NCBI GenBank assembly: GCA_028293825.1
Contig: JAQGNY010000030.1
Location: 1-44,480 of the forward strand
Length of the DNA stretch: 44,480 nt
Source of the DNA: Verrucomicrobiaceae bacterium
GTDB lineage: Bacteria; Pseudomonadota; Gammaproteobacteria; Pseudomonadales; CAMLJR01
Direction of reading: 5' to 3'
Position numbers and translations under genes: made by a program. Positions 1 through 44,480 of this stretch are shown here, piece after piece. Position 1 is the first letter of the stretch, and each line of letters opens with the position of its first letter. The notes beneath the pieces were generated by a model. The model saw nothing but the letters and a program-made list of their open reading frames with translations, had not been told where the DNA came from and ran no database searches.

Positions 1-197
1 CTAATTTCTGAGCTAAATACTTGCGCTCATCGCCTAATAAACGAAATCGCAGGAAATAACGCGCGCTGGCATAGATGCTGCTCTCACCATTGAAGGTTTA
101 GCTGCAACTGTATGCAACGTATTACTAACGCGTAGTGAAGCTTGCAGTGGTGAACTTAATTTAAAACAAAAGTTAATTTTAAAAAAACAGGCTCCTC
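1..197. other. Left-edge noncoding leader
   Basis: No convincing coding region is visible here. Short open frames exist but lack a ribosome binding site and any recognisable motif. The stretch presumably carries the promoter of the porin gene that begins at 198, and the last 60 bases are AT-rich. The end of an upstream gene outside the window cannot be excluded. Confidence 0.4.
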
Positions 198-1493
198 ATG
201 CACAAAAAATTATTGCCACATTATTTCGTTTCGCGCCTCGCCGTTGCGATTGCTGCGCTGTCCGCGATTGGCTTCATGACCGAAGCCAACGCCACCAACG
301 GCTATTTTTCGCATGGCTACGGTATTAAAGCGAAGGGATTGGCTGGCGCAGGTATCGCGTTGCCGCAAGATGCGTTCGCTATCGCAACTAATCCTGCAGG
401 GTTAGTTGATGTGGTCGATCAATTCAGCATCGGCGTCGATTGGTTTCGGCCAGATCGCGGCGCGGAAATAAATGGCAATGCGTTCGGTGCGGATCAGCAC
501 TTCGATGGCAACAACACCAAAGATTTTTCTATCCCCGAGATCGGTTACAGCCACCGCATTAACGAACAGCTGAGCAGCGGCATCGCTATTTACGGCAATG
601 GCGGTATGAATACCGATTACAGCGATAATCCGTACGCGCGCTTTGGCGGCCACGGCAGCGCTGGTGTCGATTTGTCACAACTATTTATTTCGCCGGCTCT
701 CGCTTATCGAATTACCGATTCGCAAAGCATCGGCGCCGCCGTGAATTTTGCGTATCAGCGCTTTAAAGCACACGGCATCGGCGTGTTCGCGCCGTTCTCG
801 TTGGACCCGGAACATCTTTCCAATAAAGGTTACGACACTTCAACCGGCTGGGGCGTGCGTCTGGGCTGGAACGGAAAATTTGGCGACTTCTTAACGGTGG
901 GCGCAACCTGGCAATCGAAAACACGCACCGAAGAATTTAAAAAATATCGCGGCCTGTTCGCCGAGCAAGGCAGTTTCGACATCCCGGAAAATTATGGTTT
1001 CGGCCTTGCTATAAAGCCCAATCAACAATTAGCAATCGCGCTCGATTGGCAAAAAATTAAATACAGTCAAGTCGATTCCGTCGGCAACAGCATCGCTAAT
1101 TTATTCGCAGGCAATGCCTTAGGTAGCAATAACGGCGGCGGTTTCGGTTGGGATGACAGCACCGTGGTGAAATTAGGCGCCAGCTATCAAGTAAACGACG
1201 CCTTAACCGTGCGTGCCGGTTATAGTCACACCGATCAACCGGTTCCCGACGCGGAAACTTTTTTCAATATTCTTGCGCCCGGCGTTGTCAGTAAGCACGC
1301 CACTGTGGGAGCAACCTGGGCCGTCGATAAAAAATCGGAAGTCAGCGCTTCCTACATGCATGGCTTCAAAGAAACGGTGCACGGCGCCAACTCCATACCG
1401 GCCGGCTTTCCGCCAGCAGGACTGGGCGGTGGCAACGCGGATATCCATCTTGAAGAAAATTCGCTCGGTGTCGGCTATACCTACAAATACTAA
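198..1493 (+). CDS. OmpP1/FadL-family outer membrane porin
   Basis: This 431-residue protein is an outer membrane beta-barrel of the OmpP1/FadL/TodX family, which moves hydrophobic compounds such as long-chain fatty acids or aromatics across the outer membrane. A Sec signal peptide covers residues 1-32 and ends ANA. The mature N-terminus (TNGYFSHGYG, then KAKGLAGAG and the NPAG box) is the family hallmark. The protein ends in aromatic residues (YTYKY), as expected for a barrel strand read by the Bam complex. Length is normal for the family. It lies 18 bases before the YeeE/YedE pair, so co-transcription is likely. That partner is unusual and hints at transport of a sulfur-containing hydrophobic compound, but this is inference. 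The substrate cannot be read from the sequence. Confidence 0.9.
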   Translation: MHKKLLPHYFVSRLAVAIAALSAIGFMTEANATNGYFSHGYGIKAKGLAGAGIALPQDAFAIATNPAGLVDVVDQFSIGVDWFRPDRGAEINGNAFGADQHFDGNNTKDFSIPEIGYSHRINEQLSSGIAIYGNGGMNTDYSDNPYARFGGHGSAGVDLSQLFISPALAYRITDSQSIGAAVNFAYQRFKAHGIGVFAPFSLDPEHLSNKGYDTSTGWGVRLGWNGKFGDFLTVGATWQSKTRTEEFKKYRGLFAEQGSFDIPENYGFGLAIKPNQQLAIALDWQKIKYSQVDSVGNSIANLFAGNALGSNNGGGFGWDDSTVVKLGASYQVNDALTVRAGYSHTDQPVPDAETFFNILAPGVVSKHATVGATWAVDKKSEVSASYMHGFKETVHGANSIPAGFPPAGLGGGNADIHLEENSLGVGYTYKY

Positions 1494-1511
1494 ATTTGGC
1501 GGCGACACACG

Positions 1512-1961
1512 ATGCATATCGATTGGGAATTATTCACACCCGAAACTGCACTCACGGGCGGGGCAATACTGGGTGTTGCAGTCGCGATATTACTATTGCT
1601 GAATGGCGAAATTGCCGGTATTAGCGGCATCGTCGCGGGATTATTGCGCAGAAATAATGCGCCGGCCGATATTCAATGGCGCCTCGCTTTTATCGCAGGA
1701 CTTATTGCGGCGCCCGTTATTTACTCTGCTATTTATTTTCGACCCTCGATTAATTTAACCAACAATTTGTGGCTGCTCACCAGCGCGGGATTACTTACCG
1801 GCGTCGGCACCGGTTTAGCATCCGGCTGCACCAGCGGACATGGCGTGTGTGGTTTAGCGCGGCTGTCGCCACGCTCGTTATTTGCAACCCTGAGTTTTAT
1901 GGCAACCGGATTTATTACAGTCTTTATAGTTCGGCATTTGTTAGCGAGTACATCGCTATGA
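1512..1961 (+). CDS. YeeE/YedE family membrane protein, N-terminal half
   Basis: A 149-residue integral membrane protein with about four hydrophobic segments. It carries the YeeE/YedE signature ASGCTSGHGVCGLARLSPRS near residues 105-125, including the conserved Cys pair. Full-length YeeE (TsuA) proteins import thiosulfate through a chain of conserved cysteines. In many proteobacteria the transporter is split into two half-size proteins, as here. Its stop overlaps the next start by four bases (ATGA at 1958-1961), indicating translational coupling. Split pairs of this type often sit beside a persulfide dioxygenase and an ArsR-type sulfur regulator. Neither is present here; the neighbour is a FadL-type porin instead. 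The role in sulfur-compound uptake comes from the family, not from direct evidence. Confidence 0.88.
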   Translation: MHIDWELFTPETALTGGAILGVAVAILLLLNGEIAGISGIVAGLLRRNNAPADIQWRLAFIAGLIAAPVIYSAIYFRPSINLTNNLWLLTSAGLLTGVGTGLASGCTSGHGVCGLARLSPRSLFATLSFMATGFITVFIVRHLLASTSL

Positions 1962-2380
1962 AATCTATCAGCGCATTTATTTCCGGTTTGATTTTCGGCA
2001 TCGGCCTTATCGTTGCCGGGATGGCGAACCCGGCGAAAGTACTCGGCTTTCTCGATATCGCCGGCAGATGGGATCCGTCGCTCGCATTCGTCATGCTCGG
2101 CGCCATCGGCATCAGCTTTTTTGCGTTTCGACTGGCGCGGCGCAATCGCTTCTCCGTATTGAACGGGTTGATTAAATTACCCGCTAAAACTGAAATCGAT
2201 TGGAAACTGATTGGCGGTAGCCTGTTATTTGGCATCGGCTGGGGTCTAGCAGGAATCTGCCCAGGGCCATCGCTGGTGTTGCTCGGCGCCGGAGAAATAC
2301 GAATTTTGTCTTTCATCGCGGCAATGCTGCTAGGGTTTTTCTTCGTCAACCAACTTAATGCAAGAATAAATTCACAGTAA
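1958..2380 (+). CDS. YeeE/YedE family membrane protein, C-terminal half (DUF6691-like)
   Basis: A 140-residue membrane protein that completes the split YeeE/YedE transporter. I chose the ATG at 1958, which overlaps the previous stop, because the protein then begins directly with a membrane segment (residues 5-25, with the GMANPAKVLGFLD box). An open frame extends upstream to 1769 but only shadows the preceding gene. The second hallmark, GICPGPSL with its conserved Cys, lies near residues 103-110. There are about four membrane segments. The two halves probably assemble into one channel for thiosulfate or related sulfur species. A weak hairpin at 2446-2467 is the only terminator candidate downstream. 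Confidence 0.87.
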   Translation: MKSISAFISGLIFGIGLIVAGMANPAKVLGFLDIAGRWDPSLAFVMLGAIGISFFAFRLARRNRFSVLNGLIKLPAKTEIDWKLIGGSLLFGIGWGLAGICPGPSLVLLGAGEIRILSFIAAMLLGFFFVNQLNARINSQ

Positions 2381-2445
2381 GTCGCGTCATCTACCCGATC
2401 AATAAATTTTTCCTATTTTTTTAATTGCTGCCACGAACAACAGCA

Positions 2446-2467
2446 GTGATAGCTTGTCTACTATCAC
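2446..2467. terminator. Weak hairpin after the YeeE/YedE pair
   Basis: A 7-bp perfect inverted repeat (GTGATAG / CTATCAC) with an 8-base loop lies 65 bases after the last stop of the porin-YeeE-YedE operon. It is not followed by a good T tract, so termination is possible but not well supported. Confidence 0.3.
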
Positions 2468-2478
2468 GCGCGATATTT

Positions 2479-2526
2479 TAACTCTTTAATTTTCTAACTC
2501 TTTAATTTTCTAACTCTTTAATTTTC
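2479..2526. repeat. Three tandem copies of a 16-bp repeat
   Basis: The unit TAACTCTTTAATTTTC occurs three times head to tail, at 2479-2494, 2495-2510 and 2511-2526, with no mismatch. It lies about 130 bases upstream of the EAL gene in an AT-rich intergenic stretch. Exact short tandem repeats of this kind can change copy number by slippage, or can be repeated binding sites for a regulator. Confidence 0.9.
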
Positions 2527-2658
2527 GATATTCCCGCCAACACTATCCTTGCATCAATAAAATACTTCAGTTAATCGACGCGACAATTTATTGTGCAGGA
2601 CATTTAAATTCTCGACACCTATTGTCGATCTCCCTGCGAAGCAGCGTGATTAAACTTT

Positions 2659-3552
2659 ATGAAAAGCACCGAAGCCGTTAGCGGCATTATCGAATACCTG
2701 AATCAACGTGATCTTAAAAACGCCGATGCCGCTGCGCATCACGATCGACCTCTTTATATTGGCAATCAGGGTATTTACGCAAATTATGCAGGATTTAGCT
2801 TGGGCAGCCTGTTTCAACCCATCGTTACTTTAAATGATGAATCGATACCAATTGCCGTCGCCTACGAAGCTTTATTAGCGGCGCACACGTCGAAAGGCTC
2901 TTTAGGTTTGGGTAGCGCGCTTTCACCGGAAGCAATTTTTTCTCTGCAAAATGGCAATACCGAAATCACTACGCTGGACCGACTCGCGCGGACACTGCAT
3001 ACGCTGAATTTTTTATTGCAGGACTTCACCGGCGCACTGCATCTGAACGTACATCCGAATCATCTGCTCGCGGTCAGCGCCGATCACGGCCAGGTATTCG
3101 AAAGGATTTTACGTCAATGCGGACTTGATCCAAGCTCAATCGTGTTGGAAATACCCGAATACAGCATCCGCGAAAAAAATCGACTGCGCGACGCCATGCG
3201 GCACTGGCAATCGCGCGGTTATAAAATCGCCATCGATCAACTGGGTTACGGCCATACACAATTCGAGCGCGTGCTCGAACTTAAACCCGATGCGATAAAA
3301 ATTGCGCGCCCGTTAGTTCAAGATGCCGTTGCCAAACAACGCGAGCACGACACCTTATTTAAATTGATTGAAAAATCGAAAAAGCACGGTGTTTCTATTA
3401 TTGCTAGCGGAATAGAAACGCTTGAACAACAGTCTCTGTTAATAGAGCTGGGCGTAACGCAATTACAGGGATATTTATATGGGCTGCCGACACCGCAGTG
3501 CGCTGCGCCACTCGATGTAAATGACATACGCGCCGAAGCAGTCGGCGCATAG
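2659..3552 (+). CDS. Degenerate EAL-domain protein, probably c-di-GMP binding or inactive
   Basis: A 297-residue cytosolic protein with a single EAL domain (about residues 45-285) and no sensor or GGDEF domain. Visible EAL landmarks are FQPIV (52-56), the E-A-L triplet (70-72), Asn130, Glu164, Asp193, Lys214 and Gln270. Two key positions are altered. The second Asp of the usual DDFG motif is Gln194. The general-base Glu that normally sits 36 residues after the conserved Lys (in AEGVE) is Ser250. Known c-di-GMP phosphodiesterases need both positions, so hydrolysis is unlikely; the protein may bind c-di-GMP or protein partners, as YdiV-type proteins do. No Shine-Dalgarno is obvious before the ATG. 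It appears monocistronic and convergent with the cytochrome gene at 3647. Confidence 0.85.
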   Translation: MKSTEAVSGIIEYLNQRDLKNADAAAHHDRPLYIGNQGIYANYAGFSLGSLFQPIVTLNDESIPIAVAYEALLAAHTSKGSLGLGSALSPEAIFSLQNGNTEITTLDRLARTLHTLNFLLQDFTGALHLNVHPNHLLAVSADHGQVFERILRQCGLDPSSIVLEIPEYSIREKNRLRDAMRHWQSRGYKIAIDQLGYGHTQFERVLELKPDAIKIARPLVQDAVAKQREHDTLFKLIEKSKKHGVSIIASGIETLEQQSLLIELGVTQLQGYLYGLPTPQCAAPLDVNDIRAEAVGA

Positions 3553-3606
3553 CAGTTACGCTAAATAAATTCCGGAAATTTACGCTGGGAAATTTAAACT
3601 AGATGC

Positions 3607-3638
3607 GCATGCGCTGATGCTATTCATTCAGCGCATGC
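3607..3638. terminator. Hairpin between convergent genes
   Basis: An 11-bp perfect inverted repeat (GCATGCGCTGA at 3607-3617 and its complement at 3628-3638) lies between the convergent EAL and cytochrome genes. There is no clear T tract on either side. Its location suggests it serves as a shared terminator. Confidence 0.5.
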
Positions 3639-3646
3639 TCAGCGAT

Positions 3647-3988
3647 TTATAGCTTTAGAATCCAATCGATCACCAACTTCAAATTCTCATCAGATACTTT
3701 GCTTGGGCCGTTCGGTTGCATCGGAATATCGCCCCACACGCCCTCTCCGCCTTCACGTACCTTATCAAACAAGACTGCCGGTGCGTCTTTGTCTGCTTTG
3801 TATTTAGCCCCAACTGATTTAAAGGATGGACCTATCAACTTTTGATCGACACGATGACAGGAGATGCAGCCGGCTTTCTCCATCAATTGCTCACCACCAC
3901 TCACTTCAGCAGCCGCTCTTTCACTAAAAACTGCAGACGCCGCGATAACACCATTTAATACCGCCGCAAACAATACCGTTAATTTCAA
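3647..3988 (-). CDS. Class I monohaem cytochrome c (c551-like)
   Basis: A 113-residue exported cytochrome c. A signal peptide covers about residues 1-27. The haem attachment site is CISCH (41-45), followed by GPSFKSVGAKY and by WGDIPMQPNG, whose Met near residue 91 is the expected sixth haem ligand. This pattern matches small c551/c552-type periplasmic electron carriers, and the length is typical. The start is a TTG at 3988, preceded by a strong GAGGGGG ribosome binding site. The next in-frame Met is residue 36, which would delete the signal peptide, so the TTG start is well supported. The gene stands alone; its redox partners are unknown, though several other cytochromes occur in the window. 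Confidence 0.9.
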   Translation of the reverse strand: MKLTVLFAAVLNGVIAASAVFSERAAAEVSGGEQLMEKAGCISCHRVDQKLIGPSFKSVGAKYKADKDAPAVLFDKVREGGEGVWGDIPMQPNGPSKVSDENLKLVIDWILKL

Positions 3989-4268
3989 TATTCCCCCTCA
4001 CCGAGCCTGGTAACAATCAAAGATAAAAATTAAGCGAAACAGATTGCTGAATTTTATGCACTGCTCGTCAACCAGCAGTCCATAGGCATTTACTGCTGCG
4101 CAACAAGCAATTTTCCGAAAAATTCAGCCGCAACCAAACATTAAAGCGCATTACGCAGCAATTGAGCTGGGTGTGAAACTTGCTCTATTTGTGCGCCGCC
4201 GCCATTACGCAGCGACTCGATACCCCTCCAAACATGGCAAGTAATCTAAAACAAAACAGGATTTCACT

Positions 4269-4997
4269 ATGAATAAGCGTTCCGTTTTTCTTACCGCATT
4301 GCTTTCGGTTTCAACACTCGCTATCGCACAGCAAGCAGCCGCGCAAAGCGGCAATGCCCCAACCACGAATGCAACAACCACGCCTAACGCAGCAGCTAAG
4401 CCGCAACCACCACTGAGCTTTTTTATTACCAGTGAAGGAATCGGCAAAGTCGCTGATTTAGGCGGCTTGGTTGGGGCGGATAAACATTGCCAGCAGTTGG
4501 CAACTGCTGTGGGCAGCAAGAAAACCTGGCACGCGTATCTGAGCACCCAAGCAGCTGATGGCAAACCTGCAATCAATGCGCGTGATCGCATCGGCTCTGG
4601 ACCTTGGTACAACGCGGCCGGTGCAGCTGTCGCTAAAGATGTGGCCGACCTGCATGGCGATACGCTCGAGGCGGCACGGCTCGGCAACAATCTCAGCAGA
4701 CGCAGCGCGCTGACGGAAAAAAACGAGCTGGTTAAAAGTTCGACCGATACGCCCAATCAGCACGACATCCTGACTGGCTCAAAACCCGATGGCACCGCGT
4801 TTGCCGATGCCGCCGATCATACCTGCAGCAACTACACCAGCGGTGCGGCTGAAGGCTCGGCACAAGTAGGCCATTTCGATCGCACTGGCGGTGGCAACAC
4901 ATCATGGAATTCAGCACATCCCAGCAAAGGTTGCGGTCAGGAAAATCTCGTTAGCACCGGTGGTGCTGCTCTGCTTTATTGCTTCGCAATTAACTAA
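4269..4997 (+). CDS. Secreted lectin/endostatin-like fold protein
   Basis: A 242-residue exported protein with a signal peptide at about residues 1-25 (ending AAA), then a Thr/Asn/Ala/Pro-rich linker to about residue 48. The globular part has the pattern FFITS, GKVADLGGL, GADKHCQQLA, WHAYLST and NARDRIGSGPWYN. That pattern is characteristic of a bacterial family usually annotated lectin and related to C-type lectin/endostatin folds. Four Cys are in the mature part, presumably as disulfides. The ATG is preceded by AGGA at suitable distance. It is flanked by its own terminator and stands alone. No ligand can be deduced; the family assignment is from memory of the motif pattern. Confidence 0.65.
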   Translation: MNKRSVFLTALLSVSTLAIAQQAAAQSGNAPTTNATTTPNAAAKPQPPLSFFITSEGIGKVADLGGLVGADKHCQQLATAVGSKKTWHAYLSTQAADGKPAINARDRIGSGPWYNAAGAAVAKDVADLHGDTLEAARLGNNLSRRSALTEKNELVKSSTDTPNQHDILTGSKPDGTAFADAADHTCSNYTSGAAEGSAQVGHFDRTGGGNTSWNSAHPSKGCGQENLVSTGGAALLYCFAIN

Positions 4998-5350
4998 TTC
5001 GAATGCCCGCTTAAAAACAGTCCGCGCTAGCGGGCTGTTTCATCAACAAGCGACAAACAGAAATTGTGTTTGAAAAAGCAGTCTACTGTTGGCACCGCAA
5101 CAATTTGATCGTTGAGCAGCAGGTTCGGCACTTCATGTATTGGTATTAATTCATTGCCAAAAACTGGGGAGAACATTTTTTTTAAAAAAAATTTCAATAA
5201 AATAAAAATTATTTAATTATTAATGAACAACTTAAACCGATGCAAACGAGATATGGGCAACCAGTTATAACCTAATTCCTCTTTATTTTTCTATTTGGTC
5301 TTTCAATTGCAAATACCGCTCTTCTCGTTTAGCTCGGAGCCTTTAGCAAC
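4998..5350. other. Intergenic region before the first receptor gene
   Basis: Apart from the terminator at 5015-5040, this 353-base stretch has no coding signal. The part from about 5170 to 5225 is extremely A+T-rich (long runs of A and T) and probably holds the promoter and upstream activating region of the receptor gene at 5351. A GGAG lies at 5335-5338, slightly far (12 bases) from the ATG. Confidence 0.5.
5015..5040 (+). terminator. Terminator of the lectin-like gene
   Basis: An 11-bp stem with one G-T type mismatch (5015-5025 pairing with 5030-5040) around the tetraloop GCTA ends in TTT. It lies 18 bases after the stop codon of the lectin-like gene. Confidence 0.7.
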
Positions 5351-8143
5351 ATGAAAACTATAGAAATAACCCTTTCTTTACCGCGACAGCCGCGCGCTGA
5401 TAAAAGCTTTTTTAGGCTGTCGCCTATCGCTGCTTTTGTAACCGGTGTGACTCTATCGCTGGCGAACCCAGTGCATGCCGCCGATACACGTACTGCCGCT
5501 GAAATTCAATCGGAAGTCACTCGGTTAAAACAACAACTAGAACAGGAAGAACAAGCGCTGGCAGAGAAAACCAATACCTCAAGTCAAGCAAGTAAAACCC
5601 CTGAAAAAGCGAAACCTGAAGAAGCGACACAGCTGAATAAAGTAGTAGTGCGCGCACGTAATCGTATCGAACGTCTGCAAGATGTGCCGCTCTCTGTTTC
5701 CGTGGTAACCGGCAAAGAATTGGAACGTCTGCAAGCGCAGGATTTTGGTGCGATCACCAAACGCGCTGCGAATATTTCCTGGAACCAAGGCAACCAACGT
5801 ACAAGCTCTATTTCAATTCGCGGTATCGGTAAAGTCGGCCAAACCGAAGCACAAGATCCAAGCGTCGGAATTATCGTCGACGGCGTGAATTACGCGTATA
5901 ACCCGTTATCGTCCAGCTTCGATTTCACCGATGTTGAAGCGGTTGAAGTAACACGCGGCCCGCAGGGTACGTTGCAAGGCAAAAACTCCAGCCTCGGCGT
6001 CGTAAACATTATTACCAAGCGTCCGTCATTTACACCCAGCGCCGATTGGGCCTTGTCGTATGGTGAAAACGATACCGTACGTGCGCGCTTTGCTGGTGGC
6101 GGACCAGTGATCGAAGACTTACTAGCATGGCGTACCGCGTTAAGCGTCAGCAAAGGCCAGGGCGATCTTAAAAATCAATTCAATCCCGACAACACCTATC
6201 AAAACACCGATCGCGTATCTGGCCGGCTGCAATTTTTGTTGACGCCAAGCGAAGACTTTAGCGCTCGCCTTGCGCTCGACGCACAACCACGCGCCGGCGA
6301 AAACACTAACGACCGGATGTTCTTCACGCAAACACCAGCGACCTACTCGAACGGCTCCGAAGTAAAAATGTTCAACGATGCATCAGGTAAGCTGCAGCGA
6401 CGCTGGTTTACACAACAAACATCCTATACATATGCCGGAGATTATTTAGCTCAACGTATTAACAACGATTCGCAGGAACCGGTTACCACCGGTAGCAATG
6501 GCGCATCGCTGGAGCTGAACAAATCATTGGGCGATTACAATTTAGTGTCGATATCCGCTTACAAGGATTATCACTTCAACGCGCACAATAACGACGAAGG
6601 TACGCCGTTCGATATCCGCAGTAGCTCCGGCCAAACCATCGATTATCGTCAGTTCAGTCAGGAATTTCGCGTCAGTTCGCAAATCGAAAATCTGGTCGAC
6701 TGGCAGGCCGGTACATTCTTGATGAAAACGAGCACCAATATTCGCCGCAACGTAATTTATGGGGCAGATGCAGGTGCATGGTTCGCGACGGGGGGGCCGA
6801 CAGGTCAGTACGCGACGCTCGATACCGACAACAACGGTCGCTATTTAATGCAGAATTCATTAAACGGTGTGTGGAAAAACGAAAACCGCCAATACATCGA
6901 GAACGAAAGCGCAGCGATTTTCGGTCAGGCCAATTGGCACATCACCGACCCACTGACTGTGACCACCGGTCTACGCCTTTCCTATGAGCATCGTGAAAAC
7001 CCTGGCAGCAGTTTAATTTTCGATAATGGTTATGGTGCGGAGCTGAATCCTGCAAGTGTAAATAATGTGCAGTTAGGCGGCTTCGCTACTGATGCATCGG
7101 GCGCGTTAACCGCCGGTGCTAACTCTGCAGCACAACTTTCATTGGCTAACTCTGCGGCGAGCAAATACTTTGGCGTTGCCAATTATGGCTCGTTGAGCGC
7201 TGCTCAGTTAAAACAGATCGCAGCGGCTAAAGCGATTCGCGCATCGACCTTAGGTGTGTTGTGGAATTATGCCGAGCCAGAGCGATTTGAAGGCTTGTTG
7301 CCTGCATTTGTTATCAGTCCAAGCTACAAAATCAACGAGAACCTGACCAGCTATGTATCCTGGCAATACGGCGAAAAAGCGGGCGTTGCGCAACAGGTGA
7401 ACGGTAATTCGTACTTGGCCGATCCAGAAAAATCGAGCTCTTATGAACTTGGTTTAAAATCGGCACTGTTTGAAAACAAATTAATTTTAAACGCCGATAT
7501 ATTTTTGACCGATATCAAAAACTATCAGCAGGCAGTACAGGTTTTAGATCAATACACCACGAACCTGAAACACGATGGATCCCAGTATTTTACGTCGACG
7601 ACAGGCAATGCGAAAAAAGTCCAGGTTGATGGTCTGGAAATCGACGGTGTGTATGCGGGTATTCCAAATACCACGCTGCGTTTTTCAGGTGCTTATAATC
7701 ATGCTATTTATAAGGACTTCAAAAATTCACCACAACCGGTCGAAACCACTTATACCGGTGCGCCGGCAAATGCAGACCTGACCGGAGAAACGCTCGCAGG
7801 AGCGCCGAAATATACGTTTAATATCGGCGGTGATTACCATATTCCAGTATCACTTGGCATATTCGGGCAAAAGGAATTTCACACCGACTTCAACTGGGCA
7901 TTTACCAGTTCATATAATTCGGACGTTACTTTGTCGAGCTACGGTGGAATTCCGTCGTACAGTTTGGTTGATTATTCGATTGGCTTGAGTACGCTGGATC
8001 ATAAATTCGACGTGAATATCATCGTTAAAAATCTGTTCGACAACGATACTTACAACCAGGTCGGCACCACCACCGCAGCTTGGAACAGCTACAGTCCGGC
8101 AATTCCCCGCTGGGTCGGTATCGAGTTCTCCGGCAAGTTGTAA
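5351..8143 (+). CDS. TonB-dependent receptor 1 with N-terminal coiled coil
   Basis: A 930-residue outer membrane active transporter. The signal peptide is long (about residues 1-43, ending VHA). Next comes a short coiled coil (about 46-73), with hydrophobic residues at 52, 56, 59, 63 and 70. A Thr/Ser/Lys/Pro linker leads to a TonB box (LNKVVVRA, 95-102). The plug domain follows (VPLSVSVVTG, SISIRGIG, DPSVGIIVDGV, VEVTRGPQGT), then a 22-strand barrel ending EFSGKL. It lacks the usual C-terminal Phe. Blocks shared with the receptors at 8437 and 11373 include DAGAWFA, an NPASVNNVQLGGF-type block and a helical loop signature near residues 600-640. The substrate is unknown. It has its own terminator, so it is not in one transcript with receptor 2. 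Confidence 0.93.
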   Translation: MKTIEITLSLPRQPRADKSFFRLSPIAAFVTGVTLSLANPVHAADTRTAAEIQSEVTRLKQQLEQEEQALAEKTNTSSQASKTPEKAKPEEATQLNKVVVRARNRIERLQDVPLSVSVVTGKELERLQAQDFGAITKRAANISWNQGNQRTSSISIRGIGKVGQTEAQDPSVGIIVDGVNYAYNPLSSSFDFTDVEAVEVTRGPQGTLQGKNSSLGVVNIITKRPSFTPSADWALSYGENDTVRARFAGGGPVIEDLLAWRTALSVSKGQGDLKNQFNPDNTYQNTDRVSGRLQFLLTPSEDFSARLALDAQPRAGENTNDRMFFTQTPATYSNGSEVKMFNDASGKLQRRWFTQQTSYTYAGDYLAQRINNDSQEPVTTGSNGASLELNKSLGDYNLVSISAYKDYHFNAHNNDEGTPFDIRSSSGQTIDYRQFSQEFRVSSQIENLVDWQAGTFLMKTSTNIRRNVIYGADAGAWFATGGPTGQYATLDTDNNGRYLMQNSLNGVWKNENRQYIENESAAIFGQANWHITDPLTVTTGLRLSYEHRENPGSSLIFDNGYGAELNPASVNNVQLGGFATDASGALTAGANSAAQLSLANSAASKYFGVANYGSLSAAQLKQIAAAKAIRASTLGVLWNYAEPERFEGLLPAFVISPSYKINENLTSYVSWQYGEKAGVAQQVNGNSYLADPEKSSSYELGLKSALFENKLILNADIFLTDIKNYQQAVQVLDQYTTNLKHDGSQYFTSTTGNAKKVQVDGLEIDGVYAGIPNTTLRFSGAYNHAIYKDFKNSPQPVETTYTGAPANADLTGETLAGAPKYTFNIGGDYHIPVSLGIFGQKEFHTDFNWAFTSSYNSDVTLSSYGGIPSYSLVDYSIGLSTLDHKFDVNIIVKNLFDNDTYNQVGTTTAAWNSYSPAIPRWVGIEFSGKL

Positions 8144-8158
8144 TTTCCTGAAAAATAT

Positions 8159-8187
8159 AACCGGGGCCAAGTGCCCCGGTTTTTTTA
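8159..8187 (+). terminator. Terminator of receptor 1
   Basis: A perfect GC-rich stem (CCGGGGC / GCCCCGG) with a 5-base loop is followed by eight T. It starts 16 bases after the stop codon and is a textbook intrinsic terminator. Confidence 0.9.
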
Positions 8188-8436
8188 TCCAAAAAAATGC
8201 TCGAAAAATAGTACCGATAAAATCAATTTGAGTATCCCCTGTCCTCTAGCCAGCATATTTTTTGAAATTTCTTAGAGAAAATTAAGCGAAATAAGTAAAT
8301 AACTTTTTAAAAAATATTTAAATCAACGAGTTATATTTTTAAATAAAAAATACAAAGTATTAACCCTATTATTTTTAAATGGCATAACGATTGCGGATAG
8401 CCCATTGCTTTTAAATTTCAAACAGGGCTAGTTAGC

Positions 8437-11277
8437 ATGAATTCAAAAAACACAGAATTTTTAGACGCAACAAAAAAACAGCAATTACAAGCACGAAAAT
8501 TTAAACAAAAAACGCTTACCGCAATTATCGCCAGTCTCACCGTAATCGCCTCTGGTTACAGCTACGCTCAACAGAAAAGTGTCGATGAATTGCGCGCGGA
8601 AAGTTCGCGCCTGAAAGAGTTGTTGGAAAAAAATGAGCAACAGCTTAACGAGGCTGAAAAAAACCAACAATCGAATGCGGTGATTGCGGAAAAATCGGCC
8701 GCCGACACCAAACTCGGTCGAGTAGTCGTGCGTAGTGCGCGTACTCGCCTAGTAGCGGAGCACGACGTTCCGCAATCGTCTTCAGTGGTAACGGGTGTTG
8801 AACTCAATCGCGAATTAAGCCTTGATTTAGGTGCGATAACACGCCGCGCCTCTAACATTCAATTCAACCAAAACAATACGCGCGGCGGTTCGCTCTCCAT
8901 TCGCGGCTTGGGCAAACGCGCCTTTACCGAAACACAAGACCCCAGCGTTGGCCTGATCGTCGACAACGTTCCATACGGGCTGACTGAATTAGGAAATTTC
9001 GATTTTTACGATATCGATTCGGTCGATATTTTGCGCGGACCGCGCGGCACCGAAGGCGGGCTTAGCGCCAGCGCCGGTGTAGTAAACCTCAACACTAAGC
9101 GCCCCTCGTTCACACCGAGTTCGGATTTTCAATTGGTATACGGACAACGCGATGCAGTCATTGCGAAAGCAAACCTCGGCGGCACCGTAATCGATGATCT
9201 GCTCGCTTGGCGCGGTTCATTTATCGCCGATCATGGACGCGGCTTTTACTCAAGCGGCTATGACAGCAACAATAGTTTTTATAATCACAACCGCATTGCC
9301 GGGCGCGTGCAATTTTTATTAACGCCGACCAATGCTTTATCGGCGCGCTTAATTGTCGATTTGGAACCGAAAGCACCGCAATTGGAAAATGGCCTCACGC
9401 GCTTTCACGATCAGCCTTATCAATTTGCCAATGGCTTTTTGACCGATCCGAACGGCACCACGGCTCACGCGAAACTGGCCGGCTTTATCGACAAACTTGG
9501 ACCGACCGGTGTATTTACGCCGGGCCGCGATTTACTGCTCAATCGTACTTACGCGTCCAATCGCGCCATCAGCAATCCGTACACGCTGGCTGATTACAAC
9601 AGCAATCAATTATTGCAAAACGAAAACCAGGGTCAGACTGTATCCAATAAAGGCGCATCGCTTGAAGTCGATTACGACACCGGCGCCGGTTCACTCGCGT
9701 CGATTACCGCCTGGCATACATTCACATTCGACGCGCACAACGACGAAGGCACGCCATTCGATATCAGTAAAAACGGCGGTGGCGGTGTTTACTACAAACA
9801 ATACAGCCAGGAGTTTCGCTTCGATTCGAAAGTGGGCAACCTACTCGACTATCGCGTCGGCGCAATATTTTTAGGCACCGAAGATACGATTGAATCGAGA
9901 ACCGGCTGGGGCTCCGACGCCGGCGCATGGTTTGCTACTAATGCGCAATACACCACGCTGGAACGCATTGCCGGTACGAATCGCGGCTCTGGTATCGCGC
10001 TGTTGAGCGACTCGCTGAACGATGCTTACACCTACGGCGCGAGCTTAGTCGATACGTCGAGCAGTTCGGTGTACAGCAAACTCACCTGGCATTTAACAGA
10101 CCGCGCAAATGTCGATACGGGCTTGCGCTTCACGCACGAAAATCGCTCGACGAAAGACATCAAATATATCGCCGCTAATGGCACCGCGGCCAACCTTGAT
10201 CCTGTAGCCGTACGCGGCGTTGCCACCGGCGGGTTTGCCTCCGACGCGTCGGGCAAGCTGCTGACTACCAACACACCTTATCAATTAGCGCTTGCCGATG
10301 CCGTTGCGAAGAAATATTACGGCGTAGCGGATTACGCGGCGTTAAGCGACGGCCAAAAATCGCAGGTGGCGGCAGCGAAAGCATTGCGCGCCGGTCAACT
10401 TGGCGTGCTTAGCAATGGCATCACGAGCTATTACGACGATAATTTATTTACCGCGCTGGTGAGCCCAAGCTACAAAATAACCGATGACGAAACTGCCTAT
10501 GTGTCGTGGCAATACGGCGAAAAATCGGGCTCGGCACTTAACGTCAATTTCGCCAGCGCCAAAGTGAAGCCGGAAAAAACCAACTCGTTTGAACTCGGAT
10601 TGAAATCCAATTTGTTAAATCAGACGTTAATCCTCAACACCGATATCTACTACATGGATATCCGCGACTATCAATCGGCAGTGCGTGTGGTTGATGATTT
10701 CACTACCGCAACAAATATCGGAAATGGACAATTAATTCCTGTTGCCTATGTGACGGCGCAAGGCAACGTCAAACGCGTTAGCGGTAAAGGCTGGGAAAAC
10801 GATCTGTTCTATTCGGGAATTCCATTTACCACGTTGCGCGTCTCTGCCGCTTACACCGACGCGCATTATGTCGACTTCAAAAACGCAGCGTTCCCCGACG
10901 AGCAAGCGTATTTATCGACACCGGAAAAACCCTACACCGATCAAAGCGGAAAACAGTTACCCGGCGTTTCGCGTTGGACCGGTAATTTGAGTGCAGAATA
11001 CCGACATCCGATCTTCGACGATAAATCGTTTCATAGTAGCTTTAGCACCAACTTTTTTTCGCGCTACAACAACACCGACAATTTATCGGATTACGGCTGG
11101 CTTGGCGGCGGCTCGCAGAGCGATGCGTCCATCGGACTCACAACCAAAAGCGATTTCGATATCAGTCTGATTGCAAAAAATTTATTCGACAATCGCAAGC
11201 ATGAGACCGGCTGGAATAGCTATTCTCCCTACCCTTACCCGCGCTGGCTCGGAATCAGTTTGAGCGGAAAGCTCTAG
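8437..11277 (+). CDS. TonB-dependent receptor 2 with N-terminal coiled coil
   Basis: A 946-residue paralogue of the preceding receptor. The signal peptide covers about residues 1-44 (ending SYA). It is followed by a coiled coil whose Leu residues fall at 52, 59, 62/63 and 70, almost the same register as in receptor 1, and then a TonB box (LGRVVVRS, 93-100). Plug motifs include SLSIRGLG, DPSVGLIVDNV and VDILRGPRGT. The barrel carries the shared block DAGAWFATN and the helical loop signature KKYYGVADYAALS. It ends SLSGKL, without a terminal Phe. The upstream 290 bases are AT-rich and hold a separate promoter. The tandem arrangement with receptor 1 points to local duplication followed by divergence, mainly in the barrel loops. 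Confidence 0.93.
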   Translation: MNSKNTEFLDATKKQQLQARKFKQKTLTAIIASLTVIASGYSYAQQKSVDELRAESSRLKELLEKNEQQLNEAEKNQQSNAVIAEKSAADTKLGRVVVRSARTRLVAEHDVPQSSSVVTGVELNRELSLDLGAITRRASNIQFNQNNTRGGSLSIRGLGKRAFTETQDPSVGLIVDNVPYGLTELGNFDFYDIDSVDILRGPRGTEGGLSASAGVVNLNTKRPSFTPSSDFQLVYGQRDAVIAKANLGGTVIDDLLAWRGSFIADHGRGFYSSGYDSNNSFYNHNRIAGRVQFLLTPTNALSARLIVDLEPKAPQLENGLTRFHDQPYQFANGFLTDPNGTTAHAKLAGFIDKLGPTGVFTPGRDLLLNRTYASNRAISNPYTLADYNSNQLLQNENQGQTVSNKGASLEVDYDTGAGSLASITAWHTFTFDAHNDEGTPFDISKNGGGGVYYKQYSQEFRFDSKVGNLLDYRVGAIFLGTEDTIESRTGWGSDAGAWFATNAQYTTLERIAGTNRGSGIALLSDSLNDAYTYGASLVDTSSSSVYSKLTWHLTDRANVDTGLRFTHENRSTKDIKYIAANGTAANLDPVAVRGVATGGFASDASGKLLTTNTPYQLALADAVAKKYYGVADYAALSDGQKSQVAAAKALRAGQLGVLSNGITSYYDDNLFTALVSPSYKITDDETAYVSWQYGEKSGSALNVNFASAKVKPEKTNSFELGLKSNLLNQTLILNTDIYYMDIRDYQSAVRVVDDFTTATNIGNGQLIPVAYVTAQGNVKRVSGKGWENDLFYSGIPFTTLRVSAAYTDAHYVDFKNAAFPDEQAYLSTPEKPYTDQSGKQLPGVSRWTGNLSAEYRHPIFDDKSFHSSFSTNFFSRYNNTDNLSDYGWLGGGSQSDASIGLTTKSDFDISLIAKNLFDNRKHETGWNSYSPYPYPRWLGISLSGKL

Positions 11278-11315
11278 CAAAATGCGAAGTACAATTTCAA
11301 TTAGCACTGTTAAAT

Positions 11316-11352
11316 AAAAAAGGCGCGAATATTTTTTATTCGCGCCTTTTTT
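11316..11352. terminator. Bidirectional terminator between convergent receptors
   Basis: A long perfect stem (11316-11330 with 11338-11352) contains the core GGCGCG, with A6 on the left arm and T6 on the right. It lies between the stops of receptors 2 and 3 and can terminate transcription from both sides. Confidence 0.92.
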
Positions 11353-11372
11353 AATCCACTACATAAAATTAA

Positions 11373-14174
11373 CTACAGCTTAAATGTCGCCGTTGCTCCC
11401 ACCCAACGCGGATAGCTTGGAATAAACGTGTTCCAATTCGACAGATAACCATAATCAACATCGAACAAGTTCTTGACCACGAGATTCAGATCGAAAAACC
11501 CATCCTTGCGACCGAGGCCAACGCCAAAATCGGTCAATCCATACGAGTCGACCACCGCATAGCGCGATAGCGACGGATCGGCATTAAATTCACCTGTGTA
11601 GTGATAATTAATATTCGTGTGAGCTTCCCAGTTCTGTGAAATCGAATGAACAAATTCGCCGGAAAGATTGAACGTCAAACGCGGAGAGTTCGGCAACATT
11701 TTTCCGGTCGCATCGAAGTACGGAGTGCCGACGCCATCATTCAGCTCTGCCGGTTTCGCGAGGAACTCGAAATCCTTGTATCTGGCTTCGTTGTACGCGC
11801 CGGCAAAACGCAGTGTCGTAAATGGAATACCGGAATAACCGACATCCAATTCAAAACCCTTAATTTGAACCTTCGGCACATTACCCAAACCGGCGCTATA
11901 CGCCGCTCTATTATCAGCGTTAGCGATCGTTTGTGCTTCGTCATAAAAATACATCGACTGCTGAAAATCTTTGATGTTATTGACGAACACATCGGCATTG
12001 ATAACTAAGGTTCTATCCAGCAACACGGTTTTTAAACCGAGTTCGTAGGCATCGCTTTTTTCCGGTTTCACCAGCAACGATTTACCGCCATTGATAGTGG
12101 CACCGATAATCTGCGACCCGCCGGATTTTTCACCGTGACGCCACGACAGATAACCCGTGTAATTGTCATTGAATTTATAGCTGGGAATAATATTAAACGT
12201 CGGCAACACTTTATTGAACGATTCGGCATCGATGTTTTGATACAGCGTGCCAAGTTGCGCCAAGCGAATCGTCTTCGCATCCGCGACCTGACGCTTCTGC
12301 ACGGCGCTGAGTGCTGCGTAATTGGCCGCGCCAAAATATTTTTTTGCAACGCTATCGGCCAGCGCTAGTTGCTCGGCATTATTGATCGCGAGATTGCCAG
12401 TAGCATCGTTATTAAATCCGCCGAGCTGCACATTATTAACCGCTGCTGGATTTAGATCCGAGCCATAACCCTGATCGACAACAAAACTCTGCGAGTTATT
12501 ATCGTGGCGAATTTCCTGTGTCAGTCTCAGGCCGGTACTGACAGTGAACGGATCGGTGAAATGCCAGTTAATATTTCCGTATACCGCGGGACTGGTGCTG
12601 GTGAAATTATCGGTACGGCGAGTGATTAACCGCTCCAATGAATTTTGCATAATCACTTGCCCGCTGGTGGTCGTATCCAGGCGCGCGTACTGCGTGTCGT
12701 TGGCATAGTACGCGCCGGCGTCAGAGCCCTTCTCACCCGCTTCACTTTGATAATCGGAATCGGTCTTCAGGAAATATAAGCCCGCTTGGTAATCGATAAA
12801 ATTACCGAGCGGCGAATTGATGCGGAATTCCTGACTCAACTGGGTGTAGTCGACAATCGCGCAACTCGACCCGCGGCGATTGATATTAAACACCGTGACC
12901 TCTCCGTTTTCGCATTCCCATGTGTAGTTTTTGTAAGCAGAAATAGAAGTCAGCGTGAAATTATCGACATCCCACGTCAAATTAGCGGAAGCACCTTTGG
13001 TTCCAAAATTTGAACGCAGCTGAAGATTGCGATTGATTTCATCGGCCAGATAATCCGTGGTGTTGTAATTGGCTTCACGCGTAAACCAGCGCCGACTTAA
13101 TTTACCGACAGGTTGATTGGCCTGATTGACCGCTTTACCCGTATCGTAATAGTCGGGCGTCGCACGGTTGTAATTTAAATAGGTATCGGACAGCTCTCGA
13201 CCAACCGGCGCATAATCCAAACTGATGCGCGCGCTGAAATTGGTGGTGGGCGTCGCTAAAAATTGCAAACGTCCGTACGTTAAATCCCGGTTTTGATACG
13301 TGTAGTTTTTGTTGTAGATATTTTTATACGGGCCGTCTTCTTGGTCGCGATAAAACGTACCGCGCCACGCGAGCTTATCTTCGATAATCGGGCCGCCGAA
13401 CACTGCTTTGGTATCGAGCGTATTCCAATCGCCATAGGTGACCGAAGCCCAGGCTTCGGGTGTGAAGCTCGGTGATTTGGTGACGATATTAATTCCGCCT
13501 AAATTTGAGTTCTTACCGCCCAATGTTCCCAACGGACCGCGTGTCACTTCCACCGATTCCAGATCAATTAAATTAATGCCAGTCGCAAATGAAGGCGATG
13601 CGTAACTGACACCATCCGCCGTGATGCCCACGCTAGGATCGATGGCATCGCCTGACGCCACCGAGAGACCGACGCCACGAATCGCCAAACTGAATGTGCG
13701 CGGGTTACCGGGCGATTGGTTAACATTCCCCAACCGCTTCAAAATGCTCGGTAAGTTAACGGACTCTAATGCTTGTAATTCATCGCCACTAACGGCGGAA
13801 ATCGATAACGGCGTGTCTTGATAACCTTCTAATTCATTGCGACGCCGCGCTTTAACAACAACTTTCCCAAGACTAGTCGCCTCGTTTTTAGAACGCGCGG
13901 TCTCAGCGATGGGCTCCTGTATTTTAGTAGCGGAGGGCTGTGGTTCGGCGACCGTTTTACCGGATCGCAAGAACTCGACTTCTTGCTTCAAGCGAATAAC
14001 TTCAGCTTGCAACTCCGCGTTGGTCTTCGGATCATCGGCAGCATGCAATGGAGCGGACGCGAATACGGAAACGCCGCCAAGAATGCTAAGCGCGAGAGCC
14101 GATGGGCGAAGAGTTAGTGCACGCTGTCGTGCATTGAAATTAGAAATATTTAAACGATAAAATATATTGCTCAT
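11373..14174 (-). CDS. TonB-dependent receptor 3 with N-terminal coiled coil
   Basis: A 933-residue member of the same receptor subfamily, convergent with receptor 2. The signal peptide covers about residues 1-45 (ending LHA). The coiled coil has heptad positions L55, V59, L62, V66 and L69. An acidic, Pro-containing linker leads to the TonB box SLGKVVVKA. Plug motifs are LAIRGVG, DPSVGITADGV and VEVTRGPLGT. The barrel has the shared block SDAGAYYAN and the loop signature KKYFGAANYAALS, and ends TATFKL. It is transcribed divergently from the DUF6607-type gene, with 353 bases between them, so the two may share regulatory sequence. The substrate is unknown. Confidence 0.93.
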   Translation of the reverse strand: MSNIFYRLNISNFNARQRALTLRPSALALSILGGVSVFASAPLHAADDPKTNAELQAEVIRLKQEVEFLRSGKTVAEPQPSATKIQEPIAETARSKNEATSLGKVVVKARRRNELEGYQDTPLSISAVSGDELQALESVNLPSILKRLGNVNQSPGNPRTFSLAIRGVGLSVASGDAIDPSVGITADGVSYASPSFATGINLIDLESVEVTRGPLGTLGGKNSNLGGINIVTKSPSFTPEAWASVTYGDWNTLDTKAVFGGPIIEDKLAWRGTFYRDQEDGPYKNIYNKNYTYQNRDLTYGRLQFLATPTTNFSARISLDYAPVGRELSDTYLNYNRATPDYYDTGKAVNQANQPVGKLSRRWFTREANYNTTDYLADEINRNLQLRSNFGTKGASANLTWDVDNFTLTSISAYKNYTWECENGEVTVFNINRRGSSCAIVDYTQLSQEFRINSPLGNFIDYQAGLYFLKTDSDYQSEAGEKGSDAGAYYANDTQYARLDTTTSGQVIMQNSLERLITRRTDNFTSTSPAVYGNINWHFTDPFTVSTGLRLTQEIRHDNNSQSFVVDQGYGSDLNPAAVNNVQLGGFNNDATGNLAINNAEQLALADSVAKKYFGAANYAALSAVQKRQVADAKTIRLAQLGTLYQNIDAESFNKVLPTFNIIPSYKFNDNYTGYLSWRHGEKSGGSQIIGATINGGKSLLVKPEKSDAYELGLKTVLLDRTLVINADVFVNNIKDFQQSMYFYDEAQTIANADNRAAYSAGLGNVPKVQIKGFELDVGYSGIPFTTLRFAGAYNEARYKDFEFLAKPAELNDGVGTPYFDATGKMLPNSPRLTFNLSGEFVHSISQNWEAHTNINYHYTGEFNADPSLSRYAVVDSYGLTDFGVGLGRKDGFFDLNLVVKNLFDVDYGYLSNWNTFIPSYPRWVGATATFKL

Positions 14175-14527
14175 TATAATTCCTCAGGCATTAGCAAATA
14201 ACAAATTGCAATGCCTGATGGCAAAAAACACGCCATACATTTTTAAATAAAGTTATTCCTCCCCGTAGTTAAAAATCATCGTAAATAATGCATCAAATAA
14301 AAAATAGCACCCTTTAAACAAATTAAAATTTGTTAGAATCTTGCTGATTTAAAGGCACTAAAAAAACTATTGTTACTAACCTGCGTGCAATCGGTCAGTA
14401 TAAAAACTTACTACCTTTTCTGCTCAACAAGTATTTTTAGTTATCCAAAATTAACTCAGTGTGAGATAGCCGCTATTGAGCTCCATACTTGTTACCATAG
14501 TTAGAAATACATTCCAGGAGCGTGCCC
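14175..14527. other. Divergent promoter region between receptor 3 and the DUF6607-type gene
   Basis: About 350 AT-rich bases with no coding signal separate two divergent genes, so both promoters must lie here. A TTCCTCAGG stretch near 14180 supplies, on the minus strand, a GAGGAA ribosome binding site for receptor 3. ATTCCAGGAG at 14511-14520 serves the plus-strand gene. I see no clear operator palindrome. Confidence 0.5.
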
Positions 14528-15646
14528 ATGATCCGCAACACTATTTTCGCCGCGAGTATTTTCTTAGCGGCAAATATTACTTTCGCTGCCGATGCTGAAC
14601 AAACGCCAGCAGCGCAACGCTATACATTTTCTTGGTCGCTAACCGCAGATCAGGTAAAGCCACGCGGCGGTACTACTCATGGCGCTGACGTGACACTCGA
14701 TACCAGCGAGTCGCCGGCATGGATAGCGTTGCAAGAAGTGGGGATTAGTGACCTTGAACGCGATCGCCGCGCGATCCTGGCCATGGCTGGGACTTATCGT
14801 GTGACATTCGATTTCCTGGAAACCATTCCATTCGTGGCGCTCGACAAACCTAACGCACCGTATCAATCCTGGGGTACTGAAAAAATTTACGTCGATATCG
14901 ATGACGGCAAATTTATCAGCCTGCTGCATATCTTGGAAATGCACATGGTTGAAGCGGACGGTAAACCAAGTGAGCCTATTGTCGTTAAACACTGGCGGCA
15001 AGATTGGCGTTTTGAACCGAAAGATATTGTGGAGTATGTAGGCAATGATCGCTGGGCAAAACGCTCGTTAAATACGGAAAAAAATCTATGGTCGCAAACG
15101 GTTTATCAAGTTGACGAATCGCCACGTTACGCTGGTGTCGGTCGATGGGAACACAGCGCCGCATTTTCATCGTGGCTCAGTAACGATACTGCGCGCCCTC
15201 TGCCACGACGCGAATGGAGCGTGCGTAAGGATTATCAAGTTTTGCGCGGCACTAATCGCCACACCATCGTGCCGAGCGGATGGGTACAGGAAGAAAATAA
15301 TTTAAAGACCGTGCTTAACGCGCAGCGTCAACTCGATACGACTCGCCCTTATCTTGCTCGTGAATACGGTGTGGGTCGTTACGAGCGTATTCGCGATGAA
15401 GGCTTTGCGGAGGCAGATACTTATTTCGAGCGTACTCGAAGTTTCTGGAAAGAAGTCCGCACGACTTGGGCGGAAAAATTTAAAAAATACACATCGATTA
15501 CGTTACGCGGTCCCGTCGATCAACTGGGATTATTCGAACCATTGTTTACGCAAGCAGATCAGTTGGCGGAAAACCCTAGTGCGGGCGCCGAAAAGAATGC
15601 TGATGTGATTCACTCCGCATTGAGCAATATGGGCGCACCGAATTGA
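14528..15646 (+). CDS. DUF6607-type exported protein
   Basis: A 372-residue protein with a Sec signal peptide (about residues 1-21, ending TFA). I chose the ATG at 14528 over the GTG at 14522 because AGGAG at 14516-14520 is seven bases from the ATG but only one from the GTG. The mature part contains SWSLTADQVKPRGG, a DLERDRRAILAMAG motif, and Trp-rich segments (HWRQDWRFEP, YVGNDRW), which I recognise as the DUF6607 pattern. That family has no established function. It is predicted periplasmic, without further membrane segments. It is divergent from receptor 3, and its terminator is shared with the MBL-fold gene, which suggests a periplasmic accessory role to the receptors; this is inference. 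Confidence 0.65.
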   Translation: MIRNTIFAASIFLAANITFAADAEQTPAAQRYTFSWSLTADQVKPRGGTTHGADVTLDTSESPAWIALQEVGISDLERDRRAILAMAGTYRVTFDFLETIPFVALDKPNAPYQSWGTEKIYVDIDDGKFISLLHILEMHMVEADGKPSEPIVVKHWRQDWRFEPKDIVEYVGNDRWAKRSLNTEKNLWSQTVYQVDESPRYAGVGRWEHSAAFSSWLSNDTARPLPRREWSVRKDYQVLRGTNRHTIVPSGWVQEENNLKTVLNAQRQLDTTRPYLAREYGVGRYERIRDEGFAEADTYFERTRSFWKEVRTTWAEKFKKYTSITLRGPVDQLGLFEPLFTQADQLAENPSAGAEKNADVIHSALSNMGAPN

Positions 15647-15681
15647 TTCGGCTCTCGTTAATTAGTATTCATTAATCCAAA

Positions 15682-15708
15682 GAAAAAGGCGCATTAAGCG
15701 CCTTTTTC
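15682..15708. terminator. Bidirectional terminator
   Basis: A perfect 11-bp stem (GAAAAAGGCGC / GCGCCTTTTTC) with a 5-base loop lies between the convergent DUF6607-type and MBL-fold genes. T-rich sequence follows on both strands. Confidence 0.92.
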
Positions 15709-15733
15709 TTTTTTCAGATAAAACACCTTACTA

Positions 15734-17254
15734 TTAATTTGATGCCGTCTTTTCTCCAATCGCTTCCTGCAAATCGGCAAGCTTAACTACACCGGGTCCG
15801 TGCAATGCAGCAATCTGATTCACATCCAGTTTCAGGCGGCGAATATTGTCGTAAAGATTAACCGAGTAAGGATTTACTGAAGCCGGTCGTGGTGCATTGG
15901 CTGCCAGCGGTGTGTACGCATCGGCTTCGGATAATATTTTCTGCGCCGGCAAATAAACCAACGCGAAGGCATCGTCATGACCGCTGCCGGCAATCTGGTG
16001 CACTTCGATCGGACGCGCTGCATCTTTCAGTACATATTTATCGGTAAAGGTTTCGAACTTAGCTGGACGCTTGGAAGCGGCCAACCGATCGGGATTAATC
16101 GTGCGCGGCGCCGCCCAAATTTTTTCGTAATACGGTTTGTTGAGTTCGTGCGTGACGATTGTCGCGCCTTCATCGACATAGGTGCGCAGGCCGCCGGAAT
16201 GATCGAAGTGTTGATGCGTATTTATTAAATAGGTGATGGGTTTGCCGGGGATTAATTCTTTGGCTTTTGCAATAACAGCCGCAGAGCGCTCTTCGTTAAG
16301 CGGAGCCTCCACCACAACGATGTGATCTTGTTGATCGATTACTAGACTGTGGTGAGTGCCACCGCGCAAATAAAACACACCGGGCGCCAACTCCTCAGAA
16401 GCTACCACAACCTTCGGCGCTTCCGCTTGACTGATCTCCGCGGGCACAGGAATATCCGCGCCCACATTCGCTTTAACTGCCGCCACGTTTAAATCCAGTA
16501 CCGGATAGCCACCCTGCTTACGCAAAATATGCGCGGGAAATGAAACACCACCGAAATCTTTGTAATCGCTGTACGTGTACTCGATCAAGGTGTCACCCAA
16601 CACCGGCGTATCGATCCAGGTTTTAACTTGATCGATTTTATTCTTAGCATTAACCGAACCTTCGTAGTGAATTTTTCCCACGTTGAATTCAATCGTGGCG
16701 CCGCCACCCTCGATCGATTTCTGCGTCGCGTTATTGGCCAGCGCGGCTTTGATAAAGCCCTGCGGTGTAGTCCAAATTTCAGTAATGCGCTCATCCACTG
16801 CCGCCGGTTGTATTTGCGCGGTAGGCGCGGTGCCGGCTGGAGCACCTGCCGGTGGTGCGAGATTCCACGCCAATGCGCCGCTTACATATTGATCCGGCTT
16901 CTGCTCGACCGGAGCGGGTCGTACGCGGCCGGCCTCAATGGTTTGCAGTCGAGTGATCTGCACATGTGCCGCTGGATTTTCGTAATTTATTGTCGCTGTG
17001 TAATTACTCACATCAAATTGTGGCCATGCGGAAGTCGGGCTCGGCGCTTGTCCGAATTGATACCAATGACCGCTACCGGAAAACTCGATCGACTTTAATT
17101 CCGTGACGCTTAATGTCTTTGCCGACGCGTGTAATGCATCGCCATCGCGGCTGCATGCGGATATAACGGCAACCGCCGAAATTGCGGCAACAGCAAGCGC
17201 CAATCGGCGCACGACAAAATAGGGGTTTAGTGAAAAGCTATTTTTAGTGCTCAT
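15734..17254 (-). CDS. MBL-fold metallohydrolase lipoprotein
   Basis: A 506-residue exported protein. Residues 1-33 form a signal peptide ending in a lipobox (VISAC, Cys34), so it should be lipid-anchored. Residues 35 to about 280 form an N-terminal region of unknown function with a Pro/Ala-rich insert. The metallo-beta-lactamase domain follows, with all metal-binding motifs visible: THQHFDH (HxHxDH, near residue 350), GSGHDD, the Asp of SEAD, and LHGPG near the C-terminus. A dinuclear zinc or iron hydrolase is expected. It lies 46 bases downstream of the arylsulfotransferase gene, with a good ribosome binding site (AGAGGAAG), so the two form an operon. The substrate is unknown; a linked role on aryl sulfates or phenolic esters is speculation. 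Confidence 0.85.
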   Translation of the reverse strand: MSTKNSFSLNPYFVVRRLALAVAAISAVAVISACSRDGDALHASAKTLSVTELKSIEFSGSGHWYQFGQAPSPTSAWPQFDVSNYTATINYENPAAHVQITRLQTIEAGRVRPAPVEQKPDQYVSGALAWNLAPPAGAPAGTAPTAQIQPAAVDERITEIWTTPQGFIKAALANNATQKSIEGGGATIEFNVGKIHYEGSVNAKNKIDQVKTWIDTPVLGDTLIEYTYSDYKDFGGVSFPAHILRKQGGYPVLDLNVAAVKANVGADIPVPAEISQAEAPKVVVASEELAPGVFYLRGGTHHSLVIDQQDHIVVVEAPLNEERSAAVIAKAKELIPGKPITYLINTHQHFDHSGGLRTYVDEGATIVTHELNKPYYEKIWAAPRTINPDRLAASKRPAKFETFTDKYVLKDAARPIEVHQIAGSGHDDAFALVYLPAQKILSEADAYTPLAANAPRPASVNPYSVNLYDNIRRLKLDVNQIAALHGPGVVKLADLQEAIGEKTASN

Positions 17255-17300
17255 GTATTCTTCCTCTGAAAATAATTAATTACGCGAACGGGTTAAGTTG

Positions 17301-18722
17301 TCACTGCGTCGAAGAAAGGTGAAATTGATTTAACTCCGGTGGTATTACTGCTTTTTCTGAATGTGTTGTTCCGGCTGGCGCCCAGTCGTACGGCACGGGC
17401 TGGCCGCGATAGAGCTGGCGGTTGTAACTGGGGCGTCCATTGAGCGGATCTTTGCCGGCACGACCGTATGGATTTACGTACTCCCAAACAATTTCGCCTT
17501 CATGTGTTACTTGAAATAGACGGCCGCTTTGACCTTCATCAATAAACGTATTGCCATTCGGTAAGCGCCGTGCAGCACTGATATGCGTGCTGCGAAATGA
17601 CCAAGCCGGCCCACCGGAATCCTCACCGCTGTATTGCCATACAACTTCTTTTTTAATCGGATCGATTTCCAGCACGCGTGAGCCACCAGTAGTCGGCAAT
17701 ACCGCCGGCGGATATCCAGCCTGCCCCTGGTTATCGAATACCAATAAATTGCCGGCACCAGGTAAACCCTCGGGGATAATTTGCGCATCGTGTTGACCGG
17801 AAATTTGATCGACCGCTCGCGGCACTTTGCGGCGCTGTGCATTAGTTATCGGTGCGTAATTAGGGCCTAACGTCCATACGACCTTGCTGGTTTTTCTATC
17901 GATAATGGCGATGAAATTAGCATTACGCGCATCGAATAATAAGTTGTCCGGATGAAAGCGTTTATCGCCTGCGCTGTACCAACGGTTCTGTCCGACGACT
18001 TTCAAATTATTGACGTGCAGATAATCGGCTTCGTCCGATTCACGCACTAATTTTAATTGGTCAGCTGTAAAACCAAATTCTTCAAGATGGTCTGAGGCAA
18101 CCCATGTCCAAACCACTTCGCCTTTAGGATTTACTTCGTAAACAACATCGTCGAGCAACTGTGGCTGTTTAAAGCCGGCAACGGCATGAACCAAATTAGC
18201 CAGCACCACCGTATTACCGTTCGGCAAGCGCGCCCAATCGTGATGTTGTTGCGCCAAACCGCCTGGCGCTTTCTCGCCGAATGACCAAACCGTTTTACCG
18301 TCCCAATCGAGTTCACCAATTGTTTGTGCGACTGTCGCAGCGACTCGGCCGGGAATCAAATCCGTGCCGCGTCCGTCGACTGTGGAAAGCGTGACAAATA
18401 CATGCCCACGCTTGCCACCAATTAAATTCGGATTAATAAAAGTGCTATGTGCTGCAGCATCTTTCCATTCGTGCACGGTGTTCCCGTTTAAGTCGATTAA
18501 ACGAGCGACGTTATCGCCTCCGGTAAACAATACGAATGAGCTATAGGCTTTGGCCGGATCGTAAAACGTGGTGCCCGTCGGATAAACACTGGGGCCAGCA
18601 TGAGCTGCTAGCGCAGAAGTCAGCAATGCCACAGCACAAAATGTAAATTTCATGTTAAAAATATTATTCGCTAAATAATCTATTTTTTGTTTAGCTGAAA
18701 TTCTAATTTTTATCAGGCTCAT
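17301..18722 (-). CDS. Aryl-sulfate sulfotransferase family protein
   Basis: A 473-residue exported protein of the arylsulfotransferase (ASST) family, whose characterised members move sulfate between phenolic compounds in the periplasm without PAPS. Repeated beta-propeller blade motifs are visible (GNTVHEW, GELDWDGKTVWSF, GEVVWTW, KEVVWQYSG, GEIVWEYVNP). The conserved His motifs QQHHDWARLPNGN and SGQHDAQIIPEG match the family. The signal peptide is clear only from Met24 (start at 18653), but the ATG at 18722 has the better ribosome binding site (AAGAG), so I kept it; a long N-terminal extension would result. First gene of a two-gene operon with the MBL-fold lipoprotein. The 353 bases upstream carry its promoter. 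Confidence 0.82.
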   Translation of the reverse strand: MSLIKIRISAKQKIDYLANNIFNMKFTFCAVALLTSALAAHAGPSVYPTGTTFYDPAKAYSSFVLFTGGDNVARLIDLNGNTVHEWKDAAAHSTFINPNLIGGKRGHVFVTLSTVDGRGTDLIPGRVAATVAQTIGELDWDGKTVWSFGEKAPGGLAQQHHDWARLPNGNTVVLANLVHAVAGFKQPQLLDDVVYEVNPKGEVVWTWVASDHLEEFGFTADQLKLVRESDEADYLHVNNLKVVGQNRWYSAGDKRFHPDNLLFDARNANFIAIIDRKTSKVVWTLGPNYAPITNAQRRKVPRAVDQISGQHDAQIIPEGLPGAGNLLVFDNQGQAGYPPAVLPTTGGSRVLEIDPIKKEVVWQYSGEDSGGPAWSFRSTHISAARRLPNGNTFIDEGQSGRLFQVTHEGEIVWEYVNPYGRAGKDPLNGRPSYNRQLYRGQPVPYDWAPAGTTHSEKAVIPPELNQFHLSSTQ

Positions 18723-19075
18723 ATTTTTGTTCTCTTGCTGTTTATATTTTTAGTAGATACTTTTCTGTTTTTATTTTAGCAGTTAGCGTGCCAAATTTTA
18801 AAATTCAAAAATCACAGAAAATTTCGCTTAAAAGCCGATTTTTTGATTTAAAAATTAAATTTAATGCGCGGTAATTAGTTCGACGAAAATCAACGAGTGT
18901 GAGGTGTTGATATAGAGGCAGCCTGCGTGCACTCAACAGGAAATCCAACAGCTTTAGCGGACCAATTTATATCGGGTATTTTTAAAAAACCGGAGGGTAA
19001 ATCTCAAAGCGAGTATGTCGAGGAAGTTTAGAAGCGGCCTTAGACACAAAGTCTACGGGCCGCTCTACCAATCAA
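18723..19075. other. Intergenic region upstream of the arylsulfotransferase gene
   Basis: The region has no coding signal. The part nearest the arylsulfotransferase start is very AT-rich and probably its promoter. The distal end holds the hairpin at 19033-19064 that follows the CHRD gene. Confidence 0.5.
19033..19064 (-). terminator. Hairpin after the CHRD gene
   Basis: The outer stem AGCGGCC / GGCCGCT and inner stem TAGAC / GTCTA form a strong hairpin 12 bases after the CHRD stop codon. The T tract on the minus strand is weak, so termination efficiency is uncertain. Confidence 0.65.
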
Positions 19076-19504
19076 TTACGGTTTCAGTTGACCGCGAATT
19101 TCACCAGGCTTGTGTTCCGCGCTGTGAACATTCACATAGAGGTTGCCCGCTTTAAAGCTCGCGAATTGCTCATCGGTGAGTTTTGCATCGGCCGGTATAT
19201 TCCACACGCCATCGGCACCTTTCGTCAGCGTGATAACGGGTGGACCACTTTGCCCAACTGGCGCCAAGTGAATATGTGCAGCTGTGCCTTCAATCCCTGT
19301 GGTTTTAACTGTGCCGGAAACTGCATGATCCGCGGCAATTGTGAACTTAGCGCTGCCTGTTGCAGAGGTGACGACAGCCGGTGTTTCTTCAGCGCCGGTT
19401 AGTGTTACTTTAACGTCTTCGGCGAAAGCCGATCCAGCGACAGCAATAGCAGCTGCGGCGAACAGCGTACGAACTGCCTGTGTTTTAGAAAAGATACTTG
19501 TCAT
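19076..19504 (-). CDS. CHRD-domain exported protein
   Basis: A 142-residue protein with a Sec signal peptide (residues 1-28, ending AFA) and one CHRD domain. The domain shows LTGAEETPAV, GSAKFTI, a HIHLAPVGQSGP motif and NLYVNVHSAEHKPGEIRGQL. The paired His-containing strands are typical. CHRD is named from chordin; its bacterial members are small secreted proteins without a proven function, though the conserved His residues have prompted suggestions of metal binding. The start is supported by CGGAGAT upstream. It is monocistronic, followed by a hairpin, and lies between the arylsulfotransferase operon and the cytochrome/peroxiredoxin operon. Confidence 0.88.
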   Translation of the reverse strand: MTSIFSKTQAVRTLFAAAAIAVAGSAFAEDVKVTLTGAEETPAVVTSATGSAKFTIAADHAVSGTVKTTGIEGTAAHIHLAPVGQSGPPVITLTKGADGVWNIPADAKLTDEQFASFKAGNLYVNVHSAEHKPGEIRGQLKP

Positions 19505-19669
19505 TATTTATCTCCGAGATTTAAGTTATTCGAAATCGCCCGCTGTATTATCAGCTAACACGTTTACTTTTTCTAAAACCCTTTGGCTATTTGAATAGAT
19601 GAAATATCGAAGATAATACGGCCGGCTAAATCGGAGGTTTTTATTAAATTATTATTTCCGGTGAAGATA

Positions 19670-20347
19670 TCAGAGACCTGAAATATAAAAACACAGCGCT
19701 TCCAGTTCGCGTTCGCTCAACGATTTAGCGATCGTATTCATGACGCCTCCTGCGCTGTTGGTTCGCTCGCCCAGCGCCCAATTAACCATCTGTGCGCGCA
19801 AATATTTGCGATGCTGTCCACCGATAGCTGGATAAGCAACGCCGTTGGCCGCTTGCCCCTTGCCGCTGTTGCCGTGACAAGAGGCACACGGAAGAATATT
19901 TCGCTTCACATCGCCGTTAATAAATAGATTTTTAGCCAGCGCACTAGCGTCGATAGGCTCGCCATGCATTATCGGAATGCTGGAAAAATAAGCGGCAATA
20001 TCGGCTAAATTTGATTCAGGTAAATCCGCCGCCATCACACTCATGATTTCATGCTTGCGCGCACCGGATTTAAAATCGTTCAGTTGTTTGAAAATATACT
20101 CGGCGTGCTGCCCGGAGAGTTTTGGAATGACGGGATTATCGTTTATTTCTTCGCTATGACAACCCTGACAGCGCTCAACTTCGGCGAGGATTTTTCCGTT
20201 CTCGGCATTGCCGAGGAAGAATTGCGAAGGAGTTTTTTCCGCTGACTCGGCAGTCGCTGCTGAGGAATTATGCGCAAAGACTAACGCCGTGGAAATAAAG
20301 GCAATGTGGAAAAAAACAGCAATAAAATGTTTGAATAAAATGCGCAT
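19670..20347 (-). CDS. Dihaem cytochrome c4-like protein
   Basis: A 225-residue periplasmic or membrane-attached dihaem cytochrome. I placed the start at 20347, where a hydrophobic signal sequence begins (MRILFKHF and following); the frame stays open to 20422 but those 25 residues are Arg-rich and unlike a leader. No clear ribosome binding site is visible for any start. The first haem site is CQGCH and the second CASCH. Each is followed by the c4 pattern: PKLSGQHAEYIFKQLNDF with a Met-containing segment, then PAIGGQHRKYLRAQM. Such proteins carry electrons between bc1 or quinol-linked donors and terminal oxidases. It is the last gene of the operon cytochrome c'-peroxiredoxin-c4. Confidence 0.87.
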   Translation of the reverse strand: MRILFKHFIAVFFHIAFISTALVFAHNSSAATAESAEKTPSQFFLGNAENGKILAEVERCQGCHSEEINDNPVIPKLSGQHAEYIFKQLNDFKSGARKHEIMSVMAADLPESNLADIAAYFSSIPIMHGEPIDASALAKNLFINGDVKRNILPCASCHGNSGKGQAANGVAYPAIGGQHRKYLRAQMVNWALGERTNSAGGVMNTIAKSLSERELEALCFYISGL

Positions 20348-20427
20348 CCAAGCGACGTGCATTTTATATGACGCTATAAAACGAGCCGCGAGTCGTATGC
20401 GCAAGGCACACACGGCTCGCATTACCT

Positions 20428-21006
20428 TTATTTAGCAGCGACAAGTTTCTGTACTGCTTCAAGCGTTTTCTCAACGTTTTCAGCGGCAGCCAAACCACCG
20501 ATAGTTGCGGCAATTTTCCCGTTCGGCGTCACAATGAATGTCGTGCGCTCGGCAAAACCGTGATTAATATCGACACCACGCGCATCTTTTTTGCCGGCCG
20601 ATGCTTCGCGTACGGCAAGATCGTACGACTTAGCAATTTTGCCGTCAGCATCGGAAGCAACCGGTAATTTACCTGCGCAATATTGTGGGTCGGCAGAGAA
20701 ATCATTTAAGCGCTCGATGCTGTCGAGCGAAACACCGACGACAGTCGCGCCGGCAGCAGCGAATTTTTCGCTGTTTTCTGCAAACTCATGCGCCTGAATA
20801 TTGCAGCCGCCGGTATAGGCCGATGGATAAAAATAAACAACGACCGGGCCTTTTTTCAACGAATCTTTCAACGAAAAATTAAATGCCTTACCGGCCAACG
20901 ATGCCTGTGTTTTGAAATCAGGCGCGGTATCGCCTTCTTTCAACGCGGCAGTAGCGGGCAATGCAATGGCGCCCGACAACAAACATCCTATTAAGAATCG
21001 ATTCAT
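20428..21006 (-). CDS. Exported peroxiredoxin (AhpC/TSA family)
   Basis: A 192-residue thioredoxin-fold peroxidase. I chose the ATG at 21006 because AGGAG lies seven bases upstream and the protein then begins with a Sec signal peptide (about residues 1-21, ending ATAA). The upstream in-frame start at 21057 lacks both. The peroxidatic motif PSAYTGGC matches PxxxTxxC, with a second Cys in PQYCAGK as possible resolving residue. An Arg (FAERTTFIV) fits the conserved active-site Arg. An exported peroxiredoxin must receive electrons outside the cytoplasm. Its position between two cytochrome genes, with gaps of 51 and about 80 bases, suggests a periplasmic peroxide-defence unit; the electron route is inference. 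Confidence 0.87.
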   Translation of the reverse strand: MNRFLIGCLLSGAIALPATAALKEGDTAPDFKTQASLAGKAFNFSLKDSLKKGPVVVYFYPSAYTGGCNIQAHEFAENSEKFAAAGATVVGVSLDSIERLNDFSADPQYCAGKLPVASDADGKIAKSYDLAVREASAGKKDARGVDINHGFAERTTFIVTPNGKIAATIGGLAAAENVEKTLEAVQKLVAAK

Positions 21007-21057
21007 ACAGTAACTCCTGATTACATGAATTTTCTCGACGCAGTAGCGTAAACCCAA

Positions 21058-21453
21058 CTACTTAGTCAACGGCTTATACAGATCGTGGCAAGCGCGGCAA
21101 TTTTTAGTCAGATCGCGCGCGGAGGCAGCGGCTTTATCAAAATCATTCGCCGACATAGATGCCAGAATCGCCGTGATGTGCTGCTGCCCTTCCTGCGCCA
21201 GCTTCACCGCATCGTCGGTGTTGCCCTTGTGGACGAAATATTCTTCGGTCCACTTTAGGCCTTGCCGAAGAATTTCGACACCCTCTGTCGCATTTTTCAC
21301 GTTTTTAGCGGTGATGTCCGGCTCCAAAAATTTATTGGTGTCGTCCATAGTTCGCATTACATCGTCATCGAAATCGCTGAGATCAATTTCCGCCACTACC
21401 AAACTTGCCGATACAGCTAAACAAATTCCCAAAACAGCAACCAGCTTACGCAT
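21058..21453 (-). CDS. Cytochrome c' / c556-type monohaem protein
   Basis: A 131-residue protein with a signal peptide (about residues 1-21, ending VVA) and a mainly helical body. The single haem site CRACH is only about 10 residues from the C-terminus, the arrangement of four-helix-bundle class II cytochromes (c' and c556). Class II cytochromes bind small ligands such as NO or act as electron carriers. It is the first gene of a three-gene operon with the exported peroxiredoxin and the c4-like cytochrome. Its stop lies 51 bases before the peroxiredoxin start. The ribosome binding site (AAAGG) is somewhat distant. Confidence 0.87.
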   Translation of the reverse strand: MRKLVAVLGICLAVSASLVVAEIDLSDFDDDVMRTMDDTNKFLEPDITAKNVKNATEGVEILRQGLKWTEEYFVHKGNTDDAVKLAQEGQQHITAILASMSANDFDKAAASARDLTKNCRACHDLYKPLTK

Positions 21454-21612
21454 TCAGAACAAGACCTTTAAACAACGATAAAACGCTTAAGGAAAATCGC
21501 GCATTAAAATGATATTTACAGAAAACACTATTCACGGAAAACAGTTATTCACAGAAACTAAGCGCACCGATAACGGTGCGCTAAAAATCATACGGGGAAG
21601 ATACTACGCGCG

Positions 21613-21644
21613 ATAAAAAAACCCGAAAGATTTTCTTTCGGGTT
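21613..21644 (-). terminator. Terminator of the DUF1549/DUF1501 operon
   Basis: On the minus strand a perfect 11-bp stem (AACCCGAAAGA / TCTTTCGGGTT) with a 3-base loop is followed by a run of seven T. It lies 22 bases beyond the DUF1501 stop codon. Confidence 0.9.
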
Positions 21645-21666
21645 CTATATAACAACTAACTATTTA

Positions 21667-23109
21667 CTACGCGATAAGCTCTTTAATCACTTCGCCATAA
21701 ACCACTGTCGGACGTTCAGAACGGCCGTGATTCAGGAAGGTGACCTTAAGGTGATCCAAGCCCATTAAATTCAACACCGTTGCGTGCAGATCATACGTAT
21801 CGACTTTTTTACCGACCGATTGCAAACCGATTTCATCGGTCTGACCGAATGTGAAGCCAGCATTGGCGCCACCACCTGCCATCCATTGCGTGTAGCCCCA
21901 TGGATTGTGATCGCGACCCGAACCGCTTTGGCCGTAGGAAGTGCGCGAGAACTCGGAAGTCCACACTACCAATGTCGATTCCAACAAGCCGCGCGATTTC
22001 AAATCGGCGAGCAAACCGGCAATGGGTTTATCGACCGCTTTAGCGTGCGTGCTGTGATTTTGCTCGAGATCCTGGTGCGCATCCCAGTCGCGGCTATCAC
22101 CATTGATATCCAGAGTGCCGGACACAACTTGAATGAAGCGCACACCGCGCTCGACCAGACGACGCGCACGCAGCATTTGCGTACCGTAATCTTTCGTCGC
22201 CTCGTCATCGAGACCATACAGCGCTTTCGTTGCTGCGGTTTCTTTGCTGAGATCAACGGCTTCCGGTGCAGTGGTCTCCATGCGATACGCCAGTTCGTAC
22301 GAACGCATACGCGCCTGCAATTCGGTATCTTCCGGATAACGTGCGCCGCGTTGCTCGTTCAAACGTTTTAACAAATCGAAGCTATCGCGTTGCTGCGCTG
22401 CATCGACCAACTCGGGGCGATCCAAATGCAGAATCGGCGATGCGCCCGGACGGAACGCTACACCTTGATAAACCGCCGGCAAAAAGCCCGATGCCCAATT
22501 CACGCCACCACCGCGCGGCTCGCGCTTACCTGCGTACAACACCACGTACGGCGGCAGATCTGGATTTGCAGAACCGAGCGCGTAAGAAACCCACGAACCG
22601 AGTGTTGGCCGGCCCGGGTTCAAATCGCCAGTGTTTAATTTCATGATCGAAATATCGTGCGTAGCGCCAATCGTGGTGCTGGATTTAATAAACGCCAGCT
22701 TGTCGGCATGTTGTGCAAGATTCGGCAGCAGGTCGGAGAACCACGCGCCGCTGTCGCCGTGTTGATTCCACGTGCGCTTGGACGCAAACAATTTACCCAC
22801 ACCACCTTGCGTGCTGGTCTTGATCCCTTTCAAAAACGACGGCGGCACTTCTTGGCCGGCGAGTTTGATCAAGTCCGGCTTGTAGTCGTACAAATCGACA
22901 GTCGCCGGAGCACCACTCATGTGCAGCCAAATAACCGATTTAGCTTTCGCTGGAAATTGCGGTTGTTTCGGTGCCAGTGGATCGATCAGTTCAGATGCAT
23001 ACGCAGCACCGAAGCCAGTTCCGAGAGCAGGTAACATACCGCTCAGTGCCAAACCACCTACGCCATATCCGGTCGACTTCAAAAAATCCCGGCGCGATTT
23101 CGTTGTCAT
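21667..23109 (-). CDS. DUF1501 family protein, Tat exported
   Basis: A 480-residue protein of the DUF1501 family, distantly related to sulfatases and alkaline phosphatases. A twin-arginine signal is clear (SRRDFLKSTG, residues 5-14, then a hydrophobic stretch to about residue 40). Family blocks include VIWLHMSGAPATVDLYDYKP, FSDLLPNLAQHADKLAFIKS, GSWVSYALGSANPDLP, VWTSEFSRT and DLHATVLNLMGLDHL. Asp and His residues in SGRDHNPWGYTQWMAGGG and DLHATVL are candidate metal ligands. It starts 37 bases after the DUF1549/DUF1553 gene and has an AAGGAAA ribosome binding site. The two families regularly occur as neighbours in planctomycetes and verrucomicrobia. No activity is established. Confidence 0.9.
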   Translation of the reverse strand: MTTKSRRDFLKSTGYGVGGLALSGMLPALGTGFGAAYASELIDPLAPKQPQFPAKAKSVIWLHMSGAPATVDLYDYKPDLIKLAGQEVPPSFLKGIKTSTQGGVGKLFASKRTWNQHGDSGAWFSDLLPNLAQHADKLAFIKSSTTIGATHDISIMKLNTGDLNPGRPTLGSWVSYALGSANPDLPPYVVLYAGKREPRGGGVNWASGFLPAVYQGVAFRPGASPILHLDRPELVDAAQQRDSFDLLKRLNEQRGARYPEDTELQARMRSYELAYRMETTAPEAVDLSKETAATKALYGLDDEATKDYGTQMLRARRLVERGVRFIQVVSGTLDINGDSRDWDAHQDLEQNHSTHAKAVDKPIAGLLADLKSRGLLESTLVVWTSEFSRTSYGQSGSGRDHNPWGYTQWMAGGGANAGFTFGQTDEIGLQSVGKKVDTYDLHATVLNLMGLDHLKVTFLNHGRSERPTVVYGEVIKELIA

Positions 23110-23146
23110 GATTCAGTTTCCTTTTCTAAAACGTGAAAGTTGAGAA

Positions 23147-25531
23147 TTAGTTTCTGTACGCAAATTCATTCGAATTCGCGACGGTATGCACCAGATCAAC
23201 AAAAGCAGACGCGCGTATCGGATCTTTCAACTGCTTGTCCTCTTTCACGCCAATTGGCACGGCGATCGCAAACTTGCCGCTTTCCGCTTTATCTTTAATT
23301 GTTTTTTCGTGACCCGCTAAAAACTTCAACAGCGTGTCTTTTTCGGCCTTATCAGGGTTACGCGCAAACAGGATCTGGAACAGACGATCCAACTCGGCGC
23401 CTTGATCATTACCGGCCTCGTTAATTACACGTCCCGCCAAGTTCTGCGACCACTCGTAAACCACATCGCTGTTAGCGAGCGCCAATGCTTGCAATGGCGT
23501 TGTCGTTACCGAGCGCTTGCTGTGTACCTGCTGTGGCGACGCCATGTCGAACGTTTCCAACAGCGGATAAGCAACACTGCGACGGGTGAATACATACAAG
23601 CTACGACGGTTGAAATCCTGCGTATCGGTGGAGACTTCCCACAAATTGCCGGCGCCTAAGTTTTTCGGCACTGGCGGGAACACGCTCGGACCACCAACGG
23701 TGTCGTTGAGTTTGCCAGCAGCAACCAACAGCGAATCGCGAATCTGCTCTGCATCCAAACGCTTACGCGGGAACACAGCTAGCAAGCGATTTTCCGGGTC
23801 CGCTTTAAACGCATCGGCACGGCTTCCAGACGACTGACGATAAACGCTCGACAACAGAATCTCGCGATGCAGCTTCTTAACGCTCCAGCCTTCTTTAACA
23901 AAGTTATCGGCCAAATAATCGAGCAGCTCCGGGTGAGTCGGTTTTTCACCGGCTTTACCGAAATCGCTCACGGTCGACACGATGCCTTTGCCGAAATACT
24001 CGTTCCATACCCGGTTAACGTAAACACGCGCCGTTAATGGATTCTTCGAGCTGGCAATCCAGTTAGCCAATGCCGTACGACGGCCCGACGATGTAGCGGT
24101 CGGAACGATTACCGGTTTTTCACCGTTGGCAATTGCAGCGGGGAAATCAGGCTGAACTTCTTCCAGCGGACGCTCGTGATCGCCGGCAAAGAATTTAAAC
24201 GTGGCCGGCGCTTCCGGATGACCCAGTTCAGTCATCGCGGTAATTTTGTCCGAACCTTTAGCCGGTTTCAGTTTGTCGAATTTTTTCAGATCTTCGCCGA
24301 GCTTTTTATAACGCTCATATTTCTCGGTTAATTTCGGATCGTATTCGGTACTTTCTTTTTGCGTACCGGCTACATCCAAATAAGCAGCGATATCTTCTTC
24401 AGTGGTGACGTTATCAAGACGATGGTTAATCCAGCGATCGTGCGGGTTCCATTCGCTTTCTGGCTTAACGATAGAAACGCGACTGTCGGTTAAATAGCGT
24501 TCGCGATAATACTTAAGACCTTTCTCGCGCACTGGGTCGAGAATGGCTTTGCGTTCAGCGCGAATATCTTTGGTCGCTTCCTGGTACTTCGCCAGCTGTT
24601 TGCGGTATTCGATTTCCTGCGCGCCAACTGGAGCGGGAATATCCATGATCTCGCTGGTGTTAGCCAAGAACGCCTGCAGTTGGAAATATTCCTTCTCGGA
24701 AATCTTGTCGAACTTATGGTCGTGGCAACGGGCGCACGCAACCGATTGCGCTAAAAATACTTCGCCGATGGTATCGGTGTTATCGGTGGTGATTTGATAT
24801 TTGCGTTGTACCAGATCGCGCGAGTTGTAGTTGTCTGGATAGCCCGCTAAAAATCCAGTCGCAACAATAACGTTCGGATCAGTCGGTGCGATTTCATCGC
24901 CAGCCAATTGTTCTTTAATAAAGGTGTCGTACGGTTTGTCTTGATTAAAAGAGTTGATCACGTAATCGCGATAGCGATACATGTTTGGACGCGTGGTGTC
25001 GTTTTGAAAACCGGTGCTGTCGGCATAGCGCGCCAAGTCCAACCAGCGACGCGCTTGGCGCTCGCCGTAATGTGGCGATGCGAGCAGACGATCAACCAAC
25101 TTTTCGTAAGCTTGCGGCGAGCGATCCGCGACAAAACTTTTCACTTCTTCCGGCGTTGGGATAATGCCCCATGCATCGAGCGTAGCGCGGCGAATAAATG
25201 CAGCGCGGTCGGCTTCCGGCGATGGTTTCAGATTTTTTTCTTCGAGCTTAGCTAAAACAAACGCATCGATTGGCGTGCGCACCCATTGTTTTTGCTTAAC
25301 CGTGGGAACGTCTTGCGCCTGCACTGGCTGGTATGCCCACCAAGGTTTAATAGCGAGCTTTGCCGGTGCTTTACTCGCTGGCTTGTCATCGGCGACAGCT
25401 GCAGGCGCAGCGGTGGCCGCGGCGTCAGTGGCTGGCGCGGGCTTCTCATCCGCAGCCATCACGGTCATTGCCGAAATGCCCAGCAATATTGCGAGATTTG
25501 CCTGCTTGATAAATTTGGTCATTGGCTTCAT
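23147..25531 (-). CDS. DUF1549 and DUF1553 domain protein with CxxCH motif
   Basis: A 794-residue exported protein. The signal peptide covers about residues 1-26 (ending VMA), followed by an Ala/Pro/Asp-rich linker to about residue 60. The DUF1549 region (about 80-290) contains IDAFVLAKLEEKNL, RRATLDAWGIIPTPEEV, HYGERQARRWLDLARYADS and CARCHDHKFDKIS. The DUF1553 region (about 480-750) contains RRTALANWI, NPLTARVYVNRVWNEYFGKGIV, HPELLDYLA and SVYRQSS. CARCH may bind haem c, but it is a fixed motif of the family and its role is unproven. The N-terminal cytochrome domain common in planctomycete homologues is missing. It forms an operon with the DUF1501 gene. Confidence 0.9.
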   Translation of the reverse strand: MKPMTKFIKQANLAILLGISAMTVMAADEKPAPATDAAATAAPAAVADDKPASKAPAKLAIKPWWAYQPVQAQDVPTVKQKQWVRTPIDAFVLAKLEEKNLKPSPEADRAAFIRRATLDAWGIIPTPEEVKSFVADRSPQAYEKLVDRLLASPHYGERQARRWLDLARYADSTGFQNDTTRPNMYRYRDYVINSFNQDKPYDTFIKEQLAGDEIAPTDPNVIVATGFLAGYPDNYNSRDLVQRKYQITTDNTDTIGEVFLAQSVACARCHDHKFDKISEKEYFQLQAFLANTSEIMDIPAPVGAQEIEYRKQLAKYQEATKDIRAERKAILDPVREKGLKYYRERYLTDSRVSIVKPESEWNPHDRWINHRLDNVTTEEDIAAYLDVAGTQKESTEYDPKLTEKYERYKKLGEDLKKFDKLKPAKGSDKITAMTELGHPEAPATFKFFAGDHERPLEEVQPDFPAAIANGEKPVIVPTATSSGRRTALANWIASSKNPLTARVYVNRVWNEYFGKGIVSTVSDFGKAGEKPTHPELLDYLADNFVKEGWSVKKLHREILLSSVYRQSSGSRADAFKADPENRLLAVFPRKRLDAEQIRDSLLVAAGKLNDTVGGPSVFPPVPKNLGAGNLWEVSTDTQDFNRRSLYVFTRRSVAYPLLETFDMASPQQVHSKRSVTTTPLQALALANSDVVYEWSQNLAGRVINEAGNDQGAELDRLFQILFARNPDKAEKDTLLKFLAGHEKTIKDKAESGKFAIAVPIGVKEDKQLKDPIRASAFVDLVHTVANSNEFAYRN

Positions 25532-25955
25532 TCGTTCATTCCTGTGTTAACTACTGCGAAATACACCACCGCGTTGATCATCGATTTTTTTCCGCATCGT
25601 TGCAGTTGCTATCGATTATTCATTGCGACTTTTCGTTCGTGACACCCGCCGAAAACACGCTCGGCAGCAATAAAAAATTAGCTATTCCCGGAACATAAGA
25701 GCAACTAGTGGGCCAATCCAAAACTAGCCAGTTCACGCCTGCGAAAATTTCCATTCAACTAACGCAAGCGCCTGTTTAATTTAAATTTTTAAAAAAATTT
25801 AAAATTAAATGCGCGGCAAGAAAGAAAATGAATTAAGTGGCCACAAACTTTCAATGCTGAAATACCAGCAACCCGAAACATTTACTGTTGTTACGGCAAC
25901 AAGCGTGAAGCAAAAACGCAGTAAAAAAGCAGTCACTTACGCAGCAGAAATGGCG
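25532..25955. other. Intergenic region between the DUF1549 and cytochrome b561 genes
   Basis: No supported gene is seen in these 424 bases. An open frame of 61 codons at 25809-25994 has no ribosome binding site and overlaps the b561 gene end, so I do not call it. The stretch near 25775-25805 is a run of A and T that could be the promoter of the DUF1549 operon. No terminator for b561 is visible. Confidence 0.45.
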
Positions 25956-26681
25956 CTAGTAGGAAACGTCCGTCGCGGGAATCGGTGCGTGTAAAACGAC
26001 CCAGGCCAACCCGACGGCAAACACGACCACCAGCAATGCAGCAAGCCATGTGCGCGACGAATGGACCGCGTCGGTGTGATCGACATGGTGATGCGGTTTA
26101 TGACCCGTGATCATTGCCTTGATCAGGTTTTCACGCTTGGACAGGCTGTGCGCTAACACTGCAATTACATGAATTGCGATTGCACCTAAAATCCAATAAA
26201 ACAATTGCCGATGCAGCGAAGTGAGCTGCAGGCTGAATTCATTGCTGATGTAGCCGTACAGCGGCCCCACATTGAAAATTTCATCGTTGCCGAACAAACC
26301 CGTTACTGCCTGCACGAGCACAGCCACCAGCAGCGCAATAACCATTAGAGCGCCCAGCGGATTGTGGCCTGCGTAACGCTGCTCGCGCCCGCGCGCCAAA
26401 CCGCGCGCATAGCGCAACGTAGTAATTGGTCCGCGCACGAAATTCCAGAAACGCGCGTGGCGCGTGCCGATTATTCCCCACACGATACGAAATGCCACCA
26501 ACACGATGACCGTGTAGCCACACCAAACGTGATAGCGAAAATAAGCGACGCCCATTTTGTTGGTCACGTATGCTGCGACAATCGCAACAATCAGCGTCCA
26601 ATGAAATATGCGAACTGGCAAGTCCCACACCAGAAACGATTTAGGGGCCGCCGACTGCTTCGAGTCGTCATCGCTAGCCAT
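25956..26681 (-). CDS. Cytochrome b561-family membrane protein
   Basis: A 241-residue inner membrane dihaem cytochrome b. It begins with the family motif VWDLPVRIFHW and has four main membrane segments. Candidate haem-ligand His residues are in IFHW, RYHVW, LHRQLFYW and IAIHVIAV. Such proteins pass electrons from quinol to periplasmic c-type cytochromes. A His-rich loop (HKPHHHVDH) precedes a fifth, C-terminal membrane segment. It lies downstream of a c'-type cytochrome gene, its plausible redox partner, but an intrinsic terminator separates the two. AGAGG immediately after that terminator is its ribosome binding site. Confidence 0.9.
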   Translation of the reverse strand: MASDDDSKQSAAPKSFLVWDLPVRIFHWTLIVAIVAAYVTNKMGVAYFRYHVWCGYTVIVLVAFRIVWGIIGTRHARFWNFVRGPITTLRYARGLARGREQRYAGHNPLGALMVIALLVAVLVQAVTGLFGNDEIFNVGPLYGYISNEFSLQLTSLHRQLFYWILGAIAIHVIAVLAHSLSKRENLIKAMITGHKPHHHVDHTDAVHSSRTWLAALLVVVFAVGLAWVVLHAPIPATDVSY

Positions 26682-26693
26682 TTAAAAAACCTC

Positions 26694-26736
26694 TAAAAAA
26701 AAGACAACACTCCCAGCTCTGAACCGGGAATGTTGT
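26694..26736 (-). terminator. Terminator between cytochrome c' and b561 genes
   Basis: On the minus strand an 11-bp stem with one mismatch (26726-26736 pairing with 26704-26714) is followed, after one C, by eight T. It lies between the cytochrome c' stop (26779) and the b561 start (26681). It should end most c' transcripts, leaving b561 to read-through or an unseen promoter. Confidence 0.8.
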
Positions 26737-26778
26737 GTGCTCAACCGATATTCATCGAAAACAAAACTGAACCTAAAT

Positions 26779-27306
26779 TCATTTCACCTTGAAGGCTTCG
26801 TGACAGCCTTTGCAATCCTGACCGACCGCAGCTGCAGCTGCCTTAAACGCATCGGAAGCAGTTGTTTCTTTCGCACTTACCTGCGCCAATGTGGCAGCGT
26901 GCTCGCGGAATTCTTTTACCTTCTTGTCGAAGCTAGCGCGATCTGTCCAAATTTCCGCCTTGGCTTTGGTATCTGGCAATCCAGTGTTCGAGGCATCAGG
27001 AAAACCCTCGCCCACTAACTCGGAAAGAAACGCAACGCGCGCGGTGCGCTTTTGAATTTCCGCCGCATCGTATTGCGCCTTACCTTGCAACACCTCGCCA
27101 ACCGGCTTGAAGTTATTCGCAATCAACGTAAATACCGCTTTGCGCACTTCAATCGCCTGCCGCGATGGCGATGGACCGGGTGGCGCTGTCTGCGCGTCGG
27201 CGGAAACCGCAAATCCCGCACCCAGAATTAAAATAAAACTCGCACTGAATATTAACGACACGCCAAACTGCTTTACCCGTTCGGTCGCCAGTAGCGGCTG
27301 ATTCAT
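26779..27306 (-). CDS. Cytochrome c' / c556-type protein
   Basis: A 175-residue exported class II cytochrome. I prefer the ATG at 27306 to the one at 27315, because GAGGGG abuts the latter but is well placed for the former. The signal peptide runs to about residue 38 (ending DAQ or nearby). The body is helical, with the class II pattern RKAVFTLIANNFKPVGEV, an AKAEIW block, and the haem site CKGCH nine residues from the C-terminus. It is probably co-regulated with the b561 gene downstream, subject to the intervening terminator. It is paralogous to the divergent cytochrome gene at 27885. Confidence 0.88.
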   Translation of the reverse strand: MNQPLLATERVKQFGVSLIFSASFILILGAGFAVSADAQTAPPGPSPSRQAIEVRKAVFTLIANNFKPVGEVLQGKAQYDAAEIQKRTARVAFLSELVGEGFPDASNTGLPDTKAKAEIWTDRASFDKKVKEFREHAATLAQVSAKETTASDAFKAAAAAVGQDCKGCHEAFKVK

Positions 27307-27884
27307 GAACCCCATCCCCTCTTTCCAGCATCAAATAAAAAAACCTGAATTCGCAACGTCGATAAATGCAGCCGACTTCATACAACGCAAACGATTCAGG
27401 CGCTCGATCTACAACCCCCAAATATCTGATAGCAACTAGCAAGCCAGCTTAAAATGCAGGTGAAATCGCATAAGCTCAGAATCGTTTTGCCTGGTTTTGC
27501 AGTTAAATAAACCCTCAACTCAAGTAAAACGCCCCACTCCTTCAGTGACGTAACTAAGTTGCCGAAAAAGTAAGCGCAGAAATTTTCTCTCTTCGAAATC
27601 ATGTGCTGCAAAAACAACACACCAACAACAGCGCGTTGCTTCTAATCGCACATGAAAATTATGTGTTTAGAAAAAAAGCGGTGTCGTTTAAAGAAAACAG
27701 CCCGCACAGCCGCTTTATCCACACATTTTTCAATGGCACACAGCGTGCATCGCTGTGCCGATGGAGTTGATAGAGCGATCAAGTCGGCAGCAATGCCGAT
27801 CAACGGCACGCGTCGCTCACGACACCGTTTCTTTTCAACAATTTATTCACCAAACCTATTCACCTGCTCACCAAGGGAAGTGCA
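27307..27884. other. Divergent promoter region of two c'-type cytochromes
   Basis: This 578-base gap is one of the two longest in the window. It lies between divergently transcribed paralogous cytochrome genes, so both promoters must be inside. Short open frames (for example 27652-27888 plus and 27396-27620 minus) lack ribosome binding sites and recognisable sequence. I see no repeat or RNA gene. Confidence 0.5.
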
Positions 27885-28382
27885 ATGAAGATTAAGCATC
27901 TAGTTATTGGCTGCAGCGTATTGCTGTCAGCTCATAGCGCAATGGCGCAACAAAAACCGGAAGATGTTATTCGTAACAGACAGGCAACTTTCAATGTTAT
28001 TGCCGCGAATGTCGGTCGCATCAAAGCGAATCTCGATGGCGATTACAAAAAAGATCAGGTGGTTAAGGCAGCGGCCGTCATTCAGGCTATAGCTAATGCT
28101 GGGCTTAATTCGCTCTTCGTCGCCGGCACCGATAAAGGCGTGGGTTATCATGAATCGCAAGCGAAAGCCGAGTTGTTCGATCCAGCCAACAGCAAAAAAG
28201 TTGATGAGGTCGTCGACAATTTTAATGAGCAGGCTAACCAACTGGCATTGCTGACCACTATTGGCGACAAAGCGGCGGTACAAGCTCAATTCGGCAAATT
28301 CCGCGCAACCTGCAAAGCGTGCCACGATAGCTTCCGCGTAGATTCGACCGCAGCCACTCCGGCTCCGGCACCTGCGAAGTAA
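27885..28382 (+). CDS. Cytochrome c' / c556-type protein
   Basis: A 165-residue exported class II cytochrome. The signal peptide covers residues 1-21 (ending AMA). The pattern RQATFNVIAANVGRIKANL parallels the neighbour at 26779. A helical body and SQAKAELFD block precede the haem site CKACH. Unlike its paralogue it has a C-terminal Ala/Pro/Thr tail of about 17 residues after the haem site. The ribosome binding site is GGGAAG. It is monocistronic, followed by a strong terminator. Confidence 0.88.
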   Translation: MKIKHLVIGCSVLLSAHSAMAQQKPEDVIRNRQATFNVIAANVGRIKANLDGDYKKDQVVKAAAVIQAIANAGLNSLFVAGTDKGVGYHESQAKAELFDPANSKKVDEVVDNFNEQANQLALLTTIGDKAAVQAQFGKFRATCKACHDSFRVDSTAATPAPAPAK

Positions 28383-28417
28383 TAATTTTTATAGCTTGAT
28401 CGGATACGTTGTGAAAT

Positions 28418-28450
28418 AAAAAAAGGAAGCCGCTAACCGGCTTCCTTTTT
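28418..28450. terminator. Bidirectional terminator
   Basis: A perfect stem with core GGAAGCCG / CGGCTTCC, flanked by A7 on the left and T6 on the right, lies between the convergent cytochrome and dienelactone hydrolase genes. Confidence 0.93.
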
Positions 28451-28535
28451 TATTGTTCGCTTTCTGTGACTATTTTCTAAAACTGCACTGATTGTAAATC
28501 TCTACTTCGACGTTATTAACCGCGTACCTTAAAGC

Positions 28536-29426
28536 TTACGCGCGCAGGTGTGCGTTAAAAAAAGCGACAGTGCGCTGCCAGGCTAATTTCGCCGCAGCTT
28601 CGTCGTAGCGCGGCGTAGTGTCGTTATTAAAGCCATGCTGCACGCCTGCGTAGACAAACGCTTCATATTTAACCCCGGCTGCCTTTAAAGCGGTTTCATA
28701 AGCAGGCCAACCGCTATTGATGCGCTCGTCATCGCCGGCATAGTGAATCAGCAAAGGGGCTTTTATTTTCGCGGTGTCCTCGGCATTAGGCTGCGCGCCG
28801 TAAAACGGCACCGCTGCCGCAAGATCGGGAATACGCGTGGCGAGGAAATTGGTAACGCCACCGCCGTAACAAAAACCGGTGGCGCCGACTTTACCGTTAC
28901 CTTCAGGCAACGCTTTTAAGTATGCCGCCGCCGCTAAAAAATCTTCACGGGTTTTAGTCTGGTCCAGCTTAGGAAACAATTCACGGGCTTTATCTTCATC
29001 GCCGGGATAACCGCCGAGGGGAAATAATGCATCCGGCGCGAACGCGATGAAATTATCCAGCGCGAGACGACGTGCGATATCGGCGATATGCGGATTCAAA
29101 CCGCGGTTTTCATGAATCACCAATACTGTCGGCAATTTACCTTTTGCCTTTGCCGGCTTCACTAAATAGCCGCGCAATGTGCCATAACCCTGTGGCGATG
29201 GAATTTCGATATAGCGCGCGACGATACGCGGATCGCTATCGGCAACCTGTTCTGCTTCTGCGAACTGTGGGCTCAACGCCGATAGCAATCCAGCTGCGGT
29301 AATACCGCCAACTGCAAACTTAGTCGCACCATCTAAAAATCCGCGCCGGCTTAATTGCCCATGCAAGTATTTATCGAATAATTTCAGCACTTCCGGATCA
29401 AAATCTTTTGCCGTTTTACGCGTCAT
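28536..29426 (-). CDS. Dienelactone hydrolase family protein, Tat exported
   Basis: A 296-residue alpha/beta hydrolase. I chose the ATG at 29426 because GCGGGGAT lies upstream of it; the ATG at 29444 has no site. A twin-arginine signal (SRRGFLDGATKF) is set about 25 residues in, after a charged segment. The hydrolase domain has HENRGLNPHIADIARRLA, the nucleophile motif GFCYGGG, the acid GDDERI and the His of VQHGFNN, giving the Cys-Asp-His triad of dienelactone hydrolases. Exported members of this kind are common, with undefined substrates. TatA is encoded 180 bases upstream on the same strand. Confidence 0.9.
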   Translation of the reverse strand: MTRKTAKDFDPEVLKLFDKYLHGQLSRRGFLDGATKFAVGGITAAGLLSALSPQFAEAEQVADSDPRIVARYIEIPSPQGYGTLRGYLVKPAKAKGKLPTVLVIHENRGLNPHIADIARRLALDNFIAFAPDALFPLGGYPGDEDKARELFPKLDQTKTREDFLAAAAYLKALPEGNGKVGATGFCYGGGVTNFLATRIPDLAAAVPFYGAQPNAEDTAKIKAPLLIHYAGDDERINSGWPAYETALKAAGVKYEAFVYAGVQHGFNNDTTPRYDEAAAKLAWQRTVAFFNAHLRA

Positions 29427-29465
29427 GTCACTGTATCCCCGCATCCATTTTTTGAAAGAGTGTGT

Positions 29466-29482
29466 GGCGTTACTTTAACGCC
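29466..29482. repeat. Perfect 7-bp inverted repeat upstream of the hydrolase gene
   Basis: GGCGTTA and TAACGCC are separated by CTT. The repeat sits between tatA and the dienelactone hydrolase gene, about 40 bases upstream of the hydrolase start. It could be a small operator or a weak tatA terminator; no T tract follows. Confidence 0.4.
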
Positions 29483-29606
29483 TGAAATAAATTTAGCGAT
29501 TTTTGAACAGAATAAAATGCTGACAGAGTGAAAGGTTTTAATCTGCATTAAATAAAGAGAAATCAGGGCTATTGAACTTCGTGAATACGTCTTGCATTTC
29601 TGCCAA

Positions 29607-29825
29607 TCAAGAAGCAACGTGCTCGTGTGCTTTCACCTGCTCGATCGCCGGCTCTATAACTAAACCAGTTTCGTTTTGCTTTTGCACAAGCTTGTCGTCA
29701 CCGATATTCGCCTTAAATCCTTTAATCGCGGAGCCGAGGTCACTGCCGAAATCCTTTAAGCGGCGAGATCCAAACAATAAAAACACGATGGCTAAAACCA
29801 CTAACAATTCGCCAAGCCTGCCCAT
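29607..29825 (-). CDS. tatA: Twin-arginine translocase TatA/TatE-type subunit
   Basis: A 72-residue protein with one N-terminal membrane helix (about residues 5-19, [14 protein letters not shown]) and the hinge and amphipathic helix typical of TatA ([21 protein letters not shown]). The acidic/polar tail is normal. TatA oligomerises to form the Tat export pore. tatB and tatC are absent from the window, so this is either a second TatA/TatE or a relocated tatA. The Tat substrates encoded at 28536 and 21667 are neighbours. It sits alone on the minus strand. Confidence 0.9.
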
Positions 29826-30005
29826 AAACCGTTCTCCACTGAACTATTTTTCGAGTTCGATTAATAGCCTTTTTTTGGAAGTGCCGCGCTCATAGCGAAA
29901 CAGCGACGCCTATGTAATTACTTAATTGTTGAGTAGCGCCCGAATTCTTGAGTAGCCACTTATTTTTATGCAACCAATTAACCCTTGAGTAACAATTTAA
30001 TTAAA

Positions 30006-30039
30006 GAAGGAGTAATGAGCCTCAGCGCATTACTCCTTC
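30006..30039 (-). terminator. Terminator of the sulfate-binding protein gene
   Basis: A perfect 12-bp stem (GAAGGAGTAATG / CATTACTCCTTC) with a 10-base loop lies 38 bases past the stop codon. On the minus strand it is followed by TTTAATTAAATT. Confidence 0.8.
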
Positions 30040-30076
30040 ATCGATACCCTTTCTTCTTCCGAATTCGAGTAGAAAA

Positions 30077-31141
30077 TTATTTAACGTAGATTTGATCGAA
30101 GATACCGCCATCGGCAAAATGTGCTGCTGTTGCTTTCGGCCACGAACCGAACACTTCATCCAGTGTAAACAGTGGGAATTTTTTCAAGCGGGCGAGATCA
30201 GCCTTGTCGGCAAACTCAGGCTTGATTGGACGATAGAAGTTTTGCGCCGCGATTTTCTGTGCTTCTGGCGAATACAGATATTCGAGATACGCTTTCGCTT
30301 CAACTTCGGTGCCGTGCGCTTTGGCATTGGCATCAACTACCGCTACCGGAGGTTCGGCCAAAATACTGATCGATGGAATCACGATATCGAATTTTTCAGC
30401 GCCGAACTCTTTCAGCGATAAAAACGCTTCGTTTTCCCAAGCGATCAATACATCGCCTTGACCGCGTTCAGCAAAAGTAACTGTTGAGCCGCGAGCACCT
30501 GAATCCAATACCGGAACATGTTTGTATAAATCGGAAATATAGGCCTGCGCTTTTTTCTGCGCCGCTACTACTTTCGGATCGTTTGGATTCTTAAGCGCGC
30601 CAAGATCGCCTAATTCATGTTTCAGCGCCCAGCCCCATGCCGCCAGATAATTCCAGCGTGCACCACCGGATGTTTTTGGGTTCGCAGTAATTACAGATAC
30701 GTCCGGCTTAACCAGGTCGCCCCAATCCTTGATGTTTTTCGGATTGCCTTTGCGAACAAGAAACACAATTGTCGACGTATACGGTGCACTGTTATTCGGC
30801 AATTTAGATTGCCAATCGGCTGGGATTTTTTTGCTTATGTTAGCGATGGCATTAATATCGTCAGCCAATGCCAGCGTTACTACATCGGCACCCAAACCAT
30901 CGATAACCGAGCGTGCTTGCTTGCCGGAACCACCGTGCGATTGATTTACCTTAACGGTGTCGCCTGTTTTGGCTTTCCAGTAAGTGGCAAACGCCGGGTT
31001 GTAAGCTTCGTACAATTCGCGAGTCGGATCGTAAGAGACGTTCAGCAATGTAACGTCTTTCGCCGTAGCAACACCGCTACCGGCGATTGCACCCCAGAGA
31101 ACTACAGCAGAAATAATATTTTTTTTAAATGTTACGGACAT
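30077..31141 (-). CDS. sbp: Periplasmic sulfate-binding protein (Sbp/CysP type)
   Basis: A 354-residue periplasmic solute-binding protein of the sulfate ABC transporter. I chose the ATG at 31141, seven bases after AGAGG and at the start of a signal peptide (residues 1-27, ending ATA). The frame open to 31234 would run through the exbD terminator. Sulfate-binding signatures are [59 protein letters not shown] and [11 protein letters not shown]. Length is normal. The permease and ATPase genes (cysT, cysW, cysA) are not nearby, so it must work with a transporter encoded elsewhere. Confidence 0.93.
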
Positions 31142-31182
31142 TATATTTCCTCTAGTCGTTTCAAAAATTTCACATGACAAAA

Positions 31183-31206
31183 CCGTTAACCAGAAAAGGT
31201 TAACGG
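31183..31206 (-). terminator. Terminator of the tonB-exbB-exbD operon
   Basis: A perfect 9-bp stem (CCGTTAACC / GGTTAACGG) with a 6-base loop is followed by TTTTGT on the minus strand. It lies 74 bases after the exbD stop and before the sbp start. Confidence 0.7.
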
Positions 31207-31279
31207 ATTGACCCGAAATTAAATTAGCGCACAAATGTTAAAGAATTATTTCTTTCCGATACTAATTCAGGCTGCGAAT

Positions 31280-31687
31280 TTAATTCGGATTGGTAAGAAC
31301 CGATAAGCGACTAACACCAGCGCGCTCGATCGCTGCCATTACTTTTGCGACGGAACCATAAGGCACCGTGTCGTCTGCCTGCAGATTTAATGTCAGCTCG
31401 GCATTTTCCGCCTTCAACGATCGCAATTGCGGCTCGACTGCTTCCTGCGCAATCAACTCTCGGTTGAGATAAACCAAGCCCTGCGCATCGAGACTGATCG
31501 TCACCGCTTTAATATCATTGGGCGGCGCGGTCGCTGCAGTTTTCGGCAAATTGACGTGCACCGCATTGCTCATCGCTGGCGCCGTAACAATAAATGCGAC
31601 GAGCAGTACCAGCATCACATCGACCAGCGGCGTGATATTAATTTCGCTTAATACGCCGTCGCTGTCGCCAGAAGTATTAAAGGCCAT
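31280..31687 (-). CDS. exbD: ExbD/TolR-family energy transducer subunit
   Basis: A 135-residue inner membrane protein with one N-terminal membrane helix that contains the proton-relay Asp (INITPLVDVMLVLLVAFI). It has a periplasmic domain ending SRLSVLTNPN. It pairs with ExbB to drive TonB using the proton gradient. The start codon overlaps the exbB stop by one base (TAATG), so translation is coupled. It is the last gene of the tonB-exbB-exbD operon. TolR is the alternative, but the tonB context favours ExbD. Confidence 0.92.
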   Translation of the reverse strand: MAFNTSGDSDGVLSEINITPLVDVMLVLLVAFIVTAPAMSNAVHVNLPKTAATAPPNDIKAVTISLDAQGLVYLNRELIAQEAVEPQLRSLKAENAELTLNLQADDTVPYGSVAKVMAAIERAGVSRLSVLTNPN

Positions 31688-32418
31688 TACGCAAACACCT
31701 CGCCGTTATTTGAAACACCTTTCACTGCGCCGCTTTCTTTACCCGACGCGCCATTTTGCACGGCACTGCCTTTCTGCAGGCGGAATTGGCTGCGCTGCGC
31801 AAGGTTCACTAATTCGGTGGCAAAATCTTCGAGATCCGCGCCGATTAATTTCAAGCGACGAATAAAGAAGTTGTACGCGAGTACCGCTGGCACCGCCACG
31901 GCAATACCGATACCGGTGGCGATAAGCGCATCACCAATCGGGCCGGCAACCACGTCGAGACTGGCCGAACCTTTTTGACCGATATCGTGCAGCGCATGCA
32001 TGATGCCCCACACCGTGCCGAACAGACCGACAAACGGCGCGGTGCTGCCAATACTGGCGAGAATGGCAAGGCCGCTATCCAACGAATGACGCTCGCGCTG
32101 TAATTGCTGGCGCAAGTAACGTTCGAGAACATCCTGACGCTCACCGCTGTGCTCGAGGTCATTAGCTACGTCTGCTTCGCGCAGCGCACCGAAACCAACT
32201 TTAGCTAAACGACTTGCAGGACTATCACCTTCATCTACTGCAACAGCGGCATTTAAATTAGCTGCACCCCAAAATGCTTTTTTGTAACGATTATTAGCCG
32301 CTTTAACGCGCGTTTGCTGAACCCCTTTCACCAAAATTAATAACCACGTGGCAATAGAGAATAAACCCAGCAGCCATAACGTCCCGTTGTGAATCAGTGC
32401 AGTAGAATTATCAAACAT
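31687..32418 (-). CDS. exbB: ExbB/TolQ-family proton channel subunit
   Basis: A 243-residue inner membrane protein of the MotA/TolQ/ExbB family with three membrane segments: about residues 10-30; 120-145, in GLAILASIGSTAPFVGLFGTVWGIMHA; and 160-190, in GDALIATGIGIAVAVPAVLAYN. The Thr/Gly-rich motifs match the proton-conducting helices of ExbB. GAGG lies upstream of the ATG. It starts 10 bases after tonB and couples to exbD. Confidence 0.93.
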   Translation of the reverse strand: MFDNSTALIHNGTLWLLGLFSIATWLLILVKGVQQTRVKAANNRYKKAFWGAANLNAAVAVDEGDSPASRLAKVGFGALREADVANDLEHSGERQDVLERYLRQQLQRERHSLDSGLAILASIGSTAPFVGLFGTVWGIMHALHDIGQKGSASLDVVAGPIGDALIATGIGIAVAVPAVLAYNFFIRRLKLIGADLEDFATELVNLAQRSQFRLQKGSAVQNGASGKESGAVKGVSNNGEVFA

Positions 32419-32428
32419 AACAACAACC

Positions 32429-33214
32429 TCAAGTTTCTAAGTTAAATTCAATTGGAAAACTTACCCATCCCTCGATTGGATCATCGCCCCGCTTCGCGGG
32501 TACGAATTTCCATCCCTGCACAGCGGCCAGCGCTGCATCGTCCAGCACTTTTTTACCACTGCTCTTTTCAAGCGTAATCGTCGCTGGCCGTCCGTCCGGC
32601 TGCACCAGCACGCGCAAATGAACGGTGCCTTGCCAACCTTGACGCAACGCCACAGCCGGATACGTCGGCGGTGGATTATTTAAATAACTCGCATCGGCGC
32701 GCGCTGCGGTTACTTTCTCGCTCACCACCGGAGCCGGTGGCGGGCCTTCCTGCACAGCAACAACATTGGTGGTATCACTGACTGTTTGCGGGACAACGTT
32801 TTGAACCACTGGAATCGTTGGTGCTTTAACTATCTTCTGCACGACCGGTTTAGGCGGCTCAATTTTAGGAGGCGGTGGCGGCGGCGGCGGTGTCGAAAAA
32901 ACGATTTCAACCGGCTCAGGTTTCGGTGGAGCGATTATTTGAGAGGGCGGTAGATGTGCCAGAGTCCACGCTGCCACCAAATGAATCCCGATTGCTGCGA
33001 TACCGAAAATAGCGAATTCGATACGCTTTTTCGGCGGCTCCAACACATCGTGATCGCGAAAATAATCCGAAGGAACTACAACCGGCGCCTCGACTTTCAT
33101 CGGCGTAACTAATTTTAACTTGGCTTTGCTCGCGGCCTTATCTTGACGGATAGCCTGACGGTGCCGCCTAGAGTCGTGTGCTAAAGAATCCTGCCAAGAA
33201 GAGTGCAAACTCAT
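32429..33214 (-). CDS. tonB: TonB energy transducer with long cytoplasmic N-terminus
   Basis: A 261-residue TonB. I chose the ATG at 33214, which is preceded by GGGGGAAAGGG; the frame is open to 33241. Unusually, about 64 polar, basic residues precede the single membrane helix (about 66-85, containing His78 in GIHLVAA), where typical TonB has a short N-terminus. A periplasmic Pro-rich spacer follows, with an eight-Pro run and PKPEPVEIVF and PPKIEPPKP blocks. The C-terminal TonB domain has YPAVALRQGWQGTVHLRVLVQPDGRP and ends VQGWKFVPAKRGDDPIEGWVSFPIEF. It should energise receptors such as the three encoded at 5351-14174. Confidence 0.92.
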   Translation of the reverse strand: MSLHSSWQDSLAHDSRRHRQAIRQDKAASKAKLKLVTPMKVEAPVVVPSDYFRDHDVLEPPKKRIEFAIFGIAAIGIHLVAAWTLAHLPPSQIIAPPKPEPVEIVFSTPPPPPPPPKIEPPKPVVQKIVKAPTIPVVQNVVPQTVSDTTNVVAVQEGPPPAPVVSEKVTAARADASYLNNPPPTYPAVALRQGWQGTVHLRVLVQPDGRPATITLEKSSGKKVLDDAALAAVQGWKFVPAKRGDDPIEGWVSFPIEFNLET

Positions 33215-33844
33215 CGCCCTTTCCCCCAATTTAAAAATCAATGTGGAGTACCTAGAGCAGGCGGCATACCAACAAATGCAAACAGCTAATTCTAAAAAGA
33301 TTTTCTATTTTTATTAGCGATGACCGATAAGCCAACTGTCTCTTAAGCAACAATTTATCGGAAATCATTGCTGGCTCAGAGTCACAAAACTGTTCGGAGA
33401 GGCCCAGCTTTAAAATTATTTTTCTGATTTTATTAAAATCTTTATACGGCGGAGAACCAAAACACGCTCGTTATCCATTAACACTAAAAAACCGCAACAC
33501 ATTGTGTAATAAGCTAATTACTTTTTTGAAAACCCAATCGCCGATAAAACATGCTGATCAACCAACATCGAATCAACAGAAAGTGCTGGAATTTCAGCAG
33601 CAATTGTTGATTTGTATTCATAGCCCGCACACACCGGCACTAACCATGTGGTGCATTTATTGCTCAGGGTCATCCTCCTGCTTTTCTCTAAACCTATTGC
33701 GCTTTTCGCAATGGGACGATTCGTTACTGGACTGTTCGTAATCGAGCGATTCATCACAGAGAAAGCATCGACAATCAATTTCTTATTTTTTAAACCTAGC
33801 GTGTCGACATTAAATAAATCGACTGCGCGTATTGATAGCGAAAC
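33215..33844. other. Divergent region between tonB and the RND operon
   Basis: This 630-base gap has no supported gene. Open frames such as 33502-33741 on the plus strand lack ribosome binding sites and recognisable sequence. It must contain the promoters for tonB (leftward) and the RND operon (rightward). A transcriptional regulator, common beside RND operons, is not present. Confidence 0.5.
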
Positions 33845-36800
33845 ATGTGGATCGTCAATATCGCCCTGCGGCGCCCGTACACCTTTATCGTGGCGGCGTT
33901 GCTCATTCTTCTATCTATGCCATATGTGTTGCGCAATATGGCCACGGATATATTTCCCTCTATTAATATCCCCGTCGTCGTGCAGCTGTGGGAATACAAA
34001 GGATTAACCGCAAAAGAATTATCCGATCGAATTACCGGGCAGGCAGAACGCGAGTTATCTCAAGCCGTCGATGGCATCGAGCACACCGAATCGATTTCGT
34101 TGGCTGGGCTCTCCATCGTTAAGATTTTTTTCCAACCCGGCTCCGACATTCGCACCGCGATGAATCAAGTGACGATGAGCGTCAATGCGGCGTGGCGCTC
34201 GATGCCGACCGGGACGCAGCCGGGGCGAGTCAGACAATACTCAGCCACCGACTTGCCGTTGCTGCAAATTGGAATTTCCAGCAATACCTTATCGGATACA
34301 GAAATTGGCGATCTCGCCAATACCGTGGTGCGCCCGATAATTACGTCAAAAAACGGCATTACGTTAACCGCGCCGTATGGCGCCAAATACCGCCAGGTGT
34401 CAGTCGATTTAAATGCCGACGCCTTGCTCGCGAATAATTTAAAACCCGCCGATATCGTCACGGCGATGGGCGAACAAAATTTAATTTTGCCGACCGGCAC
34501 CATCAAGGTTGCCGATAGCGAGTACGACATCGCGCTCAATGGCGCGGTGCCGACCATCGCTGAGATTGGTGACATTCCGATTCATACGATTAATGGCCGT
34601 ACCGTTTTAATTCGCGACGTTGCCAACGTGCACGATGGCTTTTCACCGGCAACCACCATTGCGCGGCAGAACGGCGAACGCAGCGTATTGAATTCGGTGC
34701 TTAAAGTCGGCGGCGTATCGACGCTGGATGTAGTCGATCAAGTCAAAAATTCGGTGCCAATATTAAAAGAGAAATTACCGCCCGGTACCGACATTAAATT
34801 AATGTTCGATCAATCTTTATTCGTGCGCGGTGCAGTGCGCAATGTATTGCACGAAGCACTGATCGCGGCTGCACTGACTGCCGCAATGATTTTGCTGTTT
34901 CTCGGCAACTGGCGCAGCACCTGCATTATCGCGGTGTCGATTCCGCTGTCGATCATGGCGTCGCTGATCATTCTTTATTTAATCGGCGAAACGATTAATT
35001 TGATGACGCTGGGCGGTCTTGCTCTCGCTGTCGGTATTCTCGTCGACGATGCCACGGTCGAAATCGAAAATATCGAACGTCAGTTGGCGCTCGGTAAAAA
35101 TCCGGTGCAAGCCATTCTCGCTGGCGCTGCGGAAATCGCCGTGCCGGCATTCGTTTCCACGCTTTGTATTTGTATCGTGTTCGTGCCGATGTTTTTTCTG
35201 ACCGGCGTCGCGCGCTATTTATTTGTACCGCTGGCCGAAGCGGTGGTGTTCGCGATGCTCGCCTCGTACGTATTATCGCGCACGCTGGTGCCGACCCTGG
35301 TGATGTACATGATGGCCGGCCATCACACACGTGCCGAGAAAACCAGCAGCAATAAATTCGCCGCACAATTCGAGCGCCTGCATCAGCGCTTTAACGATGC
35401 TTTCGAAAAATTGCGCGGCCATTACGTAGTTTTGCTCGCCAGTCTTCTGCAACATCGCAAACGCTTCGGCGCGGCATTTCTCGGCTTCTGTGTGCTCTCG
35501 CTCGGGATTTATCCGCTGCTCGGCCAGGATTTATTCCCAGCCACCGATACCGGTCAATTGCGTCTGCATGTACGCGCACCCAGCGGAACACGATTGGAGC
35601 AAATGCCGAAGCTGATCGATCAGATCGAAAAAATAATTCGCCAGCGCATTCCCGTCGATCAAATGGGCGATATTCTCGACATCATCGGCGGACCGTACAG
35701 CACCATGAATACGGTGTACGGAAACTCCGGCACCGTCGAAGCGTCCGATAGCGAAATTATGATTTCGATGAAACGCGGGCGGCTCAGCAGCGCCGACGTC
35801 ACCATTGATTTGCGTAGCGAATTGACGCATCGCTTCCCCAACGTGGAATTCTTTTTTCAACCTGCCGATCAGGTGAGTCAGACCCTGAACTTCGGTATCC
35901 CCGCGCCCATCGATGTGCAATTTATCGGCGGCAAGCCGAATGAAATTATTCCGCTCGCGATAGAGCTTAATAATGAATTGCGAAAAATTCCCGGCATCGT
36001 CGATGCGCACATTTATCAACGCTGGAATAAACCGTTGCTGTCGCTGCAAATGAATCGCACGCAATTACAGCAGCTCGGGTTATCGGCGCGCGATGTCGCC
36101 GAGAACATGCTGATATCGCTCAGTGGCAGCATGCAGACCACGCCGACGTATTGGCTCAATCAAACGAACGGCAATACCTACAACGTCGGTGCGCGCAGCT
36201 TGGAGGCCGATCTCGATAGCATCGACTCGTTGATGCACATTCCGGTCGGTATCGATGGCGGCGGCACGCAACAATTGCTCGGCAACGTGGTGACGTATAA
36301 ACGCGGTACCCAACCGTCGTCGGTCACGCATTACAACCTGAGCAATATGATCAACCTTTACGCCAATGTGCAGGGTCGCGATTTGGGCTCGGTCAGTCGC
36401 GACTTGGATAAAGCGTTAGACAAGATGCGAGCGAAATTACCGCGCGGTGCCGATCTGGTGGTGCGCGGACAAATTCAAACGCTGAAAACCTCGTTCGTCG
36501 GTTTGGCAATCGGGCTCGCCGTCGCCATCTTGCTGGTGTACTTGCTGATCGTCGTTAATTTCCAATCATGGCTGGACCCACTCATTATTATCAGCGCGTT
36601 GCCGGCCGCCTTAGCCGGTATCGGCTGGACGTTATTTCTGTGGGGCACGACGTTAAGCGTGCCGGCGCTCACCGGCATGATCATGACAATGGGCGTCGCC
36701 ACCGCGAACAGTATTTTGCTGGTCTCATTTGCCCGCACACGTCTGCGCGAAGGCGTGCCGCCGATCACTGCTGCACTGGAGGCCGCTTCGACGCGACTGC

Positions 36801-37045
36801 GCCCGGTATTGATGACTGCATTCGCGATGATTGCCGGCATGTTGCCGATGGCGATCGGGCTCGGCGAAGGCGCAGAACAAAATGCGCCATTGGGACAGGC
36901 CGTTATCGGCGGCTTAATTTTCGCAACATTTTCGACGCTGTTATTTGTGCCTGTTGTCTTTGCCAGTATTCATCGCATGTTGGAACGTCGACGCAACCAC
37001 ACTCACGGCATGGCTACATTTTTTGAGCGATACGCCCATGACTAA
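33845..37045 (+). CDS. RND efflux transporter permease subunit
   Basis: A 1066-residue inner membrane proton-driven exporter of the RND (AcrB/HAE-1-like) superfamily. It starts with the usual N-terminal helix (RRPYTFIVAALLILLSMP), has two large periplasmic loops and 12 membrane segments, and normal length. The proton-relay Asp pair is in AVGILVDDATVEIENIER. The segment corresponding to AcrB TM10 reads GVATANSILLVSFAR, so the position of AcrB Lys940 appears to be Ala; this variant occurs in a recognisable RND subgroup. It is the first gene of a permease-adaptor-outer membrane factor operon and overlaps the adaptor by eight bases. The ribosome binding site is weak. The substrate is unknown. Confidence 0.93.
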   Translation: MWIVNIALRRPYTFIVAALLILLSMPYVLRNMATDIFPSINIPVVVQLWEYKGLTAKELSDRITGQAERELSQAVDGIEHTESISLAGLSIVKIFFQPGSDIRTAMNQVTMSVNAAWRSMPTGTQPGRVRQYSATDLPLLQIGISSNTLSDTEIGDLANTVVRPIITSKNGITLTAPYGAKYRQVSVDLNADALLANNLKPADIVTAMGEQNLILPTGTIKVADSEYDIALNGAVPTIAEIGDIPIHTINGRTVLIRDVANVHDGFSPATTIARQNGERSVLNSVLKVGGVSTLDVVDQVKNSVPILKEKLPPGTDIKLMFDQSLFVRGAVRNVLHEALIAAALTAAMILLFLGNWRSTCIIAVSIPLSIMASLIILYLIGETINLMTLGGLALAVGILVDDATVEIENIERQLALGKNPVQAILAGAAEIAVPAFVSTLCICIVFVPMFFLTGVARYLFVPLAEAVVFAMLASYVLSRTLVPTLVMYMMAGHHTRAEKTSSNKFAAQFERLHQRFNDAFEKLRGHYVVLLASLLQHRKRFGAAFLGFCVLSLGIYPLLGQDLFPATDTGQLRLHVRAPSGTRLEQMPKLIDQIEKIIRQRIPVDQMGDILDIIGGPYSTMNTVYGNSGTVEASDSEIMISMKRGRLSSADVTIDLRSELTHRFPNVEFFFQPADQVSQTLNFGIPAPIDVQFIGGKPNEIIPLAIELNNELRKIPGIVDAHIYQRWNKPLLSLQMNRTQLQQLGLSARDVAENMLISLSGSMQTTPTYWLNQTNGNTYNVGARSLEADLDSIDSLMHIPVGIDGGGTQQLLGNVVTYKRGTQPSSVTHYNLSNMINLYANVQGRDLGSVSRDLDKALDKMRAKLPRGADLVVRGQIQTLKTSFVGLAIGLAVAILLVYLLIVVNFQSWLDPLIIISALPAALAGIGWTLFLWGTTLSVPALTGMIMTMGVATANSILLVSFARTRLREGVPPITAALEAASTRLRPVLMTAFAMIAGMLPMAIGLGEGAEQNAPLGQAVIGGLIFATFSTLLFVPVVFASIHRMLERRRNHTHGMATFFERYAHD

Positions 37046-38426
37046 TTTAAAGGTTCCGCCTATCGCGGCATTTTCCGGCAATTCAATCGATGCCAATAGC
37101 AATGCCAGTGCCTCCTCATTCGATGCGCATCCGACCAGTGGGCATAGCGTTGCCGAATCGCATAAACACACATTGAAATATGCGAAAGGCACTGCGTTAG
37201 TTGCGTTGATTTTATTAATCGTTGCGGTCGGTATTCGCGCTCTGGTCAATTACAACAGCAGTGAAGCGCTAGAAGCGCACAACAGCGCCAGCCTGTTGCG
37301 CACGGTAATTATCGCGCATGCTGCACCGGGTGAATTGGTGCGCAATGTCGCGCTGCCGACAACATTGCGCGGCTATACCGAAACGTCAATTTACGCGCGC
37401 AGCAATGGCTATCTCACTGCGTGGCATAAAAGCATTGGCGACTTCGTGAAAAAAGGTGAATTGCTCGCGACCATCGATGCACCCGAGCAAGAGCAAGAAT
37501 TAGCGCAATTAAAAGCGGCACAACAACAAATTTCAGCGCGCCTCGATTTATCGCGACTGACACTGAAGCGCTGGGAATCGCTGCGCATACGCGATGGCGT
37601 ATCGCAGCAGGAACTCGAAGAAAAACGCAGCGAAGTTATTCAAGCGCAAGCGGATTTAAATGCGGCTAACGCCAATGTAAAACGCGTCGAACAGCTCGAA
37701 GGATTTCGCCGCATCGTCGCGCCGTTTAACGGCGTAATTACGCGACGCGGCGTTGAAGTAGGCGATCTGGTCAGTGCCGGCGGTAAAGAATTATTCGCGC
37801 TGACGCAGACCGATCCGCTGCGCCTGTCTATTTGGGTGCCGCAGGTTTATGCCAGCGATGTAAAAATTGGTGAACACGTCGCCATTGCGCTTAACGAATT
37901 ACCTAACGCGCAACTCACCGCTACCATCGAACGTGTCGCCGGCGGCATCGACGCGCAAACTCGCTCGCGTCAGGTCGATTTAATTCTGCCCAATCCCGAC
38001 GCTACGTTATTGCCCGGCGCCTACGCCGAAGTGAACATTAAATTATCGAGCGGCGTTGAAGCATTGATCGCACCGGCCAGCACATTAATGTCCACCGATG
38101 AAGGATTTCGTGTAGCCGTGGTGGATGCCAATAATCAAATCGCGTTTCGCCCGATTAAGCTGGGCCGCGATCTCGGTCGCGAGGTGGAAATACTGTCCGG
38201 CATCGCGCCAACCGATACGCTGGTCGTTAGCCCTTCGGATTTACTCGTCGAAGGCGAAACCGTTAAAACATTAGCCTGGGAAGGTAAAACGAGCGGCGAC
38301 CAAGGCAGGAAAAATAAAGAGACAAAAACCAGAGTCGAAAAAAAGAACGAGCAAGTACCTAACGACGAAAAAACCGGCGCCGCTAAAACGGCGGTCGGCG
38401 ATAAACGCCTATCGGCAATTCAATAA
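37038..38426 (+). CDS. RND periplasmic adaptor (membrane fusion protein)
   Basis: A 462-residue adaptor. The start at 37038 overlaps the permease stop by eight bases; an open frame to 36945 only shadows the permease. About 45 polar residues precede a membrane anchor (about 53-73). Next come a barrel-sandwich domain (RGYTETSIYARSNGYLTAWHKSIGDFVKKGELLATID), an alpha-helical hairpin rich in Gln/Ala/Leu, the second lipoyl half (FRRIVAPFNGVITRRGVEVGDLVSAGG) and a beta-barrel domain. The C-terminal 45 residues are highly charged (Lys/Glu/Thr) and look disordered. Placing the adaptor after the permease reverses the commoner gene order. Confidence 0.92.
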   Translation: MTNLKVPPIAAFSGNSIDANSNASASSFDAHPTSGHSVAESHKHTLKYAKGTALVALILLIVAVGIRALVNYNSSEALEAHNSASLLRTVIIAHAAPGELVRNVALPTTLRGYTETSIYARSNGYLTAWHKSIGDFVKKGELLATIDAPEQEQELAQLKAAQQQISARLDLSRLTLKRWESLRIRDGVSQQELEEKRSEVIQAQADLNAANANVKRVEQLEGFRRIVAPFNGVITRRGVEVGDLVSAGGKELFALTQTDPLRLSIWVPQVYASDVKIGEHVAIALNELPNAQLTATIERVAGGIDAQTRSRQVDLILPNPDATLLPGAYAEVNIKLSSGVEALIAPASTLMSTDEGFRVAVVDANNQIAFRPIKLGRDLGREVEILSGIAPTDTLVVSPSDLLVEGETVKTLAWEGKTSGDQGRKNKETKTRVEKKNEQVPNDEKTGAAKTAVGDKRLSAIQ

Positions 38427-39910
38427 TGCAAATAACGAATAGAAAAAAGCGTTCGCCATTTTTAATGTTGACGTGTTCGGCGCTGCTACTGCCTTTTATT
38501 ATTTTAACTGGTTGCGCAGTCGGGCCGGATTATCAAAAACCATCATTGCAAGCACCGCTGCAATGGAGCGAAGCATCGACCGGCGATGCAATCTGGAAGC
38601 CGGCAACGCCGGTCGATGGAAAAACCAAAGGCGAGTGGTGGGAAATATTCGGCGACGCGCAACTAAACGTGTTAGAACAACAAGCGCTGGCAAATAATTT
38701 AAATTTGCAGGCGGCAGTAGCGAGACTCGATCAAGCACGTGCGCTGGCGCAAATAGCACGCGGTGGTTTATTGCCTACGCTGAGCCTCGACGGCAATAGC
38801 ACGCGCACGCGAACCTCCGCCAATCGTCCGAACTCCGGCAACGACAACAGCGTTCGCTCAACGCTGAAAAATGATAATTCATTGGCGCTCACGGCTAATT
38901 ACGAATTGGATTTTTTTGGACGCGTACGCCGCGATATCGAAGCCGGAAAAGCGGGCGAACAACAAGTCGCCGCCGATTTTGAAAACGTGAAATTACTATT
39001 GGCAGCAGATGTAGCCGCTGGCTATTTTAATTCGCGCTCATTGCAAGCCGAACTTGCCATTCTTAAAGAATCAATTTCGATACAAAGTCATATTCTCGAT
39101 GTTGTGCGCGCGCGCCACGAAGACGGGGTCGCCAACGGTATTGATTTAGCGCAGCAGGAATTAATCGTCAGCAACAACCGCTCGCAATACCAACAATTGT
39201 TGCGGCAATATTCAGAGCAGCAACACGCCCTTGCCACATTGCTGGGTGTGAATGCCGCCGATTTTTCTCTGACCGATGCATCGTTACCGGCGCAATTGCC
39301 GCAAATCCCTACGCTATTGCCTGGCGAATTACTGCAACGTCGACCCGATATTGCCAGCGCGGAGCGCGCCGTCGCGGTCGCTAATGCACAAATTGGCATC
39401 GCCCGCACGGCTTGGTTTCCCGGTTTTAATTTAAGCGCCGCCGATGGTTTTGAAAGTACGCACTTGAATGCCTTATTCGATGCACCCAGCGCCGCGTGGT
39501 CAATGGGTCTCGCTTTCTCACAAACCATTTTTGACGCTGGCCGTACCAGCGGGCGTGAGAAATACGCTGTTGCCGCACATCAACAAGCCAGCGCCAGCTA
39601 TCGCAATGCGGTGTTATCGGCGTGGCAGGAAGTCGAAGATAATTTATCGAGCGCTCGCACATTAAAGGCCGCGCATGCTGATGCAGAAAATGCCAGCCGC
39701 GCGGCCACACAAGTTGCCGACATCACCGAAGATCGCTATCAGGCTGGCCTTTCTTCCGCGATAGAGCGCTACACCGCACAACAAAATGCGCTCACCGCAA
39801 AACGTCAGCAACAACAACTCGATGGCCAACAGTGGATTAATGCAGTGCTGTTAGTGAAATCACTCGGTGGTGGATGGAGCGCGGACAAGTTGGCAATTAA
39901 TGGTCCGTAA
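38426..39910 (+). CDS. RND outer membrane factor lipoprotein (NodT family)
   Basis: A 494-residue TolC-like outer membrane channel. A lipoprotein signal ends at LTGC, followed by AVGPDYQKP, the hallmark of NodT/OprM-type factors. Two repeats follow, each with long helices and barrel strands (LNLQAAVARLDQARA, GELLQRRPDIASAERAVAVANAQIGIARTAWFPGFNLS, AYQAGLSSAIERYTAQQ-like pattern). Its ATG overlaps the adaptor stop by one base. It completes a tripartite efflux system. No intrinsic terminator is visible downstream. Confidence 0.93.
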   Translation: MQITNRKKRSPFLMLTCSALLLPFIILTGCAVGPDYQKPSLQAPLQWSEASTGDAIWKPATPVDGKTKGEWWEIFGDAQLNVLEQQALANNLNLQAAVARLDQARALAQIARGGLLPTLSLDGNSTRTRTSANRPNSGNDNSVRSTLKNDNSLALTANYELDFFGRVRRDIEAGKAGEQQVAADFENVKLLLAADVAAGYFNSRSLQAELAILKESISIQSHILDVVRARHEDGVANGIDLAQQELIVSNNRSQYQQLLRQYSEQQHALATLLGVNAADFSLTDASLPAQLPQIPTLLPGELLQRRPDIASAERAVAVANAQIGIARTAWFPGFNLSAADGFESTHLNALFDAPSAAWSMGLAFSQTIFDAGRTSGREKYAVAAHQQASASYRNAVLSAWQEVEDNLSSARTLKAAHADAENASRAATQVADITEDRYQAGLSSAIERYTAQQNALTAKRQQQQLDGQQWINAVLLVKSLGGGWSADKLAINGP

Positions 39911-39994
39911 AATAGAAGCGCTGTAATCAAAAACCTTTAGAAATTAAAGCGGCGCGCCGAAAAATAAAACAGTAAACCGCGATACAACCTCAAC

Positions 39995-40018
39995 AAAGAG
40001 AAAGAGAAAGAGAAAGAA
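39995..40018. repeat. AAAGAG hexanucleotide microsatellite
   Basis: Three perfect copies of AAAGAG and a fourth with one change run from 39995 to 40018, between the outer membrane factor gene and the convergent GNAT gene. It is short and noncoding. Confidence 0.85.
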
Positions 40019-40032
40019 TTAATCGCAAACTT

Positions 40033-40506
40033 TTAACTGAGCAGCTTGCCCAAATTGAGCGATCGCTCGGCGTAGCCTAACTCCTCGTAAAGAGTTAGAG
40101 CCCGCGCATTGAAACTCCAGACATGAATTCTCATCTCAAAAGCATCGCGCCGCCGAGACCAATCCTCAGAAAGCGCCATTAACTTTCGTCCGATCCCTTG
40201 ACCTCGAAAACGCTCGGCAACACTAACAGTGCCGATGCGCGCGTAACGCAATGGCTGCAACATCGGGTTTACATCTTTATTAACGCTGACGGTGGCAAAC
40301 GCTATAGGAAGTCCTTCGAGGCACGCAACAAATGTTGTCGCAGTATCGCCGCCGACATAGCCGCGCCAATATTCCATGTCGCGATTGGGCTCGCCGGTAG
40401 CGGCAAAAATATGGGGTATCGCCTCATGGTGAATCATATTTACCGCGTCACCCAATGTACAGATAGCGGAAAGATCTTCTAGTGTGGCTTCGCGGTATTG
40501 CGGCAT
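40033..40506 (-). CDS. GNAT family N-acetyltransferase
   Basis: A 157-residue cytosolic acetyltransferase. I chose the ATG at 40506, preceded by GGAG at six bases; the ATG at 40518 has no site. The acetyl-CoA motif A is RGQGIGRKL, preceded by beta-strand IGTVSVAERF. The C-terminal pattern HVWSFNARALTLYEELGY is typical of GNAT motif B. The substrate is unknown. It is one of very few cytosolic proteins in the window. Confidence 0.9.
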   Translation of the reverse strand: MPQYREATLEDLSAICTLGDAVNMIHHEAIPHIFAATGEPNRDMEYWRGYVGGDTATTFVACLEGLPIAFATVSVNKDVNPMLQPLRYARIGTVSVAERFRGQGIGRKLMALSEDWSRRRDAFEMRIHVWSFNARALTLYEELGYAERSLNLGKLLS

Positions 40507-40569
40507 CCGTCGCTCCATTTAAATCAATTTTATTTACCGAACATCCATCGAAACAAAGAAGGTAAATGA

Positions 40570-40737
40570 TCAAGAACTAGGTATAAAGAATTTTCGGCCT
40601 CGGCGAAGGCGCACACAAAGTGCAGCTTCAAAAAAGAGTCCAATTGCGAAAAATATTCCGCTACCGGTTCCAAATCCAGCGACGTAACAAATAATCGCAG
40701 CTAACACACAACTCAATGTTATTAAGTGATAACTCAT
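40570..40737 (-). CDS. Small two-helix membrane protein
   Basis: A 55-residue protein starting at the ATG at 40737, with GGAG five to six bases upstream; an ATG at 40752 is in frame but lacks a site. Two hydrophobic helices (about residues 3-20 and 24-41) are separated by a Gly-rich turn (GFGTGSG). A basic tail (RLRRGRKF) should face the cytoplasm. I believe similar small proteins occur in other proteobacteria but know no function. It lies between the GNAT and signal peptidase genes on the same strand. Confidence 0.6.
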   Translation of the reverse strand: MSYHLITLSCVLAAIICYVAGFGTGSGIFFAIGLFFEAALCVRLRRGRKFFIPSS

Positions 40738-40806
40738 AGATTCTCCCAACATCAGCTGCCCCTAATATTCATGCATTTTTAAAGTATCGATCGGCGTTAT
40801 CGTCGA

Positions 40807-41483
40807 CTATTTATATAAACTCTCGCCAAATCTATCGAACCGTGGCAACCAATTATCCGTGATCGCTGCAGAAACCAAAACGCATTCAGCGCGACCGATT
40901 AGTAAATCACGCGGCACCAAGCCGATAAATCGAGAGTCGGCGCTATTATCGCGGTTGTCGCCCAGCATAAGAAATTGGTCAGCGGGAATAGTGATTGGGC
41001 CGAAATTCGATGCGCTCGCAATTCCTGAAAACCATTGCACCCGATAGGAATGAGCGCCGAGCTTCTCGGTAACACGGGTGGCGGGCAGCACATATTCGCC
41101 GGCACGGTCCGTGGAAAAATCCGATACAACATAGTCGGCCGGATGCCCATTGATTAGGAGGCGCTTGTCACGCATCGCAATGGAATCGGCTGGCAATCCA
41201 ATAACGCGCTCGATCAGGCGAACGCCATCTTTCGGTGATGAAAACGTAACGATATCTCCGCGAGCCGGATCACCCAGACGGGACAGCACAATATCGGTCA
41301 GAGGAAGCTTTAAGTTGTAAGCGAGTCGATTTACAAGAACGACATCGCCCTCAAGAATTGTCGGATGCATCGACCCGGATGGGATCGGATTGTAATCGGC
41401 GATGGCGGTACGAATTAGACCAAAAGTCAGCAAAAAATTAAGAAGCCCCGATTTTTTCGGATCAGTAAACGAACATCGAACAT
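40807..41483 (-). pseudogene. Signal peptidase I, frameshifted and lacking the catalytic Lys
   Basis: A type I (S26) signal peptidase homologue of about 225 residues if a one-base frameshift is repaired. The natural start is the ATG at 41483, with AAAGGG seven bases upstream. Its first 17 codons encode MFDVRLLIRKNRGFLIF, the usual N-terminus of this subfamily, then hit a stop. The rest of the protein (LLTFGLIRTAIADYN, then PSGSM with Ser38) is in the next frame. One extra base at the A6 run 41432-41437 would join them. Box E is intact (MLGDNRDNSADSRF). The position of the catalytic Lys, in the usual IKRVIGLPGD, reads IERVIGLPAD (Glu92, codon 41209-41211). The longer open frame back to 41667 crosses a terminator and is not credible. 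Confidence 0.75.
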
Positions 41484-41557
41484 GTCGATTCCCTTTGAGA
41501 TGATGGATCCATAGACCGTGCGATGTATTTATAAGTTCAGGGAGCGAGACAAACGGA

Positions 41558-41600
41558 AAAAAGGAAAATTCGTTCGCGCAGAAACGCGTCCGCGCGAACG
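41558..41600 (-). terminator. Terminator of the DsbD-redoxin operon
   Basis: On the minus strand a 9-bp perfect stem (CGTTCGCGC / GCGCGAACG, 41592-41600 with 41571-41579) is followed by AATTTTCCTTTTTT. It lies 17 bases after the redoxin stop and separates it from the signal peptidase gene. Confidence 0.8.
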
Positions 41601-41617
41601 TGACTTTGTATGTGCGA

Positions 41618-42232
41618 TCAGTCGTATTTAACAGAACATCCGTAGGGCTTAGTGCTGGAATTTGCAATTTTTCTGCCTGCTGCTATATCGCCTAGCGCTG
41701 CTACCACATAATTGTCGGCTTTGGCGATATCAGCTTTATCGGCGGAAGGAATACTGTCGATACCACCTTTGTAAACGAGCTGACCTTGCGCATTAACAAT
41801 AAAAATATGCGGTGTGGTCTGCGCGCCATAGAGCTTGCCAATTTTTCCATCGGCATCCAATACAGTCGCCGTCGGCTGCGCATTGCGGTATTTATTTAGT
41901 TGAATGGCGGCGGGACCTTCGACATAACCTTGCTTGCCCGGTGCCGATGAAATTACTTGCAACCACACCACACCCTTAGCCGTTGCCTCCTGTTGCAGCT
42001 TCGGAATGTTGCCGCTCTCGTAATGTTTTTTCACGAACGGGCAGTCGGCATTGGTCCACTCCAGCACCACGGTTTTCCCTCGATAAGAATCGAGACTGAC
42101 TGTCTTTCCATCTGCACCTGTTGCTGAAAAAGCCGGAGCTGGTTGATCGACATTAGCCGTAGCGAATACAGCCAGCGACGACATTACCAAGGTCAAACCC
42201 AACAATGTTCTCGTTAATTTTTTGTGCAACAT
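41618..42232 (-). CDS. Exported redoxin (thioredoxin-like) protein
   Basis: A 204-residue thioredoxin-fold protein with a signal peptide (about residues 1-26). It has AlkyI-peroxidase-like pattern APAFSATGADGKTVSLDSYRGKTVVLEWTNADCPFVKKHY with Cys64 as the only Cys at the active site (CPFV, not CxxC), the cis-Pro segment TTPHIFIVNAQG, and a second Cys (Cys199) five residues from the end. A strong AAGGAG site precedes the ATG. It starts 24 bases after the DsbD-like gene, so DsbD is its likely electron donor. It may act as a periplasmic thiol peroxidase or reductase; which is not clear. Confidence 0.85.
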   Translation of the reverse strand: MLHKKLTRTLLGLTLVMSSLAVFATANVDQPAPAFSATGADGKTVSLDSYRGKTVVLEWTNADCPFVKKHYESGNIPKLQQEATAKGVVWLQVISSAPGKQGYVEGPAAIQLNKYRNAQPTATVLDADGKIGKLYGAQTTPHIFIVNAQGQLVYKGGIDSIPSADKADIAKADNYVVAALGDIAAGRKIANSSTKPYGCSVKYD

Positions 42233-42256
42233 GGGGACTCTCCTTAGAAAATTAAT

Positions 42257-44407
42257 TTAGGGTTTTTGCAGGAAGGTAACAGCAGCGGTTGTAGCAGGTG
42301 CAGAAGCAATTGCGGACAACACAATTTCCGGGGTAAGAATTTGCGGCAGCACTATCGGCTCGCTGCCAATACCTTGCGGAAAATAAATATAAAGCGGCAC
42401 ACCGCTGCGCCCGAACTCGGCGAGCTTGGTGGAGATTTCGCGGTCCTGATTGGTCCAGTCACCCTTAAGATAAGTAACGCCGTGTTGACTGAATCCGTCG
42501 ATCACAGAGCGCTGACTCAACGCAACGCGATCGTTTACCAAACAACTGATACACCACGCAGCCGTGAAATTAATAAATATAGGCTTGCCCGATTCACGCA
42601 AACTTTTAAGACGCTGTGCTGAATAGCTCTCCCAGTTTTTATCGGCGCTACTAACACTTTCAGTCTGCAGTGTTGATGTATTCGCAACGCCGGAATAGCC
42701 ACCGCTAATGGCCAGCACAATGGCGACCAGCGCAATAGCCGCACCGAAGCGTTGCACGGCTGTTTTAGCTGCGCGCGTGTTCTGATAAATCCATGCGGAA
42801 AACGCTATTACCACCATTCCGCCCAGCGCAAACACAATCGCATTCGGCCCGGCCTGTTGCGCCAACACCCAAACCAACCACACCGCAGCGGCGTACATCG
42901 GAAAAGCCAATGCCTGCTTGAGCCACTCCATCCACTGCCCCGGTCGCGGCAAGCGCCGTTGCAAAGGCGGCCACAGCGTCAGCAATAGGTACGGCAGTGC
43001 CAACCCAAAACCTAAACTTAAAAACACCGTAATTAATTGCAGCGGTGGCTTCGCTAACGCGTACCCGATAGCCGCGCCCATAAAAGGCGCCGTGCACGGT
43101 GTCGCCACAATCGCTGCCAGAACACCGGTAAAAAAACTGCCGGCGTATCCAGATTTTTCGGCAAGCGCTGAACCCACTCCAGTAACCGATGTGCCGAACT
43201 CAAACACGCCGGATAAGCTCAACCCGACCGCAAACATCAAATAAGCAACGAGCAATACGAATACCGGCGACTGGTATTGAAAACCCCACCCGATTTGCGT
43301 GCCGCCCGCTTTTAAAACAATTAACAGCACAGCGAGGAATACAAAACTCGCCAACACGCCGCCGGTATACGACAGGCCATGTAAGCGATTTTGCGCGGGT
43401 GAATGATTGGAATGCTTGAGCAGCGATAGCGCTTTAATCGACAGTACCGGAAATACGCAGGGCATCAAATTTAAAACGATGCCGCCGAGCAGTGCGAACA
43501 ATGCCGCTGACAATAATTCAAAAGCTGATGCCGCGCTCGATAACTCCGCCGCAGTACCGGCAGTCGACGGTGCAGCGCCGACAATAAAACCAGTGCGAGT
43601 TTTTTGATCGCCGGTATTTTCCGAAATAACTAAAACACCAGACAAGGATTCGTTATCTGCTAATTTTTTTTCGCCTGCGGTTAATTCAACGATGACGTCG
43701 TCATTATCAATACGATGGGGCTGTTCGGCAGTGTGCTCCACCCTGCCCCATTCATTGGCGAAAAAAGTGATGTCTTCCGCGCGGGACAATTGTTTCTCGG
43801 CGCCACTAATGCGCAGCGTTAAATGATTGTCGCGGCGTTCGGTCCGAACCGGCCAGAGGCTGGGTTGTGGCAACTGCGCCAGCGCTCGCTCAATTGCAAC
43901 ATTGTGCGAATCGCTAGACGCGGCAGAGCTTGCAGCAGCGATCGGTAACGTCAGCGCAAGATCGACTTTTTGCGGAATGCAGATTTCTTCACACACCAGC
44001 CAATCGACTTGCGCGGCAATCGAAAAATTTTCACCTGGCTTAACCGTGGCCGGAATGTCCACCGACGTTAACAATGTCACTTCATCGGAGTAGCCGTAAT
44101 TAGTAATGGTGCCTAAATTAAATCGCGTTGGATTAGGCCACTGAATATTACTGGCTTTAGCGCCTGTCGGTAACTGCCAAGAAATTTTTGTCGGCAGCCC
44201 GGAGTCGCCCGGATTAATCCAGTATGTGTGCCAATGCGGAATAATTTTCTGTTGCACGCCAAGCCAGATTTTTTCACCCGGATGCACAGCGGTAACGGAA
44301 GATAATAATTGTGCGGAGACCTGCTCGGTAGCGGCTCGATCAGATGCCGCCCGAGCAGTCAGGCTAAAACATAACAAACTTAAACAAAGGATTGCCCAGT
44401 GTTTCAT
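42257..44407 (-). CDS. DsbD-family thiol:disulfide interchange protein
   Basis: A 716-residue inner membrane reductase that moves electrons from cytosolic thioredoxin to periplasmic thiol proteins. The signal peptide covers about residues 1-20. The N-terminal periplasmic domain (about 25-270) has the Cys pair in VCEEICIPQ and resembles the DsbD/ScsB alpha domain. About eight membrane helices follow, with Cys in LMPCVFPVLSIK and VATPCTAPFMG, the transmembrane relay pair. The C-terminal thioredoxin domain has WCISC (Cys619 and Cys622). The arrangement is closer to ScsB-type than to E. coli DsbD. It forms an operon with the redoxin. Reduction of apocytochrome thiols could be one use, given the many cytochromes nearby. 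Confidence 0.92.
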   Translation of the reverse strand: MKHWAILCLSLLCFSLTARAASDRAATEQVSAQLLSSVTAVHPGEKIWLGVQQKIIPHWHTYWINPGDSGLPTKISWQLPTGAKASNIQWPNPTRFNLGTITNYGYSDEVTLLTSVDIPATVKPGENFSIAAQVDWLVCEEICIPQKVDLALTLPIAAASSAASSDSHNVAIERALAQLPQPSLWPVRTERRDNHLTLRISGAEKQLSRAEDITFFANEWGRVEHTAEQPHRIDNDDVIVELTAGEKKLADNESLSGVLVISENTGDQKTRTGFIVGAAPSTAGTAAELSSAASAFELLSAALFALLGGIVLNLMPCVFPVLSIKALSLLKHSNHSPAQNRLHGLSYTGGVLASFVFLAVLLIVLKAGGTQIGWGFQYQSPVFVLLVAYLMFAVGLSLSGVFEFGTSVTGVGSALAEKSGYAGSFFTGVLAAIVATPCTAPFMGAAIGYALAKPPLQLITVFLSLGFGLALPYLLLTLWPPLQRRLPRPGQWMEWLKQALAFPMYAAAVWLVWVLAQQAGPNAIVFALGGMVVIAFSAWIYQNTRAAKTAVQRFGAAIALVAIVLAISGGYSGVANTSTLQTESVSSADKNWESYSAQRLKSLRESGKPIFINFTAAWCISCLVNDRVALSQRSVIDGFSQHGVTYLKGDWTNQDREISTKLAEFGRSGVPLYIYFPQGIGSEPIVLPQILTPEIVLSAIASAPATTAAVTFLQKP

Positions 44408-44432
44408 TACTTAATTTTTTTCTGTTATGCGT

Positions 44433-44453
44433 AGACCTCAATAATCGAGGTCT
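44433..44453. terminator. Hairpin at the right edge
   Basis: A perfect 7-bp stem (AGACCTC / GAGGTCT) with a 7-base loop lies just upstream of the DsbD-like gene. It could end a minus-strand gene lying beyond the window. The nearest T run on the minus strand is about 13 bases away, so this is weak. Confidence 0.35.
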
Positions 44454-44480
44454 CGCCATCGGATTAATTAGCTGCAGTAG

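Follow-up and report, generated by a model that had tools for sequence, protein, structure and literature searches.

Periplasmic coiled coils occur on the outer-membrane proteins DcaP, ScrY, and FapF, which belong to other barrel families than the TonB-dependent receptors and are not known to have a TonB box; FapF is trimeric, and these coils are N-terminally placed. Passages of one paper describe trimeric, glutamine-rich periplasmic coiled coils for DcaP and ScrY, suggest that they guide toward a component of the inner membrane, and report such domains with Q-layers in FapF homologues (PMC6173795). Among the matches listed in a search of open-licence papers, none described a coiled coil ahead of a TonB box. 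The tail module reported here is real and conserved, resides on a known kind of receptor, and is undescribed in the open-licence papers listed.

Architecture of three receptors with a heptad tail

The window analyzed (44,480 nucleotides) is the whole of contig C5 in a source genome of 4.34 Mb and 56 contigs. Open reading frames and Pfam matches identify three receptors: W1 (930 aa, positions 5351..8143, forward strand), W2 (946 aa, 8437..11277, forward strand), and W3 (933 aa, 11373..14174, reverse strand). They match Pfam Plug (E values of 1.5e-17, 2e-13, and 2.8e-11) and TonB_dep_Rec_b-barrel (1.6e-27, 5.8e-17, and 1.6e-28) and, by these sequence matches, are TonB-dependent receptors with predicted TonB-driven import. 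The AlphaFold2 models of W1 and W3 contain many barrel strands, as an overall impression rather than a strand-by-strand count. All three share the order of signal peptide (assigned by inspection), heptad helix, linker, TonB box, plug, and barrel.

The sequence-only reading had placed a heptad segment behind the signal peptide of each receptor, and its core residues are present at exactly the positions named: I52, V56, L59, L63, and L70 in W1; L52, L59, L63, and L70 in W2, with S56 and N66 at intervening core positions; and L55, V59, L62, V66, and L69 in W3. The linker that it described, and the L-x-x-VVV-x-A/S box that follows, were likewise recovered. This TonB-box pattern (LxxVVVx[AS]) lies ahead of the plug in all three, as LNKVVVRA in W1 (5633..5656, forward strand), LGRVVVRS in W2 (8713..8736, forward strand), and LGKVVVKA in W3 (13848..13871, reverse strand), and the box columns, 283 to 290, are conserved in the family alignment. 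The plug domain of W1 is at 5675..6001 (forward strand; Pfam Plug). The segment had also been distinguished from the STN signaling domain, in agreement with Pfam, which returns Plug and barrel and no STN match in W1, W2, or W3 at an E value of ≤1. No other known N-terminal domain matched the tail above the curated Pfam cut-off either; a sub-cut-off match of CENP-Q to the W2 helix (E = 0.0021) was taken as a generic coiled-coil match.

Disorder of the segment had been foreseen as the outcome that would speak against a coil; AlphaFold2 instead predicts a helix in W1 and, with low confidence, in W3. In the model of mature W1 (66-row alignment, mean pLDDT of 89.3), the helix spans mature residues 6 to 31, corresponding to W1 residues 49 to 74 (5495..5572, forward strand) and to the heptad columns, and the 10-residue blocks of mature residues 1 to 30 have pLDDT values of 57, 85, and 75. 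Values below 50 at mature residues 32 to 60 take in the disordered linker (residues 75 to 94; 5573..5632, forward strand) and the TonB box, followed by the plug and barrel. Mature W3 (50 rows, mean pLDDT of 86.7) has its helix at mature residues 7 to 25 (residues 52 to 70; 13965..14021, reverse strand), with block values of 51, 68, and 46 for mature residues 1 to 30, and is disordered (pLDDT of <50) at mature residues 26 to 64, again including the TonB box; its linker occupies residues 71 to 101 (13872..13964, reverse strand). The structure models cover W1 and W3, and the W2 segment (approximately residues 49 to 74; 8581..8658, forward strand) is known from sequence and from alignment with W1 and W3, being weak alone.

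Taken singly, the tails of W1 (P = 0.005) and W3 (P = 0.01) show a heptad core and that of W2 (P = 0.145) does not, when a simple a/d score is compared with 200 shuffles of each tail. Five of the eight family receptors of the source genome reach a P of ≤0.05, the other three having values of 0.145, 0.055, and 0.055. In a second scoring, the best W2 window fell inside the signal peptide, and W2 was therefore labeled as coil bearing by eye.

Conservation and geometry of the coil in the receptor family

Of 52 Plug matches in the source genome, eight constitute the family: three in the window, a tandem set of four on contig C33, and a single receptor on C17. The other seven members are 38 to 53% identical to W3, and the shared tail therefore reflects descent. 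All eight bear the coil, versus 1 of the 44 other Plug receptors (C7:10105, score of 0.92). The label required a score of ≥0.8, with two exceptions made by eye, W2 and C33:12339 (0.72), because both hold the core L-x-x-[ED]-x-x-R-L-[KR]; L067, whose score of 0.72 comes from a stretch lacking this core, was kept as having none.

A profile of the eight receptors, which finds those eight by construction, returned no ninth member in the source genome at an E value of ≤1e-60 (24 of 65 candidates scored), no member in 36 further genomes from the genus or order (up to 24 candidates scored in each), and one partial match besides the source genome in a class sample of 369 genomes (up to 2 candidates scored in each). 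A heptad profile of the segment itself (32 columns, 12 rows, seven of them own receptors that match by construction) added the eighth family receptor, C17, at an E value of 5.7e-5, and nothing else in this genome fell below 0.028. With C17 as the sole addition and the next E value at ≥0.028, the coil was rejected as a general secreted module of the source genome.

Two other stretches of this genome were inspected. The four tandem receptors lie at 5799-17879 of L052 (C33), with a coil on each; upstream are frames that resemble, by eye, cytochrome bd-type oxidase genes, and after the receptors come, on the opposite strand, genes for a HEAT-repeat protein and an ABC ATPase. L055 (contig C7) encodes, at 4300-6735, the other coil-bearing receptor, a non-family protein in which a heptad tail of a different make precedes the TonB box. 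No relative of this receptor was found in a class sample of 229 genomes (up to 4 candidates scored in each), and its 8 matches listed from 1,893 plasmid records all align from residue 91 or later.

Relatives were collected by a scan of named genomes, keyed to two conserved peptides, with the family alignment; an earlier single-protein scan of the same genome contigs had returned no relative. The best 80 of 138 relatives were kept, and the frequencies given here therefore apply to that set. The scan yielded 77 loci, mostly from Beta- and Gammaproteobacteria, with some rankless bins and two from Sphingomonas. Their reading frames provided 100 homologues; after removal of five that were short or cut, the remaining 95 and the eight own receptors make up 103 rows. 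The coil is present in 76 of these 103 rows (two of the 76 by eye).

The lack of heptad conservation among relatives had been named in advance as grounds for abandoning the proposal; the heptads proved to be conserved. The helix columns are covered by 84 rows, and when columns were permuted 100,000 times, a single permutation equaled the best heptad register. Information averages 2.39 bits across 15 central helix columns that we chose; the signal peptide (1.67 bits) and the linker (1.56) lie below this value, and the TonB box (2.79) and the plug start (2.80) lie above it. The linker is 31% alanine and 14% proline, and 25 to 62 residues (median, 36) separate the leucine of the TonB box from the third conserved a position. 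What had been noticed as a feature shared by three receptors does occur in all three; judged from the alignment, it is a trait of the whole receptor family (8 of 8 own receptors and 76 of 103 rows), held by descent, and not one of these three in particular.

Length variation within the helix proceeds in whole heptads. A single gap inside the helix has length differences of 0 (54 rows), 7 (21 rows), and 14 (1 row), with no other lengths, such that all 22 in-helix variants among the 76 coil rows amount to 7 or 14 residues, and these length states require at least 10 changes on the tree. The gap lengths come from a MAFFT alignment, which may be biased toward self-similar slips; the ends of the helix are freely variable. 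Glutamate at g faces lysine or arginine at the next e: of 228 g-to-e' pairs, 85 are attractive and 1 is repulsive, although this count is burdened by shared descent because most attractive pairs must derive from one layer (columns 168 E and 187 K/R). The other six i-to-i+5 phases contain 0 to 5 attractive pairs each, and a crude antiparallel sum (g-g and e-e) is unfavorable.

Heptad phase, whole-heptad length steps, and g-e' charges together form the signature of a parallel coiled coil, and the sequence pattern is that of a parallel, in-register one. In the core, leucine occupies d in 70 of 76 and 76 of 76 rows at the two best layers; the middle a position is I in 30, N in 17, L in 15, and V in 12 of 76 rows, 21 of the 76 have asparagine in one of two a layers, and the last d layer holds Q (17), L (16), S (12), or A (10). 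Leucine at d combined with I, N, L, or V at a, and asparagine in an a layer, is a makeup tied to parallel dimers, and by such rules for a and d residues the coil would be a dimer rather than a trimer.

With a heptad core, whole-heptad indels, and complementary g-e' charges all present at the family level, the tail segment is probably a genuine coiled-coil former. The original claim is thus upheld in part, for a conserved helix of the coiled-coil type, distinct from STN and followed by a disordered linker before the TonB box, with receptor multimerization or partner binding as putative roles, and is tempered by the low confidence of the W3 helix and the weakness of W2 alone. Chance amphipathicity in a low-complexity tail would accord with the P value of W2 alone (0.145), with those of two more own members (0.055), and with repeated change on the tree, but the heptad permutation, charge, and gap-length statistics of the family make it very unlikely.

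The helix begins close behind the signal peptide, its first core leucine being 7 to 9 residues away in 63 of 76 rows and 10 to 19 in the remainder. This placement would suit a structural spacer or biogenesis aid, in which the helix is a folded stop against pull-through or helps in export or with chaperones. Such a spacer needs neither whole-heptad length steps nor g-e' charge pairing, and we consider this role improbable.

Distribution of the coil and its possible partners

A conserved coil in most of the relatives compared suggests that the receptors are tied together or are docked from inside. We put the probability that they pair with each other through the tail coil, a self-association argued from the coil pattern, at roughly 50%. 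In this reading, which we favor, a short parallel coiled coil of about 3 to 5 heptads at the receptor N-terminus would pair the periplasmic tails of two (possibly three) family receptors, and the disordered linker would leave each TonB box free. At least two TonB boxes would thereby stay where a single TonB/ExbB/ExbD motor can reach them, and the receptors would be kept together in the outer membrane; pairing might in this way benefit TonB coupling. The shortness of the helix and the mixture of Q, L, S, and A in its last d layer count against this reading, as do the low confidence of the W3 helix, the weakness of W2 alone, and the absence of the coil from distant receptors.

The helix might instead be a docking site for another periplasmic protein, either a part of the TonB system or an envelope protein, an alternative that we regard as possible though doubtful. 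Surface positions are conserved in addition to the core (glutamate at c and g, arginine at c), as docking would predict, and the distribution of the coil bears on the same question. On a FastTree phylogeny built without the tail columns, with a warning for long branches, coil presence requires at least 13 changes (shuffled mean, 24.0; 0 of 500 shuffles as low). Rows with the coil are found to either side of the midpoint root as drawn, and four distant receptors (27 to 30% identity) have no coil and a short tail before the TonB box. The coil probably arose with this receptor family and was then often lost, although change counts alone do not separate gain from loss. So many changes imply that the coil is often dispensable, which speaks against a general need for it.

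The coil is absent from all 8 named Cellvibrionaceae rows, and from all 13 when bin C7_D7_9 is counted as Cellvibrionaceae by its tree position, against 76 of 90 other rows. In four Cellvibrionaceae genomes, none of 15 receptors (matched at an E value of ≤1e-60, tails judged by score and eye) has the heptad module, which likewise speaks against a general need; the 15 include a distant family member (L199) and a receptor with a shorter amphipathic stretch scoring 0.72 (L193). The Cellvibrionaceae rows are spread over several distinct clades, and parallel loss in a single host lineage would fit the loss of a shared docking partner; a host-wide partner is a possible cause. Tree-independent pairs agree if C7_D7_9 is included (6 in the same direction, 0 in the other, and 2 without difference; P = 0.031), but restricting the comparison to rows from named Cellvibrionaceae leaves 7 pairs, of which only 2 differ (P = 0.5). 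Moreover, Derxia lacustris has both coil-bearing and coil-less receptors within one genome, and the coil does not follow linked TonB or ExbB genes, which stand beside coil-less receptors in L110 (TonB and ExbB) and L111 (ExbB). The Cellvibrionaceae stretches L188 to L202 have other tails in place of the heptad module; an acidic tail bearing a GGKR motif is common to L191 and L198, and a similar one that ends in AAGR occurs in L190 and L193.

Gene neighborhoods were compared over 80 stretches (the 77 loci, the window, L052, and L054) by loose clustering of mechanical reading frames, in which at least one cluster, number 4, is made up of opposite-strand frames over receptor genes. Recurrent neighbors, with the window counted, are PSCyt2/PSD1 (30 stretches), DUF1501 (22), DsbD-like proteins (13), ExbB (12), TonB (12), cytochrome b561 (11), peroxiredoxin-like proteins (11, by eye), arylsulfotransferase (8), and sulfatase (6). 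The window has an island of periplasmic redox/sulphur-type genes at 14522-33241, comprising an arylsulfotransferase, DUF6607, DUF1501, PSCyt2/PSD1, a metallo-beta-lactamase fold, a solute-binding protein, and, by clustering with L112, cytochrome b561, together with TonB (32432-33241) and ExbB (31690-32418); two sulphur-transport proteins are encoded in the window as well. Several of these genes have relatives next to homologous receptors in other loci. As a guess from these neighbors, the receptors may import organic sulphur compounds. Two distant plasmid receptors (L143, 779-6346; L142, 1910-6655) also lie beside possible sulphur genes, that of Methylosinus adjoining an encapsulin-associated cysteine desulfurase and that of Acinetobacter a substrate-binding protein and an LLM-class flavin oxidoreductase.

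The coil was also considered as a tracker of gene neighbors and was rejected in this role, no cluster being significant among the tree-independent pairs listed. It occurs in 0 of 9 rows with an arylsulfotransferase in the locus versus 68 of 86 without, and in 0 of 8 rows with a sulfatase versus 68 of 87 without; many of these rows are Cellvibrionaceae, and the window receptors have coil and arylsulfotransferase together.

Self-pairing could extend to different receptors of one cell. The eight own receptors share register and charge pattern, and their pairwise charge scores are all zero or positive, such that mixed pairs, and assemblies for different substrates, could form. That such mixed, partly tandem-encoded assemblies share one TonB motor is a speculative and rather unlikely extension; if true, coil pairing would build a combinatorial array of receptors beneath the outer membrane. 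To our knowledge, how many receptors a TonB molecule serves, and how receptors are organized in the membrane, is an open question. A natural, removable coil by the TonB box that some relatives have and others lack makes the question of receptor organization testable.

Comparison with known receptors and coils

W1, W2, and W3 share the TonB box, plug, and barrel of typical TonB-dependent receptors but differ from them in the coiled-coil tail and long linker before the box. In 17 solved relatives (E value of ≤1e-10), the best matched stretches start no earlier than profile position 59, beyond the helix, and none of the 17 therefore covers it. STN transducers likewise have an N-terminal extension before the TonB box, but the STN domain is absent here. 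As far as the passages cited at the outset describe them, DcaP, ScrY, and FapF are the nearest precedent, with a periplasmic heptad coil on an outer-membrane barrel as in this family. The trimeric porin coils combine a Q-rich core with a porin barrel: the core of ScrY and DcaP is glutamine-rich in those passages, whereas the core of the W1-W3 family has L at d and I, N, L, or V at a, with Q at the last d layer only, and its barrel is TonB_dep_Rec.
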